Below, piece by piece: positions 1-60,277 of a stretch of 60,277 nucleotides of DNA (positions within the stretch are counted from its first letter, which is position 1; each line of letters opens with the position of its first letter). The translations under genes and the position numbers were made by a program. The stretch spans positions 1 through 60,277 of IMG/VR virus record IMGVR_UViG_3300042154_003205; one strand, given 5' to 3'. The notes under the pieces are model-generated. The model ran no database searches, was not told where the DNA came from, and saw only the letters and a program-made list of their open reading frames with translations. Source of the DNA: a virus.

Positions 1-78
1 GCGTCGAGTTCCATTAAGACCTTCTAACAGTGCCTCTTTGGTTTCGCCCCAACGACTTTCTAATAGTTCTTGTGACAT
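1..78 (-). CDS. gp23: Major capsid protein gp23, N-terminal 26 codons only
   Basis: The frame runs off the left edge of the window, so only residues 1-26 are present. They begin MSQELLESRWGETKEALLEG, which matches the start of gp23 in marine T4-like phages as I know it (LLE, then W-GE-T-EALLEGL). gp23 forms the hexamers of the capsid shell and is normally cleaved by the gp21 protease during maturation. A good ribosome site (AAGGAG) lies 7 nt before the ATG. It follows gp22 directly, as in T4 (20-67-68-21-22-23), and this synteny is the strongest support. Nothing can be said about the rest of the protein. Confidence 0.85.
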   Translation of the reverse strand, partial: MSQELLESRWGETKEALLEGLNGTRR

Positions 79-97
79 TTAAGTCTCCTTGTTAAGA

Positions 98-1186
98 TTA
101 AAGACCTGCCAGGCGCTTGAGGTCAATCACGTTGCTGCGATCTTCCGACACACTGGGAACAGTAGTTTTATCACCAGTTACTGAGGTGACAGATTCTGCA
201 ATTACTTTACGGGCTTTTGCAGATCTATCTTCCAACACTGCTGGTAGATACTTTTCAAAAGCATTTTTCAAACGGGCAGTTTGAACGCTTTCGAGTAAAT
301 TACGCATGACTTCTTGCTTTTCCTGGTTTAAGGGACGTAGCAATTCATCCATTGTGCTTTCACGCTCATTGGATTCACGGATCATACGCAGTTCACGTTC
401 TTTTGACTCCACCACGGTCTTTGCAGTACGGGTGATGTCGATTGCTTTACGCAATTTCTGATCTTTCTCTGCAATAATGTCATACAGTTTACGGACTTCT
501 GCCTTCTCATTGAGATGGGTTGCACCGAACTCTGCTGCATACGCTTCGAAAATACGACGACCAAAATTGTTCTCACGAGCAACTTGGATGTCTTCTTGTA
601 ACTGATTCAACTCAGCCTTGAGATGACGACTAACAGCTTGACTCATTTTGTGAGCTGATTCTTTTACGAAACGGCTCTTCAATTGTTCAAGTTTGCCACG
701 TGCTTCACGTACCAGACGTACCTTTGTCTCTACGACATCGCGTTTGTCTTTGGCGAATTCTGTGATTTCACGTGCCAATGCCTGCACCACGAAGTTTTCG
801 AGTTTTGCAACTCCTTCGGTGTGCATTTTGCGGTCTTTGCGCAATTCGCCAATTTCTTCTGCAAGTTTGCTAACCATGAAGCCGTTAAACTTCTGTGCTG
901 ATTCTTTCATCTTGTGTTGGAACTTGACGCGATCTTCCGTAAGTGCTTGCTTCTCAGCAGCCACTTGCGCAATTTCTGCGGCCAAACCTTCTGTTACCAT
1001 CTTGTCTAGGGCTTCTACCATTACTGTCTTGTCATGCTCATAGCGTTGTGCAAACTCTTCTCTGAGTTCTCCACGCACCTGTTCACGGGCTTCGTTTAGT
1101 TTAGATTCCCAAGCTTCGTTGAGTTCTTGACTAACGTCTTCGTTAATTAGGCCACTATCAAGCAAGGGTTTAATTGCATCAAACAT
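98..1186 (-). CDS. gp22: Prohead core scaffolding protein gp22
   Basis: This 362-aa, highly charged, almost entirely helical protein is rich in E, K, R, A and Q and predicts long coiled coils from about residue 20 to 320. It has no cysteine and little aromatic content. That is the character of the T4 gp22 scaffold, which fills the prohead and is degraded by gp21. It lies between the protease gene and the capsid gene, the T4 order. The start has an AAGGAG site 8 nt upstream and follows gp21 by 12 nt, so the two are probably co-translated. The N-terminal MFDAIKPLLDSGLINEDV segment resembles the gp22 start in cyanophages. Identification rests on composition, length and position. Confidence 0.85.
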   Translation of the reverse strand: MFDAIKPLLDSGLINEDVSQELNEAWESKLNEAREQVRGELREEFAQRYEHDKTVMVEALDKMVTEGLAAEIAQVAAEKQALTEDRVKFQHKMKESAQKFNGFMVSKLAEEIGELRKDRKMHTEGVAKLENFVVQALAREITEFAKDKRDVVETKVRLVREARGKLEQLKSRFVKESAHKMSQAVSRHLKAELNQLQEDIQVARENNFGRRIFEAYAAEFGATHLNEKAEVRKLYDIIAEKDQKLRKAIDITRTAKTVVESKERELRMIRESNERESTMDELLRPLNQEKQEVMRNLLESVQTARLKNAFEKYLPAVLEDRSAKARKVIAESVTSVTGDKTTVPSVSEDRSNVIDLKRLAGL

Positions 1187-1198
1187 GCCTGGTTCTCC

Positions 1199-1837
1199 TT
1201 AGATTTTGAGATCCCGAATGAGTCTTTTAACTTCATTCTTTAGGTATCTCTGTACTTTGTCGCTTTCGCCAGATTCCCTTGCCATCTCCATCAGTTTATG
1301 ACCGTGCTTCATGTTCATGAGACCTTCATAAATTGCTGTTGGATAAGCATTGGGTGCGCTGGGTTGTGCAACCACATCTATAGTGACAATTTCAAAGTCA
1401 CTTACATGTCCTGTTCTGTCGTCTACGTTGCCGCTGCCACGACTACTGACACCAAGTTTTACACCTGATGTCAGCAATGTCTTAATCAATTCTCCCATGG
1501 GAGTTGGCAGTATTTTCAACTTGCCGCAACCAGCATGTCCGTCCATCCACATGCCTTCAACTGTGTGGCACACACGATCTAAATTTATTTTTAAATCATC
1601 TGGATGGTCCACTTCACCTAGAACGGAGTTACCGCCGCGGATCTGTTCGTTGATGGTTTCAACTGCCTTGATAATTTCATGTCGCGGATAGATACGTTCA
1701 TTTGCATTCTTCTTGTCGCCTTCAATGCAAATGCCTTTGAGGTAGAGATGCTTTTTACCGGCCATATCCGCTTCTTCTAAGACTTGGATATTGGCCTGGC
1801 TAAAAGTTAAATCTTCTCTTAGGTATCTAGATGACAT
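1199..1837 (-). CDS. gp21: Prohead core protease gp21
   Basis: This 212-aa protein belongs to the T4 gp21 / herpesvirus-protease-like serine peptidase group that cleaves the scaffold and capsid proteins during head maturation. Visible hallmarks are the LYLKGICIEGDKKNANERIY block (about residues 31-50), GEVDHP with the probable catalytic His at residue 78, LGVSSRGSG with the probable nucleophile Ser at 131 or 132, and the strand FEIVTIDVVAQPSAPNA (about 148-164). Its length agrees with the family. It starts 4 nt after the gp68-like gene and precedes gp22, as in T4. Confidence 0.92.
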   Translation of the reverse strand: MSSRYLREDLTFSQANIQVLEEADMAGKKHLYLKGICIEGDKKNANERIYPRHEIIKAVETINEQIRGGNSVLGEVDHPDDLKINLDRVCHTVEGMWMDGHAGCGKLKILPTPMGELIKTLLTSGVKLGVSSRGSGNVDDRTGHVSDFEIVTIDVVAQPSAPNAYPTAIYEGLMNMKHGHKLMEMARESGESDKVQRYLKNEVKRLIRDLKI

Positions 1838-1841
1838 CTAA

Positions 1842-2678
1842 TTAAGCCTTACGTCCACCGGGAAGTGGGCTCTTGTTGTTTTGACCTTCACTGCCGGCGC
1901 CCATTTTAGGCTTTGGTGCTGCTGAAGGCTTTTGTGTGCCTTGTGCAGGTGTGTTGCCAACTTTGCCGATCAAGTCTTTGGTGTTGTTGCTGTAAGCAGA
2001 TGTGTCATGATGTCCACCTTCGGCTGCACCAGTGTGTACTGGACGGCTGGCCATGCCTGCTTGTCCGCTGTTGGCTGCATAGGTAGACTTCTTGTTTACG
2101 CCGCCTTCTTCACTGGTCACTGGCTTTGGGGCTGCTTTAAGACTCACAGCTTCCATCATGCCTGGTTCCATTTCGTCAGTGTCGTCCATTTCAATAGCGT
2201 CGCCGCCTTCGTCAGGACCAAATCCATCGCCATCGCCCATGTCGTCACTGCCCATGAGGTCTTCAAACTCGGCCATCAACTGGTCCAATTTGTCTTCTAA
2301 ATTCATGATGTCGTCTTTGGTGGCTGCTTCACTGCTGCCGCCTTCGTCACTCATGCTAAATTCTGCTTCTTCGCCATCGTCGTCCATGGACATGTCCATT
2401 TCTTCGTCGCCTTCGGCTTCCATGTTCATGTCAGATTCTTCTTCCATTTCCACGTCGTCGATTAGGTCATCAGCAGCGTCACCGCCCATCATGCCTTCGT
2501 CTAGCTCTTCTTCGGCTTCGTCCATCTCTTCATGTTTGGCTTCTTCAATATCTTCTTCGGCCATGATATTTTCATAGATTTGACGGCTTTTTTCCACAAC
2601 AATGTCGTGGAATAGTTCGCGGGCTTTCGCCTCTTCGTCATTGATTACATATTCAATCAATTGTTCAAAACGGTTCAT
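1842..2678 (-). CDS. Acidic prohead core protein, gp68-like
   Basis: This 278-aa protein has three parts. Residues 1-45 form an amphipathic helix (FEQLIEYVINDEEAKARELF) of the type seen in cyanophage prohead core proteins. Residues 46-180 are extremely acidic and methionine-rich, with runs of D, E and M. Residues 185-278 are a basic, disordered G/S/P/N/K tail. It occupies the place of T4 gene 68, between gp67 and gp21, and an acidic core protein is expected there. T4 gp68 is only about half as long, so the acidic and basic segments look like expansions. A late-promoter-like CGTAAATA lies 31 nt upstream, and AGGAG precedes the ATG. I infer a scaffold role from position and composition rather than from a clear sequence match. 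Confidence 0.65.
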   Translation of the reverse strand: MNRFEQLIEYVINDEEAKARELFHDIVVEKSRQIYENIMAEEDIEEAKHEEMDEAEEELDEGMMGGDAADDLIDDVEMEEESDMNMEAEGDEEMDMSMDDDGEEAEFSMSDEGGSSEAATKDDIMNLEDKLDQLMAEFEDLMGSDDMGDGDGFGPDEGGDAIEMDDTDEMEPGMMEAVSLKAAPKPVTSEEGGVNKKSTYAANSGQAGMASRPVHTGAAEGGHHDTSAYSNNTKDLIGKVGNTPAQGTQKPSAAPKPKMGAGSEGQNNKSPLPGGRKA

Positions 2679-2709
2679 ATGGGAAACTCCTATAGGTAAA
2701 GTGTGCTGT

Positions 2710-2717
2710 TATTTACG
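2710..2717 (-). promoter_or_regulatory. Late promoter for the gp68-like gene (CGTAAATA)
   Basis: Reading leftward, CGTAAATA followed by ACAGC matches six of eight positions of the T4 late consensus TATAAATA. It sits 31 nt before the ATG at 2678, leaving room for a leader with an AGGAG site. The same variant core GTAAATAACAG stands before the plus-strand gene at 22147, which supports its being a real motif. Confidence 0.5.
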
Positions 2718-2764
2718 CACGAGGAGAAAAACACCAGGTTTAAGAGGTAGAAAAGGCGTATAAA

Positions 2765-2792
2765 TGTAAAATTGCTGTCACAATGTTTTACA
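2765..2792 (-). terminator. Weak hairpin at the end of the gp67-like gene
   Basis: TGTAAAA and TTTTACA form a 7-bp inverted repeat around a loop that can add a TTG/CAA pairing; the repeat includes the stop codon of the gp67-like gene. On the minus strand it is followed by TTTATACGCC rather than a clean U-run, so it may attenuate or protect transcripts instead of ending them. Confidence 0.25.
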
Positions 2793-3009
2793 TTGCCGGA
2801 GGGGCAGGGGGAGGTGCGTACTGTTTTCGCACCAGTTTGAGTTTTTCCTTGAACTCATAAGTTCTCACATCATTCATTTTACGCAGTTTGTTTAACTGAC
2901 GCAGTGTGAGACGAGTTTTTCGCAAATCACTCTGTTGCGGCTGACTATTGTCTTGCGACAGGTCTTGAAACGCTTCAGGGTCTTTGCGAAAAAATTCGTT
3001 TAACAGCAT
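2788..3009 (-). CDS. Small protein at the gp67 position, putative prohead core protein
   Basis: This 73-aa protein (MLLNEFFRKDPEAFQ at the start, a basic helical middle LRQLNKLRKMNDVRTYEFKEKLKLV, and a proline tail APPPAPPAM) sits exactly where T4 has gene 67, between portal gene 20 and the gp68-like gene. T4 gp67 is about 80 aa but very acidic, whereas this one is net basic, so position and size agree and composition does not. I recall similar short proteins at this place in marine T4-like phages. Its start lies only 5 nt after a CATAAATA box that overlaps the portal stop codon, and there is no ribosome site, so the message may be leaderless. Confidence 0.55.
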   Translation of the reverse strand: MLLNEFFRKDPEAFQDLSQDNSQPQQSDLRKTRLTLRQLNKLRKMNDVRTYEFKEKLKLVRKQYAPPPAPPAM

Positions 3010-3014
3010 GGTGT

Positions 3015-3022
3015 TATTTATG
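3015..3022 (-). promoter_or_regulatory. Late promoter 5 nt before the gp67-like start (CATAAATA)
   Basis: CATAAATA on the minus strand overlaps the TAA stop of gp20. Only ACACC separates it from the ATG at 3009. If the box works at -10 as in T4, transcription begins at or within the start codon. Because it contains a stop codon in a natural context, chance occurrence is possible. Confidence 0.45.
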
Positions 3023-4805
3023 CTGCACCAGGGGCAGCAGGGGCAGGCGCACCACCAGGTACCACAGGCACAGGTCCAGCACCAGCAGGTGCTCCTGCAC
3101 CGTTGGCAGCCATTCCGGCAACTTCTTCGCCGGTCTCAATATCAGCTTCCAGGGCACCTGGGGTAATACCAATACTACGCAGGTCTTGACCTGCATTGGT
3201 TTCCAGTTCAGGTTCGTCGCGTTCTTCACGCCACATTTCTTCGTTTTCTGCAATTTCTTCTTCAGTTAAACCCAAGAACCGTTGCAACAAGAAACGCTTG
3301 CTCATGTAAGGCAATGCTTCCAACTGTGTAAATGCACCAATACGTGTGGTATCTAACTCGCTTTGACGATAACTGGCAAAGTTTTGAGGTGCATTAAACT
3401 TCAAATCAAACAGGCTAGAGTCTATGTTAAACCCTCGCCATTTCATGAACATCTTAAATTCGTCGTCGAGTTTTTGCACAATTAATGCTTGCAATCGCTC
3501 GCAGTACTGGTTGAATCTGTACTCTTGAATCAGTGCTGTGCCTACTTTTCCGTCGGTCATTGCACGGTCTGAATCGTCTGGTCCTGTGGGCAAGTAACTG
3601 CTAGGCACACGCAAACCACGGGCCATTTTGTTGTTGAAGTATTTCAAGTCATCGATTTCGCCCAGATTCTGTCCGCCTGCCAGGGTGTCTACTGAACTGC
3701 CACGTCCGTCTGCACCCTGGGGAAAGAAGTAGTCTTCGTTGATACTAAGTGGGTTGTAACTGGCATCCATCATGTTGTTGCCGCCACCTGTCATGGTGGG
3801 GATTCTGCGCTGATGCATTTCGTTTTTGACACGTTCCACAAAGGCCATGGCCAAGTGCGATGGCATGTTGCCCACATCAATTTTGAAGATTCGTCGTTCT
3901 GGAGCACGACTCACACGATAGATCAACACAGCATCTTCTAGCAGTTCTTTCTGCTTGAACACCTTGTATATCTGTTCTAATATACTGCGACCAAACGGCC
4001 AAAACACATCCAGGCCTTCGTTCAAACTGATGTGTACCACGTGCTTGGCATCCAAGCAAACTTCGTTCATGGCAGTCATAAAACGACTGTTGCCTACGCC
4101 ACCACCTGTGCCGCCATTGGGCATGGTGTAGTTGGCGTTGCCTGATATGGTGCCTGTCACAGGGTTGGTCATGTAGTCTGTGGTGGTCTTGGCTGCCACA
4201 GTCATGTTTTGAAAGTTGGGGTTGATATCACGAATCACATACTGTTCAGGACGCTTGCCTTCTGATTCGTTCACAATCACGCGGGCCACTTTGCTCATGT
4301 CCACCCACATCATTTCAAATGTTTCTGGATCACGCACAAACACTTGATCGCCATACTTGATGGTGTTGCGGAACAGTTTGAATATGCGCTGGTCTAGTTT
4401 GTTCAGCTTAATCCACTGTTGCAACTGCTTCTTGATGATTGACACTTCGTTGTCTGTGGGCTTGTCACGATAATCAACTTCAAACGGTGTGCCGTTTTGT
4501 TCGTTCATTTGAGTGCTGAACTCAGCAATGATGTCCAGGCATGCATTGATTTCGCTGTCCATGTCCATGTTTTCATATTGATTGTAACGTTCAATACGGT
4601 TGGGGTGTCCCGAGTAAACTTCGGGCAGTCTTGACGCATAGTTGCGAAAAATAAAATCCGCAGGCATGCCTGTGTCCGAGCCATCGTTTTTGGTGTAGCC
4701 AGGCAGGCCAAATTGGTTCCTGCCTGAGATGGGACTCATCACACCAGAAGTGTCTGCCACCTTGAAATACTTTTTCCACGAACCGGATTGTTTGTTGTAT
4801 GCCAT
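3018..4805 (-). CDS. gp20: Portal vertex protein gp20
   Basis: At 595 aa this is slightly longer than T4 gp20 (about 520). It forms the dodecameric portal through which DNA is packaged and to which the neck joins. Conserved gp20 segments include ENMDMDSEINACLDIIAEFS (about residues 77-96), FRNTIKYGDQVFVRDPET, VVHISLNEGLDVFWPFGRSI, the stalk-like KNEMHQRRIPTMTGG, and YFNNKMARGLRVPSSYLPTG (about 394-413). The last 60 residues are an A/P/G-rich disordered tail, which explains the extra length. The gene follows the tape measure and precedes the small core genes. Its ATG is 7 nt after an AATAAATA late box, without a ribosome site. Confidence 0.95.
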   Translation of the reverse strand: MAYNKQSGSWKKYFKVADTSGVMSPISGRNQFGLPGYTKNDGSDTGMPADFIFRNYASRLPEVYSGHPNRIERYNQYENMDMDSEINACLDIIAEFSTQMNEQNGTPFEVDYRDKPTDNEVSIIKKQLQQWIKLNKLDQRIFKLFRNTIKYGDQVFVRDPETFEMMWVDMSKVARVIVNESEGKRPEQYVIRDINPNFQNMTVAAKTTTDYMTNPVTGTISGNANYTMPNGGTGGGVGNSRFMTAMNEVCLDAKHVVHISLNEGLDVFWPFGRSILEQIYKVFKQKELLEDAVLIYRVSRAPERRIFKIDVGNMPSHLAMAFVERVKNEMHQRRIPTMTGGGNNMMDASYNPLSINEDYFFPQGADGRGSSVDTLAGGQNLGEIDDLKYFNNKMARGLRVPSSYLPTGPDDSDRAMTDGKVGTALIQEYRFNQYCERLQALIVQKLDDEFKMFMKWRGFNIDSSLFDLKFNAPQNFASYRQSELDTTRIGAFTQLEALPYMSKRFLLQRFLGLTEEEIAENEEMWREERDEPELETNAGQDLRSIGITPGALEADIETGEEVAGMAANGAGAPAGAGPVPVVPGGAPAPAAPGAA

Positions 4806-4812
4806 AGTGTAT

Positions 4813-4820
4813 TATTTATT
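4813..4820 (-). promoter_or_regulatory. Late promoter 7 nt before gp20 (AATAAATA)
   Basis: AATAAATA matches T4's TATAAATA at seven of eight positions. It lies between the tape-measure stop (4822-4824) and the gp20 ATG, with only ATACACT in between. No purine-rich ribosome site fits there, so a leaderless transcript is likely. Confidence 0.6.
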
Positions 4821-4821
4821 G

Positions 4822-7251
4822 TTAGTTGCTGGCTACCTGTGCTAATCGCTCACTGGCCTTGGCAGTGGATGCTTGACTGCGACGAATTTCTTCCAGCAGC
4901 CCAACCATTTGTTGTTGCAGGCCTTGATCACCACCTCTTTGCATTTGTTCTGCAAATTTACTGATATTGGTCACAGCAGACTTGAATTCATCCCCCATGG
5001 TTTCTTTGAAACTTTGACCAATTTGTTCAGCGGCTTCTTTGTCTATTTCCAAACTGGGCATGGCACCCAACAATGCACCTGTGTTGGCTGTTGTGGGCAT
5101 GGCATTGGTTTTGAAGCTGTCAATCTGCTTGAGTATTGCTCCTTGACTGTCAATCAATGCTTGTTGTGCAGGGCCAGTATTCATCATGCCCGAAGATATG
5201 TCTGCATAAGCAGCATCAAAGCCTTTGTTGGCACCTGGATTAACTTTGGTCTTCATGCCACTGGTTATATTGTCAATTGCTTTGAGCATTTCGCTCTGCG
5301 GATCCGCCATTTTGTTCTTTGACCGGTCGCCGGTGACCATGCCAAACAACTTGGTCAAATCAGTATTTTCATCTTTGTTGAGCACACGCTCGCCCCGATG
5401 CAACTGTGCAATAATGTCTTTGGGCTCAAACAGTTTGCCAATTTCACCTGATGTGCCATCTGCTCTTTGTGGAGGATTAAAAGGATCATATCTTGGACCA
5501 CCGGGTACACGTGGTGGTTCTGCTGGTGGCGGTGGGGGATTGGTCACTGATGGCGGTCCGGTTATGATCACCGGCAATGGGTTCTGACGAGTATACGGAT
5601 TAGGAACTGGACTAGGAAATCTTACACCACCTGGTGGTGGGTTTTGTTGCTCAGCCGATGGTCCGGTGACTCCATCGCCAGGTTGGGCCACAGGTATAAT
5701 AGCTGGATTTGTTCCTTCGCCTAGCACAGTGCCAGGACCCAGACCCCCACGTGCATCCAACCCTGCTTTGTTACCAACAATAGGGCCACTGCCTAGTTTT
5801 TTTCTCAGGTCCACCACCAGTTTATTAAACTCAGTGGCCACCGATACCATGGTATTTTTTGCTAGATTTGGAACGCCTGTTTGCACAAATGCCTGCAACG
5901 TCAGCATGGTATCATTTTGTGCCTTGCGTAGTTCTGCTTGTGCATCTACTGTCTTGCCGGCTGTGACAAACTGAGTCTCAGTGGCTGCTTTAGCATCTGC
6001 CAACTGCTGTTCAGAATTTTTCTTTGCCATCATTCCCATTTTGGCAGCATTGCTGTATGCACCAAACAAGTCATCAAACACTCCAACTTTGCCCAACACA
6101 CCCATTTTTTCCAATGTATCACTGCCAGCTTCCAGTGTTCGTTGCCGGGAGGCAGCAAGACCTGCTTCGTCTCCTCGAAAACGTCCTGCTTTTATATCTT
6201 CAGTTTCGCGTAGACCTTGACCTTGAGTCAACATGTTGTATTGTCTAGCTGCTTCGGTTTGCAAATTCCCCGACACAATGTCTGCAAAACCTTTTTCTTG
6301 TCCCATGCTCTTGGCAATGATCAATCTGTCCTGCAACTGCTTGACTTCTTCTGTTTTGCCTTGTCTAGTCAACTCATCTATAGTGGCTGCAAAACGCTGA
6401 TTGCTCATGGCTTCGTCCAGCGCATCTGACTGTTGCTTGGCACTGATACCGGTAAGTTTGGTCAGTGTATCTTGTTCGCGTATGAACTTGACTGCACTGT
6501 CAGCTAATTTTTTATAGTCCTGTTCTTGCCCAAGAGACAATCGATTTTGCATTTTGGCAAATCGCAACGCAGCGTCGGCCTGTTCATTTTCTTCAAGTCC
6601 CAATCTGCGCAAACCTTCTTCATACTTGGCCATACCAGCACCAAGATCAGCAAAGTTCTTGCGACCTTTGGCCACTGTGCCGCCCAGCAGTGCTAGGTCA
6701 TCAGCATTTTGTGCAGCCATGGCCAAAAATCTGTCAAGTTTGTTGACATTCAGTCCCAGTTTTTGAATGTCTTCGAAAAGTCCTTCAATACCGTCAGCAC
6801 CCACAGCTCCGCTTGCAGCCATTTGACTGAAAGCCTCATACATATTGTCAGCTTGGATGTTGGCAGTTTTTGTAAGTTCGGCTCCTTGTTTTAATATCTG
6901 TGTGGTCAAAAACGTAAAAGCAGCAGCCAGTCCTTTGACTATGGCTCCACCAGGCGTCAGCAAACTCAGTCCCACTGCTGCTGTTTGTGCAGCGTTGACC
7001 ATGTTGTCTATGGAACTGTTGAATACTGCGGCACCTTTTTCCCCGCGATACATGGCACGAGTATAGTCGCCCACTGCGTCAGCCAGATTGCCCATGATGC
7101 CGGTAGCAACCTGCACTTTGAATCCAAAGTTTTGTATGCCAGTTTGTGCTTCCAACAGCTTCTGACTGGTTTCGGGCAAAATGTAGCCAAAACGGCGCAT
7201 CTGTTCGTTGACTTCTTCTGTGATCCTGGCGAGGTTTTCTTCTGGCGTCAT
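4822..7251 (-). CDS. Tail tape measure protein (gp29 counterpart)
   Basis: This 809-aa protein is predicted to set tail length and occupy the tail-tube lumen. Residues 1-75 are helical. A hydrophobic, glycine-rich segment at about 85-120 (AAVGLSLLTPGGAIVKGLAA) is typical of tape measures. A long A/Q/K/E-rich helical region runs to about 490. A proline-rich linker (about 520-610, including NPPPPPAEPP) follows, then a GEIGKLFEPKDIIAQLHRGE motif at about 615-635 that recurs near the C-termini of phage tape measures, and a final helical part. I start at 7251 (MTPEENLARI) because a perfect late promoter lies 25 nt upstream; an in-frame ATG at 7335 would lie upstream of that transcript. At about 1.5 Å per helical residue the tail would be roughly 110-120 nm. 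Sequence identity with T4 gp29 is not obvious. Confidence 0.75.
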   Translation of the reverse strand: MTPEENLARITEEVNEQMRRFGYILPETSQKLLEAQTGIQNFGFKVQVATGIMGNLADAVGDYTRAMYRGEKGAAVFNSSIDNMVNAAQTAAVGLSLLTPGGAIVKGLAAAFTFLTTQILKQGAELTKTANIQADNMYEAFSQMAASGAVGADGIEGLFEDIQKLGLNVNKLDRFLAMAAQNADDLALLGGTVAKGRKNFADLGAGMAKYEEGLRRLGLEENEQADAALRFAKMQNRLSLGQEQDYKKLADSAVKFIREQDTLTKLTGISAKQQSDALDEAMSNQRFAATIDELTRQGKTEEVKQLQDRLIIAKSMGQEKGFADIVSGNLQTEAARQYNMLTQGQGLRETEDIKAGRFRGDEAGLAASRQRTLEAGSDTLEKMGVLGKVGVFDDLFGAYSNAAKMGMMAKKNSEQQLADAKAATETQFVTAGKTVDAQAELRKAQNDTMLTLQAFVQTGVPNLAKNTMVSVATEFNKLVVDLRKKLGSGPIVGNKAGLDARGGLGPGTVLGEGTNPAIIPVAQPGDGVTGPSAEQQNPPPGGVRFPSPVPNPYTRQNPLPVIITGPPSVTNPPPPPAEPPRVPGGPRYDPFNPPQRADGTSGEIGKLFEPKDIIAQLHRGERVLNKDENTDLTKLFGMVTGDRSKNKMADPQSEMLKAIDNITSGMKTKVNPGANKGFDAAYADISSGMMNTGPAQQALIDSQGAILKQIDSFKTNAMPTTANTGALLGAMPSLEIDKEAAEQIGQSFKETMGDEFKSAVTNISKFAEQMQRGGDQGLQQQMVGLLEEIRRSQASTAKASERLAQVASN

Positions 7252-7262
7252 GGTGCTGTACC

Positions 7263-7270
7263 TATAAGTA
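7263..7270 (+). promoter_or_regulatory. Late promoter for gp26 (TATAAGTA)
   Basis: TATAAGTA has one mismatch to the T4 late box and stands 23 nt before the gp26 ATG. It is half of an 8-bp inverted repeat, ACCTATAA (7260-7267) with TTATAGGT (7280-7287), whose other arm belongs to the minus-strand promoter. Confidence 0.55.
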
Positions 7271-7276
7271 GAACTA

Positions 7277-7284
7277 TATTTATA
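7277..7284 (-). promoter_or_regulatory. Late promoter for the tape measure gene (TATAAATA)
   Basis: This is a perfect copy of the T4 late consensus on the minus strand, 25 nt before the ATG at 7251. It faces the gp26 promoter, and the predicted start sites of each lie inside or next to the other's box. Confidence 0.7.
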
Positions 7285-7293
7285 GGTATCAAA

Positions 7294-8136
7294 ATGACCC
7301 AATCTCACAATCCGCTGCGACAATTTTTCCGACAACCTGCCATCTACTTGAAGTTGCCCAGTGCTGGACGATACTGGCCGGCTGCGTCCTTGGATTTACC
7401 TGCCAACGGTGAACTGCCAATCTATCCCATGACTGCCATTGACGAAATTACCTATCGCACTCCAGATGCCTTGTTCAACGGTCAGGCCGTGGTCACTGTG
7501 ATTCAAAGTTGTGTGCCCAACATAAAAAATGCCTGGCACATGCCCAATATTGATGTCAGCCCGTTGCTGATTGCCATACGCATTGCCAGCTATGGACATG
7601 AGATGGCACTGAACACCACCTGTCCCTCATGCAATCACGAAGAAGAATATGCCTTGGACATGCGCACTGTGCTGGACCAAATTCGTTCACCAGACTTTGC
7701 TGAGACCATTGACTATGGCGATTTGGAAATTGTTTTTAATCCTGTGAACTATGAACAACAAAACGCCAGCAGTATTGCGCAATTTGAACAGCAAAAACTC
7801 TTGAGTGTGTTGCCCGCATCAGACTTGCCAGAAGAAGAAAAGATGACTCGCTTAACACAGGCCATGAAAATCATAACTGATCTCACCATCAACATTGTGA
7901 CTCAAAGCATTGCTGTGATCAAAACACCCGGTGCTGCTGTGACCAACCATGAGCAAATTGAAGAATTTTTGAGAAACTGTGACAGCAAAATTTACAATCA
8001 AATTCGAGATCATGTGGTATCACTGCGACAACAAAGCGAGATTGCACCATTGAAAATTGTCTGTACCGAATGCAGTCATGAATACAATCAACCCATGGAT
8101 CTGGACATTGCAAATTTTTTCGCATCCGCCTCCTAA
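7294..8136 (+). CDS. gp26: Baseplate hub assembly protein gp26
   Basis: This 280-aa protein resembles the T4 gp26 family (T4_baseplate family), which acts in tail hub assembly. Recognisable features are the N-terminal LPSAGRYW, PMTAIDEITYRTPDALFNGQ (about residues 48-67), then CPSCNHEEEYALDM (about 110-123) and a second CTECSHEY near residue 257. The four cysteines could bind zinc, a feature of this family in marine phages. I chose the ATG at 7294 because the longer upstream frame lies antisense within the tape measure gene. The last codons, gca-aat-ttt-ttc, form a canonical -1 slippery site; see the fusion entry. It is divergent from the tape measure gene, with which the product probably works. 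Confidence 0.85.
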   Translation: MTQSHNPLRQFFRQPAIYLKLPSAGRYWPAASLDLPANGELPIYPMTAIDEITYRTPDALFNGQAVVTVIQSCVPNIKNAWHMPNIDVSPLLIAIRIASYGHEMALNTTCPSCNHEEEYALDMRTVLDQIRSPDFAETIDYGDLEIVFNPVNYEQQNASSIAQFEQQKLLSVLPASDLPEEEKMTRLTQAMKIITDLTINIVTQSIAVIKTPGAAVTNHEQIEEFLRNCDSKIYNQIRDHVVSLRQQSEIAPLKIVCTECSHEYNQPMDLDIANFFASAS

Positions 8137-8351
8137 TCTCTTCTCCTGAACAAATCAGTTCCTATGTAGACCGCTTAGATCAGGAGGCTGAACAAATCAG
8201 ATCAGAAAGTTTGAGATTGGCCTGGTACATGCGCGGTGGTGCCACATACAACGATGTTATGCAGATGAGTTCCACAGAAAGAAAACTGGTCAGTGAGTTG
8301 GCCAAAGAAAATATTGAAACCACAAAGAAATCTAACTTACCTTACTTTTAA
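7294..8351 (+). CDS. gp26-gp51-like fusion by programmed -1 frameshift (candidate)
   Basis: A -1 shift at 8112-8121 would replace the last few gp26 residues with a 77-residue tail, giving about 352 aa. The site holds two overlapping perfect heptamers in the zero frame, A AAT TTT (8112-8118) and T TTT TTC (8115-8121). The -1 frame is open from just after a TGA near 8078 through to TAA at 8349-8351. It encodes a protein-like sequence, SPEQISSYVDRLDQEAEQIR, then LAWYMRGGATYNDVMQMSST and a final KKSNLPYF. There is no ATG in this frame until 8228, inside the conserved part. In T4, genes 26 and 51 are adjacent. In lambda and P2, frameshifted chaperone pairs (G/GT, E/E+E') serve the tape measure, and the tape measure is next door here. 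The TAA overlaps the next ATG (TAATG). The frameshift itself is inferred. Confidence 0.7.
8112..8121 (+). promoter_or_regulatory. Slippery sequence for -1 ribosomal frameshifting
   Basis: AAATTTTTTC contains A AAT TTT and T TTT TTC in the gp26 reading frame, both of the form X XXY YYZ that lets two tRNAs re-pair after a -1 slip. It lies 13 nt before the gp26 stop. I see no strong upstream ribosome-like stimulator and no obvious pseudoknot directly downstream. Confidence 0.7.
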
Positions 8352-8851
8352 TGGATATTGAAACTGTTACTGCTGACATACTGGCATGGAGTGAAACTTT
8401 TGTAGAAGTCCCTCATCCCAGCTTAGGTGGCTGGCCTCCTTGTCCGTTTGCTCGGCAAGCCAGATTGAATAAGACCATACAGGTTTTGACTGGTGCAGAT
8501 CCTTACTTTGATCTGCGCAATCGAGCAAGATGGGGCATGGGCCGGTATGAAGTTATTGTGTATGCTTATGATCCTGAGGAGTGGCCTTATGCATGTTTTC
8601 ACTCCTCAATTGAATCAGCCAACCAAGAAATTTTGCTGGCACGTGACATGCTGGCCCTAGAGGATCACCCTGCTGACGTAGAAAATGTCAACGGGGTCGT
8701 AATGAATCAAGGCAAATATGCCTTGGTACTGGTACAAAGTCTCAGCAAGCTAAACACAGCAGCCAAGCAAATGGGCTCAAAAGGATTCTATCACACCTGG
8801 CCTGAAGAATATCTAACTGGGCTGTTCGAGCACAGAGTGGATCCAAGATGA
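8351..8851 (+). CDS. Conserved phage protein of unknown function
   Basis: This 166-aa soluble protein has no family I can name with confidence. Its clearest feature is the N-terminal HPSLGGWPPCPFARQARLNK block (about residues 22-41), with a cysteine in a GGxPPCPFA motif that I associate with uncharacterised marine phage proteins. Also notable are RARWGMGRYEVIVYAYDPEE and, near the end, KGFYHTWPEEYLTGLFEHR. No signal peptide or membrane segment is visible. Its ATG overlaps the stop of the gp26 extension, and its own end overlaps the next ATG by 4 nt, so it is translationally coupled to both neighbours. Confidence 0.6.
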   Translation: MDIETVTADILAWSETFVEVPHPSLGGWPPCPFARQARLNKTIQVLTGADPYFDLRNRARWGMGRYEVIVYAYDPEEWPYACFHSSIESANQEILLARDMLALEDHPADVENVNGVVMNQGKYALVLVQSLSKLNTAAKQMGSKGFYHTWPEEYLTGLFEHRVDPR

Positions 8852-9285
8852 GCAGTTATCAGTTTGCTAGAATTGATCTCAGCAAGACCAACTACAGTAT
8901 AGACGTAGAATGGATGTACATAACTCGGCCAGATATTGCCGTACTCAACACTATCTATCGCGACTATTGCATTTACAAAAAGTTTTCAAGTGTGATGCCC
9001 ATATTTGATGCACGTTATACAGATCCAATGACTGATATAATTGGATACTATGACCGGGCCAAGTTAGTGGCATTTTCGTTGATCAAACGTTATGACGAAC
9101 ACAATGCCTTGTGCGATCAGTTTGCGTGGACTTACCACAATCCCAAATTAAGAATGGGCATAGAAACAATGAAAACAGAGTGTGCCATATACAAAGCACG
9201 AGGATTCCGATACTTGTACCTTGAACAAGCACACTTGTACAAAAGTGAAATAGACGGATTTGAAATATTAGGACCACTGGAGTAA
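8848..9285 (+). CDS. GNAT-like protein (putative N-acyltransferase fold)
   Basis: This 145-aa protein has an order of elements that suggests a GNAT fold: a strand with IIGYYDRAKLVAFSLIKRYD (about residues 64-83), AWTYHNPKLRMGIETMKTEC (about 92-111) where GNAT proteins place the acyl-CoA-binding loop and helix, and a final ARGFRYLYLEQAHLYKSEID. The usual Q/R-x-x-G-x-G/A motif is not obvious, so activity is uncertain; the YLYLEQAHLYK stretch is reminiscent of the leucyl/arginyl transferase subgroup. It is translationally coupled to the previous gene (ATGA overlap) and 3 nt before the next. Confidence 0.45.
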   Translation: MSSYQFARIDLSKTNYSIDVEWMYITRPDIAVLNTIYRDYCIYKKFSSVMPIFDARYTDPMTDIIGYYDRAKLVAFSLIKRYDEHNALCDQFAWTYHNPKLRMGIETMKTECAIYKARGFRYLYLEQAHLYKSEIDGFEILGPLE

Positions 9286-9288
9286 ATT

Positions 9289-9633
9289 ATGGCAGACTTA
9301 TACACTATATGGGCAGATAAAGAAGGCGACATATCAGATATCGACTGGGTCAACGGAATGAAAAGTTTCTTTGATCATTTGATTGATGAGGGCCGAATGG
9401 AAACTTATAGAATCACACGCTGCAAGATGGGATTTCGTAGTATAGCAGACATGCCTGAATGGATGATCATCATGGAGTTTAAAGACATGGCACAAATGGA
9501 TCAAGCATTCAAACGTGTTGCTCCACTCAAAGGTGATCTTGAAACAAAACACAAAAGCTTCAATCAGTTTGTTAGTGGCAACATTCAACATGCATTGTTT
9601 AGAGATTGGCCAGATACCAACCTAGACGATTAA
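9289..9633 (+). CDS. Small ferredoxin-like-fold protein, DUF6614-like
   Basis: This 114-aa protein begins MADLYTIWADKEGDISDIDW and contains EGRMETYRITRCKMGFRSIA (about residues 34-53), MIIMEFKDMAQMDQAFKRVA (about 59-78) and a final LFRDWPD. This pattern (a YxIW start, GR-xYRITR-K-G, a short strand with MEFxDxxQxDxAF, and a terminal LYRDFPD-like motif) is what I recall for the small bacterial DUF6614 proteins, which look like dimeric alpha/beta-barrel (Dabb-like) proteins. Function is unknown. It follows the GNAT-like gene by 3 nt with GGAG upstream, and is the last gene before the structured gene-free region. Confidence 0.5.
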   Translation: MADLYTIWADKEGDISDIDWVNGMKSFFDHLIDEGRMETYRITRCKMGFRSIADMPEWMIIMEFKDMAQMDQAFKRVAPLKGDLETKHKSFNQFVSGNIQHALFRDWPDTNLDD

Positions 9634-9703
9634 AGATGTACTGCGTACATCTGTTGATTTCACTTCGTTCATCAACGTATTGTCTTCTAAGTATCATCTA
9701 GAT

Positions 9704-9764
9704 ACTGTGGTCATAATTCACCGTATGCACGGTGAATTGACGGCATCATCTGAGTGACCGCAGT
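9704..9764. repeat. Nested inverted repeats forming a long stem-loop
   Basis: The outer arms 9704-9713 and 9755-9764 pair over 10 bp with one wobble and enclose a perfect 10-bp hairpin (9715-9738, loop ATGC) plus a 15-nt single-stranded segment. The small hairpin at 9690-9706 shares three bases with the outer arm, so the two are mutually exclusive, as in a structural switch. Confidence 0.6.
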
Positions 9765-9988
9765 CATCTATTCTAAAGAGATTGTTGTTTCCAACACGGA
9801 GGCGGTTGACCGGTACCCCCTACTCTAGCTTCACGTATCAACGGAACCCTAGTAACCCGAAATAGATCCAAGTTCTAAGAGCACGGGTTGTATCTTTTTC
9901 ACATTGCCCGAATCGTTTGCTGCCTTAAGTTAGTAGCTGTTCTTTGACGCCCAAGTCTGGACCGGGTATTGCACCGTTCCTCAATGGG

Positions 9989-10008
9989 GCTGAGTCATTG
10001 CACTCAGC
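9989..10008. repeat. 7-bp perfect hairpin near the end of the minus operon
   Basis: GCTGAGT and ACTCAGC pair around a 6-nt loop, 17 nt past the stop codon of the last minus-strand gene. There is no U-run on either side, so it is at most a weak or factor-dependent terminator or an mRNA-end stabiliser. Confidence 0.4.
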
Positions 10009-10025
10009 ACAGAGTCGTGATTAAA

Positions 10026-10418
10026 TTAAAGTTTAATGTGATTATGATAATGCAATAGAAACAAAGTAAAATCCTTGTCAAAAATATTAATGCTTACAAC
10101 TCCGTTGGCATTCCAAATTGTACTAAATTCTGTTGTGTCTAAGTGTGTTGGTTTAAACTCGCACAATTGCAACAGTACTTGCGGATTGATTTCTATATTG
10201 CCTAACCATAAATTAGAAAGTTTAACAAATTTATTATTTTGATTATTAAGTATGATTGAAATTTTGTTTGGTAATTTTATTTTGCAGTCTACTTTTACGG
10301 GTTGATTGTGTAATTGTTTTATATCAGATAGTATGTTTCCGTCACAATCTTGTATGACCACATCTACTGATTTGATACCTGGCTCAAATTCTAAGAATAA
10401 ATTTAGATCTGTGTTCAT
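10026..10418 (-). CDS. Hypothetical protein, predicted beta-rich
   Basis: This 130-aa protein is not recognised. It is rich in alternating hydrophobic strands (VDVVIQDCDGNIL, VKVDCKIKLPNKISIILNNQ) and contains KLSNLWLGNIEINPQVLLQL (about residues 67-86), which suggests a small beta-sandwich such as a carbohydrate-binding or jelly-roll fold. The base composition is very AT-rich. It is the last gene of the minus operon, and its start overlaps the radical SAM gene by 4 nt, so the two are probably coupled and may act together. Confidence 0.5.
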   Translation of the reverse strand: MNTDLNLFLEFEPGIKSVDVVIQDCDGNILSDIKQLHNQPVKVDCKIKLPNKISIILNNQNNKFVKLSNLWLGNIEINPQVLLQLCEFKPTHLDTTEFSTIWNANGVVSINIFDKDFTLFLLHYHNHIKL

Positions 10419-11761
10419 ACCACTACAAAATTACATTCTTTGCTACATATTTTTTTAAGTTCGTTATGATGAATTGTTCGTTGTGCTGGAGATATGTTTA
10501 ACTCTTGGTTAACCCATCCCCGTGCAGAATCTGCATTTATGATATTATATTTTTTAGAATCACGATATAATTGGGTGTTAGGTATAATGCCCAATGGTAC
10601 TATCTGTACTGACTTAACAGAATTATTTGCAAAATGTTTTCGATCTCTGAACCACTGTTTGATAGTTTCATAATCTTCATGTGTTTCCGATGGATACCCT
10701 GAGATCATCAATAAGTCTACTAGTATACTATACTTCTGTGTCATCTGTAAATGATAATCGAGGTCAGAGTTTTCAAAATTTTTGCCAAGGAGATGCCGCA
10801 CTCGAGGTATCACGCTTTCTACACCAAAAAACAAGATAGCATTGTTTTGTTGAAGTACAGCCCACATTTCTTCAGGATGGCTGTTTTGTGGTCGTATGAT
10901 AAATGACCCTTCCCAACTTATCTGTTCGCTTCTGAATTTTTTTTGATTGTACTCGGCAATCTTGACTATCAGTTTTCTGAACTCTCGTAGATTGCCATTG
11001 GTTATGCTGCTTCTAAAATCAAAGTGATAGACATGATGTTGGTCAATTTGATACATCATTTCGTCAAATATAAAGTCGGCTGATTTGTATTGAAACTTCT
11101 TCCATATTTCGATCACGTCACAAAATTCACAACTCCTTACACAACCACGACTATCAATTAATGGTATAGATGGTTCTCCGTACCAATAAAGATTGTAATC
11201 AGAATAATCAGGATATGGCAGTTTCATGAGATCCTCAACTGGTTGCCAAGTTGACGTATTGATTCCAGGATTTTCCATATTGCCTTGGATGTAGTTTAAA
11301 AATGATATCTCGCCATCACCACTGATGTAGTCGTTGATTAGCTTTGCTTTTTTTATTTTTTCAGCATAATCGTAATTTAATATACCTGGGCCACCTATCA
11401 CAATCATAGCGTTTGGAATCATCTGTTTTAACAATGCACATAACCATGTTGTAAATACTTGGCAATCAGCAGCAAACAAACTTAACCCAATGATTTTTGG
11501 GTTAAGTTTTACAATTTGATTTGCAGAATAATGCAACATTGAATTGACTTCATCAATGATCTCATCACGTATGATTTGGTTGTAAAAAAAATCTTTAAGA
11601 TAAGATTGATGGGTACTGGTTTTAAATTTTAAAAAAATATCTACATTGAGATCCAATGCTACACTATCAATGCCGTGCTGTGCCAGTACAGATTTAAGCA
11701 CTGCCGGAGCGGCTAGTGCTCTATTTGTTTCAATCAGTGGCATTGCTGCAATGACTATCAT
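10415..11761 (-). CDS. B12-binding-type radical SAM enzyme
   Basis: This 448-aa protein has the layout of B12-dependent radical SAM enzymes. Residues 1-150 form a Rossmann-like domain (MIVIAAMPLIETNRALAAPA, IIGLSLFAADC, MIVIGGPG, then YISGDGE) that matches a cobalamin-binding domain, though a clear DxHxxG motif is missing, so B12 may not be bound. About residues 205-212 carry the cluster motif C-VRS-C-EF-C. Further on come ISWEGSFIIRPQ, LFFGVESVIPRVRHLLGKN and LLMISGYPSETHEDY, typical of the radical SAM barrel in this subfamily. The substrate is unknown. Relatives modify lipids, pigments or peptides. Its neighbours (an SDR and a second radical SAM protein) suggest an accessory pathway. The gene is AT-rich. 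Confidence 0.8.
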   Translation of the reverse strand: MIVIAAMPLIETNRALAAPAVLKSVLAQHGIDSVALDLNVDIFLKFKTSTHQSYLKDFFYNQIIRDEIIDEVNSMLHYSANQIVKLNPKIIGLSLFAADCQVFTTWLCALLKQMIPNAMIVIGGPGILNYDYAEKIKKAKLINDYISGDGEISFLNYIQGNMENPGINTSTWQPVEDLMKLPYPDYSDYNLYWYGEPSIPLIDSRGCVRSCEFCDVIEIWKKFQYKSADFIFDEMMYQIDQHHVYHFDFRSSITNGNLREFRKLIVKIAEYNQKKFRSEQISWEGSFIIRPQNSHPEEMWAVLQQNNAILFFGVESVIPRVRHLLGKNFENSDLDYHLQMTQKYSILVDLLMISGYPSETHEDYETIKQWFRDRKHFANNSVKSVQIVPLGIIPNTQLYRDSKKYNIINADSARGWVNQELNISPAQRTIHHNELKKICSKECNFVVV

Positions 11762-11766
11762 GTTGA

Positions 11767-12195
11767 TTAAATTTTGTTTATGATGTGTGAGCCATGTACT
11801 CTGACTGAGATATGGCCATTGTAATATCCTGTTGATTCCAATACTCGCCTTGCAAACTGTTCTCTTGCCTCAATGTAACTACATTCAGACTTTGATTTGC
11901 AATAGTAAAGTATTTCTCTGGAGAAGTTTTCGGTGCCTAGTGTGATTACGTCTGCGGTTAATTCTGGGCTTGACCCGTAGTACTCACGCCAGTCTGAATC
12001 GACTTTTGTTCGTATCTTCTTCCGCTTTTTGATGCCGTTCTTTTGTTTTACTGTCTTGTAGGTTGTTTTACTAAATTTCGCTAATTTTTTGCCTATGTAC
12101 TTGCGTCCAGATAGATTATTTGTGATCTGATAAACAAATCCCACACATTCTTCGGGTAAAGTCTCAACTGGGGTGTCTTGATATTGCCATGTCAT
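11767..12195 (-). CDS. SegE-like GIY-YIG nuclease domain protein
   Basis: This 142-aa protein contains GFVYQITNNLSGRKYIGKK (about residues 19-37), the two-part GIY-YIG core in the form GFVYxITN...KYIGKK, followed by a lysine-rich insert and DWREYYGSSPEL (about 68-79), then a helix with a conserved Glu (YIEAREQFARRVLES). This matches the group of phage SegE-type homing-endonuclease relatives. These proteins nick or cut DNA and can spread themselves or neighbouring genes. It stands free between an SDR and a radical SAM gene with short gaps. Whether it is an active homing enzyme or a repurposed nuclease cannot be told. Confidence 0.75.
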   Translation of the reverse strand: MTWQYQDTPVETLPEECVGFVYQITNNLSGRKYIGKKLAKFSKTTYKTVKQKNGIKKRKKIRTKVDSDWREYYGSSPELTADVITLGTENFSREILYYCKSKSECSYIEAREQFARRVLESTGYYNGHISVRVHGSHIINKI

Positions 12196-12228
12196 GTGAG
12201 TTTTGGGGAATTGCCTTTCGTGCTATAG

Positions 12229-12813
12229 TTATGCCTTGTGTTCAAAGTTCACGTAAAAAGTTGCCTCTTCTATCACAGTATTCGGAGACACTGTGGTAGC
12301 GTATCTTATAAAATTGCTAATATCTGTTAATGCTATACCGTTTCCAGTCCAAGTAGGTCTGCTACGGCTTAGTTCTGTATTCAATCGATCTGGTGTGATC
12401 AACGTGGTTCTAAACTTCACTAGATTTTGTTTGAATGATTGCGTGCCTTGTCGGCTAGCGTGACTAATCGCTGCCTTGGCCACACGATATGTTTCAAATC
12501 TTGGTTCTGGCGCAACAATGTGTTTTTCACCTGAACTACCAACGTTGAAGATCCAACCACTCTTGCCAGCAGTTCGCCAGGCATCATACACAGCAAAATA
12601 CAACTGCGCCTGACCAAAATTGGCCCAGGATTCTTGTGGGGGACCATCAAATGCATTGTTTACAAACACATCGTATTCTAAACTCAGCGTGGCAATCTCC
12701 TGTGTATTATGATTGATATCAAATCCATTGGCACGACTTGCACTGTCTGCACCAAACACATCAGCTAGATGTTGCCCTAGTCCTCGGCTGCCACCTGTTA
12801 CTAACATTTTCAT
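12229..12813 (-). CDS. Short-chain dehydrogenase/reductase
   Basis: This 194-aa SDR has the nucleotide motif TGGSRGLG at residues 6-13, VNNA at 51-54, a Ser in NVGSS (93-94) and the catalytic Tyr109-x3-Lys113 (YRVAK). These are the four hallmarks of a classical SDR that reduces or oxidises an alcohol or keto group with NAD(P)H. It is shorter than typical SDRs (about 250), mostly through short loops. I start at 12813: an AAGGAGG site lies 10 nt upstream, and this ATG overlaps the preceding TGA (ATGA). The longer reading from 12837 would start inside that ribosome site. It probably works with the radical SAM genes on either side. Confidence 0.85.
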   Translation of the reverse strand: MKMLVTGGSRGLGQHLADVFGADSASRANGFDINHNTQEIATLSLEYDVFVNNAFDGPPQESWANFGQAQLYFAVYDAWRTAGKSGWIFNVGSSGEKHIVAPEPRFETYRVAKAAISHASRQGTQSFKQNLVKFRTTLITPDRLNTELSRSRPTWTGNGIALTDISNFIRYATTVSPNTVIEEATFYVNFEHKA

Positions 12814-13928
12814 TTGTTGGATCCTCCTTGATCCCATACTTTTGTAAATTGTTCACCGCAGGTCATTGCGCATTCAAACAGTCTATTACTGTTGTTGAAT
12901 GACGCTGAGAGATCAGACCAAAATTCATTGGCAAATATTTCAGGCAACGTGTTGTGATGTATGTTCAAATTGTCTAGCCCATACCGTTCTAAAAATTCAC
13001 GCACTTGATTTTTACCATTCACGGTACTCAACGGGTTGGCGCCAGGCAATGTGCCATCTCTAAATCTTGCATCATACAAATTGTGATTGAAAAAATTACA
13101 AGGCAATACTGTGCCTTCAGCATTAATTGCTACCTTGTTGCCCTTCAAGGCATCACAACGTATGGGTGTGGTGTCAAAATATTCTTTAATGTTGATATGT
13201 TGTTTTTTAAGCTCAGGCAAATATTGCATGCTACGATTTCTATACTGCTCTTGGCTGGGAGGCTCAAGCACATAATTTTCGTTGGCCACAGGCCATGAAT
13301 CCAGTTCAGTCATGGTGTGGTGATCTAAAAATCTACCGGTTTTGCGTATCAGTACATTTTGAAATCCCAAAGCCTTGCCGTATTGTTTGACCAAGTCAAT
13401 TTGATATTCATTATGTTTGAACACAATGAAGTTCCATTGTGCCCGCCCACCTGCGTTGATAAAAGCAGTGGCATTGTCGATAACCTTGTTGTATTGTACA
13501 TTCTTTCTGTACAAATGTAAAGTGTCAGCTAATCCATCAATGCCAAAGTCTATTTGCCCATATCCATTCATGATACCAGCTATCTCTGCCCAATAGTCAG
13601 CGTCATGTGCTCCGCCATTGGTGTGTATGTACAACCACAGCGTGGGATTTTTAGATCTAAAGTCACGTAGTATTGCCAAGAAATCTGGATGCATTATGGG
13701 ATCACCATAACTGCCACAGAAAAACACTTGCTTTAGTCGCTGGCATAATTCACGGTCAAACACTTGATCAATTGTCACACGTGATAAGTGTACAAGTGGC
13801 ATGTAAGGATTGATACCTGTGCCTAATTTGTTACGGGGACACTGAGGACAGGCAGCATTACAATAAGAGGTAATTTCTATCTGATACTCCGCAATATTTT
13901 TGTAGTTAAACATAGGGCAACTTTTCAA
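12810..13928 (-). CDS. Radical SAM protein with SPASM-like C-terminus
   Basis: This 372-aa protein carries the radical SAM motif CNAACPQC (Cys23, Cys27, Cys30), preceded by EYQIEITSYCN. It then has VFFCGSYGDPIMHPDF (about residues 68-83), the glycine-rich SAM-contact region, and LWLYIHTNGG. The C-terminal part has further cysteines in IRCDALKGNKVAINAEGTVL followed by PCNFF, and CAMTCGE near the end, consistent with an auxiliary iron-sulfur (SPASM/twitch) domain. Such enzymes often modify peptides or sugars. The gene is coupled to the SDR by a 4-nt overlap. Start alternatives are MKSCPMF or the internal MFNYKN. Confidence 0.85.
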   Translation of the reverse strand: MKSCPMFNYKNIAEYQIEITSYCNAACPQCPRNKLGTGINPYMPLVHLSRVTIDQVFDRELCQRLKQVFFCGSYGDPIMHPDFLAILRDFRSKNPTLWLYIHTNGGAHDADYWAEIAGIMNGYGQIDFGIDGLADTLHLYRKNVQYNKVIDNATAFINAGGRAQWNFIVFKHNEYQIDLVKQYGKALGFQNVLIRKTGRFLDHHTMTELDSWPVANENYVLEPPSQEQYRNRSMQYLPELKKQHINIKEYFDTTPIRCDALKGNKVAINAEGTVLPCNFFNHNLYDARFRDGTLPGANPLSTVNGKNQVREFLERYGLDNLNIHHNTLPEIFANEFWSDLSASFNNSNRLFECAMTCGEQFTKVWDQGGSNK

Positions 13929-13941
13929 ACATGATTGATTT

Positions 13942-14691
13942 TTAGGTCAACACTTTAAATTTTTTTCCAGCTAGAGACAACATACAATATTTTTCCTCTA
14001 GTGTTAGGCCTGCACAATTGTAATCAAAGTTGTTGTGTTGAATTAACTGAGTAAAGACCGTACTGGGCATGAATTTTTTATTTTGTTCAGTCCATTCAGA
14101 GTAATAAACTTGGCATTTTTGCGAAATTTCTAAATCAACTTGTTTTAGAGCTGTAACAAAAATGTCCCACCCACTGAGTATATCTTGTAGAGAGATCTGT
14201 TGATCACTGAGTGGCTTGTTCTGCACTAGATCCTGAGCATAGTTAAAGCAATTGAATTTGTACAGTAACTCTGGGTCTTTGATCTTGGACATTAAAACAT
14301 GATAATTTAATATCTCTGGATTTTTTTGCAAACTGGCTTTGATCACAAACGGCATGAATTCTGGACCAGCAACAATGTCAATCACTGGATATGGAAAATC
14401 AAAGTAACAATGGGTTTTAAGCATCCAATGTGCTGTTAAATCACTTTGATCTAGCTGACAAAGTTGATCAAACAATTGAAGTTTGTTGACAGCAGAAAAA
14501 TTGATCAATGACATTTGTGAAATTTGATCGTATTTGAAACTCTGGCAATAATTGTGATCTATCAAAGTTTGCCCATTGTGCAATGAAATGTAGCGATTTT
14601 GGCTTTGTAAATGTTGATCAGAATCCAATAACAATTTCAACACAGTGTCACCGGCCATGCCAGACTGCCATCTTAATAATTTTATTGGCAT
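13942..14691 (-). CDS. Hypothetical protein, sulfotransferase-like N-terminus
   Basis: This 249-aa protein is not assigned. It starts with a strand and loop, IKLLRWQSGMAGDTVLKLLL, that resembles the phosphate-binding start of phage sulfotransferase-like proteins and is similar in layout to the protein at 20253-21143 (YSAGSYGTYVEWCL). A histidine-containing LKTHCYF (about residues 91-97) would fit the next conserved strand of that fold. No second diagnostic motif is visible, so activity is a guess. It overlaps the upstream gene by 10 nt and is AT-rich like its neighbours. Confidence 0.4.
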   Translation of the reverse strand: MPIKLLRWQSGMAGDTVLKLLLDSDQHLQSQNRYISLHNGQTLIDHNYCQSFKYDQISQMSLINFSAVNKLQLFDQLCQLDQSDLTAHWMLKTHCYFDFPYPVIDIVAGPEFMPFVIKASLQKNPEILNYHVLMSKIKDPELLYKFNCFNYAQDLVQNKPLSDQQISLQDILSGWDIFVTALKQVDLEISQKCQVYYSEWTEQNKKFMPSTVFTQLIQHNNFDYNCAGLTLEEKYCMLSLAGKKFKVLT

Positions 14692-15197
14692 ATTACTACA
14701 GTGTCGTCAACTATGACACCTCCCAGTAAATCAGCAATATCCATAGCTGAGTATTTGAGTCGATTGTAATCAAATCTACACAACGGCAAAGTCACAATGA
14801 TTTTTTCTGTGAAATTTTTGAGGTGGTTGATGTCTTTGTGAATTTCCTGCCATGGTCTATACTGCATAAAGATTGTTGAATGTAAAATTAACAAGTTTGC
14901 TGGCGCTAATTTTTTTATCACGTAGTGCAAAAGATTACATTGTGATGGATCTATAAAAATTGTATTTGGTTTCCAGTCAACATCTATGTGTGAAAACATT
15001 TTTGGTTCTATATAGTTGGCCAAAAAATTAAGACGTGGGCCACCAGAAAACAACACCAATGTCGAGCCAGTGACCAATTGCATTGTAACATAGTGTAACA
15101 CAGTGTCAGAGATGTCATACAAATTACATTCATATTGTTGTCGAGCATGAATTAAATTTGAACTTATGTCAGAAGAAATTTTTGTTAGTATTTTCAT
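14682..15197 (-). CDS. Hypothetical protein, Rossmann-like
   Basis: This 171-aa protein alternates helices and strands: STLVLFSGGPRLNFLANYI (about residues 45-63), NTIFIDPSQCNLLHYVI (about 78-94), NLLILHSTIFMQY (about 100-112), KIIVTLPLCRFDYNRLKYSA and GGVIVDDTVVIC at the end. This resembles a class I methyltransferase core, but the glycine-rich SAM motif is absent. It overlaps both neighbours (29 nt and 10 nt), so it belongs to the coupled operon. Function is unknown. Confidence 0.4.
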   Translation of the reverse strand: MKILTKISSDISSNLIHARQQYECNLYDISDTVLHYVTMQLVTGSTLVLFSGGPRLNFLANYIEPKMFSHIDVDWKPNTIFIDPSQCNLLHYVIKKLAPANLLILHSTIFMQYRPWQEIHKDINHLKNFTEKIIVTLPLCRFDYNRLKYSAMDIADLLGGVIVDDTVVICQ

Positions 15198-15639
15198 TTA
15201 TAAAATAAAATCTAGTCAATGGATGCACCCAATTGAATCTTCGACCACCGTCTACTGTTCCGCTATAATAACGAAGTAACGGAAACTGAACACGGTCAAT
15301 AATAAAGTTATATAACGCAGAGTCATAATTTGCATTGATATCTTGTTGTGGTATAGGCTGCAAAAGAAATTTGTTTAGCGACAAATAAAAAATTCCATTT
15401 AACGGTAAACACTTAATTTCTTTATTACAAGTTTCCACAACTTGTTCCAAGTCAAAAAATGAATTTACCAGATAGATACACATGTCTCCTGCAGCACTTT
15501 TTTTTCCTAAGATATCTTCTAGATGTTTGCTATCGCCAATGTATTTAATTTTATGAATATCATTGTGTGTGACAAAATCCAGCAGCTCATGGTCTTGTAA
15601 AATCATGTCTCCGTGGTACCATTGTAAATGAATATTCAT
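15169..15639 (-). CDS. Hypothetical protein downstream of gp46
   Basis: This 156-aa AT-rich gene is not recognised. Visible segments are WYHGDMILQDHELLDFVT, IYLVNSFFDLEQVVETC, GIFYLSLNKFLLQPIP and RRFNWVHPLTRFYF. It lacks membrane helices and clear catalytic motifs. It begins 21 nt after gp46 and overlaps the next gene by 29 nt; the three genes from 13942 to 15639 look like a co-acquired set. Confidence 0.4.
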   Translation of the reverse strand: MNIHLQWYHGDMILQDHELLDFVTHNDIHKIKYIGDSKHLEDILGKKSAAGDMCIYLVNSFFDLEQVVETCNKEIKCLPLNGIFYLSLNKFLLQPIPQQDINANYDSALYNFIIDRVQFPLLRYYSGTVDGGRRFNWVHPLTRFYFINENTNKNFF

Positions 15640-15660
15640 AGTGATTAAACTATAAATTGC

Positions 15661-17742
15661 TTATGTAACATCAACATCGGTGTTATAACTAGTAAATCCA
15701 TTTTCTTTCACAACACGCAAAATATTTTCCACACGGCTGGTCAGTTCGTCTCTGTGCGATACCAACCAAACTGATTTGTTGCGCTCACGGGTCATTTTCT
15801 TCAGCAATGCCAGAGCGTTTTCTACACCTTGTGTGTCCAAACCAGAATCAATCATTTCGTCAATAAACAAAATGTTAATAGGGTGATACAAACTTTCCCA
15901 CACATCACGGAATGCCCATGACATACTTAAAATAAGTCTATTGCGTTCACCGCGACTCAAGTTGTCAAAGTCCAATTCACGTCCCAGTTCCTCGATGCTT
16001 ACACTCAAATCGTTTTGGAACTTCACGGTGTGTGGCAATCCAATTCGATCCAGATACCATGTGAGTCGAGCGTTCAGGTAACTCAAGTTTTGATCAATAA
16101 TCTTCTTGCGAACAAAACTGTCCTTGCTTGTGAGCAGTTTCAACAAGAACTCTTGATGATCTTGTATTTTGGTCAGTTCGTTAATCTTGTTGTAGTCAAC
16201 AACTTGCAATGCTTGTTGTTGCATGTCATCAATCTGTTCGCTGTAGGGATCAGTTTCAGCGTGTTTGCTGGTGATCTGTTGTAGTAAATTATTTACCTGT
16301 GCAGAGTGCTTAACAGCCTGTGCTTCTGTGTCGTAATGTGTAACAGGAGGAGCACCCAGTTCCACAGGCACATGGCCTGCAAGTTGTTCAACATAAGGAT
16401 CTGCTTCTGCTGATTTGTCCTCAATCTTTTGCTGTAAGTTTTCTACTTCACTGCTGTGTCGAATGGCTTCTGCTTCAGTTTTGTAGTAGGTAGTAGGTTT
16501 GACCCCCAGCTCGCCCAATGCTTTGAGTGAATCAGTATTTTCAATCCACTGACCGTTGGTGGACAAGGCTTGTAGTGCAGACTCTTGTAACGCCTTGTGT
16601 TTGGCTTCCAGCACACTTTCGTGAGCACCGTCATGAAACTCTTGACCACAGGCATAACACTTATGTGCTTCTAGCTCAGCAATCTCTACTCGCAGTTTAT
16701 CTGAAGTCTTTTGTTCTCGAGCTTCATCTGTGACACAACGAGCAATTAGTTTTTCAAGTTCGGCAATGTCCTTGACCTTTTGATTATACGCGGCTAAGTC
16801 TTGGTGTGCTTGTAGTTCTGCAGCAATGTCAATATGACCGAGTTGAACGTAACTGACTTTTAACGCTGCAATCTCTTTGGTTTGTGTTTGTTGCCATGCA
16901 GTTTGATATGCCAACAATCGATCATGTGAATCTGCTTGCTTTTTCTTTTCATTCCACACAGCAAGATCTTTGTGTGCCAACAGTTCTGCTTCAATATTGA
17001 CTCGGGCTAGATCATCGTATTGCCCCACAAGATAAGCCAAGTCGCTGTCGTATTTCTTTTGCCACAGCCCCTGTCTACGGCGCAGGCTTTCGATTTGTTC
17101 TTCAATACGCTTGTTGGCTTCTTGCACTGCACGTACTCTAAACTCTTCAGAGGTAATTGAGTCTTTGGTGGCCTTGTTGAGTTCCTTGATACGCTCAGCA
17201 CGTTCACTCAATACTGTAATACCCAACAACTGCTCAATTATGGTACGTTGTTCGTTGGCTTTCAAACTCAAGAACGGCTCTGTGTAGGTGTTCAAGGCCA
17301 GGATATGTTTGAACATGTCATGGCTCATGCCAAACACACGTTCAATAGCATCTTGTGTTTCACGACTGTCACCTTGGGCATCGTCTGTGGCAGTTTGTTC
17401 TTCGCTGTCCACATAGAAGCGCAACACATTGGGCTTGCGCCCACGTTCAATCTTGTATGTTTTACCATTCACAGCAAAGTCAAGACTGACCAACATGCCT
17501 TTGCCATTGGTTTTGTTTACCAGATTGTCCTTGCGAATATTGCTTAGAGCATTGCCGTATAATGCATAACTCAGTGCATTGATGATTGTGGTCTTGCCTG
17601 TGCCGTTACGAGATCCGTCACCGCCTAGGTCCAAGTTCTCACCCAGTACCAAGGTAAGGTCTTGACGGTCAAAGTCAATACCCTGTGTGGCATTGCCCAC
17701 ACTCATAAAGTTCTTAACGGTAAGATTTTTAATTTGGATCAT
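15661..17742 (-). CDS. gp46: Recombination endonuclease subunit gp46 (SbcC/Rad50 family)
   Basis: This 693-aa SMC-type ATPase pairs with gp47 to resect DNA ends for recombination-dependent replication. It has Walker A in GSRNGTGKTT (about residues 43-52), a zinc-hook CYACGQ at about 361, the ABC signature LSRGERNRL at about 597 and Walker B in ILFIDEMIDS at about 624, followed by the D-loop GLD and the switch His in LVSHRDEL. Two long coiled-coil arms flank the hook. T4 gp46 is about 560 aa, so the arms are longer here. The arms contain internal repeats; see the findings. It overlaps the SGNH-like gene by 14 nt, and three genes separate it from gp47, unlike the tight T4 pair. Confidence 0.95.
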   Translation of the reverse strand: MIQIKNLTVKNFMSVGNATQGIDFDRQDLTLVLGENLDLGGDGSRNGTGKTTIINALSYALYGNALSNIRKDNLVNKTNGKGMLVSLDFAVNGKTYKIERGRKPNVLRFYVDSEEQTATDDAQGDSRETQDAIERVFGMSHDMFKHILALNTYTEPFLSLKANEQRTIIEQLLGITVLSERAERIKELNKATKDSITSEEFRVRAVQEANKRIEEQIESLRRRQGLWQKKYDSDLAYLVGQYDDLARVNIEAELLAHKDLAVWNEKKKQADSHDRLLAYQTAWQQTQTKEIAALKVSYVQLGHIDIAAELQAHQDLAAYNQKVKDIAELEKLIARCVTDEAREQKTSDKLRVEIAELEAHKCYACGQEFHDGAHESVLEAKHKALQESALQALSTNGQWIENTDSLKALGELGVKPTTYYKTEAEAIRHSSEVENLQQKIEDKSAEADPYVEQLAGHVPVELGAPPVTHYDTEAQAVKHSAQVNNLLQQITSKHAETDPYSEQIDDMQQQALQVVDYNKINELTKIQDHQEFLLKLLTSKDSFVRKKIIDQNLSYLNARLTWYLDRIGLPHTVKFQNDLSVSIEELGRELDFDNLSRGERNRLILSMSWAFRDVWESLYHPINILFIDEMIDSGLDTQGVENALALLKKMTRERNKSVWLVSHRDELTSRVENILRVVKENGFTSYNTDVDVT

Positions 17743-18445
17743 GTGTTAGAATACTGTTTGCTACAGCCTTGTGTCCTTCAGATAGAAGATGCCGCGTTGG
17801 CCCAATTGGATATACTCTAGTCAAGGCGTCAATGTTCCACTCGCCCCATTTGTAAAACTTTGAAAAGTCAATTTGGCCTAGTAACGTTTGGATCTCAACA
17901 TGCTCAGCATATAGTTGATCATCGTTCATTAAGTCAAAACACAAAAGTGATTTTACACTATTATTAAAGTCTTGCCAACCGGAACTCCACCTATCTATAT
18001 GATTATCGGCAGAATTCAGCATGAGATATTTTTTTGACTTGCTTTCTAAAAATGTTCGTAACAAAATAATTTGTTGCAACCACAACTTGAATGCATAAAG
18101 TTCGTTATGCCAAAAAGTATAATGTATTTTACCATAGTCGTAGTAGCTAGGATCGTTTCCGTACATGGTGTTACTCAGTAATCGATTGAAGTTGATTTCG
18201 TGATTGTTATCTTCTCGATATCGAGTAAATCGATTGGTAAAGGTCCATGCAATGTAAAATTCATCAAACTCGTCAACATGTTTGATAGTGTGATACATGA
18301 TACGTTCGTTGGTGCCACCACTTACTGCAACGTTTAAAAATTCTTTGTTTCTTGCTCTAGCAACCAACGCTGGCCAGGCCAAAGTATGTGGGTCATCCAA
18401 GTCATCGCCATATGTATGGCTACACCCGATAAAAAATAAGCTCAC
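17729..18445 (-). CDS. SGNH/GDSL-like hydrolase family protein (DUF6071-like)
   Basis: This 238-aa protein starts FFIGCSHTYGDDL, where the Ser in GCSHT is the likely nucleophile in block I. It has NVAVSGGTNERIM (about residues 37-49, block II Gly and block III Asn) and ends with LLSEGHKAVANSI, which places a His in the block V position. Phage proteins of this type are often labelled DUF6071; their substrates are unknown, though SGNH enzymes usually remove acyl groups from sugars or lipids. The start is GTG at 18443-18445, chosen because GAGGAG lies 6 nt upstream. It overlaps gp46 by 14 nt. Confidence 0.7.
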   Translation of the reverse strand: MSLFFIGCSHTYGDDLDDPHTLAWPALVARARNKEFLNVAVSGGTNERIMYHTIKHVDEFDEFYIAWTFTNRFTRYREDNNHEINFNRLLSNTMYGNDPSYYDYGKIHYTFWHNELYAFKLWLQQIILLRTFLESKSKKYLMLNSADNHIDRWSSGWQDFNNSVKSLLCFDLMNDDQLYAEHVEIQTLLGQIDFSKFYKWGEWNIDALTRVYPIGPTRHLLSEGHKAVANSILTHDPN

Positions 18446-18455
18446 ACAAATCTCC

Positions 18456-18560
18456 TCATTTGTAAAGATATGGATCCTCGTGTTTAGACTCTTTAAGTTT
18501 TTTCCTAAACTTATAGTCTAACACAATGCGAAACCAGATAGATTTGAACAGTTTAATCAT
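18456..18560 (-). CDS. Small basic protein, 34 aa
   Basis: The frame encodes MIKLFKSIWFRIVLDYKFRK, then a charged end (KESKHEDPYLYK). It is short and basic with an aromatic N-terminal helix, possibly membrane-associated. I believe it is real because its ATG overlaps the TGA of the methyltransferase (ATGA), as in the other joins of this operon, and it fills the only gap between coupled genes. I recall similar short proteins ending in DPxxYK in marine phages. Function is unknown. Confidence 0.6.
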   Translation of the reverse strand: MIKLFKSIWFRIVLDYKFRKKLKESKHEDPYLYK

Positions 18561-19246
18561 AATTTTTTGAACACATAAGTTATTAGCCCACCGTTGCGAT
18601 AGTTGAAGATAGATTTGATAGCAGTAAGTAAACCTATTTTTGGGTATGAATCAACAAGGGCAAACGGGCTAAACATAGACTTGACTTGAGAGCATAAAAA
18701 ACTAGTCTCATACGGCACCAACTCTTGATCGATTTTAAGTATCTTGCTTTTGTAGTCTATGTTAACTATTTTTTTTAATAATTTGCCACCAGGATGGTAC
18801 AGACCTACTATCAACGTGCCACCAGATTTAACTAACAATTTTATTTTTTCTACAGCATTGTTATGCATTGGAATATGATGCAGTACCCCTTGGCAAATTA
18901 CAATGTCAAATTGTGTGCTACTATCAAACTGTAGTACATCTTGTTTTTTGTAAGTGACATTTGTTATGTCATTTAATTTTGCATAGTTGTTTGCGTAATC
19001 AATTGCATCCGAAAAGTCTACTCCAGTGAACTGGCAATCCTGATATCTACTGGCAAACAAATTACTGATCAACCCAGTCCCGCACCCAAGATCTAATACA
19101 TGACTGCCAGAAGTCAAGTGTTGATCGATTAGCAATAGATATGGATTTTTAATCTGATCTTTGTGATATGACAGACTCTCTTTGGTATAATGCCCTGGAA
19201 ATTGATTCTGATTGTAAAATTGTTTTATGTTTTCTGGGTTAATCAT
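18557..19246 (-). CDS. Class I SAM-dependent methyltransferase
   Basis: This 229-aa protein has the SAM-binding motif LDLGCGTG at residues 51-58, the acidic end of strand 2 in FTGVDFSDAID (about 73-83), QDVLQFD after it, and FDIVICQGVLHHIP (about 113-126), typical of the Methyltransf_11/25 families. GGTLIVGLYHPGG follows. The target cannot be told. The C-terminal third (LVDSYPKIGLLTAIKSIFNY) is hydrophobic. It is joined to gp47 and to the 34-aa gene by 4-nt overlaps and is clearly more AT-rich than gp47, which suggests it was inserted into the recombination operon. Confidence 0.85.
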   Translation of the reverse strand: MINPENIKQFYNQNQFPGHYTKESLSYHKDQIKNPYLLLIDQHLTSGSHVLDLGCGTGLISNLFASRYQDCQFTGVDFSDAIDYANNYAKLNDITNVTYKKQDVLQFDSSTQFDIVICQGVLHHIPMHNNAVEKIKLLVKSGGTLIVGLYHPGGKLLKKIVNIDYKSKILKIDQELVPYETSFLCSQVKSMFSPFALVDSYPKIGLLTAIKSIFNYRNGGLITYVFKKL

Positions 19247-20256
19247 AAGGTCTGATAAATCTTCAGTAGCAGTTTGTTGTCATAGAATTCGCTCTCAATA
19301 TTTGTGAGTTGATCGGTAACAATCTGGTCCACTGATTCAAATTTGACATCACCTGGCGCCAGGTCCACATCCACGCCCGAAGTCTTGTTGGGTATCAGGG
19401 CCATTTCACGCAGACTATAATCCTTGATAAATGTTTCTTTGATAAAATTGGCTTCTTCATAACTGATCTCAATGTCCAAGTTCACACGCACATGCATTTT
19501 AGGTGCAAGCAACGTGGCTGCATTGTCAATTAGATTGGCAAGCCCGTGTACCCTGTATCTGGGCTGATTGGGCCATGCATGAAACTCGGGCTCTTTGCCC
19601 CATTCCAAGATCATCATGCCACGTTCATCATCACCGGCATCAGCATAGTTGTGTGGGAAGCAGTTGCCAATGTAAGTGATGTTGTTGGCTGTTTGACGTT
19701 TGTGGAAGTGTCCGGTAAACACATGATCAAAACCACCAAAGTCTCCGCGCTGTACTGTGCCATGATCTGGCATTTGTACCATGGCGTTCATGTAGTAGCC
19801 GGGCAGTTCAAAATGCCCAAATATATATTTACCCTTTAGTTTGGGTATGCGTTTGTGGTCATCGCCGCATAGCCAAGGAGCAATAACAACGTCACCATGA
19901 CTGAACCAATCATTGCAAATTTGAACTTTCGGCAAATGTTTGGCCCACTCCACACTTTGAATATCGCGCTTGTCTCGATAATAAAGATCGTGATTGCCAG
20001 GAATGAAATATACCCGATCAAAGTTGTCATTCATGTGCTCCAGGGCCCGGAGGCTGTAGCTCAGGGTAACAATATTTAAGCTGGCCCTGTTGTTGTGCCA
20101 GTCTCCTAGGAACATGCAAGTTTCGCAACCTTGTTCTTTTGCAGTGGCAGTGGCCCATTTGACGAAATCCAAACAGTCGTCATTGTGTGTTTGACTGTTA
20201 GACTTCAATCCAAAATGTATGTCTGTGAAGACTGCGGCTTTTTTAAATAGGTTCAT
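19243..20256 (-). CDS. gp47: Recombination endonuclease subunit gp47 (Mre11/SbcD family)
   Basis: This 337-aa metallophosphoesterase carries all the expected metal-binding motifs: TDIHFG (11-16), GDWHN (51-55), GNHD (87-90), GHFE (147-150) and GHFH (182-185). With gp46 it forms the nuclease-ATPase complex that processes DNA ends. Its length equals T4 gp47. The C-terminal region (about 250-337) would bind the gp46 coiled coil. It is coupled by 4-nt overlaps to genes on both sides. Its composition is nearer to gp46 and the structural genes than to the accessory genes between them. Confidence 0.95.
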   Translation of the reverse strand: MNLFKKAAVFTDIHFGLKSNSQTHNDDCLDFVKWATATAKEQGCETCMFLGDWHNNRASLNIVTLSYSLRALEHMNDNFDRVYFIPGNHDLYYRDKRDIQSVEWAKHLPKVQICNDWFSHGDVVIAPWLCGDDHKRIPKLKGKYIFGHFELPGYYMNAMVQMPDHGTVQRGDFGGFDHVFTGHFHKRQTANNITYIGNCFPHNYADAGDDERGMMILEWGKEPEFHAWPNQPRYRVHGLANLIDNAATLLAPKMHVRVNLDIEISYEEANFIKETFIKDYSLREMALIPNKTSGVDVDLAPGDVKFESVDQIVTDQLTNIESEFYDNKLLLKIYQTL

Positions 20257-21143
20257 ATGGTGTAGAGTAGTTCCTTCAAGTGTACACTATTTGTGGGGAA
20301 CTTGTCAAGTTCATGACACCTTATTTCATAGCCTAAATTCCTCAGTTGCCATTGAACATAAGATTCGCTGGCCAATGGCAGGTTTTGATCAGACCAGTCA
20401 AACTCAAAATTGTTCACAATGGAATCAACAATGTTTTTGCACAGCTGATCTTGATTGTTATGTATCTGCAGTTGTAAATTTGTTTCATGATATGGTAGCA
20501 AATCAGAAATTGGTCTAACAAAATTGAGATCAAGTGCTTGTTGTAATCGGGACATGACCGATTCAAAGTTGTATAATAAATCTTTTATGAGTATATCGTG
20601 CGACCTTGGATGTTTCCACGCATCCAAATGATACCACTCAACTTGATCGTACCAAGCAGGCATTAGATAAAAACTTAAAAATTCTCTGCGAATCCATGTG
20701 GGAATTTCTTCAATTGGTGTATTGCTGACTGCCCAATTTGAATAAATTTTTGATACGTCTATTGATGTGGAAAAATGGTGCGACCACCAATCATGCCATG
20801 GTTTGGAAAGATAATTGTTCACACTCAACATCATGCTGTCTCGGTCTGGATACAAGTAAATGATGTTGGACACCGACTCTAAGATCTCTGTTAAATTGTT
20901 TGTTAACAATTCTTCAGCTGATGTCTTGGGGTGCAGTCTTACAAATTTGTGTTGATTGTTGGTTGACAAGTAGTTGCGCCAGTCCAGCATTCCTGACAAA
21001 AAATTTCCTTCAAACCCATGACTGCTGCCATCGGTGTTGAATGGTGCTCGAATGACGTCTGTAGAACACAGCGTGGTCAAACACCATTCAACATAAGTGC
21101 CGTAGCTGCCAGCACTGTAAATTATAGGAACAGTGCTGATCAT
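20253..21143 (-). CDS. Sulfotransferase-like P-loop protein
   Basis: This 296-aa protein begins with VPIIYSAGSYGTYVEWCLTT (about residues 5-24), a strand, glycine-containing loop and helix that suits the PAPS-phosphate-binding element of sulfotransferase-like phage proteins. FVRLHPKTSAEELL (about 67-80) and NIIYLYPDRDSMML (about 93-106) would be the following strands, with the Arg and Ser there in the positions that bind the PAPS 3'-phosphate. It is related in layout to the protein at 13942-14691. A sulfate-transfer role is a hypothesis. It lies between gp55 and gp47 with 4-nt overlaps on both sides. Confidence 0.5.
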   Translation of the reverse strand: MISTVPIIYSAGSYGTYVEWCLTTLCSTDVIRAPFNTDGSSHGFEGNFLSGMLDWRNYLSTNNQHKFVRLHPKTSAEELLTNNLTEILESVSNIIYLYPDRDSMMLSVNNYLSKPWHDWWSHHFSTSIDVSKIYSNWAVSNTPIEEIPTWIRREFLSFYLMPAWYDQVEWYHLDAWKHPRSHDILIKDLLYNFESVMSRLQQALDLNFVRPISDLLPYHETNLQLQIHNNQDQLCKNIVDSIVNNFEFDWSDQNLPLASESYVQWQLRNLGYEIRCHELDKFPTNSVHLKELLYTI

Positions 21144-22036
21144 TCTTCATAGGTGGTGGTCACTGGGCCACTCATAGCTGCCATACTGGCTCGTCCAGAA
21201 TTCTGGCGTGTCCATGAAGGATTCAAGCCGTTCATTTCTAAAATGTCATCACGGATGTTTTGATTTTTCTTTTCAATGTTCAAGATGCGAGTAAAGCTAT
21301 TAGTGATAGCGGCAGTATAATACGCAAAAGGATTCTGCGATTTTGATTCGTCGAATTGCAAGCCGATTTGACTGAGTTGTAACAGGGCTTGTCCGCGCAT
21401 TTCTTCATTGTAAGTGTATCCTCTCCAGTTGGATCTTGTGGCATAACGTTCACACAGTTTCATAAACATAGTGGCCAGTTTGCGTGTCATGTTGCCATGA
21501 TCCTTGGAAAACTCGCCAGAGTCCAAATCACCACGCCAGTGGCTTTTGCCCACCAGCACAGGGTTCTTGTCCTCGTCTAGCCTGTAATGCCAGAACGGGG
21601 GAAAGTTCACTCGCATGTGTGTGGGGTCCAGCACAACGTCCTCAACAAGATCCGCCAGCGGATCTTCTACAACATCATCCAAGTCCAAGATGTCTTCGAT
21701 CTTTTTCTTTTTAGTGGCAGTTTTTGGTATTTTTTTGGGTGCCATGGGTATGTGTTCCCAAGTCATAATGCGGAAAACCACTTCTGTATTGGGTATTTTT
21801 TTGGGATCAATCACTTCACCAGTCTCGCGCTTGTGACGGTCAGCACGATTGCGGCGTGCTTCTGCAATGGTCTTTTGATTGATTTTGTCCACTGAGGGCA
21901 GGATCATGTCAAACTGATGATCAGTTGTTCTGTCTCGAAAAGCACAGTAGGTGTTTTTGCTGAGATGGATTTCTTTCAAGATGTCACGGTTGTTAAGGTA
22001 GTTGACCTTGGCAGCGGGTTTGGCAATTAGTGTCAT
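21140..22036 (-). CDS. gp55: Late-transcription sigma factor gp55
   Basis: This 298-aa protein resembles gp55, which recruits RNA polymerase to TATAAATA late promoters. The C-terminal part contains MFMKLCERYATRSNWRGYTY and FDESKSQNPFAYYTAAITNS with FTRILNIEKKNQNIRDD (about residues 195-270), the sigma region 2-like core seen in marine T4-like phages. The first 120 residues are an unusually long basic N-terminal extension (T4 gp55 is 185 aa). I start at 22036 (MTLIAK): the sigma70-type promoter at 22064-22091 would begin transcription near 22057, so a TTG-initiated longer form from 22081 would lie upstream of the message. GGAG stands 11 nt before the ATG. It heads the minus operon. Confidence 0.85.
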   Translation of the reverse strand: MTLIAKPAAKVNYLNNRDILKEIHLSKNTYCAFRDRTTDHQFDMILPSVDKINQKTIAEARRNRADRHKRETGEVIDPKKIPNTEVVFRIMTWEHIPMAPKKIPKTATKKKKIEDILDLDDVVEDPLADLVEDVVLDPTHMRVNFPPFWHYRLDEDKNPVLVGKSHWRGDLDSGEFSKDHGNMTRKLATMFMKLCERYATRSNWRGYTYNEEMRGQALLQLSQIGLQFDESKSQNPFAYYTAAITNSFTRILNIEKKNQNIRDDILEMNGLNPSWTRQNSGRASMAAMSGPVTTTYEE

Positions 22037-22063
22037 CAGCGGGGTTTCTCCAGATATGTACTT

Positions 22064-22091
22064 ATTGTAGCACAAATACAACGTTTGTCAA
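22064..22091 (-). promoter_or_regulatory. Sigma70-type promoter for gp55 and the minus operon
   Basis: On the minus strand, TTGACA (22086-22091, perfect) and TACAAT (22064-22069) are separated by 16 bp. This is a strong host-type promoter and contrasts with the late boxes elsewhere. It would make gp55 before late transcription starts and probably drives the whole coupled operon to 10026. Confidence 0.75.
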
Positions 22092-22121
22092 CCTTTCTTT
22101 AAGTGTGTGGTTTTTAATTTG

Positions 22122-22129
22122 GGTAAATA
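22122..22129 (+). promoter_or_regulatory. Late promoter for the tube-cap gene (GGTAAATA)
   Basis: GGTAAATA is 17 nt before the ATG at 22147 and followed by ACAGATAGGAACATAAA, which includes an AGGA ribosome site. It is divergent from the gp55 promoter, so the 110-bp gap holds an early-type and a late-type promoter pointing apart. Confidence 0.5.
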
Positions 22130-22146
22130 ACAGATAGGAACATAAA

Positions 22147-23493
22147 ATGGCAACACCGGCTCAGTTACAAGCACAGGCAGCATTGTTAGAACAACAGATT
22201 GCACGGCTCACACAACAGATATCAGCTGCTGACACACCGCCACAACAACAACAGGCGTTGATCATTCAGCGCGGACAGGCCCTAAATGATCTTGTGGTTG
22301 TTCAACAAGAAATCACATCTTTCACGCAGCAAAGCAATCCGCCTGATCCTAACGTGCCTGTGGCCGCTGGACCCGTAGATTCTGCGCCCACGGTGTTCCA
22401 ACCTCCTGCTGTGCCTGGTTCGGCAGCTGCTGGGCCAGCGTTCAATCAAGGCAATCTTGGCACAAGAGCAGAACCTGTGTCGCAAGCTGACCCCAATGCT
22501 GCTTTAACTATTGAACAAACTCAACAAAATGTGCTTACTGCTATTAACAAACCTGCACCTGTGGAAACAGGGCCCAGCAGCGGGTATTACACTGCGGCAA
22601 CAGCTGAGCAAAACAAAGCCAACGAGTTAAATTTTGGTAGAGACGCTGCATTTGACGCAGCACAAGAAGAACAACTCAAGCGTGAGGCAGCAGTAGCGGC
22701 CGAGTTTCAATCGCCTGCCAACGGCGACTGGCGTGTGCGCCTGCGACTGGCACCCGGAGCCTCGTACCTGTACAAAGATAAGGATGTGGCGACCAGCATA
22801 TTAGCACCACTGGCAGCCAGTGGCGGTGTGGTGTTTCCCTACATGCCCAACATTACCACCTCGTACAATGCCAACTATGATCAAACAGACCTCACACACT
22901 CAAATTATCGAGGACAGTTTTACAAAAGTTCATATGTGGGCGATATCAACATCAGTGGAGAATTCACTGCACAAGACACAGCTGAAGCCAATTACTTGTT
23001 GGCAGTGATACATTTCTTTCGTTCAGTGACCAAGATGTTCTACGGGGCCAAAGATGATTTTCGCGGCACTCCACCTCCCTTGGTATATCTTATTGGCCTG
23101 GGACAGTACCAGTTCAACAACCAACCCTGTGTGGTCAGAACATTCAACTACAGCATGCCCAACAACTGTGACTACATTCGAACCAAGCCCAACAACTACA
23201 ATGTGAACCTGGGTGATCGACAAACCAAGACACAAACTGGCCTCAATCCCATTGAGGCTGTGATTGCTCGACTGCGTACTGCTGCATTGCCCAAAGGGGC
23301 GTTGCCCAATGTTCCGGCACAGACTTTGCTGGATCTACAAAGCATAAACATGATTGACAATAGTACCTATGTTCCCACTCGTTGTGAAATAAGCATCACC
23401 CTCATGCCCATACAAACACGCAACCAACAAAGCACGTTGTTCAACATGAAAGAATATGCCAGTGGACAATTGCTAAAAGGAGGGTTCTGGTAA
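22147..23493 (+). CDS. Baseplate tail-tube cap protein, gp48-like
   Basis: At 448 aa, the C-terminal two-thirds (from about residue 190, GDWRVRLRLAPGASYLY) match a conserved marine T4-like baseplate protein: SNYRGQFYKSSYVGDINISG, AEANYLLAVIHFFRSVTKMF and the ending YASGQLLKGGFW are hallmarks I recall for proteins labelled tube cap (gp48 or gp54). The first 190 residues are a Q/A/P-rich, partly coiled-coil extension not needed for the fold. The cap would join the baseplate hub to the tail tube. It is first in the plus-strand tail operon, and its TAA overlaps the next ATG (TAATG). Confidence 0.7.
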   Translation: MATPAQLQAQAALLEQQIARLTQQISAADTPPQQQQALIIQRGQALNDLVVVQQEITSFTQQSNPPDPNVPVAAGPVDSAPTVFQPPAVPGSAAAGPAFNQGNLGTRAEPVSQADPNAALTIEQTQQNVLTAINKPAPVETGPSSGYYTAATAEQNKANELNFGRDAAFDAAQEEQLKREAAVAAEFQSPANGDWRVRLRLAPGASYLYKDKDVATSILAPLAASGGVVFPYMPNITTSYNANYDQTDLTHSNYRGQFYKSSYVGDINISGEFTAQDTAEANYLLAVIHFFRSVTKMFYGAKDDFRGTPPPLVYLIGLGQYQFNNQPCVVRTFNYSMPNNCDYIRTKPNNYNVNLGDRQTKTQTGLNPIEAVIARLRTAALPKGALPNVPAQTLLDLQSINMIDNSTYVPTRCEISITLMPIQTRNQQSTLFNMKEYASGQLLKGGFW

Positions 23494-23792
23494 TGGCCAA
23501 CTATGACGCAACCAGCCCGTATTTTCTCACAGGATACAATCAGTTCTATCTTGATGTCATGGTGGATCGACCCTTGCCCAAGGAAAGTGATGACTTGAAT
23601 TTTACCATCAATCTCACTTATCAATATCGTCCAGACTTGTTGGCACATGACCTTTATAGTGATGCTCGACTGTGGTGGGTGTTTTATCAACGCAACCCCA
23701 ACACACTGACCAAACCGCCCTTGGATTTTGTAGTGGGCACCACGATCTATCTGCCCAAAATCACCACACTCAAATCTGTATTGGGATTCTAA
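23493..23792 (+). CDS. gp53: Baseplate wedge protein gp53 (LysM-like)
   Basis: This 99-aa protein contains TYQYRPDLLAHDLYSDARLW (about residues 43-62), then WVFYQRNPNTLTKPPLDFVVGTTIYLP, the compact LysM-like gp53 core in marine phages; T4 gp53 is longer (196 aa). gp53 clamps adjacent wedges in the baseplate inner ring. It is coupled to the preceding tube-cap gene (TAATG) and is followed 3 nt later by the hub gene. Synteny with gp5, gp25 and gp6 supports the call. Confidence 0.85.
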   Translation: MANYDATSPYFLTGYNQFYLDVMVDRPLPKESDDLNFTINLTYQYRPDLLAHDLYSDARLWWVFYQRNPNTLTKPPLDFVVGTTIYLPKITTLKSVLGF

Positions 23793-23795
23793 TAT

Positions 23796-26447
23796 ATGGC
23801 AGCACCTCCAATTCTCCCCAATGGTGTTGACAACACAAATAACAGCAACAGCAATGTAAATAAAAACAACGAAGATGCCGCGCCATCGTTGGATCCGGTC
23901 AATGTTTACGCTACACAGAAAAAGATTGACGAGTCAGGCAATCTCACAGCCACAAACGAAATAACACCACAGCCCAATGTGCTGGACAGATTCGCCAGCT
24001 ACACCTACAGCGCCAGTGTGTATTTGATGAGCACCTTGCAGTATGAACGTTTGTTGCGCAGAAAGAAAAAAGACATCAACGGATATTTTTTGCTGTTTCA
24101 AAGTGGTGGCGCACCCACCAACCGGGGTGGATTCCTGGGCAAAGGATCAGGTGAAGTGGGCGGACGAAATCCAGGCACTGAAGGTCTTGATGATCTGGGT
24201 GTGGACGACTTTGGTAGAAACCCTGCGTTTCCCCAGGATTTTTACATTGACTCTATCACCATAGACAATGCTTTGCCTGGACGGGCCACGCAAACAGCCC
24301 ACATGGTCACAGATCTCAAATTCACTGTGATAGAGCCTGGCAACATCACCTTGTTGGACCGACTGTATCGTGCAGTGCAAGATGCTGGACAGGTGCAAGG
24401 TGAGAATCAACCCATCAATTACACAGCAGCAGCCTATCTCATGGTCATACGCTGGTATGGCTATGACATCAATGGCAACCTGATGGCAGTTGGCGCTGCT
24501 GACCCCAACACAGGGCTAACAGACCCCAATGCTGTTGTAGAAAAGTTCATACCATTTATCATTAAAAAAATTGACTGGAGTGTGAGTTCAAAACTGGTCA
24601 CTTATGATTTTCACTGCGCACCCATTGGTCAAATGGTTGCTGGCGGCACCCGTCGCGGCACTGTGCCTTATGACACACAGTTTACAGCATCGTCAGTGAG
24701 TGCGTTGCTGGGCAATGGTTTGCAATACACATCCGGCACAGCACCCAACGCCAGTCCAGGAAACTCCACAACCACAGGTGGTGCATTTTCTCGGCCAGAC
24801 TTTTCTCCACAGGCTGTTTCTGGATCAACAGCGCAGCCACCTCCGCCCAAGGCATCTGCGGCACCCAGTGGCAAGCTGGTGATCAAACAAGGACTCATGG
24901 GAGCAATGAATGCATATCAGCAAGAGTTGGTAAAAAAAGGCATTTATGATGTGGCAGACACTTATGCCATTGAGTTTGCTGGTGGCATTGGCGATGCTAC
25001 ACTGAGATTGCCTGGCAGAATTAACCAGGCAGACGATGGTCCCATGGGACCTCCAGATCCAAATCAAGCACTTGATCCAGCAAAAAACCCTGTGGACATC
25101 TCAAATCGCAACTTCAGTGTCACTGCTGGCATGCAGTTGGTGCAGGCCATTGACCTTGTGATCAGAAACAGCAGTTACATACTGGATCAGCAGTTGACAG
25201 TGATAGATGCCAAGACTCAAATTGAAACTCCCAATCCCAAAAGAGACCTTACAAAGCCCATGAAATGGTATGAAATCAGTTTTGAAGCAACGCAAAACAA
25301 AAAATATGATCCCAAACGTCGAGACTATGCCTATGACATTTTGTTCATTGTGACTCCTTATTTTTTGCAAAACTTTGAATCTAGATATTTCCCACTCACA
25401 AGATTCCGTGGCGTGCATAAATCATATCCCTATTGGTTCACTGGTGCCAATACCGCAGTGCTGGATTTCACTGCCAACTTCAACAGTCTTTACAACCTAA
25501 CAGTAACTGGCACCAATGCGCAAGACAGTGTGGCAGCACGTCAAAGAGAATTGTTCACTGCCAGCATGCGAGAAATACCCAAGTATACTTACTTGGCTGC
25601 CAGCTCCGAAAGTAGAGCAGGCGAAGACGGTCGTGCGCTGGAGGTGCAGGCCAATGCTGCCGAATATCTCTATAGTCCTGGTGACATGGGCACTACCAAA
25701 ATGCGTATCATAGGAGATCCAAGTTGGATTCAACAAGGTAGTATATCCGGTGGCGTCAATGCCAAAGAATTCAGTTTTTCACCGTTTTTTCCTGATGGTA
25801 CCATAAATTTTGATTCTGAACAAGTAATGTTTGAAATTTCATGGCAACGTCCCAACGACTATAATATAACCACCGGGCTGGCAGACCCTTATGCCGGGGG
25901 AAACAACAAAGATCGACTGCCAATACAAAGTACAGTTTACCAGGCCACGCGAGTGGTCAGTGAGTTCAGACAAGGCAAATTTGAACAGACCATTGAAGGC
26001 TCATTGTTTTTCTTTCCCAAACCCGATGGCACTAACACTGTGGGCAAGTCCACTGGGCAAACCACTGCGCAGACCACAAGTAGTGGTAATGACAATGCCA
26101 CAGATGTGGCAAATCTGTCTAGGTCAAACGCACAGACGCCCACAGCAGCACAAAACTTTGTAGCCACCACCAATAACAATATAGTCAGCAAAGTGACCAA
26201 TGGAGCAGCGTTGTCCTCTACTGGCACTATACCAGCCACTGCTCCTCCACCCACCAACATTGTGGCTGTTGCCACACCACCAGCGGCTGTGAACAGCAAT
26301 AGCACAGTTGGTCCATCATCATATCCGCGGGCATCCACTGGATCTGGAGTGGTTCCAATCAAGACCACACAATCAGCGCCACAACCGTTGAATGTCAACC
26401 CGTTTGCCACAGCGGGTCGCACACAAACCATAGTAAGAGAAAGTTAA
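23796..26447 (+). CDS. Baseplate hub-like structural protein
   Basis: This 883-aa virion protein has an N/D-rich disordered start (about residues 1-60), then TYSASVYLMSTLQYERLLRR and GYFLLFQSGGAP (about 70-110), a first conserved core with SITIDNALPGRATQTAHMVT and ERLYRAVQDA-like helices, FIIKKIDWSVSSKLVTYDFH, and a second core with PYFLQNFESRYFPLTRFRGV and YPYWFTGANTAVLDF (about 530-570). The last 170 residues are low-complexity T/A/N/P. I know this arrangement as a conserved structural protein of marine T4-like phages. Its place just before the spike gene suggests the hub (gp27) role, but no clear sequence match to T4 gp27 is visible. Confidence 0.6.
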   Translation: MAAPPILPNGVDNTNNSNSNVNKNNEDAAPSLDPVNVYATQKKIDESGNLTATNEITPQPNVLDRFASYTYSASVYLMSTLQYERLLRRKKKDINGYFLLFQSGGAPTNRGGFLGKGSGEVGGRNPGTEGLDDLGVDDFGRNPAFPQDFYIDSITIDNALPGRATQTAHMVTDLKFTVIEPGNITLLDRLYRAVQDAGQVQGENQPINYTAAAYLMVIRWYGYDINGNLMAVGAADPNTGLTDPNAVVEKFIPFIIKKIDWSVSSKLVTYDFHCAPIGQMVAGGTRRGTVPYDTQFTASSVSALLGNGLQYTSGTAPNASPGNSTTTGGAFSRPDFSPQAVSGSTAQPPPPKASAAPSGKLVIKQGLMGAMNAYQQELVKKGIYDVADTYAIEFAGGIGDATLRLPGRINQADDGPMGPPDPNQALDPAKNPVDISNRNFSVTAGMQLVQAIDLVIRNSSYILDQQLTVIDAKTQIETPNPKRDLTKPMKWYEISFEATQNKKYDPKRRDYAYDILFIVTPYFLQNFESRYFPLTRFRGVHKSYPYWFTGANTAVLDFTANFNSLYNLTVTGTNAQDSVAARQRELFTASMREIPKYTYLAASSESRAGEDGRALEVQANAAEYLYSPGDMGTTKMRIIGDPSWIQQGSISGGVNAKEFSFSPFFPDGTINFDSEQVMFEISWQRPNDYNITTGLADPYAGGNNKDRLPIQSTVYQATRVVSEFRQGKFEQTIEGSLFFFPKPDGTNTVGKSTGQTTAQTTSSGNDNATDVANLSRSNAQTPTAAQNFVATTNNNIVSKVTNGAALSSTGTIPATAPPPTNIVAVATPPAAVNSNSTVGPSSYPRASTGSGVVPIKTTQSAPQPLNVNPFATAGRTQTIVRES

Positions 26448-26456
26448 GGAGCAATT

Positions 26457-27959
26457 TTGTCAGAAGAAATACAACGCAGCAGAGGTCGCCCGCAAAATTA
26501 CAAACTGGATCGTGGCGGTGTACCCTCAGAATTTGGACCATTTGTAGGCATTGTGATGAACAATGTGGATCCCACACGGGCAGGACGGCTACAGGTATAC
26601 ATTGAAACGTTCAGTGGTGGTGACATGAACGACAGCACCAAATGGACCACTGTGCGGTATTTGCCAGGATTTTATGGCTACACACCTGCAGGCAAAAATG
26701 CAGACAACAATATTGGCCAATACACTCAAAATCAAAACGCCTATGGCATGTGGTTTACTCCTCCTGACATTGGCATCACAGTGTTGTGTGTGTTTGCCAA
26801 TGGAGACCGTCAGCTGGGTTATTACATTGGTGTGGTACCTGACACTGGGCTGGGACACATGGTACCAGCTGTGGGCAGCAGTGCCAACTATGTCGCCACC
26901 AACAAAAATCAAGAAACGTATTTTGCTGACGATGAGTATTTGCCAGTCACAGAAATCAACGTCAACAACGAAGCCATAGTTAATAATGGTAGATTTTTTA
27001 ATCAGCCCAAGCCAGTACACAGTGTGGCCGCTCAGGCATTCTTTCAGCAAGGGCTCAATAGAGATATTGAACGCGGGCCCATAAGATCAACCAGTCAACG
27101 AGAAACTCCCAGCAAAGTTTTTGGTATTTCAACTCCAGGAATACCAGTGTACAATGGCGGCATGTCTCCGCAGGACATCAGCCAAAAAATTCAAAATAAT
27201 GAAATCAGACCTGATCAAGCTGAAGTCATAGGTCGCATGGGTGGTCATACTCTTGTGATGGATGACGGTGACATCAATGGGCAAAATGCCTTGTTTAGAC
27301 TGCGCACACCAAAAGGTCATCAGATCACCATGAATGACTCAGGCAACTTTTTTTACATAACACATGCTAACGGGCAAACATGGTTGGAGTTTGGTGCCGA
27401 AGGCACAGTGGATGTGTTCAGTACCAACTCTATCAACATGCGCACTCAAGGCGATATAAACTTTCATGCTGATCGTGACATCAACATGTATGCTGGCGGC
27501 AACATACAAGTCAAAACTGCCAATGCTATGACAGTAGAGGCCATGACTGATTTAAATATTTCTGCACAGCGAGATTTTAAAATCTTCAGTAAAAATACAA
27601 TTGGTGTCAAGGCCGATGGTTCTTTAGTATTGAACAGCGCCAGTGGTTCATGGAATGGTGGCGATGCATTGTTGTTCACAGCCGGCGGAATAGATCTTAA
27701 TGGTCCTGCAGCAGCCACAGTCACAGCACCAATTCCCATAGCCAAGATCATGCTGGATGACACTGAGTTTGACACTGCCAAGGGCTGGCAAGTCAAAGAT
27801 GTTGCCTTGGAAACCATTGTACCCAGAGCACCCACACATGAACCTTACCCTTATCACAATCTAGGAGTAGACGTCAAAGTCAAACTGGAACCAGGCAAAC
27901 CCAACCCGCCACCAGGTGCACCGGCTGTGCCAGCAGGAGTGGTGATCAAAGCACTATGA
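26457..27959 (+). CDS. gp5: Baseplate central spike protein, gp5/VgrG-like
   Basis: This 500-aa protein has an N-terminal OB-fold (about residues 22-150: FVGIVMNNVDPTRAGRLQVY, WFTPPDIGITVLCVFANGD) and a C-terminal beta-helix (about 280-420) with short repeats such as INMRTQGDINFHADRDINMY and GNIQVKTANAMTVEA, the triple-stranded needle of gp5 and VgrG spikes. The lysozyme domain of T4 gp5 is absent, as usual in marine T4-like phages. The start is TTG at 26457: AAGGAG lies 5 nt upstream and overlaps the stop region of the hub gene. The stop overlaps the next ATG by 4 nt. Confidence 0.85.
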   Translation: MSEEIQRSRGRPQNYKLDRGGVPSEFGPFVGIVMNNVDPTRAGRLQVYIETFSGGDMNDSTKWTTVRYLPGFYGYTPAGKNADNNIGQYTQNQNAYGMWFTPPDIGITVLCVFANGDRQLGYYIGVVPDTGLGHMVPAVGSSANYVATNKNQETYFADDEYLPVTEINVNNEAIVNNGRFFNQPKPVHSVAAQAFFQQGLNRDIERGPIRSTSQRETPSKVFGISTPGIPVYNGGMSPQDISQKIQNNEIRPDQAEVIGRMGGHTLVMDDGDINGQNALFRLRTPKGHQITMNDSGNFFYITHANGQTWLEFGAEGTVDVFSTNSINMRTQGDINFHADRDINMYAGGNIQVKTANAMTVEAMTDLNISAQRDFKIFSKNTIGVKADGSLVLNSASGSWNGGDALLFTAGGIDLNGPAAATVTAPIPIAKIMLDDTEFDTAKGWQVKDVALETIVPRAPTHEPYPYHNLGVDVKVKLEPGKPNPPPGAPAVPAGVVIKAL

Positions 27960-29650
27960 GCACATTCACTTTTGATCTCAGCAGTCTGCAGGCATCAGGG
28001 ACTTCGTTTGAACGAGGATTGCGTGCCAACACGCCTGATGACAAACTCACTTATTCAGGCAATGATCCCATAGTATGGGATGGCGTGAACAATGAACGAC
28101 TGCGCCGAGGACTCAGTCCACTGCCCAATCCCAGACCTGTGGATGACGGCAGAACAGTCAACACCGGTCGCGGCGGCACACAATCCACAACCCCAGCCCG
28201 AGACGCCACTCCTGAAGAGCGGGCCGAAGGTGAAAGGTTGGCTCGAAAGTTTGGATTAATCAGCAATCCAGACCAAACATCAAGTACTTTTGAAGTAAGT
28301 GGGCCACCAAACATGACTCGTGAACAGGCATTTGCTATTTTTCAAAAGCAAGCATCTGCTGGTGGACTCACGGGATTTCAATCAGGCGACATACTCAGTG
28401 CGCAAACACAGGCCGCTGACGGTCTAGAGGCTGCTAGAGCTGAGTTGACACAAGGATTTGCAGGATTTCCTGGCACAGATCAAGGAGCACAAAATCAGTT
28501 GGTGAGCATTGCACAAAGTGCCAAACAGTCACTGGCTGCGGGCAACACAGGCAATTTGCAAAGTCGAATCACCAATGGCGGTACTTTACTGCAACAGACT
28601 TCGGCCAAAATTGGTGGGCTGTTTGGCGTGCCAGTGACCAATGGTATTGATGTTGCGAACTTTGCCAAAACAGCCACGGCAGTCATGCCCATGTCCGGTC
28701 TCAGCACCACTGATGTTCGTGCCACCATGGCGTCAGTTGGTGCAGCCACCGGACAAAATTTTGATCAAATAACCAATGCCGTGGGAGTGGGTAAGTTTGG
28801 ATTCAACGCCCCACAACTAGAAACAGCAGGACTGTTAAAACCAGGTACCGCCAGTACATTTCTCAATCAAGGATCCAATGATTTAACATCGGTGTTGAAA
28901 AGTCCTGCTGTGTGGACCGGTGCAGGCGGTATCACCGGTCTTGACAGTTTTTTAAGTAATCCTGCGGCACAGAATTTGACACAGCAAAATTTGATGAGTT
29001 CAGGTTTGGCCACAGCCAGTTCACTGGGTGTCCCGCTCAATGGACTCAATGCCAAGGAACTCGGCGGAATATCCTCGGTGTTTGCCAAAGATTCAGCAGC
29101 CGGAGCTGACTGGATCAAAGGACAATTATCACCAGACAAACAAGCTGATTTTGATACCAAGTTCAAAGAAGCACAATTTGCTGTTGGCACAGCAGAACAA
29201 AAACTCAATGATGCTGTACTACAACAAGCACCACCAGGAGAAGCCACCAACACAGTTGATCGAACCACAGTTGATGCCGCTGCTACCAGAGTTGTGGGCA
29301 ACAACAAAGTTCCCAATACCAATTACGGCAACGAAAAAGCTGATCAAACTTTGATAGATGAGAACAAGGCTTTGAGAAAAGAAATAGGTGCATTGATCAC
29401 AAGAATAATAGATGTCAATGCTCAAAATGTCACCGCTGCAACAGCAGAAGCAGCGATTGCACAAATGACAGCCATACGCAATAGTTTAGAAACTGTGAGA
29501 GAAAAAGCAATATCACTTCGGACTAGGACCTTGAATGCCAACCCGTATAGTGAAAGCCTCTATCAAAAACTCAACGAAGAACTTGCAGATATAGTAGCTG
29601 CTATTAACAATATCAATGATTATATTAGAATCTATAGGCAGTTGAAATAA
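27956..29650 (+). CDS. Virion structural protein of the tail operon
   Basis: This 564-aa protein is A/G/Q/N-rich. The central part, FGFNAPQLETAGLLKPGTAS then SPAVWTGAGGITGLDSFLSN (about residues 275-325), followed by NLTQQNLMSSGLATASSLGV, matches a conserved cyanophage structural protein I recall with GLLKPGT and WTGKxG motifs. The C-terminus (about 455-560) is a coiled coil. It may contact the hub or spike, but the function is not known. It is coupled to the spike gene by a 4-nt overlap. Confidence 0.6.
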   Translation: MSTFTFDLSSLQASGTSFERGLRANTPDDKLTYSGNDPIVWDGVNNERLRRGLSPLPNPRPVDDGRTVNTGRGGTQSTTPARDATPEERAEGERLARKFGLISNPDQTSSTFEVSGPPNMTREQAFAIFQKQASAGGLTGFQSGDILSAQTQAADGLEAARAELTQGFAGFPGTDQGAQNQLVSIAQSAKQSLAAGNTGNLQSRITNGGTLLQQTSAKIGGLFGVPVTNGIDVANFAKTATAVMPMSGLSTTDVRATMASVGAATGQNFDQITNAVGVGKFGFNAPQLETAGLLKPGTASTFLNQGSNDLTSVLKSPAVWTGAGGITGLDSFLSNPAAQNLTQQNLMSSGLATASSLGVPLNGLNAKELGGISSVFAKDSAAGADWIKGQLSPDKQADFDTKFKEAQFAVGTAEQKLNDAVLQQAPPGEATNTVDRTTVDAAATRVVGNNKVPNTNYGNEKADQTLIDENKALRKEIGALITRIIDVNAQNVTAATAEAAIAQMTAIRNSLETVREKAISLRTRTLNANPYSESLYQKLNEELADIVAAINNINDYIRIYRQLK

Positions 29651-29681
29651 CACCCCAGTAAAAACAACGTGAAAATTACAC

Positions 29682-29689
29682 TATAAATA
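29682..29689 (+). promoter_or_regulatory. Late promoter 5 nt before gp25 (TATAAATA)
   Basis: This perfect T4 late consensus is separated from the gp25 ATG only by TCAAC, with no ribosome site. A transcript from it would begin at or next to the A of ATG. Confidence 0.7.
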
Positions 29690-29694
29690 TCAAC

Positions 29695-30069
29695 ATGACC
29701 ACATTCATTGGATTCAACACTATCAATCAAAACAAAAAGTTCACACTCACTGACTTTGAGTTGATTCAGCGTGATCTCCTGAATGCTTTCAACATTCGCC
29801 AAGGTGAACTGCCGGGCCGCCCAGGATATGGCACCACAATTTACAGTTTTTTGTTTGAAAATCAAGTGGAACAACTGCAAGAAGAGTTGCGAGCCGAAAT
29901 ACAACGTGTGGCAGCTGGTGACCCCAGACTCACCATCAATGACATACAGGTGTTCCCTCAAGAAAATGGCATATTGATACAACTTCAAATTACAATTATC
30001 AACACCACCAACGCCGAAATACTCAGTATATTCTTTGACGAAACTACTCGCAATGCCAGTTACGTATAA
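29695..30069 (+). CDS. gp25: Baseplate wedge protein gp25
   Basis: This 124-aa protein is close to T4 gp25 (132 aa). It contains ELIQRDLLNAFNIRQGELPG then RPGYGTTIYSFLFE (about residues 22-55), the gp25/GpW-like core whose EPR-like loop (here LPGRPGYGT) contacts gp6, and IQLQITIINTTNAEILSI near the end. gp25 binds the sheath and inner baseplate. It stands between structural genes and directly before gp6. The TATAAATA box with a 5-nt gap suggests a leaderless message. Confidence 0.93.
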   Translation: MTTFIGFNTINQNKKFTLTDFELIQRDLLNAFNIRQGELPGRPGYGTTIYSFLFENQVEQLQEELRAEIQRVAAGDPRLTINDIQVFPQENGILIQLQITIINTTNAEILSIFFDETTRNASYV

Positions 30070-30088
30070 CTGCGCCGTTTTTATTATT

Positions 30089-30096
30089 AATAAATA
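30089..30096 (+). promoter_or_regulatory. Late promoter for gp6 (AATAAATA)
   Basis: AATAAATA lies 19 nt before the gp6 ATG, followed by AAGCACGGACGAGACAAAA, in which GACGAG may act as a weak ribosome site. It matches seven of eight bases of the T4 consensus. Confidence 0.6.
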
Positions 30097-30115
30097 AAGC
30101 ACGGACGAGACAAAA

Positions 30116-33100
30116 ATGGCAACAACCACAAGACAGACAGCAATATTTGGTGTAGAGGATTGGAAACAAATCTACCAAACTTACCGCGAAGCCGACTTTC
30201 AAAGTTACGACTTTGAAACTCTTCGTAAAAGTTTCATCGACTATCTGCGTTTGTACTATCCTGAAACATTCAATGATTACATTGAATCCAGTGAATTTAT
30301 TGCCTTGCTGGACGTCATGGCGTTCATGGGACAGGCACTGGCATTCCGTACTGATTTAAACACCAGAGAAAACTACATTGACACTGCTGAACGCAGAGAC
30401 TCAGTGGTGCGACTGGCCAATCTGGTCAGCTACACTGCCAAACGCAACACCGCAGCTGAAGGTTTCCTCAAAGTATTCAACGTTACCACAACTGAAAATG
30501 TGGTGGACTACAATGGCGTAAATCTCAGCAATGTCACTGTAAACTGGGCTGATCCTACCAACCCTGACTGGCAAGAACAATTCACTGCCATTATAAATTC
30601 TGCTCTAGTTGACAGTCAAAAAGTAGGACGTCCCGGCAATAGACAAACTATCCTAGGAGTGCGTACCGACGAATATGGCATCAACTTAGTGCCTGGTTTT
30701 TTGCCTGTTATTCCTTATACTGCCACAGTTGATGGCATCAACATGCCATTTGAAGCCACAACTTCTACATCAGTAGGGCGAGACTACGTGTATGAACCAG
30801 CACCACAGCCCAATACAGTGTTCAATGTTTTGTTTAGAAATGATCAATTAGGATTCCAAAGTTCCAACACAGGATACTTTTTTTTGTTCAAACAAGGTAT
30901 TTTACAAAATCAAGACTTTAATTTAGCAGAACGCATTGCTAATCGCACAGTGGATATCAATGTTGAAGGTGTCAACAACATGGATCGCTGGTTGTTTCAA
31001 CTGGACAATCTAGGAAACATCAGTCGCGAATGGCAGTATGTGGAAAATGTATACACCGCGGCAGCACAACGCAACAATGTGTTGCAACCTATCTACAGTG
31101 TTACCAGTAGAGCCAATGACCAAATAACCATGATTTTTGGCGATGGTGTGTTTAGTGAAATTCCAGTGGGCATATTCCGTGCCTATGTACGTGCTTCAAA
31201 CGGATTACAGTACATTATCAATCCTGAAGAAATGCAAAACGTTGTGCTGCCCATCAGTTACACTGACCGCAACGGCAACCTGCAGACCATAACATTTACC
31301 TGCGGCATCACACGTCCTGTGAGCAACAGTCAGGCACGTGAACCCATTGGCGAAATCAAACAACGTGCTCCTGCACGTTACTACACACAGAACCGCATGG
31401 TTAACGGGGAAGATTATAACTTGTTCCCTTATACACAGTACAACTCAATTATCAAAAGCAAGGCTTTGAATCGTGCAAGTATTGGAACCAGTCGCTATCT
31501 TGACTTAGTAGACAACACTGGCAAGTATAGTTCAACCAACACTTTTAGCAGTGACGGTGCCTTGTGGCGTCAAAACATATTGCCAACCATATTGTTTTCC
31601 TATGACAATCGCAATGACATTGCTGATGTTATAACCAATCAAGTACAACCTGCCTTGATTGGGCCCACGGCCAAACAGTTTTACTACGAAAACTTTCCAA
31701 GAGTGACCAGCACCACAGTGCCACTCAGTGTGACATGGTTGGCTGGATACACTTGGAATCAAAGCACCACCATGGCCAATGAAACCACTGGCTATTTCAG
31801 AAACACCACAACCAGTGCTATCTGGCCCAGTGGCACACCCATACCTGTGGGTGAATCAACCACCACAATGTTCAAGTATGTTATTCCAGGAGCACTGATC
31901 AAATTTGTGCCACCCACTGGTTACTACTTTGATCGTAACAACAGACTGGTACTGGGCTCGCCCACTCGCGCAGATGAACGTGTTGAAATTTGGGCCAGCC
32001 CTCAACTCATTGTGGGTGATGGTTACAACGGTGGCCTGGGCAACTTGACTTCAGGTGCTGGTCCTGTGACAATCAACAACTTTGTGCCCACTGGCGCCAT
32101 TGTAGACACCATCATTCCACTGTTTGTGACAGATCTGCCCACTGCTGTGGAACAGGCCATGACCGAACAGATCTTGTTGAATCGCAATTTTGGCTTGGGT
32201 TATGACAGCAACGGTGACATCACTGGCACACCTTATACCTGGTACATCATAACCAGTACCAATCTCAAAGTTTATGAAAGCAATGGCACCACAGTGGCAG
32301 CGTGGAGTCAGCAGTATGCTGATCAAAATGCACCTGGTCTAGATTCATCTTGGATGATATCATTTGTAGTGCAGAATCAAAACTACACCATTACATTCCG
32401 TGGACTTGCTTACAACTTTGGTTCAGTGTTGCAAACACGTTTCTTCTTCTATGAAGATCAATTGATATATGACAGTCGCACAGGCACCATCATCAAAGAT
32501 TTTGTCAACATCTTGGCAGTGAACACACAGCCCAACTCAACAGAATCCTTGCCAGGCGACATTTACACCACCATCATTGGACAACCTGTGGAAAGTGACG
32601 GCTATGTTGATGACTTCCAAGTGTTGGTCAGTTACCGTGACGCAGACAATGACGGTGTGCCCGACAACCCAGATTTCTTTGATGAAGTTGTGGGACCGGC
32701 TACCACAGCAGGACCTTATGTGTTCTTGCAACTGACAGTAGACTTTGACAACCTACAACGTTACTTGTTGGTTGAACAAGGTGTTGTAATCTATGATTAT
32801 GGAACACTGGACGAAATTGAACTGGCTAAAACTGAGTGGACTCCTGGACAGGTGTTTTACGCCTACGAGGAAGATGCTTTCTATCAACTCAGTATTTCAG
32901 TCACAGGTGTGCGAACCATTGTGGCAGTATCAGGATGGATAGCCCGAACTGGCAGACAAAGTTTGTATTTCCAGTACCGCCACAACAGTCCACTCACCAA
33001 CAGAATTGACCCAGGCACCACCAACATCATTGACCTGTATGTGGTCACGCTGAGTTATTACACTGCCTATCAGAACTGGCTGCGTGACACCACAGGCACT

Positions 33101-33595
33101 GTGATTGAACCAGACATGCCCACCATTGATACACTCACCACCGAATATCAAAACTTGCAAGACTACAAAATGATTTCAGACAACATAGTAATCAATTCAG
33201 TGGTGTTCAAGCCCTTGTTTGGGCCCAAAGCCGCACAACAGTTGCGAGCCACAATCAAAGTCATTCGTGCGCAGAACTCAACAGCCAGTACCAGCGAAAT
33301 AAAAAGTGCTGTGCTTGCAGAAATGAATGCGTATTTCAGCATAGACAAATGGAATTTTGGCGACACGTTTTATTTCTCTGAACTGGCAGCATATCTACAC
33401 AGACAACTGGGTAGTATAATTAGTTCCGTGGTGTTGGTACCCTTGGACCAGCAAAAGAGTTTTGGCGATCTGTATGAAATTCGCAGCCAACCCAATGAAA
33501 TTTTTGCCAATGGTGCTGTTATCGACAACATAGATGTAATTGAAGCATTGACCAGTACTAACCTACGTACTGCACCAGGCAGCGGAGTAATTTAA
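30116..33595 (+). CDS. gp6: Baseplate wedge protein gp6
   Basis: At 1159 aa this is much longer than T4 gp6 (660 aa). The N-terminus (FGVEDWKQIYQTYREADFQS, FIDYLRLYYPETFNDYIESS, FIALLDVMAFMGQALAFRTD, residues 9-80) is the conserved gp6/gpJ-like wedge domain. The C-terminus (about 1040-1150: VFKPLFGPKAAQQLRATIKV, YFSELAAYLHRQLGSIISSV) is the gp6 dimerisation part. Between them lie long insertions of beta-rich modules. gp6 forms the ring that joins all wedges. The gene is followed by the giant gene, whose ATG overlaps its TAA (TAATG). Confidence 0.88.
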   Translation: MATTTRQTAIFGVEDWKQIYQTYREADFQSYDFETLRKSFIDYLRLYYPETFNDYIESSEFIALLDVMAFMGQALAFRTDLNTRENYIDTAERRDSVVRLANLVSYTAKRNTAAEGFLKVFNVTTTENVVDYNGVNLSNVTVNWADPTNPDWQEQFTAIINSALVDSQKVGRPGNRQTILGVRTDEYGINLVPGFLPVIPYTATVDGINMPFEATTSTSVGRDYVYEPAPQPNTVFNVLFRNDQLGFQSSNTGYFFLFKQGILQNQDFNLAERIANRTVDINVEGVNNMDRWLFQLDNLGNISREWQYVENVYTAAAQRNNVLQPIYSVTSRANDQITMIFGDGVFSEIPVGIFRAYVRASNGLQYIINPEEMQNVVLPISYTDRNGNLQTITFTCGITRPVSNSQAREPIGEIKQRAPARYYTQNRMVNGEDYNLFPYTQYNSIIKSKALNRASIGTSRYLDLVDNTGKYSSTNTFSSDGALWRQNILPTILFSYDNRNDIADVITNQVQPALIGPTAKQFYYENFPRVTSTTVPLSVTWLAGYTWNQSTTMANETTGYFRNTTTSAIWPSGTPIPVGESTTTMFKYVIPGALIKFVPPTGYYFDRNNRLVLGSPTRADERVEIWASPQLIVGDGYNGGLGNLTSGAGPVTINNFVPTGAIVDTIIPLFVTDLPTAVEQAMTEQILLNRNFGLGYDSNGDITGTPYTWYIITSTNLKVYESNGTTVAAWSQQYADQNAPGLDSSWMISFVVQNQNYTITFRGLAYNFGSVLQTRFFFYEDQLIYDSRTGTIIKDFVNILAVNTQPNSTESLPGDIYTTIIGQPVESDGYVDDFQVLVSYRDADNDGVPDNPDFFDEVVGPATTAGPYVFLQLTVDFDNLQRYLLVEQGVVIYDYGTLDEIELAKTEWTPGQVFYAYEEDAFYQLSISVTGVRTIVAVSGWIARTGRQSLYFQYRHNSPLTNRIDPGTTNIIDLYVVTLSYYTAYQNWLRDTTGTVIEPDMPTIDTLTTEYQNLQDYKMISDNIVINSVVFKPLFGPKAAQQLRATIKVIRAQNSTASTSEIKSAVLAEMNAYFSIDKWNFGDTFYFSELAAYLHRQLGSIISSVVLVPLDQQKSFGDLYEIRSQPNEIFANGAVIDNIDVIEALTSTNLRTAPGSGVI

Positions 33596-36500
33596 TGGCA
33601 CGTACAAGATCAGTTGATTTTCTTCCACAAATATTTCAAACTCCAGTCAACAAACAATTCTTGGCGGCTACACTGGACCAAATGGTTCAAGAGCCCAAGT
33701 TTAAAAAGACACAGGGCTTTATTGGGCGCACTGTGGGACCTGGGGTCAATCCTAACGACCGGTACGTAGTGGAACTGGACAAAACACGTCAGGATTATCA
33801 ATTGGAACCAGGGGTTGTCAGTCTAGAACCTGACACCGATAAAATCAAAAATGTCATCACTTATCCAGGTATCAATGATGCTATTGGATTTCAAGGTGGT
33901 GATCAAAACAGGCCAGACCAACTGTACAACAGCGAATACTATGTCTGGGATCCGTTTGTTGACTATGATAGTTTTGTTAACTTCAGTCAGTACTATTGGA
34001 TACCTGAGGGCCCTCAAGCAGTAGATGTGGCCGCTGCCGGTTTGCCCACATCAGCCAACTTTGCAGTTACCAGAGAGAATGGCGTGTACACTTTCTCAGG
34101 GCTGTCGGGAGACAACCCTGTTGTCAATCTAGTGCGTGGCGGCAATTACACATTTCAAGTTGCCCAAAACACCAAAGAAACTGTAAACTATCGTGTGACC
34201 AACAATGGGATTACATCATACGTTATAGATCAACAGTCTAATCCTACGTTGACCTTGGCTCGAGGCAATACCTATGTGTTCAACATCACACTCAATGGCG
34301 TGTATCCTTTTTGGATAAAAACAGCACAGACGCTAGGTACAGGCAACGCTTACAACACCGGTGTACTCAGGAACGGCAGCAGTTTTGGATTAGTAACTTT
34401 CACTGTGCCACAAGACGCTCCAGACACACTTTTTTATGTAAGTGAAAATCAGATCAATCTGCGTGGTACAATAAACATTATTGATGGTACTCCCGGAACT
34501 GGTCCAGGATTTTGGATTCAAACCTCACCGGGAATAGCTGGTGTAGTTCCTTCTACGCCCAACATCAGTAGTCGCGATGTGTCAGGTGTGACTAATAATG
34601 GTGATGATCTTGGCATAGTCACATTCAATGTACCACAGAAAACATCGCAACAATTTTACTATGATCTTGTGGATGTAGGGCCCATTGATCTTTTGACTAC
34701 ATTGCAATTTGATCAAATTAACAATCAACCATTGCAACAGTTCATAGCAACCTACGGTGGCATTGACGGTATCACATATCTAGAGACCAGAACTTTGGTG
34801 TTTACCAATCCCATATTAGATGCCGAAGATGGTGGTTGGCTACAGACTACATTATTTGATCCTTTGCCTAGATCGGACGCATTTAATGGTCAGATTGGCA
34901 GCTACGATTCAGAACTTTTTGATCAGGCCACGGTAGTCCCACTAGCTGACAGATATCAAGTGTGGCAGATTAACATAGTAAATGAAGAAGGTGTGGACTA
35001 TATTAATCTCACCAAAATAGCCAATATTGCCTCAAATCAAAAGTTTACCATAAGCTACGGTAGCACTTTTAGCAATACCAGTTGGTACAAAAATGCCGCA
35101 GGATATTTTCAACAGATCCCATTATTAACTGCTGCATTTGATCAATTGTACTATCAAGATGGCACTGATCCAGAAATATTTGGTCGTATATTGTTGTTGG
35201 ATCCTGTTGAGTCTAACACTACATTTATTGATCAGATTTTGGGACAAAAAAATTACGTATCGCCTGCTGGTATAACATTTACCAACGGACTCAAGGTTAG
35301 ATTTACTGGTGATGTTGTGCCAGCCAGTTATGGTTCAGGCACTTTGTCTGTTGAATGTTCAGCTACCACCGCCGGCAGCAATTATTTCACTTGCGAGTCT
35401 ACCGCAGGACTATACGAAGGTGAACAAATTATATTTCCAGTCACCAGCAATGGTGTGGTTGACGGACAAATTTACTACATCAAAAGCATAGCGGCCAACG
35501 GCATTCAATTCTCTATTAGCACAGTAGCTGATGGTGCCACAGTGACGTTGAGCACAGATGTGTACCAACACACTGCCACAGCCATCAGCAACAATGAATA
35601 TTATGTGGCTGGGGTAGGCACTGCAATTGAATTGTTGCCTGTTAGAAATTTTATCACACCTGAAACTTATGTAGAAGATGCCAATGACAGTACCATTGCA
35701 TCAGAACCCGACCAACCTGACTATCTTACAATTGATCGGGCCAGTCAAGACTTAAATCCCTGGACTCGTAGCAATCGTTGGTTCCATGTAGACGTACTTT
35801 TGGCCACAGCAGATTACAACAATGTCGTTGCGGTGCTGGACAACAACTATCGGGCCAAACGCCCTATCATCAGCTTTAGGCCTGACATTAGATTGTACAA
35901 CATGGGCACTGAAGGCAAACAGCCGGTGGAGATCATTGATTTCTCAGAAACTGATGCTTTCAGCAACATTGAAGGCAGCACAGGATACACTGCTGATGGA
36001 TACACCTTGGTTGATGGCAGTAGAGTGATTTTTGCAGCTGATGAAGACCCTAATGTACGTAACAAAATTTACGTGGTACAATTCATCACACCTGACACTG
36101 TGCCTCCGCTTATTGTGCAACCTATCATACACTTGGTGCTGGCTGAAGATGGCGAAGTATTGACAGATCAATCAACTGTGTGCTTGGCTGGCAATACCTA
36201 TCCTGGTGTGACTTTTTGGTATGATGGTGTTGAATGGATCGAAGCACAACAAAAAACTGGAGTACAACAAGCACCACTGTTCAATGTGTATGATTTGGAT
36301 GGTGTGAGTTTTGGCGATAGAGCCAAATATCCGTCCAGCACATTTACAGGAAGCAAACTGTTCAGTTATGCAGTGGGCGATACAACCATACTGGATCCTA
36401 TATTGCAATTCCCGTTGCAGTATTTAAATATCAACAACGTTGGCGACATTGTGTTTGAAAACAACTTGTACAAAGATACATTTTTGTATGTACAAGACAA

Positions 36501-39500
36501 TGTGTCAAGCACGTTGGATATCAGCTCAGGTGCTGCGAGAGAGTATGCCTCTCGCACTGCTTTTGCCAAACTTATTGGCTGGCAAACTGCCGCGGCAACC
36601 AGCCAGCAGTACCAACAATTTAAATTTACCTATACTGGTCAAACACTGAAACTTGATGTAGCCGTAGGCACCACCACAGTGTTGCCACCAGTCAAAATTT
36701 ATGTGGGATCACAGTTTCTCAAATCTGATCAATTCAGTTATGTTGTGAGCAGCAACAGCACAACCATCACGCTGAATGAAACTTATTTTCCCACAGATGT
36801 TATTGAAGTACTGGTGCTGAGTGATCAACCCAGTTCGGTGGGATTTTATCAAGTTCCTGTCAACTTACAAAACAACCCCTTGAATGGCAACAGTCCAAGT
36901 TTCACACTGGGCACTATTCGAACTCAATATGAAAGCATTTGTGAAAATTTATCACAGTTGTCGGGACCAATCTCAGGTGCCAACAACAGCAGAGACCTGG
37001 GCAACATTGTGCCCTATGGTGAAATCATATTGCAACAAAGCTCACCGCTTACCTTGGCTGGTTATTTTTTGCGCAGTGAACAGTTTAATATATTTGCCAG
37101 CCTGCAGTACAACAGCAATGAGTATCTCAAATTCAAAGGACAGATGCTGAATGCTGTGGTCAACTCTGTTGTGCAACCCACTGATACCACCAGCGATGTG
37201 CTGGATGCAGCCATAGAAACCATTACTCAGGGACGAGTAGAAACACAACCGTTCTACTGGAGTGACATGATTCCTTCAGGTGCAGTGTATCAACCCACAA
37301 CATATACAGTGTCAAACACCACCACCAACACGTTTGATATTATACAAGTTTATAACTACACATCAGCCAATTATCTTGGCATGAATGTTTATTTGAACAA
37401 TGTTATTCTAACTCGTGATCTAGATTATGTGGTGGCCACAGATGGGCCACGAATTACAGTGTTGGTTGATCTAACCTTGGGTGATGTGTTGTTGTTGCAG
37501 GAATATACTGAAACTTATGGCAGTTTTGTGCCCAACACACCCACCAAAATGGGACTGTATCCGGCTTGGCGCCCAGAAATTGTGGTACAAAAAACCAGTG
37601 CGGGTACACAGTCTGTGATTGTGGGCCATGACGGCAGTATCACACCAACATTTGGCGACATTAGAGATGATGTGTTGTTGGAGTTTGAAACAAGAATTTT
37701 CAACAACTTGAAACTGGATGGAAACCCTGTGCCCATTGAACTCAGTGATGTCATACCTGGACAGTTTAGATCAACTGGCTACAGTGAAAGTGACATCAAC
37801 AACATCTTGGCCACTGACTTTTTGAGTTATGTGGCCTGGAACAAGTTGGATTACAAAGCACAAGACTATTCGGCCAACAATGAGTTTTCATGGAACTACA
37901 GTGGTAGTCAAAGTCGACTGGACAATGATCCATTGCCCGGTGCCTGGCGCGGCATCTATCGCTACTACTATGACACGCAACAACCTGAGTTGACCCCTTG
38001 GGAGATGTTGGGGTTGACCATCAAACCCGACTGGTGGGACACAGTGTATGGTGCGGGCCCATACACTCAAGACAACTTGGTGTTGTGGGACGATTTGGCT
38101 GCTGGTTTTGTGGCAGACCCCGGGGATCCACATTTTGAGCCTGCTTATGCTAGACCAGATTTAACAGCGGTCATTCCCACCGGCGATGAAGGTGCGCTGT
38201 TGAGTCCTTTTGATGCAGTGGTAGGAACCTACAACGACCAAACATTCCGCAAGAGTTGGGTCGTAGGCGACGGCGGCCCAGTTGAAGCATCGTGGTGGAA
38301 TAGTAGTGCTTATCCTTTCTCAGCCATGCGACTATTGGCCTTGACTCGTCCAGCCAAGTTTTTTGCACTGTTTGCTGACCGAGACTTGTACAAGTTCAAT
38401 ACAGAATTAAATCAGTATTTGTACAACAATAGGTATAGATTGAATGCCAGAGACATTGAAGTCTACGGCAACGGTGTCAGCAAAGCCAGTTACATCAACT
38501 GGATCGTGGACTACAATCGTCAAAGTGGCCTTGACAGCACTGCAGATCTCATGGCTGACCTTGATTTTCTTGATGTGCGCCTGTGCTACAGAATGGCCAG
38601 TTTCTCAGACAAACAGTACATCAAAATTTACACAGAAAAGTCCAGCCCCAACAGTACCAACACCACACTGTTGATTCCTGATGAAAGTTATGACTTGGTA
38701 TTGTACAAAAATCAACCATTTGATCGTGCCAGTTATTCATCGGTGGTGGTACAAAAAGTCACAGGCGGATATGCTGTTTTTGGTTACAGTACCACACAAC
38801 CTTATTTCAATGTATTGCAGAGTCAATTTGTGGGGCAATTACAAACTTACACTGTGGCCGGAATCACTGTTCAAGTTCCTACATTCTACACCGACGTGGT
38901 ACAACAAGTGCCGTATGGATTTATATTTGCCAATGAAACTGCTGTGAGTGCTTTTTTGTTGAGTTATGGCAAATATTTAGAGCAGCAAGGTTTGATATTT
39001 GATGACCTTGACAATGGCTACATCTTGAACTGGAGCCAAATGGTCACTGAGTTCTTGTACTGGAGTCAACAAGGCTGGGACGAAAATGCCTTGATCAATC
39101 TCAATCCACTGGCATTTAGATTGCAGATATCTCGACCTCAGGCCGTGGTTGACAGCATTGCGGCACAGACCAATGAAAATATTTTGTTGGATCAAAATCG
39201 TACTGAATTGCCCACACGCAATCTCATTATCACACGCTTGGACAACACGTTTACTGTTGAGCCAGCAACAGATCAGACCTTGAGTTACATTGATCTCAAA
39301 TACACATCATACGAACACATGGTTGTGTTGAACAATGCCAGTGTGTTTGGCGATTTGATCTATCAACCTATCACTGGTGCTCGTCAAAGCAGATTAACTC
39401 TAATTGCAGCCAATACCACTGAATGGAACGGCAATGTTGACGCACAAGGGTTTGTCCTTAATCAAGACAACGTTCAAGAATGGAATTCTTTCACTACCTA

Positions 39501-42500
39501 TACCAAAGGTGAAATTGTACGGTACAAAGGTGCTTACTGGTCAGCAGCAGCCATTGTGCAACCCACAGCAGTGTTCAACGCCAACAACTGGTTGGCCAGT
39601 GATTACACTCAAATAGAATTAGGCTTGTTGCCCAACTTGGCCAACAAAGCCAATCAGTTGCAAAACAGTTACAACATCAACAGTGCCAATCTTGAAACAG
39701 ATAATGACTTGTTGAGTTACGGCCTAATTGGATTTCGTCCACGCCAGTACATGGCCAGTTTGAACCTGGACGATGTCAGCCAACTCAATGTGTATCGACA
39801 GTTCTTGGGCAGCAAAGGCACAATCCTCAGTGCTGAATTGTTTTCACAAGCCAATCTGGGCAAAGAATCTGCAGACTATGACATATATGAAAACTGGGCT
39901 GTACAACGTGCAGTATATGGCGCCAATGCCAATCGCAGTTATTTTCAGTTGAGATTGAATCGTGCGTTACTGAGTTCAAATCCAAGTTTGGTACAAATTA
40001 TTGAGCCGCAACAAAGTAGTGTGGCTGATCAAACTGTGTTGGTATCAGATATTTGGAGACAAAGTTACAAGATAACATCACCAGACATATTGCCAGTGAC
40101 CACTGCGGTGCCCACCGACACTGCATTGCCCACCGCAGGCTATGTTAATTTAAATGATGTGGATATCACAGTATTTGATATTAACAACACTGACAGTTTA
40201 GCTGCCAGCATTGACAATATTGGTGTTGGTACCAACATCTGGGTGGCCAAAATCAATGCCTATGACTGGGCCATTTACCGCAGTCAATCAGTGCCAGGTA
40301 TCATTGGTCATGTGTGTGATAATCTTGACGGCACCAGTCGTGTGATATTCAGCAAGCAGCACGGATTAGCAGTCAATGATCGACTGATTATTCGATTTTT
40401 TGATCCTGAAGTCAACGGGGTATACACTGTGTTGTCAGTGCCCAGTCTTGACACAGTTATCATTGCATTCAGCTTCTCCGGCAGTCGTACCATTGTGAAT
40501 GGGACCGGCATTGGATTTACTCTAGAGACTCAACGTGTGGCACAGGCCAGTGACGTACTAAATCTTCCCTATGCCAATACCATTCAACCAGGCGCCCGAG
40601 TCTGGGTGGACGACAACGGTGCTGGATTATGGAGTGTGTTACAAAAAGAAGAAGTATTTACCGAACTGTTGAGTCTGAGTCCTGTAGAAGTTGACGAAGG
40701 CGAACAATACGGCAGTGCTGTAACACAAGCGCAAAATAGATATGCTGCCTTGGTAGGCAGCCCAAGATATCGTTTGCCTGCTGGTGCCACCGAATGGAGC
40801 ATTTTTAATACATATGCTGTAAATTCTATTGTATATGTGGTAGATCCATATCAAACAGAATTTTTTCAATGTATTCTTGCAGTCGACAACGATGGATCTA
40901 CATTAATAGACATCTACAACACCACGTACTGGACACCTTACTCGCTGAATTCATTGCCGCGTCGCGGTGGCGTGTATGTTTATGTCAAAAGTGACAGTGA
41001 TGTGTATGCCCCAATATCAGCCTTGGCTCCTAATGATGCTGTGTTGAGCCTAACAATTACTGATCCAGTCAGTGGCCAATATGCAGCCCGTGAATACGGT
41101 GCCTCAGTGGACTTTGGCAATCAAACCTGGGCAGCAGCAGGTGCTCCGGGCAGTCTTGGTGCTGGCGGTCTTGGTACACCTGACAATGGTTATGCAGTAG
41201 TGATTTATCGAGATCCACAGTTGGCTGCACCAGGAAACATTCCCTACGGACAATGGCAGTTGTTGACCACACCAGGTTCACTGTTTGCCGCTGAAGAATT
41301 TGGTCACAGTGTGGCTGTAAGCCAAGACGAACGTTGGTTGTATGTGGGTGCGCCCGGTGCCAACGCTGTGTACGCTTATGGTCGAGTGGATTGGTCGCGA
41401 CAAATTTTGCAAGCGTTTGGAAATGGAACCACAACTGACTTTTACATTGGTGACATCATTCAAATTGATGCCAACACCCAACTCACAGTCAGCGTGGACG
41501 GTGATGAACAAATACTGGGCACTAACTACACTGTGGTCAATGGGTTGACCACAGTGAAATTTAACACAGCACCTGCCGAAGGTGATGCTGTTGAAATTTT
41601 TAGAACCAGCCGTGTCATATTAGATTATCAGATCTATAGAAATTTATCTGGTACTGGTGGTTCAGGATCAGGCGTTAAATTTGATGTTACTAGAAAACGC
41701 GGAACTGTTCAAGTGTACGTGGTTGATGGAGGGTTGGGCTATACCGCCGGCGATGATATAACTATTCCTGCAGCCAGTTTTGGTGGCGGTACAAGTCCTG
41801 CCAATGACATTACACTAACTGATGTCACTGTATCAGTTGGCGGTGTGATTACAACCTGGGACGGATCTCCCATTTATACTCCACCCACTCTAACCACACA
41901 ATTTAGTTTGAATGAATACTTGTACACTGTAAACAACATTTACAGTTTCTCAGTGCTGGTTGACAATGTGTTACAACGTCCTGAAATTGACTACACGTTC
42001 AGTGGAGACAGCACACTGGGCAATGACATTAATTTTATAAACTCACCAGCTGCTGGTTCCACAATTTTCATCCGCGCTGAAGGTTATTTTGAATACGCAG
42101 GCACCATTACCAATCCAGCCAGTGTGACTGGAGACAGATTTGGCCACAGCGTCAGCACCAGCACAGATGGTAGGCAAGTGCTGATTGGTGCTGCCAATGC
42201 ATTGTACACTGATCCAGAAACCAGTGACACATATTCACAAGCAGGTGGTGTGTATGTGTATGACAGAAATGTACAAAGATTCATATATGGCACAGATGGA
42301 AGCACAACACAGTTCACAGTGTTGGGCACAGTCACAGCACCAGTGAGTGTACTGGTCAATGACACATTCTTGGTCAATGAAGCAGACGCTGCACCAGATG
42401 CTGCCAACGCATTCACAGTAAATGGCAACATCATCAACATCAGCAATGCTAATTTGGTAGTTGGTGACATTGTCGAAATTGAAACCAACGAATTCCAATT

Positions 42501-45500
42501 GGTACAAACCATAAATCAAAATTCAGTTGAAGCGTTTTCAAACTATGGCTATGCCACTGACCTGTGCAGTTACAATTGCAGTTTGTATGTGGGTGTGCCC
42601 AACAGCAGTGCTCAACAACTCAAAGCAGGTGTGGTAGAACGTCGCATCAATCAAAGTCGTGCCTATGGCATTATAACGTCGCTCACAGCCAATACAAGTT
42701 TAACCAGCGGCAACACACTGCGTGTGAACAATCAAGATGTTGTGGTTCCGTCGGCCTGGAGCAGTGCTTCAAACTATGCTGTAAACACAGTTGTTTACAA
42801 CACAGTCACTCCAACCACTACAATTTATAAAAGTTTACAAAGTGTTCCAGCCAGCACAGCATTGACCAACACAGCGTACTGGCAGTCAATTACCACAACC
42901 ACAGTTGCAGCCAGTGCCAAAGTTCGTGCCTTGGCAGCGCAGATCAACATTGACGTGCCCAATGTCAATGCCACTGTGAGCACCACAGGCTATTTGACCT
43001 TGGCGGTTAAAAATTCAGCAGCAGCGGCCATTGGCGACAAACTGCAAGTTGCGCCGGGAACTATTGGTACTGCATTTGATGATCTTGGTTTTGAAACATT
43101 TGTGTTTACACAGACCATTGTGAGCCCTTATCCTGCAGACTTTGCTGGCTTTGGCACCAGTGTCAGCATTGACGATTCAGCTGTGAATCTAGTGGTTGGT
43201 GCCCCACGTGGAACCTTGTATTTGATCACAATATTTGATCTGAATGCCACAGACTTTGACGAAGGCGCCACGGACTTTTTTGACCAAGTGATTCAAAGTG
43301 GTGCAGTGTACACATATGATTTGTTGAACAGTGCCAATGGCAGTGTGACCAACCCAGACAAATTTGTGTTTGGACAACAGATTGACAATCCAGATGTGGC
43401 ATCTTATGATCAGTACGGCACTGCGGTGAACTACACCGATGGCGTGTTGTTCACCGGTGCTCCGGGCAATGAACTAGAAGACAGCACCCTGGGAGCCAAT
43501 TATGGTCGAGTATTTGTCAGCGTCAATCCTGATCGTGTGCCAGCTTGGACTGTGTTGCAAGTACAACAACCAGTGGTAGACATTAGATTGTTAAACTCAG
43601 TTTACAGTTATGATCAAGTGACATCGGCTGTGACTCAATACTATGATTTTTTCAACCCATTGCAAGGCAAAATTCTTGGAGCCGCACGTCAAAACTTGGA
43701 TTATATTGGTGCACTGGATCCTGCTAGTTACAATGTAGGCCCTACAAATATTCGTGGAACTACCTGGGGGTCTGCACATGTAGGCGAAACATGGTGGGAT
43801 ACCAGCACAGTGAGATTTATTGATCCCAATCAAGATGATTTGGTCTACGCCAGCCGTCGTTGGGGACAAATTTTCCCCGGCAGCACTGTGGATGTGTATC
43901 AATGGATAGTTAGCACAACACCTCCTGCCACTTACACAGGTCCAGGCATACCACTGACCACACTGAGTTATGTAGTCAACACAGTGTTGAATCCACAAGG
44001 AATTTTCAACACAGAATATTATTTTTGGGTCAGTGGGCTGACCTCTACTGCCACACAAAAGGGCAAGACACTGCCGGTGAGCACTGTGGCCAACTATATT
44101 GAAAATCCCAGAGCATCAGGTATCACTTACATTGCTCCCATCAATGCCAGTACTATTGCACTGTACAATGCAACAGATTTTATTGATGCTGAGGACACTA
44201 TTATCAGCATTGAGTTTGATCGAGAATTCACGAATGACAATGTTCACGTAGAATACGAATTGATTGCACAAGGTCGTGCAGATGCCTGGCTCAGCAACGG
44301 ATTGTATCGCAAATTGCAAGACAGTTTCTGTGGAGTTGACACTGCTGGTAATCTTGTGCCAGATGTAAATCTTGGACCAGCAGAACGTTACGGTGTACAA
44401 TTCCGTCCAAGACAAAGCATGTTTGTCAACAGATTTGCTGCTCTTAGAAACTATCTTGTTCGTGCCAACACAGTGTTAGCACAGTTTCCAATATCTGAGA
44501 ACCGTACATTTGTGCTGTTGAACAGTCGTGACCCGGAACTTTCTGCAATCAGCACAGTCAACGGAGTCACAACAACCAATTGGAACAAACGAGTAGCCAA
44601 CCTGGAAATTTTAAGTTTCCAGAACATAGCCCCAGACAAAGTACCATTGGGATACAAATACCTAGTGGCTACAGATTCTCGAAATCGTGGATTGTGGACC
44701 ATATATCAAGTGGTGGAAACTACTACCACAGCTGGAGTAATTAGAGAATTACAACTGGTGCGTGTGCAAAACTATGACACACGTCAATATTGGAATTACA
44801 TCAATTGGTACCTGCCCGGATACAACACCAGTTCCAAAATCATCGCTGAAGTACCCAATTACTCTGCACTGTTAACATTGGATGTTGTGCCTGGCAGTAG
44901 TGTGAAAGTCACGGCCAATGGACAAGGCAAATGGGAAATTTATTTGCGCAACACTACTGGTTGGAGTCGTGTGGGATTGCAGGATGGTACAATTGAATTC
45001 TCGGCAGAACTGTGGGACTATCAATTGGGACGTTTTGGATTTGACGTTGAAGTGTTTGATGCACAATATTTTGACCAAGAGCCTGTGATTGAAACACGCA
45101 AAATCATTCAAGCCATCAATGAAGAACTGTTTATAGATGACTTGTTGATTGAAAGAAATCGTTCATTGACCTTGATGTTTGACTTTGTTCTCAGCGAATT
45201 TGCTGCACCAGAATGGTTGGTTAAAACTTCACTGATTGATGTTGAGCACAGAATTCGTGCGCTGTTGCCCTTCCAAAATTACATCAGAGACAATCAAGAA
45301 TTTGTATTGGATTATATTCAAGAAGTCAAACCATATCATGTGCAAATTCGTGAATTCAATCTGCGCTACAGCGGTTTTAACGAATGGGGCGGTGATGTTG
45401 CTGACTTTGATCTGCCTGCATACTACGACACCAGTACTGATATACCGCAATTTACTAGCCCAATACTGTTGCCCTATGATCATGGTACAGCATTCAATTC

Positions 45501-48500
45501 ACAAACCAATAATCTCAGTGACGTGCCGGCTGATTCCACAGTGTGGAGCAGTTGGCCATACAGCCAATGGTACAACAATTATTTGTTGAGTCTAGACAGT
45601 GTTGCTCTGATCACTGCTGGATCTGGATACACTGAACCCCCATTGGTGATAATCACTGCCAACCCCAATGATCCTGCGCCCGCCGAAGCAGCCGAGGCCA
45701 CTGCAATATTGAACAGTCAAGGTCAAGTTGCGTTTATCAATGTTACCAATCCAGGTACCGGATACAGATCTACTCCTACCATAACATTTCAAGGTGGAGG
45801 TGGTATTGGCTCTGGCGCTACTGCATACCCAAGAATGACCAATGATGTGGTACGTCAATTCCGCACAGTGATACGTTATGACCGTTTCCAGTACCAAACC
45901 ACTGTGCAGACCTGGAACAGCAATGGCACCTATGAATCAGGCACCCTGGTGCGTTACCTTGATCGAGTATGGTCAGCCACTCCTGCAGACAGCAGTGCTG
46001 TTGTTGGGCCCACATTTGATTTAGAAAACTGGACCGAAGTTGACCCAGCAACTTATACATATCCTGGCGTTGCTTATCCCACTGGGTTGACTGGTGTTGA
46101 CCGTACCATGGGCTTGTACGTGCCAGGTGTAAACCAACCAGGCTTAGAATTGCCTTTGTTGGTAGACGGCGTAGATTATCCTGGAGTTCAAGTCTGGGGT
46201 GACTATTTTGCTGGAACACAAACTTTGGACGCTGATTATCAAAGTGAATTTGCTGACATCTATCTCGGCGAACGTTTTTCAGATATCAATGTCAATGGTG
46301 GAGAATTTGTTGGTCCTTATGAAGGACATGCCCCTGAAGAATTGATCAATAGTGCTGAATACGACACCATGGATCTGCGGGTGTACACACGCCCAGGATC
46401 TGACTGGCAAAACAATGGGCACGGTTTTCAAATTGGAACTCAACGTTATGAATACGACCCCGTGATCACCAGCACCTTTAGTTGGGCTGACATTGTTGAT
46501 CACCCATTCAAAATCATTGTGTCAAATTTGACCACTGGACTGGTATTAAATCAAGACATTGACTACACCGTGAACTGGTCAGAGCAGACCATTACCATAC
46601 TGGCCAATGTGGTCTCCAATGACATTATCAACATTGATGTGTATGAAATTGGTGGTGGTAGCCAACTGTATCGAGCAAATTACATTGGGTCCGAAATTGC
46701 CTCTACTGCGGTAATTGTGCCGGTAAATTATGCCCAGTTGGTTGAGGCAGCGGTGTTTATCAATGGCAATTTGGTCAGTAACCCAGTTGACCTAGAACCT
46801 TACACTGACAGCATTGTGTACAACAATAATTTCACTTATCAAAGTCTTGCTATTGTATACAATGACAATGAAATCACCATTACCAACACCAATGGTACAT
46901 CAAACTCAATCACTTGTAACAATACTACCACACTGACCGTGGGCCAGCCTATAGTGTTTGTTGGCACGGATTTTGGTGGTATTGTAGCTGGACAAACATA
47001 CTATGTTCAAAACATCATCAGTGGGGCTCAATTTGCCATTAGTTCTGTGGCAGGTGCCACCACACCGGATGTGTTGATCACTGCATCCGGTACAATGACT
47101 GGTCAACCCCAGGGCGCATACTATCGTGCTATACAAACTGTACCTCCAGGAATTGCATTATCTGATACTGCATATTGGTTGCCATTTGTGCCGTCATTGC
47201 GTACTAAAGTCACTATCAATGATGGATTTTCTGTCAACGATGGCATAGCAATTTTGGTGCTAGGCGATGCCACAAGTATTCCGGTCACAGATACTCAACA
47301 ATCCGGCAATGCCATTGTGTTGCTGGGATCACTGTCATCTTTAAGTGTGGGGCAGACTGTTACTTTTTCAGGATATAATCTGGGCGGTGTTGAGACCAAT
47401 GTTGAATATAAAATCCTAACCATTGTTGATGATTCAATAAACGCCATTACCATAACACAAGATGGTGTTACTGAGGTGTCGCTGATTGACGATCAAGCCA
47501 CATGGACTGGTGAACTCACTGCCAAATTTACCCCTACAGACTATCAGTCCTGGAGCACGCCAGTGGTTGAAAAATTTGTAGTGGATGGGTTTATTCAAAC
47601 TAATGGAGAAGTCACACTACAACAAGTGCCCACAGGAACTAATCCTGCCAACATGGTGGTCAATGTCAATGGTATTAGAATAGTGGGGCCAAGTTGTATA
47701 GAGTGGATTGGGGACGGAACCACTAACAGTTTTGGACTACCGCAACGCATGGGCACCAGTTTTTTGCAAAGCAGTATTGATGCTGTGAACGATATTCAAG
47801 TTTATGTAAATGGTGTTTTACAAAAACAATCATTTGGTGCTGAAGATGGCGTGTACAGTGTCACAAACTGGGATGGCAGCAATACTCCAGGTCGACAAGT
47901 TGTGTTTGAAAACACCCCCCAAAGTGGAGATACAATATTGATTGCTGTATCAACTTTAGCCTGGTGCTTGTTTGCCTATAACCCATCAACACCGGCATTC
48001 ACTGCTGAATTACAAATTGTATCACTGCTGAACATAGGTGATGTTATAGAAGTAATAACTTGGAATGATACCGCACAGCAAAACATTGCAACACTGACCT
48101 TCCAAGGTCCAATACAAACTGGATTGACCATAACAGAACCTTATGACACCACTGACTACGACAGCCCCACATTGAACGATCCGCTACAGCCATTGCCTGG
48201 AGAATTTGACGCAGAAACTGGTGTATCAATTCCCACCAATGATTTTGACTTGTTGCGTGACGACATTGATGGTAACCGATTGTGGGTGACCTTGGACGGT
48301 TTGAGAATTTTTGAAGGAAGCGACTACACTATTCAAGGTCAGTATTTGATTTTGGCCAGTGGAGTAATTGGGGCTGGACAACAATTGGTAGTCACAGAAT
48401 TTACCAACAGCGTAGTGCCCGAAGCAGTCACATTCCGTATATTCCAAGACATGCGTGGTGTACAAGCCACTTACAGAATGACCGCAGCCACAACCACTGC

Positions 48501-49131
48501 TCTGGCACAAGATCTGGCAGCCACTGCTGACATTATCTATGTTGTTGATGCTAGTGCATTGTCTGAACCCAACTTGCCAGCAGGATATTTTGGATTGATC
48601 ACCATTGGTGGTGAGCGAATAATGTACAGAAATCGTGACATTGTGGCCAACACTGTGTCAGGACTGCAACGTGGCACCGCTGGCACAGGCGCTGCTGCAC
48701 ACAGTATGGATGATCCAGTGTACGATATTGGCCGTGGCAACTTGCTGAATGAAAGTTATCAAGACTATGTGATCAAAGACAGCAGCCTGGGCGATGGCAC
48801 CACCACAGTGTTCTATGCACCCAACATTGATGTCAGCGATTTTGGTGACAGCAGTACCATTTATGTAGAAAGCATTGAAGTTTATGTTGGCGGAACACGT
48901 CAATACAATGTGAACCAAACTGATGCTGAATCCCAATACAGATATTTTGTAACTGATTTTGGACCACTGGCCATTGAATTTGATGGACTGGCACCAGCTG
49001 CCGGCAGCGAAGTCACAATACTGCAACGTCGTGGTGTGACCTGGTATGCACCCGGTTTTGGCACCCCCAGTGATGGCGTAGCACTACAAGAAACCAACAC
49101 AACAGCCGCAAGGTTTTTGTGCGACAGATAA
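33595..49131 (+). CDS. Giant virion protein (5178 aa), probable baseplate wedge/fibre protein
   Basis: The open frame is unbroken for 15.5 kb. Residues 5-145 (FLPQIFQTPVNKQFLAATLD, then VQEPKFKKTQGFIGR) are a conserved N-terminus in marine T4-like phages, next to gp6 where T4 has gp7. Residues 180-400 hold two cupredoxin-like sandwiches (PFWIKT, VTFTVPQDAPDTLFYV). Residues 2370-3310 hold seven FG-GAP-like blades with inserted modules. CBM5/12-like W-Y-YW modules occur near 1963, 2400, 3036, 4107 and 4506. Repeated fibre modules of the GDGTTTxF type occur near 2607, 4700 and 5065. GxGYT-P repeats occur near 2700 and 4005. FVLDYIQEVKPYHVQIREFN sits near 3905. I infer a wedge-anchored adhesin; homology to T4 gp7 itself is not clear. 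It shares a TAATG junction with gp6. Confidence 0.75.
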   Translation: MARTRSVDFLPQIFQTPVNKQFLAATLDQMVQEPKFKKTQGFIGRTVGPGVNPNDRYVVELDKTRQDYQLEPGVVSLEPDTDKIKNVITYPGINDAIGFQGGDQNRPDQLYNSEYYVWDPFVDYDSFVNFSQYYWIPEGPQAVDVAAAGLPTSANFAVTRENGVYTFSGLSGDNPVVNLVRGGNYTFQVAQNTKETVNYRVTNNGITSYVIDQQSNPTLTLARGNTYVFNITLNGVYPFWIKTAQTLGTGNAYNTGVLRNGSSFGLVTFTVPQDAPDTLFYVSENQINLRGTINIIDGTPGTGPGFWIQTSPGIAGVVPSTPNISSRDVSGVTNNGDDLGIVTFNVPQKTSQQFYYDLVDVGPIDLLTTLQFDQINNQPLQQFIATYGGIDGITYLETRTLVFTNPILDAEDGGWLQTTLFDPLPRSDAFNGQIGSYDSELFDQATVVPLADRYQVWQINIVNEEGVDYINLTKIANIASNQKFTISYGSTFSNTSWYKNAAGYFQQIPLLTAAFDQLYYQDGTDPEIFGRILLLDPVESNTTFIDQILGQKNYVSPAGITFTNGLKVRFTGDVVPASYGSGTLSVECSATTAGSNYFTCESTAGLYEGEQIIFPVTSNGVVDGQIYYIKSIAANGIQFSISTVADGATVTLSTDVYQHTATAISNNEYYVAGVGTAIELLPVRNFITPETYVEDANDSTIASEPDQPDYLTIDRASQDLNPWTRSNRWFHVDVLLATADYNNVVAVLDNNYRAKRPIISFRPDIRLYNMGTEGKQPVEIIDFSETDAFSNIEGSTGYTADGYTLVDGSRVIFAADEDPNVRNKIYVVQFITPDTVPPLIVQPIIHLVLAEDGEVLTDQSTVCLAGNTYPGVTFWYDGVEWIEAQQKTGVQQAPLFNVYDLDGVSFGDRAKYPSSTFTGSKLFSYAVGDTTILDPILQFPLQYLNINNVGDIVFENNLYKDTFLYVQDNVSSTLDISSGAAREYASRTAFAKLIGWQTAAATSQQYQQFKFTYTGQTLKLDVAVGTTTVLPPVKIYVGSQFLKSDQFSYVVSSNSTTITLNETYFPTDVIEVLVLSDQPSSVGFYQVPVNLQNNPLNGNSPSFTLGTIRTQYESICENLSQLSGPISGANNSRDLGNIVPYGEIILQQSSPLTLAGYFLRSEQFNIFASLQYNSNEYLKFKGQMLNAVVNSVVQPTDTTSDVLDAAIETITQGRVETQPFYWSDMIPSGAVYQPTTYTVSNTTTNTFDIIQVYNYTSANYLGMNVYLNNVILTRDLDYVVATDGPRITVLVDLTLGDVLLLQEYTETYGSFVPNTPTKMGLYPAWRPEIVVQKTSAGTQSVIVGHDGSITPTFGDIRDDVLLEFETRIFNNLKLDGNPVPIELSDVIPGQFRSTGYSESDINNILATDFLSYVAWNKLDYKAQDYSANNEFSWNYSGSQSRLDNDPLPGAWRGIYRYYYDTQQPELTPWEMLGLTIKPDWWDTVYGAGPYTQDNLVLWDDLAAGFVADPGDPHFEPAYARPDLTAVIPTGDEGALLSPFDAVVGTYNDQTFRKSWVVGDGGPVEASWWNSSAYPFSAMRLLALTRPAKFFALFADRDLYKFNTELNQYLYNNRYRLNARDIEVYGNGVSKASYINWIVDYNRQSGLDSTADLMADLDFLDVRLCYRMASFSDKQYIKIYTEKSSPNSTNTTLLIPDESYDLVLYKNQPFDRASYSSVVVQKVTGGYAVFGYSTTQPYFNVLQSQFVGQLQTYTVAGITVQVPTFYTDVVQQVPYGFIFANETAVSAFLLSYGKYLEQQGLIFDDLDNGYILNWSQMVTEFLYWSQQGWDENALINLNPLAFRLQISRPQAVVDSIAAQTNENILLDQNRTELPTRNLIITRLDNTFTVEPATDQTLSYIDLKYTSYEHMVVLNNASVFGDLIYQPITGARQSRLTLIAANTTEWNGNVDAQGFVLNQDNVQEWNSFTTYTKGEIVRYKGAYWSAAAIVQPTAVFNANNWLASDYTQIELGLLPNLANKANQLQNSYNINSANLETDNDLLSYGLIGFRPRQYMASLNLDDVSQLNVYRQFLGSKGTILSAELFSQANLGKESADYDIYENWAVQRAVYGANANRSYFQLRLNRALLSSNPSLVQIIEPQQSSVADQTVLVSDIWRQSYKITSPDILPVTTAVPTDTALPTAGYVNLNDVDITVFDINNTDSLAASIDNIGVGTNIWVAKINAYDWAIYRSQSVPGIIGHVCDNLDGTSRVIFSKQHGLAVNDRLIIRFFDPEVNGVYTVLSVPSLDTVIIAFSFSGSRTIVNGTGIGFTLETQRVAQASDVLNLPYANTIQPGARVWVDDNGAGLWSVLQKEEVFTELLSLSPVEVDEGEQYGSAVTQAQNRYAALVGSPRYRLPAGATEWSIFNTYAVNSIVYVVDPYQTEFFQCILAVDNDGSTLIDIYNTTYWTPYSLNSLPRRGGVYVYVKSDSDVYAPISALAPNDAVLSLTITDPVSGQYAAREYGASVDFGNQTWAAAGAPGSLGAGGLGTPDNGYAVVIYRDPQLAAPGNIPYGQWQLLTTPGSLFAAEEFGHSVAVSQDERWLYVGAPGANAVYAYGRVDWSRQILQAFGNGTTTDFYIGDIIQIDANTQLTVSVDGDEQILGTNYTVVNGLTTVKFNTAPAEGDAVEIFRTSRVILDYQIYRNLSGTGGSGSGVKFDVTRKRGTVQVYVVDGGLGYTAGDDITIPAASFGGGTSPANDITLTDVTVSVGGVITTWDGSPIYTPPTLTTQFSLNEYLYTVNNIYSFSVLVDNVLQRPEIDYTFSGDSTLGNDINFINSPAAGSTIFIRAEGYFEYAGTITNPASVTGDRFGHSVSTSTDGRQVLIGAANALYTDPETSDTYSQAGGVYVYDRNVQRFIYGTDGSTTQFTVLGTVTAPVSVLVNDTFLVNEADAAPDAANAFTVNGNIINISNANLVVGDIVEIETNEFQLVQTINQNSVEAFSNYGYATDLCSYNCSLYVGVPNSSAQQLKAGVVERRINQSRAYGIITSLTANTSLTSGNTLRVNNQDVVVPSAWSSASNYAVNTVVYNTVTPTTTIYKSLQSVPASTALTNTAYWQSITTTTVAASAKVRALAAQINIDVPNVNATVSTTGYLTLAVKNSAAAAIGDKLQVAPGTIGTAFDDLGFETFVFTQTIVSPYPADFAGFGTSVSIDDSAVNLVVGAPRGTLYLITIFDLNATDFDEGATDFFDQVIQSGAVYTYDLLNSANGSVTNPDKFVFGQQIDNPDVASYDQYGTAVNYTDGVLFTGAPGNELEDSTLGANYGRVFVSVNPDRVPAWTVLQVQQPVVDIRLLNSVYSYDQVTSAVTQYYDFFNPLQGKILGAARQNLDYIGALDPASYNVGPTNIRGTTWGSAHVGETWWDTSTVRFIDPNQDDLVYASRRWGQIFPGSTVDVYQWIVSTTPPATYTGPGIPLTTLSYVVNTVLNPQGIFNTEYYFWVSGLTSTATQKGKTLPVSTVANYIENPRASGITYIAPINASTIALYNATDFIDAEDTIISIEFDREFTNDNVHVEYELIAQGRADAWLSNGLYRKLQDSFCGVDTAGNLVPDVNLGPAERYGVQFRPRQSMFVNRFAALRNYLVRANTVLAQFPISENRTFVLLNSRDPELSAISTVNGVTTTNWNKRVANLEILSFQNIAPDKVPLGYKYLVATDSRNRGLWTIYQVVETTTTAGVIRELQLVRVQNYDTRQYWNYINWYLPGYNTSSKIIAEVPNYSALLTLDVVPGSSVKVTANGQGKWEIYLRNTTGWSRVGLQDGTIEFSAELWDYQLGRFGFDVEVFDAQYFDQEPVIETRKIIQAINEELFIDDLLIERNRSLTLMFDFVLSEFAAPEWLVKTSLIDVEHRIRALLPFQNYIRDNQEFVLDYIQEVKPYHVQIREFNLRYSGFNEWGGDVADFDLPAYYDTSTDIPQFTSPILLPYDHGTAFNSQTNNLSDVPADSTVWSSWPYSQWYNNYLLSLDSVALITAGSGYTEPPLVIITANPNDPAPAEAAEATAILNSQGQVAFINVTNPGTGYRSTPTITFQGGGGIGSGATAYPRMTNDVVRQFRTVIRYDRFQYQTTVQTWNSNGTYESGTLVRYLDRVWSATPADSSAVVGPTFDLENWTEVDPATYTYPGVAYPTGLTGVDRTMGLYVPGVNQPGLELPLLVDGVDYPGVQVWGDYFAGTQTLDADYQSEFADIYLGERFSDINVNGGEFVGPYEGHAPEELINSAEYDTMDLRVYTRPGSDWQNNGHGFQIGTQRYEYDPVITSTFSWADIVDHPFKIIVSNLTTGLVLNQDIDYTVNWSEQTITILANVVSNDIINIDVYEIGGGSQLYRANYIGSEIASTAVIVPVNYAQLVEAAVFINGNLVSNPVDLEPYTDSIVYNNNFTYQSLAIVYNDNEITITNTNGTSNSITCNNTTTLTVGQPIVFVGTDFGGIVAGQTYYVQNIISGAQFAISSVAGATTPDVLITASGTMTGQPQGAYYRAIQTVPPGIALSDTAYWLPFVPSLRTKVTINDGFSVNDGIAILVLGDATSIPVTDTQQSGNAIVLLGSLSSLSVGQTVTFSGYNLGGVETNVEYKILTIVDDSINAITITQDGVTEVSLIDDQATWTGELTAKFTPTDYQSWSTPVVEKFVVDGFIQTNGEVTLQQVPTGTNPANMVVNVNGIRIVGPSCIEWIGDGTTNSFGLPQRMGTSFLQSSIDAVNDIQVYVNGVLQKQSFGAEDGVYSVTNWDGSNTPGRQVVFENTPQSGDTILIAVSTLAWCLFAYNPSTPAFTAELQIVSLLNIGDVIEVITWNDTAQQNIATLTFQGPIQTGLTITEPYDTTDYDSPTLNDPLQPLPGEFDAETGVSIPTNDFDLLRDDIDGNRLWVTLDGLRIFEGSDYTIQGQYLILASGVIGAGQQLVVTEFTNSVVPEAVTFRIFQDMRGVQATYRMTAATTTALAQDLAATADIIYVVDASALSEPNLPAGYFGLITIGGERIMYRNRDIVANTVSGLQRGTAGTGAAAHSMDDPVYDIGRGNLLNESYQDYVIKDSSLGDGTTTVFYAPNIDVSDFGDSSTIYVESIEVYVGGTRQYNVNQTDAESQYRYFVTDFGPLAIEFDGLAPAAGSEVTILQRRGVTWYAPGFGTPSDGVALQETNTTAARFLCDR
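40702..43530 (+). other. Seven FG-GAP-like propeller blades with insertions (within the giant gene)
   Basis: Blade starts are seen at about residues 2370 (EQYGSAVTQAQNRYAALVGS), 2499 (EYGASVDFGNQTWAAAGAPG), 2566 (EFGHSVAVSQDERWLYVGAP), 2847 (DRFGHSVSTSTDGRQVLIGA), 2983 (NYGYATDLCSYNCSLYVGVP), 3184 (GFGTSVSIDDSAVNLVVGAP) and 3272 (DQYGTAVNYTDGVLFTGAPG). Most are followed by a GxVYVY-like strand. Seven blades equal a closed integrin-type propeller, while the distance between blades varies from about 65 to 280 residues because other modules are inserted. Confidence 0.65.
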
Positions 49132-49135
49132 CACG

Positions 49136-49143
49136 GATAAATA
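49136..49143 (+). promoter_or_regulatory. Late promoter 7 nt before the 50-aa gene (GATAAATA)
   Basis: GATAAATA lies just after the stop of the giant gene, with AAAGACC between it and the ATG at 49151. It matches seven of eight consensus positions, and there is no ribosome site. Confidence 0.6.
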
Positions 49144-49150
49144 AAAGACC

Positions 49151-49303
49151 ATGTCAAACACAGCACCAAAACAGGCAACTGAAGCACAAAAAACTGCACC
49201 ACAGTCACGACGCCCTAACGAGACCGGCACAATCAGTGTGCAAGCACACATGAGGATTTTTGATCCAAAAACCCAAAAAACTTATGTGGAGGGAAGAGCA
49301 TGA
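49151..49303 (+). CDS. Small virion-operon protein, 50 aa
   Basis: The frame starts MSNTAPKQATEAQKTAPQSR and ends VQAHMRIFDPKTQKTYVEGR-A. The RIFDPKTQKTYVEGR segment resembles the beginning of the next protein (VKIHDPNTGEVLVDKKN), as if a fragment of the same beta-hairpin were repeated. Its ATG follows a late box by 7 nt, and its TGA overlaps the next ATG (ATGA), with GGAGGG serving that next start. I think it is a real, coupled gene, but its function is unknown. Confidence 0.65.
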   Translation: MSNTAPKQATEAQKTAPQSRRPNETGTISVQAHMRIFDPKTQKTYVEGRA

Positions 49304-49908
49304 TTATTCAACCAGGTCTGTGCAAAATTGAAGGATTTGTCAAGATACATGATCCCAACACTGGAGAAGTTCTTGTAGACAAAAAGAATGCAATTCACTA
49401 TGAAAATATCAGTTTGGCCATGGCCCAGACCTTGAGTGATCGCAATACTGGTTATATCTATCAAATGGCATTTGGCAACGGTGGCAGTAGTGTAGACCCT
49501 ACTGGAGTTATTACATATTTGCCCCCAAACACAACAGGTCAAAATGCGGACTTGTACAATCAAACTTACGCCAAAGTGGTAGATGACAACTCAGCAGCTG
49601 ACACTGACCCAGAAAACAACAACATGACCGCCCTCCACACCAGTGGTAATGTATACAGTGATATTCTTGTAACCTGCTTGCTGGACTACGGCGAACCGCC
49701 CGAACAACAGGCATTTGACAATTCAACCAATTTTAACGGGGAATTTGTATTTGATGAACTTGGACTAAAAACCTGGAACGGCTCTGTGAATGATCTGCGC
49801 TTGATTACCCATGTTATTTTCCACCCAGTACAAAAGAGTTTGAATCGTCAGATTCAAATTGATTACACCCTGCGTATACAGACGCTGAGCAACATAAATG
49901 CTGTATAA
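49300..49908 (+). CDS. Virion structural protein, 202 aa
   Basis: The N-terminal strand pair EGFVKIHDPNTGEVLVDKKN and AIHYENISLAMAQTLSDRNT, then YIYQMAFGNGGSSVDPTGVI (about residues 52-71), form a motif set I recall from structural proteins of marine T4-like phages, where the AFGNGGxxVDPTG loop is conserved. No enzymatic motif is visible. It probably links baseplate and fibres. It is coupled to the 50-aa gene. Its stop codon lies inside the late promoter of the next gene (GTATAAATA). Confidence 0.65.
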   Translation: MIIQPGLCKIEGFVKIHDPNTGEVLVDKKNAIHYENISLAMAQTLSDRNTGYIYQMAFGNGGSSVDPTGVITYLPPNTTGQNADLYNQTYAKVVDDNSAADTDPENNNMTALHTSGNVYSDILVTCLLDYGEPPEQQAFDNSTNFNGEFVFDELGLKTWNGSVNDLRLITHVIFHPVQKSLNRQIQIDYTLRIQTLSNINAV

Positions 49909-49911
49909 ATA
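49904..49911 (+). promoter_or_regulatory. Late promoter for the fibre gene (TATAAATA)
   Basis: This perfect consensus overlaps the TAA stop of the previous gene and stands 21 nt before the ATG at 49933, with AGGAAC as ribosome site in the leader. Confidence 0.65.
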
Positions 49912-49932
49912 TAGTAACTAGGAACAACTGAC

Positions 49933-51717
49933 ATGGCATATACAATCAATCTAACAGACGGCACAGTTTTTGCTACCATCACTGACGGTACCATTAATAC
50001 ATCAAGTTCAATGACCTTGGTGGGCAAAAACTACGCTGGCTACGGTGAATTTTTAGACGAAAATTTTATTCACCTGCTGGAAAGTGGTTCAAACACCACG
50101 GCACCCGCATCGCCCTTGACTGGACAGTTATGGTGGGACAAAACCAACAACTTGTTGAAAGTGTACAACGGGTCCATATTCAAAACCATTTCAGCTGCCA
50201 CTGCCAGCGCATCGGCCCCTGCCAGCAATGTCACTGGTGATTTGTGGTATGACACTGTAAATCAGCAACTCAAAGTTTGGACTGGTGCAGCATTTTTGGT
50301 TGTGGGTCCTGGATATACCAGCGCACAAGGACAGTCAGGGGCTATTCCTGAAACTATTTTAAACAACGTTGGCGCTACACGTTACATCACCAGCTTGTAT
50401 GTAAACAACAATCGTGTGGCCATTGTGTATGATGGTGCAAGTTTTACGCCTGAAGCTGCACTGCTTGCGGCTTTTCCCACAATTTATCCTGGTATCACAC
50501 TGAGTGCGTCAGTAGGCAGTGCTGTGTTTGCTGGCACCGCCACCAATGCAGATTTGTTGGATAATTTAAACAGTTCAGACTTCATGCGAGCCACTGCCAA
50601 CACTGCCACCAATGGCCGTTTGCAAGTCAACAATGCCAATGGTATTTTTATTGGCACATCCAACGTGGTCAACATCAGTCAAAGTACCAATGATGGTTTG
50701 ATCACTGCTCCTGTGAGTGGTGGTAATTTGATCTTACGTACCAATGTTTCTGGTACAACATTCACTGTGGCCACAGCACTGGGCGCCAATGGCACATTTG
50801 CCATTGCCAACGCTGCCACAGTGGGCACAACACTCAATGTCACAGGCAATGTCACTGGCGGTAATTTGTTAACTGCTGGATTGATTTCTTCAACTGGTAA
50901 TGTCACCAGCGGTAACGTTAACACTGTTCTAGTTGCTGCCACCACATTAAGTGCCACAGCCAACGTGCAAGCAGGCAATCTTCGTACCACTGGCTTAATC
51001 TCAGCCACTGGCAACATCACATCAGCGGCCAACATTGCTGGCACATTCTTCTTGGGCAATGGATCTCAATTGACTGGTATCAGTGCTGCTGTTTCGGTCA
51101 GTAAGATATCCAATGGTACATCAGAAGCCAACATTGGCGCATCAGGCGGCAATGCCAATATTTCAATTGGTGGCACTGGCAACGTGGTGGTGTTTACCAC
51201 TGGTACAGCCTTCTTTATCAGTGACATCAGCGTGAGTGGCATCCAAAAAATTGGATCAAATGCTGTGGGCAATATTGGATCCAGCAGCAATTATTTCAAT
51301 CAAGTTTTTGCCACAGCCACAACAGCTTTGTACGCTGACGTTGCAGAACGTTTTGCAGCAGATGAAGTTTTGGAACCTGGTACAGTTGTAGAATTGGGCG
51401 GCGTCAAAGAAATTACTCGAAGCACACAAGATTTAAGTGACAATGTATTTGGCGTTATAAGTACAAGACCAGCTTATACAATGAACGGCGGAGCCGGTGA
51501 AAATGACACGCATCCACCGGTTGCAATGACAGGGCGAGTTCCTGTAAAATGTGTGGGTACGGTACGCAAAGGCGATCGACTTGTGAGTGCAGGAGATGGA
51601 GTTGCTAGAGCAGCAGGTCCAGGTGAAGCCACAGCATTCAACGTGATTGGCCGCTCATTAGAAAACAAAACAACCATGGACATTGGCGCTATTGAAGCCA
51701 TTGTCACCATCAAGTAA
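49933..51717 (+). CDS. Tail fibre-like protein with repeat shaft and conserved C-terminal domain
   Basis: This 594-aa protein has an N-terminus (residues 1-130) with TLVGKNYAGYGEFLDENFIH and two PLTGQLWWDKTNNLLKVYNG-type repeats (the second is VTGDLWYDTVNQQLKVWTGA), a phage fibre attachment module. Residues 290-400 contain a repeat shaft of TGNVTGGN and GLISSTGNVTSGN units. The last 130 residues start YADVAERFAADEVLEPGTVV and include VFGVISTRPAYTMN and GRVPVKCVGTVRKGDRLVS, a C-terminal domain common in marine phage fibres and reminiscent of the self-cleaving peptidase G2 domain; cleavage here is not shown. Confidence 0.75.
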   Translation: MAYTINLTDGTVFATITDGTINTSSSMTLVGKNYAGYGEFLDENFIHLLESGSNTTAPASPLTGQLWWDKTNNLLKVYNGSIFKTISAATASASAPASNVTGDLWYDTVNQQLKVWTGAAFLVVGPGYTSAQGQSGAIPETILNNVGATRYITSLYVNNNRVAIVYDGASFTPEAALLAAFPTIYPGITLSASVGSAVFAGTATNADLLDNLNSSDFMRATANTATNGRLQVNNANGIFIGTSNVVNISQSTNDGLITAPVSGGNLILRTNVSGTTFTVATALGANGTFAIANAATVGTTLNVTGNVTGGNLLTAGLISSTGNVTSGNVNTVLVAATTLSATANVQAGNLRTTGLISATGNITSAANIAGTFFLGNGSQLTGISAAVSVSKISNGTSEANIGASGGNANISIGGTGNVVVFTTGTAFFISDISVSGIQKIGSNAVGNIGSSSNYFNQVFATATTALYADVAERFAADEVLEPGTVVELGGVKEITRSTQDLSDNVFGVISTRPAYTMNGGAGENDTHPPVAMTGRVPVKCVGTVRKGDRLVSAGDGVARAAGPGEATAFNVIGRSLENKTTMDIGAIEAIVTIK

Positions 51718-51730
51718 CAAGGAAACAACA

Positions 51731-52696
51731 ATGACATATTCAATTGGTGGATTAATCCAAGCCACAGACTACAACGGGTTTGCAGATACCACTGTTGGTG
51801 CCAACGTCAATGCCACCTGGGCCACTGGTACCACATCAGCAGGTTACGGACAAACTGCATTAGCTACTGTGAGTCCCGGTGGTACTGTGTCTGCCACCAA
51901 CTGGGCCAGTCTTGTAAACAACATTGCATCCATGGGCTCGCATCAAGGCACTGCCATCACTGCAAGAACAGCACCTGTAGTTGGCAACACCATTAGCATA
52001 TTGAGTGCAGTCAACACTGACATTACCAATTGTTACAACAATCGAGGCAACGCTGCAGCCTCTGGCTCACAGTTCACAGGCTACACCGGACTCAACGCAA
52101 AAATAGCCGACACCACAGGCGCAACCTGGAGTATAACATTTACCAATACAGTGACGTTTGCGTCGGCCAATGCTGCAAGATATTTTTTCAACGCCGGTGG
52201 TACAATCAAAATTGATGTATCAAAAACCTCAACTGGTAACACAGGTGATCCTGAATGGAACGATCTAGCCAATACCTTGTGCGGTGATATTTTCATCACC
52301 GGCGGTGCCTACAGTCAAACCATTGCTGGCGTCGTGTACACTGGAACAACCAAGATTGGCGGATCTGGCACACCCACCACCTTGACCACTACCACAGGCT
52401 TTTTTGATCTCACGCCCGGCGGAGCAGCAGTTATTGTGTACAAACAGTTCGCAGACACTGCACCTTACACATCCAATTTTATACAACACAGTTTGAGTCT
52501 CAACGCAGGCAGCACAGTGTTGACCATAACCACACTGTGGTCAGCGTCGGATGGTGATACCATCACAGGCGGCACCGCACCGTCGGGGGCCAGTCCAGGC
52601 ACAGCACCTTGTACAATTGTGACCTATTTTCCACCCAGCAGCACATACCTGTCGGCCAGTTGGGGCACACCCTCAGTGGCTGCTACCACAGTTTAA
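51731..52696 (+). CDS. Putative tail fibre or structural protein
   Basis: This 321-aa G/T/A/S-rich protein starts MTYSIGGLIQATDYNGFADT and contains TWATGTTSAGYGQTALATVS and a middle part ATWSITFTNTVTFASANAAR then YFFNAGGTIKIDVSKT (about residues 133-170), the pattern of phage fibre or whisker-like proteins with a YGQ-LATVSPG N-terminal module. The C-terminal half is beta-rich. I use the ATG at 51731, preceded by AAGGAA; a longer frame from 51683 overlaps the fibre gene. It is the last gene of the late tail operon, followed by a terminator-like hairpin. Confidence 0.65.
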   Translation: MTYSIGGLIQATDYNGFADTTVGANVNATWATGTTSAGYGQTALATVSPGGTVSATNWASLVNNIASMGSHQGTAITARTAPVVGNTISILSAVNTDITNCYNNRGNAAASGSQFTGYTGLNAKIADTTGATWSITFTNTVTFASANAARYFFNAGGTIKIDVSKTSTGNTGDPEWNDLANTLCGDIFITGGAYSQTIAGVVYTGTTKIGGSGTPTTLTTTTGFFDLTPGGAAVIVYKQFADTAPYTSNFIQHSLSLNAGSTVLTITTLWSASDGDTITGGTAPSGASPGTAPCTIVTYFPPSSTYLSASWGTPSVAATTV

Positions 52697-52699
52697 CCA

Positions 52700-52724
52700 A
52701 AAGGGATCCACCCCCTTTACTTTT
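52700..52724 (+). terminator. Probable rho-independent terminator of the tail operon
   Basis: AAAGGG (52700-52705) pairs with CCCTTT (52713-52718) around a 7-nt loop, followed by ACTTTT. It begins 4 nt after the fibre stop codon. The stem is short, so read-through is likely. Confidence 0.45.
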
Positions 52725-52744
52725 CCCTGTTTTTCCTGTACAAT
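52716..52744 (+). promoter_or_regulatory. Sigma70-type promoter for the sugar operon
   Basis: TTTACT (52716-52721, four of six matches to TTGACA) and TACAAT (52739-52744) are 17 bp apart. The -10 box ends 5 nt before the ATG at 52750, so the message would start at about the initiation codon. The -35 box overlaps the terminator arm. Confidence 0.55.
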
Positions 52745-52749
52745 ACACT

Positions 52750-53058
52750 ATGGATACTAATGCCTTGGTTGCTCACGCACGAGCCCGATTTGATCATGCA
52801 GCCGCTCGACGAGTGCTCAAAGAAAAATATGAAGCACGTATGGTGTTTGCTTATGGGGGCGGAATGTGGCGTGCTGGCCCAGAATTACTGACTGTACTGT
52901 TGGCCTGCGCACAAGACAAAGACGTTGTAATATTAGACTTGTACGAGACTCCGGTGCAAATTACAGTAACAGACTTGTTTGCTCGAGCACACGAACGTTG
53001 GCAAGAACAAATGAACGCATGGAAAGTGGAATGGGACGAACTAAACCAAAAACGCTGA
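52750..53058 (+). CDS. Conserved phage protein, DUF6848-like
   Basis: This 102-aa protein with core FAYGGGMWRAGPELLTVLLA (about residues 37-56), DVVILDLYETPVQITVTDLF and a final RAHERWQEQMNAWKVEWDEL resembles what I recall of a small conserved family in T4-like phages (DUF6848). It seems to be an alpha/beta protein with a helical end, of unknown function. I start at the ATG at 52750 because the promoter ends 5 nt upstream; a longer upstream reading would precede the -10 box. The sequence AATACACTATGG around the start is identical to that at gp20. The gene overlaps the next by 28 nt. Confidence 0.6.
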   Translation: MDTNALVAHARARFDHAAARRVLKEKYEARMVFAYGGGMWRAGPELLTVLLACAQDKDVVILDLYETPVQITVTDLFARAHERWQEQMNAWKVEWDELNQKR

Positions 53059-53852
53059 GTCAAGGTGTTGTGATCTTTGCCTTCAATAACGAAGCAACAG
53101 ACTACATTGCCATGGCAGCATGGAGTGCTCGTAACATTCGCCGCCATTTAGACTTGCCTGTAGCCGTGGTAACAGATGCACCCGAGACTGCCGCACAATA
53201 TGAGTTTGAACACATCATTGCCACTGTGCCAGACACCGGTGGATCAAGATACTTTGCAGATTACAACGCCAACGTAACTTGGCACAATGCTGGACGAGTC
53301 AATGCTTATGAGTTATCACCTTTTGATCAAACCCTGGTACTGGATGCTGATTATGTTGTGGCCAGCGATTCCCTATTAGATATATTAAAAATACCACAAC
53401 AGTTTGCAGCCTCTTCAGATGCATTTGAACCCAGCAGCATGACCAATCTTGAAACGTTTGGTGAGTACAAGATGCCCATGTGGTGGGCCACTGTGATGAT
53501 GTTTCGTCGTGGCAATGTGAGTCAATTCATATTTGATAGTATGCAAATGATACGCAATAATTGGCAGCACTACCGAGACTTGTATGGCATACATCAAAGC
53601 AACTATCGCAATGACTATGCACTGAGTATTGCCCTGGGCCTGGTGGCTGGTTCTGAACAATCAGTGCATAAGATATTTCGTCCCATGCTCAATGTCATGC
53701 CAGATCATGGTTTGACTTGCACGGAACAGGATCATTATGAGATTACATATACCAACACAGAAGGTAGATTGAAAACCATGAGTTGGTCAGGATTAGACTT
53801 TCATGCCATGTGCAAGAAACACCTGGAGGCCATCGTTGCAACCAACAGATGA
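53031..53852 (+). CDS. Glycosyltransferase-like protein, GT-A type (first of two)
   Basis: This 273-aa protein has VVIFAFNNEATDYIAMAAWS (about residues 13-32), the nucleotide-binding first strand and helix, and TLVLDADYVVASDSLLDIL (about 100-118) with the DAD metal-binding motif of GT-A enzymes. PMWWATVMMFRRGNVSQFIF (about 145-164) and a late NDYALSIALGL follow, as in GT8-like families. It probably transfers a sugar from a nucleotide sugar, but donor and acceptor are unknown. The start at 53031 is chosen as the in-frame ATG nearest the end of the previous gene; an ATG at 53019 is an alternative. Its end overlaps the second transferase gene by 17 nt. Confidence 0.65.
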   Translation: MGRTKPKTLSQGVVIFAFNNEATDYIAMAAWSARNIRRHLDLPVAVVTDAPETAAQYEFEHIIATVPDTGGSRYFADYNANVTWHNAGRVNAYELSPFDQTLVLDADYVVASDSLLDILKIPQQFAASSDAFEPSSMTNLETFGEYKMPMWWATVMMFRRGNVSQFIFDSMQMIRNNWQHYRDLYGIHQSNYRNDYALSIALGLVAGSEQSVHKIFRPMLNVMPDHGLTCTEQDHYEITYTNTEGRLKTMSWSGLDFHAMCKKHLEAIVATNR

Positions 53853-54606
53853 ACAAGGTTATGTAATTGTTGCGGTCAACAGCGACACTGTTGATTACCA
53901 GGACTGCGCTCGCACCTTGGCCAAGACCATACGCTACTGGGATCCGTCGGCACGTATATGTTTGGTCACAGCCGGCCCCGACACTGATCCCTTGTACGAC
54001 TACCACAGACAGATTGTGCCTGATGCCAATCCATTTGCCAACGATGCACAACTGTTCCGACTCACACCATTTCGTGAAACCATCAAACTGGAAGCAGACA
54101 TGTTGATTGTGAGTCCTATTGACCATTGGTGGGCACAGTTTAGACATAGGGATGTTGTGGTATCAACTGGCTGTAGAGATTGGCAAGATCGTGTGAGCAC
54201 AGCAAGACATTACCGCAGAGTGTTTGATGTCAACAACTTGCCTGACGTGTACAATGCTGTCACATACTGGCGGCGCAGTGAAACTGCAAAAGAGTTTTTT
54301 TCATGGGTAGGAAACATATTTGCCAACTGGGCAGAGTTTAAAAAACTCATAAAGTTTCCAGATGAAGTACCGTCTACTGATCTAGTGTACGCCATGGCTG
54401 CCGAAATCATGGGACGAGACCGTGTGACCATGCCATTTAGTACATACCCAAAAATAGTGCATATGAAACGACACATAGCAGGAACACACACTGAACGCTG
54501 GCCGGATGAACTGGTGTGGGAATACCAGGATTGCCGATTACGCATACAAACTGTGCCACAAACAGGTGCATTTCATTACCATGCTAAAGATTGGCAGGCA
54601 CAATGA
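53836..54606 (+). CDS. Glycosyltransferase-like protein, GT-A type (second of two)
   Basis: This 256-aa paralogous-looking protein has YVIVAVNSDTVDYQDCARTL at the start, FRETIKLEADMLIVSPIDHW (about residues 77-96) with an EAD in place of DAD, then YNAVTYWRRSETAKEFFSWV and STDLVYAMAAEIMG, and HYHAKDW near the end. The start is probably TTG at 53836, since GGAGG lies 7 nt upstream; an ATG at 53803 lies deeper in the previous gene. The layout resembles the preceding gene, so the two may be an old duplication acting on the same glycan. Confidence 0.6.
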   Translation: MQPTDEQGYVIVAVNSDTVDYQDCARTLAKTIRYWDPSARICLVTAGPDTDPLYDYHRQIVPDANPFANDAQLFRLTPFRETIKLEADMLIVSPIDHWWAQFRHRDVVVSTGCRDWQDRVSTARHYRRVFDVNNLPDVYNAVTYWRRSETAKEFFSWVGNIFANWAEFKKLIKFPDEVPSTDLVYAMAAEIMGRDRVTMPFSTYPKIVHMKRHIAGTHTERWPDELVWEYQDCRLRIQTVPQTGAFHYHAKDWQAQ

Positions 54607-54995
54607 AAAAAGTATTTGTGAATGGCACATTTGATATACTACACGTAGGACACATTGCCTTGCTTGACTACGCAAAGAGCCTGGGCGACCAGTTGGTTGT
54701 AGGGATTGACAGTGATGACCGAGTTAGGTGGTTAAAAGGTTCCAATAGGCCTATAAATTCTCAACTTGAACGAGGCACACTACTCAGCGCACTTAAAAGT
54801 GTAGACGAAGTGTTTGTATTTGACACAGACGATGAATTGAGAAGTCTCATTCAAGCGTGTGACATCATGGTAAAAGGTTCAGATTACCAGGACAAACACA
54901 TAGTTGGTGCGGATGTTTGCAAAGAAATAATTTTTTTCGAAAGATTAAATGGATACTCAACAACAGAAAAAATTCAACATATTGTTAATCGGTGA
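54603..54995 (+). CDS. Cytidylyltransferase-type nucleotidyltransferase, HldE C-domain-like
   Basis: This 130-aa enzyme carries GTFDILHVGH at residues 8-17, the nucleotide-binding HxGH motif, and GIDSDDRVRWLKGSNRPINS (about 38-57) with the RPI-N-ER element, which are shared with RfaE/HldE domain II (ADP-heptose synthesis) and glycerol-3-phosphate cytidylyltransferase. VKGSDYQDKHIVGAD (about 98-112) corresponds to the KG-DY motif typical of the HldE branch. It would join a nucleotide to a sugar phosphate. Its ATG overlaps the previous TGA (ATGA), and its end overlaps the kinase gene by 47 nt. Confidence 0.85.
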   Translation: MKKVFVNGTFDILHVGHIALLDYAKSLGDQLVVGIDSDDRVRWLKGSNRPINSQLERGTLLSALKSVDEVFVFDTDDELRSLIQACDIMVKGSDYQDKHIVGADVCKEIIFFERLNGYSTTEKIQHIVNR

Positions 54996-55704
54996 TGCCT
55001 GCGAGGACACTTACACATACGGTTATGTAGATCGTATCAGTCCCGAAGCGCCTGTGCCCATATTTGAACCGCATTATACTATTCATCATGATGGCATGGC
55101 AGGCAATGTATGCAAGAATTTAGAAGCATTGGGCTGTGATGTCAATTTCCTGCATGGCGCAGTAAGCAAAAAGAACCGACTGATTGATCAACGTACCAAG
55201 CAACAGATTTTGCGCATAGACCACGATGCCAAAAGTCAACCCATCACATTTGAAACAGTGATCCCTCCGGTGTATGATGCAGTGGTGGTCAGCGACTACA
55301 ACAAAGGCACAGTAGATTACCACTTAATAGAAGACTTGGTCAAAGAAGTAACTGTGCCCATCTTTGTTGACACCAAGAAAACTGACCTAGCTCGGCTAGC
55401 CGGCTGTTATGTAAAAATCAACGCACTGGAACGGAGTCGTGCAACCAGTTTGCTCAGCAAGGATCATTTGATTGTGACTCATGGCAGTCACGGTGCAGAA
55501 TGGGACGGTCAGAGTTTCCCTGCAGAAACAGCAGGTGATGTAACTGATGTATGTGGAGCAGGAGATACATTTTTAGCTGCACTGACCTATCAGTTTCTAG
55601 TAACAAACAGCATGTCCGACGCAGTAAAGTTTGCAAACAAGGCGGCTGCGGTAACAGTGCAACATGTGGGTGTGTATGCACCACGCCTAGAGGAAATCAA
55701 ATGA
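54949..55704 (+). CDS. PfkB-type sugar kinase, HldE N-domain-like
   Basis: This 251-aa ribokinase-family kinase has ILLIGDACEDTYTYGYVDRI then SPEAPVPIF (residues 11-40), the start pattern of heptose-7-phosphate kinase HldE domain I, GMAGNVCKNLEALGCDVNFL (about 49-68), VVVSDYNKGTVDYHLIEDL, and the PfkB signature VCGAGDTFLAALTYQF (about 200-215) with the catalytic Asp. It is about 70 residues shorter than HldE domain I. With the adjacent nucleotidyltransferase it reproduces bifunctional HldE as two genes in reversed order. The sugar may be heptose, but a different substrate is possible. Confidence 0.85.
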   Translation: MDTQQQKKFNILLIGDACEDTYTYGYVDRISPEAPVPIFEPHYTIHHDGMAGNVCKNLEALGCDVNFLHGAVSKKNRLIDQRTKQQILRIDHDAKSQPITFETVIPPVYDAVVVSDYNKGTVDYHLIEDLVKEVTVPIFVDTKKTDLARLAGCYVKINALERSRATSLLSKDHLIVTHGSHGAEWDGQSFPAETAGDVTDVCGAGDTFLAALTYQFLVTNSMSDAVKFANKAAAVTVQHVGVYAPRLEEIK

Positions 55705-56060
55705 CCAGACTAACAGGTCTAGTAGAAAAAGGTTGGGGTTCGGAAGAAATATGGGCAACCAACGACAAATACTGTGGTAAACTGATGCGGTTTAACACTG
55801 GCGCACGTTTCAGCATGCACTTCCATGCAGAGAAAGATGAGTCATGGTATGTGCTTGACGGGCTGTTTAAAGTAGTATTCATTGAAACAAAAGATGCCAG
55901 CCAACATGAAGCCATACTTAAACCAGGCACAACCTGGCGCAACCGTCCACTGCAACCTCATCAACTCGTTTGCATAGAAGCAGGCACTGTGTTAGAAGTT
56001 AGTACAGCAGATTCAGTGGAAGACAACTATCGTGTGTTGCCTGGAGACAGTCAGCAATGA
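55701..56060 (+). CDS. Cupin protein, sugar-phosphate isomerase-like
   Basis: This 119-aa single cupin domain begins VEKGWGSEEIWATNDKYCGK and has MHFHAEKDESWYVLDGLFKV (about residues 36-55), the first cupin motif with metal-binding His-x-His and Glu, and RPLQPHQLVCIEAGTVLEVS (about 82-101), the second with another His. The resemblance is to the C-terminal domain of type II mannose-6-phosphate isomerases and to small sugar-binding cupins. It may isomerise or sense a sugar made by the operon. I start at 55701 (ATGA overlap with the kinase stop, AGAGG upstream). Confidence 0.75.
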   Translation: MTRLTGLVEKGWGSEEIWATNDKYCGKLMRFNTGARFSMHFHAEKDESWYVLDGLFKVVFIETKDASQHEAILKPGTTWRNRPLQPHQLVCIEAGTVLEVSTADSVEDNYRVLPGDSQQ

Positions 56061-56383
56061 CCCCTGAACAACTACAACAACTGTTTCAGGTCATACCTGA
56101 ACCACCACCGCTGTTTTATCGCTTGTATCATGATGAACATGGTCGGCCACTATTCTACAGCATGGAAGATTGTCCTGGTACATACATTGAGATTGACCAG
56201 GCAACTTTTGCTCGCAGTGCTACCAACGTGCGGGTGCGAGACGGAAAATTAATAGAAATAACGTGGGCAACCACAACAAAATTGGTCCCTGGCAACTCTG
56301 GATCCCCTTGTCATCCTGACAATGTCGCTGTAATCGTTGCCGAGGACCAACCTCATACCCGCTGGAGTAAGAAAAACATATGA
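56057..56383 (+). CDS. Conserved small phage protein of unknown function
   Basis: This 108-aa protein contains FYRLYHDEHGRPLFYSMEDC (about residues 20-39), then PGTYIEIDQATFARSATNVR and VRDGKLIEI, a set I associate with uncharacterised proteins of marine T4-like phages (YRLYYD-G-PLFYSMEDxPGxYIE). It looks like a small beta-rich domain. It is coupled by 4-nt overlaps to the cupin and to the next gene, so it is part of the sugar operon. Confidence 0.55.
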   Translation: MTPEQLQQLFQVIPEPPPLFYRLYHDEHGRPLFYSMEDCPGTYIEIDQATFARSATNVRVRDGKLIEITWATTTKLVPGNSGSPCHPDNVAVIVAEDQPHTRWSKKNI

Positions 56384-57306
56384 AACAAATTGACATTGCA
56401 GACTTGGACTGCATATACTTGAGTTACGACGAACCTGAAAAAGAAGAACATTGGGTCCAGATCAAAAACATGGTTCCATGGGCTACACGAGTAGACGGTA
56501 TCAAAGGATCGGATGCAGCACACAAGGCAGCCGCCGCAGCCAGCACCACAGAACGCTTTATACTCATTGATGGCGACAACATTCCTGATGCTGAATTTTT
56601 CAATCAAACGTTAACATTTGCTACACCTGAGTGGGAACAGGCAGTGTTTCGTTGGCGTGCTAGAAACCACATCAACGGCTTGATGTATGGCAATGGTGGG
56701 CTGAGTTCATGGACACGTGAGTTTGTGATGAACATGCGCACACACGAAGCCACTGACGGGCGTGTGGAAACTGAAGTGGAGTTTTGCTTTGATCCCTTGT
56801 ACTGGCCCATGTACAACTGCTACTCAACCACATATCCTAATGGATCGGCGTTTCAGGCATGGCGTGCTGGATTCCGTGAAGGTGTAAAAATGTGCTTGAA
56901 CCGAGGTGCAAAGCCTACTGTAGAAGAATTTCAACAACAGGTACACCGGCGTAATCTAGATCATTTAACCATATGGCACAACATTGGTGCTGACGTCAAC
57001 AACGGGCAGTGGACCATGGCTGGTGCCAGACAAGGCACATACATGACCATGCTCACAAACTGGGACCATAGACAAGTGCAAGACTTTGACGCTCTCGCTG
57101 AAATCTGGGCGACAGTAAAAGACACAGACCCAAGACTGTTGGGCGGTCGCGTGGCTGATGATTTATACAGCCAGCTAGATTTGCCCATGGCCATCTTTGA
57201 AGGCGAACAAAGTCGGTTCTTCAAACAACACTATCGTTCAAACTGGCACAACCGTGGAGTCATGACTCGAGAGATTGATGTAATTAGACAGCAAGAAGGC
57301 TGGTAA
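56380..57306 (+). CDS. Glycosyltransferase-like protein, GT-A type
   Basis: This 308-aa protein begins with DLDCIYLSYDEPEKEEHWVQ and has TERFILIDGDNIPDAEFFNQ (about residues 56-75), where DGD is a candidate metal and nucleotide-binding motif after the IL-ID strand. AVFRWRARNHINGLMYGNGG (about 88-107) and an FDPLYWPMYNCYSTTYPNGS stretch follow. The order resembles a GT-A fold, but no named family comes to mind; it is a recurrent phage hypothetical beside radical SAM genes. It is coupled to its neighbours on both sides. Confidence 0.5.
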   Translation: MKQIDIADLDCIYLSYDEPEKEEHWVQIKNMVPWATRVDGIKGSDAAHKAAAAASTTERFILIDGDNIPDAEFFNQTLTFATPEWEQAVFRWRARNHINGLMYGNGGLSSWTREFVMNMRTHEATDGRVETEVEFCFDPLYWPMYNCYSTTYPNGSAFQAWRAGFREGVKMCLNRGAKPTVEEFQQQVHRRNLDHLTIWHNIGADVNNGQWTMAGARQGTYMTMLTNWDHRQVQDFDALAEIWATVKDTDPRLLGGRVADDLYSQLDLPMAIFEGEQSRFFKQHYRSNWHNRGVMTREIDVIRQQEGW

Positions 57307-58703
57307 TGAACAAAGGCGACGAGTCAGCAGACAACAAAAGCAAGTTTCTCAGTTCTGCTGAACAGATGCATGATCAATTAGGCCCTGCTCTGTGTCTTGC
57401 CAAGTGGAAACAGGTCAGCTTGCACTTGACCACAGGTATGAACAACTCATGCTATCATCCACCATTGCACCCAATTGATCCTGCGGAGATCAAGATAGAT
57501 GTTAGTGCATTGCACAACACCGCATACAAAAAAACACAACGCCGGATGATGTTGGCTGGAGAAAAACCCAAGGAATGTCAATACTGTTGGAACATGGAAG
57601 ATCAGGGCAAACTAAGCGACCGACACTACCGTTCAGGGGAACCCTGGGCCGCAGTGGATTTTGAAAAGATAAAAAATAGTACAGGAGAAGAAAATGTTAT
57701 CCCCAGTTATGTTGAAGTTAATTTTAATCACGCTTGTAATCTTAAGTGTAGTTATTGTAGCCCTCAGTTTTCGAGCTCATGGGCAGACGAAGTTGCACGA
57801 CTGGGCGCTTTTCCTACTAGCAGTCCACACAACTCTCCTGATCATTTTATGGGTCAGCGTAGACCAATACCAGCCAGAGAATCAAATCCTTATGTTGAGG
57901 CCTTCTGGGCCTGGTGGCCAGACCTGTACCCTCACCTAGAACATTTTCGCATGACCGGTGGCGAGCCGCTGCTGGACCGGAACACATATCGTGTGTTTGA
58001 TTATGTGCTGACCAATCCCAGTCCCCGGTTACACTTGAATGTGACCAGTAACTTTTCAGTGGATGAAAAGTCCTGGCAAAAGTATCTAACCTACGTCAAG
58101 GCCATATGCGATGGACGCATTGAACACTTCATGCAATATGTGAGCCTGGATGGCTGGGGCGAGCAGGCAGAATACATGCGCAATGGCTTGGACTTTGACC
58201 TGCTGTGGGACCGAGTGAATCAATTTCTTACAGAAGTTCCCAACTACTCAAGCCTTACGTTCATCATCACAATGAATAACTTGAGTGTGACCAGCCTGGA
58301 CAAACTGTTTGCTGGCATCTTGGGCCTGCGCAAAGTTTACAGCACAGACTATCAACGTGTATGGTTTGACACCCCTGTACTACGTGAGCCTGCGTGGCAA
58401 AGTCTACAAATACTGCCAGAGAGTTATGCAGAGAAATTGGAATGGTTGTGGGCATGGATGGTGCGACAGATTGAAACTGAAGAAGCTCCTTTTAAAGGAT
58501 TCAAGGACTACGAACTACATAGACTGGATCGCGACATTGCTTGGATGCGATCAGCACAGTTAGAAAATCACTCACAGGCCAAGGCAGACTTCTATCGTTT
58601 CTTTAGTGAACATGATCGTCGTCGTGGCACAGACTTTTTGAAAACATTTCCTGAGATGCGGGCATGGTGGGAGGAGTGTGCATACCATGCTAGGCAATCG
58701 TAA
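57306..58703 (+). CDS. Radical SAM protein with twitch-type domain (first paralog)
   Basis: This 465-aa protein starts with a 100-residue domain containing NNSCYHPPLHPIDPAEIK (about residues 47-64) and RRMMLAGEKPKECQYCWNME (about 79-98), whose cysteines could bind an extra cluster. The radical SAM motif CNLKCSYC is at about 144-151, followed by SPQFSSSWADEV. FRMTGGEPLLDRNTYRVFDY (about 217-236) is the SAM-binding GGEP region, and HLNVTSNFS comes next. Phage proteins of this form are called twitch-domain radical SAM proteins; no substrate is known. A second copy starts at 59780. It overlaps the previous stop by 1 nt (TAATG). Confidence 0.88.
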   Translation: MNKGDESADNKSKFLSSAEQMHDQLGPALCLAKWKQVSLHLTTGMNNSCYHPPLHPIDPAEIKIDVSALHNTAYKKTQRRMMLAGEKPKECQYCWNMEDQGKLSDRHYRSGEPWAAVDFEKIKNSTGEENVIPSYVEVNFNHACNLKCSYCSPQFSSSWADEVARLGAFPTSSPHNSPDHFMGQRRPIPARESNPYVEAFWAWWPDLYPHLEHFRMTGGEPLLDRNTYRVFDYVLTNPSPRLHLNVTSNFSVDEKSWQKYLTYVKAICDGRIEHFMQYVSLDGWGEQAEYMRNGLDFDLLWDRVNQFLTEVPNYSSLTFIITMNNLSVTSLDKLFAGILGLRKVYSTDYQRVWFDTPVLREPAWQSLQILPESYAEKLEWLWAWMVRQIETEEAPFKGFKDYELHRLDRDIAWMRSAQLENHSQAKADFYRFFSEHDRRRGTDFLKTFPEMRAWWEECAYHARQS

Positions 58704-59787
58704 GATCATTGTGGATGAGTGGGCTGAAGTATGGGACCTGCTCAAGACACATGCAGATGGTAGTTTTTGGCAATGGCCTGCAGAACTAGATCCTGACGCT
58801 GTGTATATTGTGGGCAGAGTTGTGCTCAAAGAAAACTGGGCAGCCATAACCGACTGGGCCACTCGATATCCTGGACACATTGTATTTTCCAATCCTGCCG
58901 AAGGCAGTGAAACTATACTGCTACAACTGCGCAGATTGGTAATAACAAACTATGTGCGTGATGGACGTATTGGTTTGTTGACATCAGGTGACATGGGACC
59001 CGGCTGGAATTACTGTAAAACAGATTGTTATTTTTCTAATATTGTAGAGTATTTAGAAAACTTACGTGCGCACGAGTCTTACCTACAAGTGTATCACAAG
59101 CAAAACAAACCTTATGACTTTTTGTTCTTGAATGGTCGATTACGTCCGCATCGCAAATATTTAATTGATGCCATGCGTGATCGACAGTTATTAGATCGAG
59201 CATTGTGGACCAATCTCAATGATCGTGTGGAAATGGCCTGGAGCAGTCAATTACAAACTGGTGATTCAGAGCCTATTAGATTGTTACCTGAACAATATGA
59301 AATTGCTCGTGCTTTGCCCAACATGGCAAACGTGCCTGGGGGATTCATAAAACATCATTTGTTTGGCAATACCTGGGGAGATGCCGAAGTCAATCCTGCT
59401 GCCTACATCGATAGCTATTTCAGTGTTGTAACAGAAACCATATTTGATTATCCGTATACGTTCCGTACAGAAAAGATCTGGAAGCCTATGATCATGGGTC
59501 ATCCGTTTGTGGCAGCAGCCAATCGCGGATACTACAGAGATTTGCATGAGGCAGGGTTCCAAACGTTTGGGCACTTGATAGATGAAAGTTTTGATCAGAT
59601 AGATGATCCCCAAGATCGTGCCAATAGAATAGTTGACGTTGTAGCAGATATATGTTATAATGGTGCTGCCAGTTTCTTGGAGAGTGCTAGATCCGTTTGT
59701 AAATACAACTATCAACAACTTCGTGAACACAATGCTCGTGAACGTGCAGAGCTTCCAGAACGTTTGGCCCAATATATAAATGAATGA
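58687..59787 (+). CDS. GT10/exostosin-like glycosyltransferase family protein
   Basis: This 366-aa protein has DFLFLNGRLRPHRKYLIDAM (about residues 139-158), then YFSVVTETIFDYPYTFRTEK then IWKPMIMGHPFVAAANRGYY (about 241-280) and EAGFQTFGHLIDESFDQIDD. The FxTEKIWKPI-xGHPFV element is the donor-binding region of fucosyltransferase (GT10) and related families, where Glu and Lys contact GDP-sugar. I chose ATG at 58687, about 10 nt after GGAGGAG; a GTG at 58678 is too near that site. It lies between the two radical SAM genes. Confidence 0.65.
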   Translation: MLGNRKIIVDEWAEVWDLLKTHADGSFWQWPAELDPDAVYIVGRVVLKENWAAITDWATRYPGHIVFSNPAEGSETILLQLRRLVITNYVRDGRIGLLTSGDMGPGWNYCKTDCYFSNIVEYLENLRAHESYLQVYHKQNKPYDFLFLNGRLRPHRKYLIDAMRDRQLLDRALWTNLNDRVEMAWSSQLQTGDSEPIRLLPEQYEIARALPNMANVPGGFIKHHLFGNTWGDAEVNPAAYIDSYFSVVTETIFDYPYTFRTEKIWKPMIMGHPFVAAANRGYYRDLHEAGFQTFGHLIDESFDQIDDPQDRANRIVDVVADICYNGAASFLESARSVCKYNYQQLREHNARERAELPERLAQYINE

Positions 59788-60277
59788 TTTAGAATTTAAA
59801 CAACAGGTGTTAGACCCTGTATCCTCAAGTTTTTGTGCAGCGAAGTGGTACAATGCTACCATTTGGTTAGGAAGTGGGCAGACCACAAGTTGCCATCACC
59901 CGCCAGCTCATTTGATTGACGTTGATAAAGTCAATAACAACTCTAGGCTGCTGCACAATACTGATCAAAAGAAAGAAGACCGACGTAAAATGTTGGCTGG
60001 AGAACGTCCCAGCGGGTGCGAATACTGCTGGAAGATTGAAGACATGGACACCAACGCTGTGAGTGACCGTGTGTACAAAAGTAAAATTTATCCCATAGAG
60101 GCACTACATGAAGCAGTCAACACCCCCATCCAAGATGATGTCAATCTTAGAACGCTGGAAATCAGTTTCGATCGCACTTGCCAATTTGCTTGTTCTTATT
60201 GCAATCCTGCTTTTAGTTCCACTTGGGTCAATGATATACGCAAGCATGGACCCTACAACGGGTTGGTTAGCGATGGT
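59780..60277 (+). CDS. Radical SAM protein (second paralog), cut by the window edge
   Basis: The frame starts at the ATG at 59780 and stays open to the last base (166 codons). It repeats the layout of the gene at 57306: TSCHHPPAHLIDVDKVNNN (about residues 35-53) compared with SCYHPPLHPID, RRKMLAGERPSGCEYCWKIE (about 68-87) compared with RRMMLAGEKPKECQYCWNME, and the cluster motif CQFACSYCNPAFSSTW (about 134-149). The start overlaps the previous stop by 8 nt, within ATGAATGA; the second ATG there meets a stop after one codon. The C-terminal part is not in the window. Confidence 0.85.
   Translation, partial: MNDLEFKQQVLDPVSSSFCAAKWYNATIWLGSGQTTSCHHPPAHLIDVDKVNNNSRLLHNTDQKKEDRRKMLAGERPSGCEYCWKIEDMDTNAVSDRVYKSKIYPIEALHEAVNTPIQDDVNLRTLEISFDRTCQFACSYCNPAFSSTWVNDIRKHGPYNGLVSDG

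Follow-up and report, generated by a model that had tools for sequence, protein, structure and literature searches.

The gp26-like locus of this T4-like phage very probably encodes two forms of a tail-assembly chaperone by programmed -1 frameshifting, in the manner of the gpG/gpGT pair. We analysed a stretch of 60,277 nucleotides, positions 1 to 60,277 of IMG/VR virus record IMGVR_UViG_3300042154_003205, hereafter called the window. Sequence comparisons revealed a conserved slippery site, an open -1 frame under selection, homology of this frame to the extension of T4 gp51, and a two-gene alternative in T4. A first-pass annotation of the window had proposed a G/GT-like pair made by -1 frameshifting, and the conserved in-frame heptamer together with a selected tail lacking a conserved start argues for this proposal.

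The gp26-like gene lies at 7294-8136 on the plus strand, and its frame-0 product of 280 aa would be the short chaperone (TAC-N, gpG-like). It matches PF12322 (T4 base plate protein) with an E value of 1.4e-15 over profile positions 42-218 of 219, and phrog_150 (baseplate hub) with 1.5e-16. Judged by these matches across most of the family length, the gene is a member of the PF12322/phrog_150 (gp26-gp51) family. Compared to close relatives its dN/dS is 0.05-0.10, and its AlphaFold2 model has a pLDDT of 87. The 3′ end reads, in frame, 5′-GCA AAT TTT TTC GCA TCC GCC TCC TAA-3′ and contains two overlapping heptamers, A AAT TTT (8112-8118, plus strand) and T TTT TTC (8115-8121, plus strand), which both fit X XXY YYZ in the gp26 frame. 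Overlapping in-frame heptamers close to the gp26 stop had thus been described correctly; the distance from T TTT TTC to the stop codon at 8134-8136 is 12 nt and not the 13 nt given before.

When searching phage records by tblastn, a gp26 homologue was found in 63 of them and the tail in 35. The motif TTTTTT[C/T] was present in frame in all 133 homologues (131 TTTTTTC and two TTTTTTT). After dereplication at a threshold of 75% nucleotide identity, 39 lineages remained, of which 37 carry TTTTTTC and two TTTTTTT. Carriers include jumbo phages, cyanophages, KVP40, a pelagiphage and phiM12. For instance, KVP40 and phiW-14 have T TTT TTC, and HTVC008M and phiM12 have T TTT TTT; Aeh1, which is not among the 133, also has T TTT TTC. 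Fifteen annotated jumbo phages that represent different genera all share the heptamer unchanged, and all have an open -1 frame. Moreover, a survey of IMG/VR added 113 loci, every one with the slip site; 33 of them are relatives of the window and 80 of S-PM2. The position of the gp26 stop shifts from 9 to 42 nt after the slip site across homologues (12 to 42 nt in the 15 jumbo phages) while the heptamer stays. The base preceding TTTTTT[C/T] is always T, though the codon that ends there specifies N, S, D, H, T, Y, R or A. Calculated gene by gene from Phe codon usage and third-position T frequency, the naive chance of such conservation over the 39 lineages is about 1e-43, a figure that ignores residual relatedness. 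The slip site is conserved much more strongly than chance would allow. The alignment of relatives proposed along with the first-pass annotation thus came out in favour of T TTT TTC. Its companion A AAT TTT fared differently: 22 of the 113 survey loci have it, the 15 annotated jumbo-phage relatives lack it altogether, and because of this variability it should be dropped as a slip signal. Many cyanophages harbour GGAGG about 10 nt upstream of the slip, which is missing in other clades. This resembles the arrangement in dnaX, but it may merely reflect Leu-Glu-Gly codons.

The -1 frame of the window is open from 8082 to its stop codon at 8349-8351 and translates as FFRIRLLISSPEQISSYVDRLDQEAEQIRSESLRLAWYMRGGATYNDVMQMSSTERKLVSELAKENIETTKKSNLPYF. 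The extension proper (8121-8351, plus strand; base 8121 is read twice) adds 76 codons after Phe-Phe, and the next reading frame begins at 8351, sharing one base with it. In all likelihood this extension supplies the long chaperone (TAC-NC, gpGT-like) with its C-terminal domain, the equivalent of the extension of T4 gp51. After the gp26 stop, the dN/dS of the -1 frame between the window and its close relatives is 0.05-0.11, compared to about 0.7-7 in the other two frames. The tail is under purifying selection and is a true coding sequence, in line with the earlier description of a protein-like frame that stays open to 8351. The length of the fused product is 346-355 aa across the jumbo and window set despite the varying gp26 stop, with SCTP-2 (380 aa) as the exception. 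Directly after Phe-Phe, an Arg is conserved in the -1 frame. The AlphaFold2 model of the tail consists of four helices and is all helical (mean pLDDT 88). A BFVD search with this model gave no match with E < 0.001, and P0001 alone had no convincing match in Pfam or PHROG.

The tail had been called gp51-like, and annotations and profile comparisons agree with this. The equivalent frame is annotated as gp51 in S-PM2, and the KVP40 annotation names a hub assembly catalyst that resembles the gp51 C-terminus. When gp26 of S-PM2 is joined to its -1 frame, the fusion fits phrog_150 at positions 5-281 of 282 (300.8 bits), and T4 gp51 fits the same profile at 13-280. In profile comparisons, with scores controlled by 150 column shuffles, the -1 tails of cyanophages and KVP40 matched the C-terminus of T4 and RB49 gp51 with an E value of 5.5e-10 (0/150 shuffles), and the jumbo tails, including that of the window, matched the cyanophage tails with 3e-4 (5e-5 in the reverse direction; 0/150 shuffles). 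The direct match of jumbo tails to gp51 is weak, with a score of 18.4 against a shuffled maximum of 16.5 (0/150 shuffles). Two-sided profiles were needed, as E values stayed at 0.06-0.08 when the jumbo tail profile was compared by HHalign to gp51 or S-PM2 as single sequences. By these comparisons the window tail is homologous to the C-terminal extension of T4 gp51, mainly through the intermediate cyanophage tails.

T4 genes 26 and 51 are neighbours, as had been stated, but they lie on opposite strands and are divergently transcribed. Both proteins fit PF12322 end to end (215.6 bits for gp26 and 177.5 bits for gp51), and BLASTP of T4 gp26 against gp51 gave an E value of 2e-6. From sequence, gp51 is thus a full-length paralogue of gp26 with a C-terminal extension, and not the tail alone as the first-pass annotation implied. 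A single PF12322 gene with the slip site was found in the 14 jumbo records with a family match, S-PM2, KVP40, Aeh1, phiW-14, HTVC008M and phiM12. In contrast, T4, RB49 and RB43 have two PF12322 genes, the short gp26 without T TTT TTC and the long gp51, in which a gp26-like domain continues in frame into the extension. This suggests that T4 encodes as a gene pair what the other phages appear to make by frameshifting.

Two further arrangements of PF12322 genes were observed. In Rhodothermus phage RM378 the single PF12322 gene lacks the heptamer and has the 3′ end 5′-...TCC TTT TTT TGG AAT AAG TTA TGA-3′. Its -1 frame is closed, and its +1 frame is open with a tail that resembles the others (SISELRVIAYMYTQQLEEQE). 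This suggests that the gp26 homologue of RM378 uses +1 (or -2) instead of -1 frameshifting, which would fit the use of -1, -2 or +1 shifts in different tailed phages (PMC5009743). Campylobacter phage NCTC12673 harbours tandem PF12322-like genes (record positions 15482-16794), a short gene and then a long one that includes the tail in frame. A single TAA interrupts the long gene, which the record lists as two hypothetical proteins.

In the lambda model, many gpG and few gpGT molecules bind the tape measure protein, and the tube protein is recruited by gpGT (PMC5009743). The first-pass annotation had placed the pair next to a tape measure gene. In the window, the divergent neighbour at 4822-7272 (minus strand, 816 aa) is a candidate by position alone; no significant hit for this protein was obtained in Pfam or PHROG, and BLASTP detected no resemblance between it and the correspondingly placed gene of Phosso. 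The RaK2 gene in this position is annotated as similar to tape measure protein. The gp26 model aligned with the HK97 tail assembly chaperone 2ob9 (gp13) over 100 of 107 residues (Z 5.9, rmsd 4.4), a likeness of predicted fold that is no more than suggestive, with Z below the decisive level; Foldseek of the same model against the PDB gave no match at E < 0.001. It is conceivable, but unlikely, that frameshifting is real and yields structural hub proteins and not chaperones. The records label gp26 as 'baseplate hub', and genetic data favour a place for gp26 in the T4 hub (PMC3004832). However, in the same paper both gp26 and gp51 are counted among the hub assembly chaperones, with gp51 missing from the final T4 particle. 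In addition, the two-form organisation matches that of tail-assembly chaperones; the gene order in KVP40 is tail tube, gp26, tail and a long hypothetical protein, and the 1167-aa protein encoded after the tail in S-PM2 matches the tape-measure family phrog_9570 (E 5.3e-21).

Even less probable is translation of the second frame as a small gene in its own right, from its own start or by re-initiation after the gp26 stop. The frame is annotated in this way in S-PM2, KVP40 and most jumbo relatives, and in some clades an ATG is found 1-4 codons past the slip. Early ATGs (e.g. in the loci L072 and L104, and in KVP40) are not conserved and are without a clear ribosome site ahead of them. In the window, the earliest starts in the -1 frame are TTG 8211, TTG 8217 and ATG 8229, 30 codons or more past the slip and after conserved residues, so that the claim of no usable start ahead of the conserved part holds. 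The PA5oct tail contains no ATG, GTG or TTG anywhere, and several cyanophage lineages have no start codon ahead of codon 18 of the tail. A separate gene would also leave the invariant in-frame T TTT TTC and the Arg following Phe-Phe unexplained, and the same extension is part of a fused protein in T4, RB49 and RB43. Where an ATG lies only a few codons from the gp26 stop, as in some clades of cyanophages and in KVP40, coupled re-initiation could add or replace product.

A predicted stem begins 6 nt past the slippery heptamer in the window, with the 5′ arm GCCTCCT at 8128-8134 pairing with the 3′ arm AGGAGGC at 8182-8188 (both plus strand). The stretch 8125-8200 folds with an MFE of -18.6 kcal/mol (z -2.77). 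Arm pairing was scored by an ungapped script comparison, as MAFFT misaligned the hairpin arms, and within the window clade the stem was paired in every sequence checked but one (L055). Atu_ph07 and Phosso have 10-bp stems and loci like L062 have 17-bp stems at nearly the same place, with different sequences. In a folding scan of the 39 lineages (60-nt windows from 12 nt after the slip-site start, compared to dinucleotide shuffles), the mean z just downstream of the slip was -1.39, whereas upstream it was -0.4 to +0.1. The same lineages show a second dip (z -1.13) close to where the tail frame ends, about 210 nt past the slip. Register and sequence of the hairpin differ between clades, and it does not represent a single homologous structure. 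The folding dip and the stems right after the slip make a frameshift stimulator likely, and the window hairpin is probably such a stimulator. For the jumbo/environmental T4-like clade as a whole, frameshifting may be driven by a dedicated hairpin that selection maintained through changes in its sequence and register (7-9 bp with GCCTCCT/AGGAGGC in the window clade, 10-17 bp in Atu_ph07, Phosso and loci like L062), although we regard this wider claim as somewhat doubtful. If true, an evolving RNA element would set the ratio of short to long chaperone.

The RNA structure also bears on slippage by RNA polymerase, and not by the ribosome, on the T run as the source of the fused frame. A homopolymer of six T is present, which speaks for it, but this run is short for such slippage. 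Moreover, all homologues preserve the phase NNT TTT TTC, 37 of the 39 lineages have C at the end of the run, and stable RNA structure is concentrated just downstream, as ribosomal slippage predicts. We therefore consider polymerase slippage very improbable. That a single gene was split by a sequencing or assembly error, to which homopolymer runs are prone, is refuted by the same split in 133 sequences, including isolates from many sequencing groups, and has practically no probability left.

In the scheme that we infer for ribosomal slippage and its efficiency, the role of the hairpin and the chaperone function of the window locus, the majority of ribosomes would read gp26 through to the stop at 8134-8136 and produce the short form. 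A minority would slip one base back on T TTT TTC at 8115-8121, probably aided by the hairpin that begins 6 nt downstream. These ribosomes would run on to 8351 and make a long form of 352 aa with a helical C-terminal domain. As in lambda, the tape measure protein would be coated by a large number of short and a few long molecules, the long form would bring in tail tube subunits, and both forms would leave the finished tail.

A 2016 paper describes G-T frameshifting as conserved in long-tailed phages 'except T4' (PMC5009743). The first-pass annotation likewise knew of no description of T4 genes 26 and 51 as frameshift-fused. However, passages in two later papers (PMC12846349, PMC10885494) credit the identification of tail-assembly chaperone genes in T4-like phages to Vladimirov, Gautam & Davidson 2022 (Virology 566:9-15). 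PMC12846349 attributes to that study poly-T slippery sequences in TAC-N genes of T4-like phages, and PMC10885494 a short-plus-long gene pair in some of them. As far as these passages describe them, the T4-like genes belong to the same family as the window pair, with a poly-T site in the short-form gene and the long form in the -1 frame, whereas the T4 group has separate short and long genes, unlike the window. Given this credit, the window does not represent a new mechanism. Phage P2, with gpE/E+E', is a contractile-tailed phage with a frameshifted chaperone (PMC5009743), like the window pair. In the TAC locus of Vandenendeviridae and Andersonviridae the -1 frame is open in every genome and a T-rich motif, GTTTTT, is conserved (PMC12846349); these are another phage group, and their motif begins with G, unlike T TTT TTC of the window. 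The gpG/gpGT pair of lambda differs in protein family and slippery sequence, and its slip is seemingly unstimulated, whereas the jumbo/environmental T4-like clade has a candidate downstream hairpin. The abstract of the Vladimirov study reportedly mentions frameshifting in several T4-like groups and a T4 group with separate genes 26 and 51. The mechanism is already known from other long-tailed phages, reportedly including several T4-like groups, with the window as a well-supported new example; the membership of the jumbo/environmental clade and the hairpin after the slip are possibly the new parts. In the jumbo-phage papers that we sampled, the term 'tail assembly chaperone' was absent and 'frameshift' occurred only in the PaBG paper.

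The comparison places an unclassified T4-like lineage and jumbo phages like RaK2, Atu_ph07 and CBB in the tail-assembly-chaperone scheme, and would explain many orphan 'hypothetical protein' annotations (e.g. phrog_18291) as C-terminal frameshift domains. The Straboviridae appear to hold both solutions, frameshifting in KVP40 and Aeh1 and a paralogous gene pair in T4, RB49 and RB43, and the transition between a single recoded gene and two separate ones becomes directly testable.

Several other features of the window were observed. A single open reading frame of 5178 aa (33595-49131, plus strand) lies downstream of a gp25-like gene, and its product is probably a giant tail or fibre protein. Radical SAM proteins are encoded on the minus strand of this T4-like phage genome at 10415-11761 and 12810-13928; the match of the first is weak, and a B12-binding domain was matched too. 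The minus-strand gene at 11767-12195 encodes a SegE-type GIY-YIG homing endonuclease (PF19835, E 7e-32). On the plus strand, 54591-56060 holds consecutively a cytidylyltransferase-like frame, a PfkB-family kinase (54949-55704) and a cupin-like frame, and this cluster adjoins glycosyltransferase-like frames.
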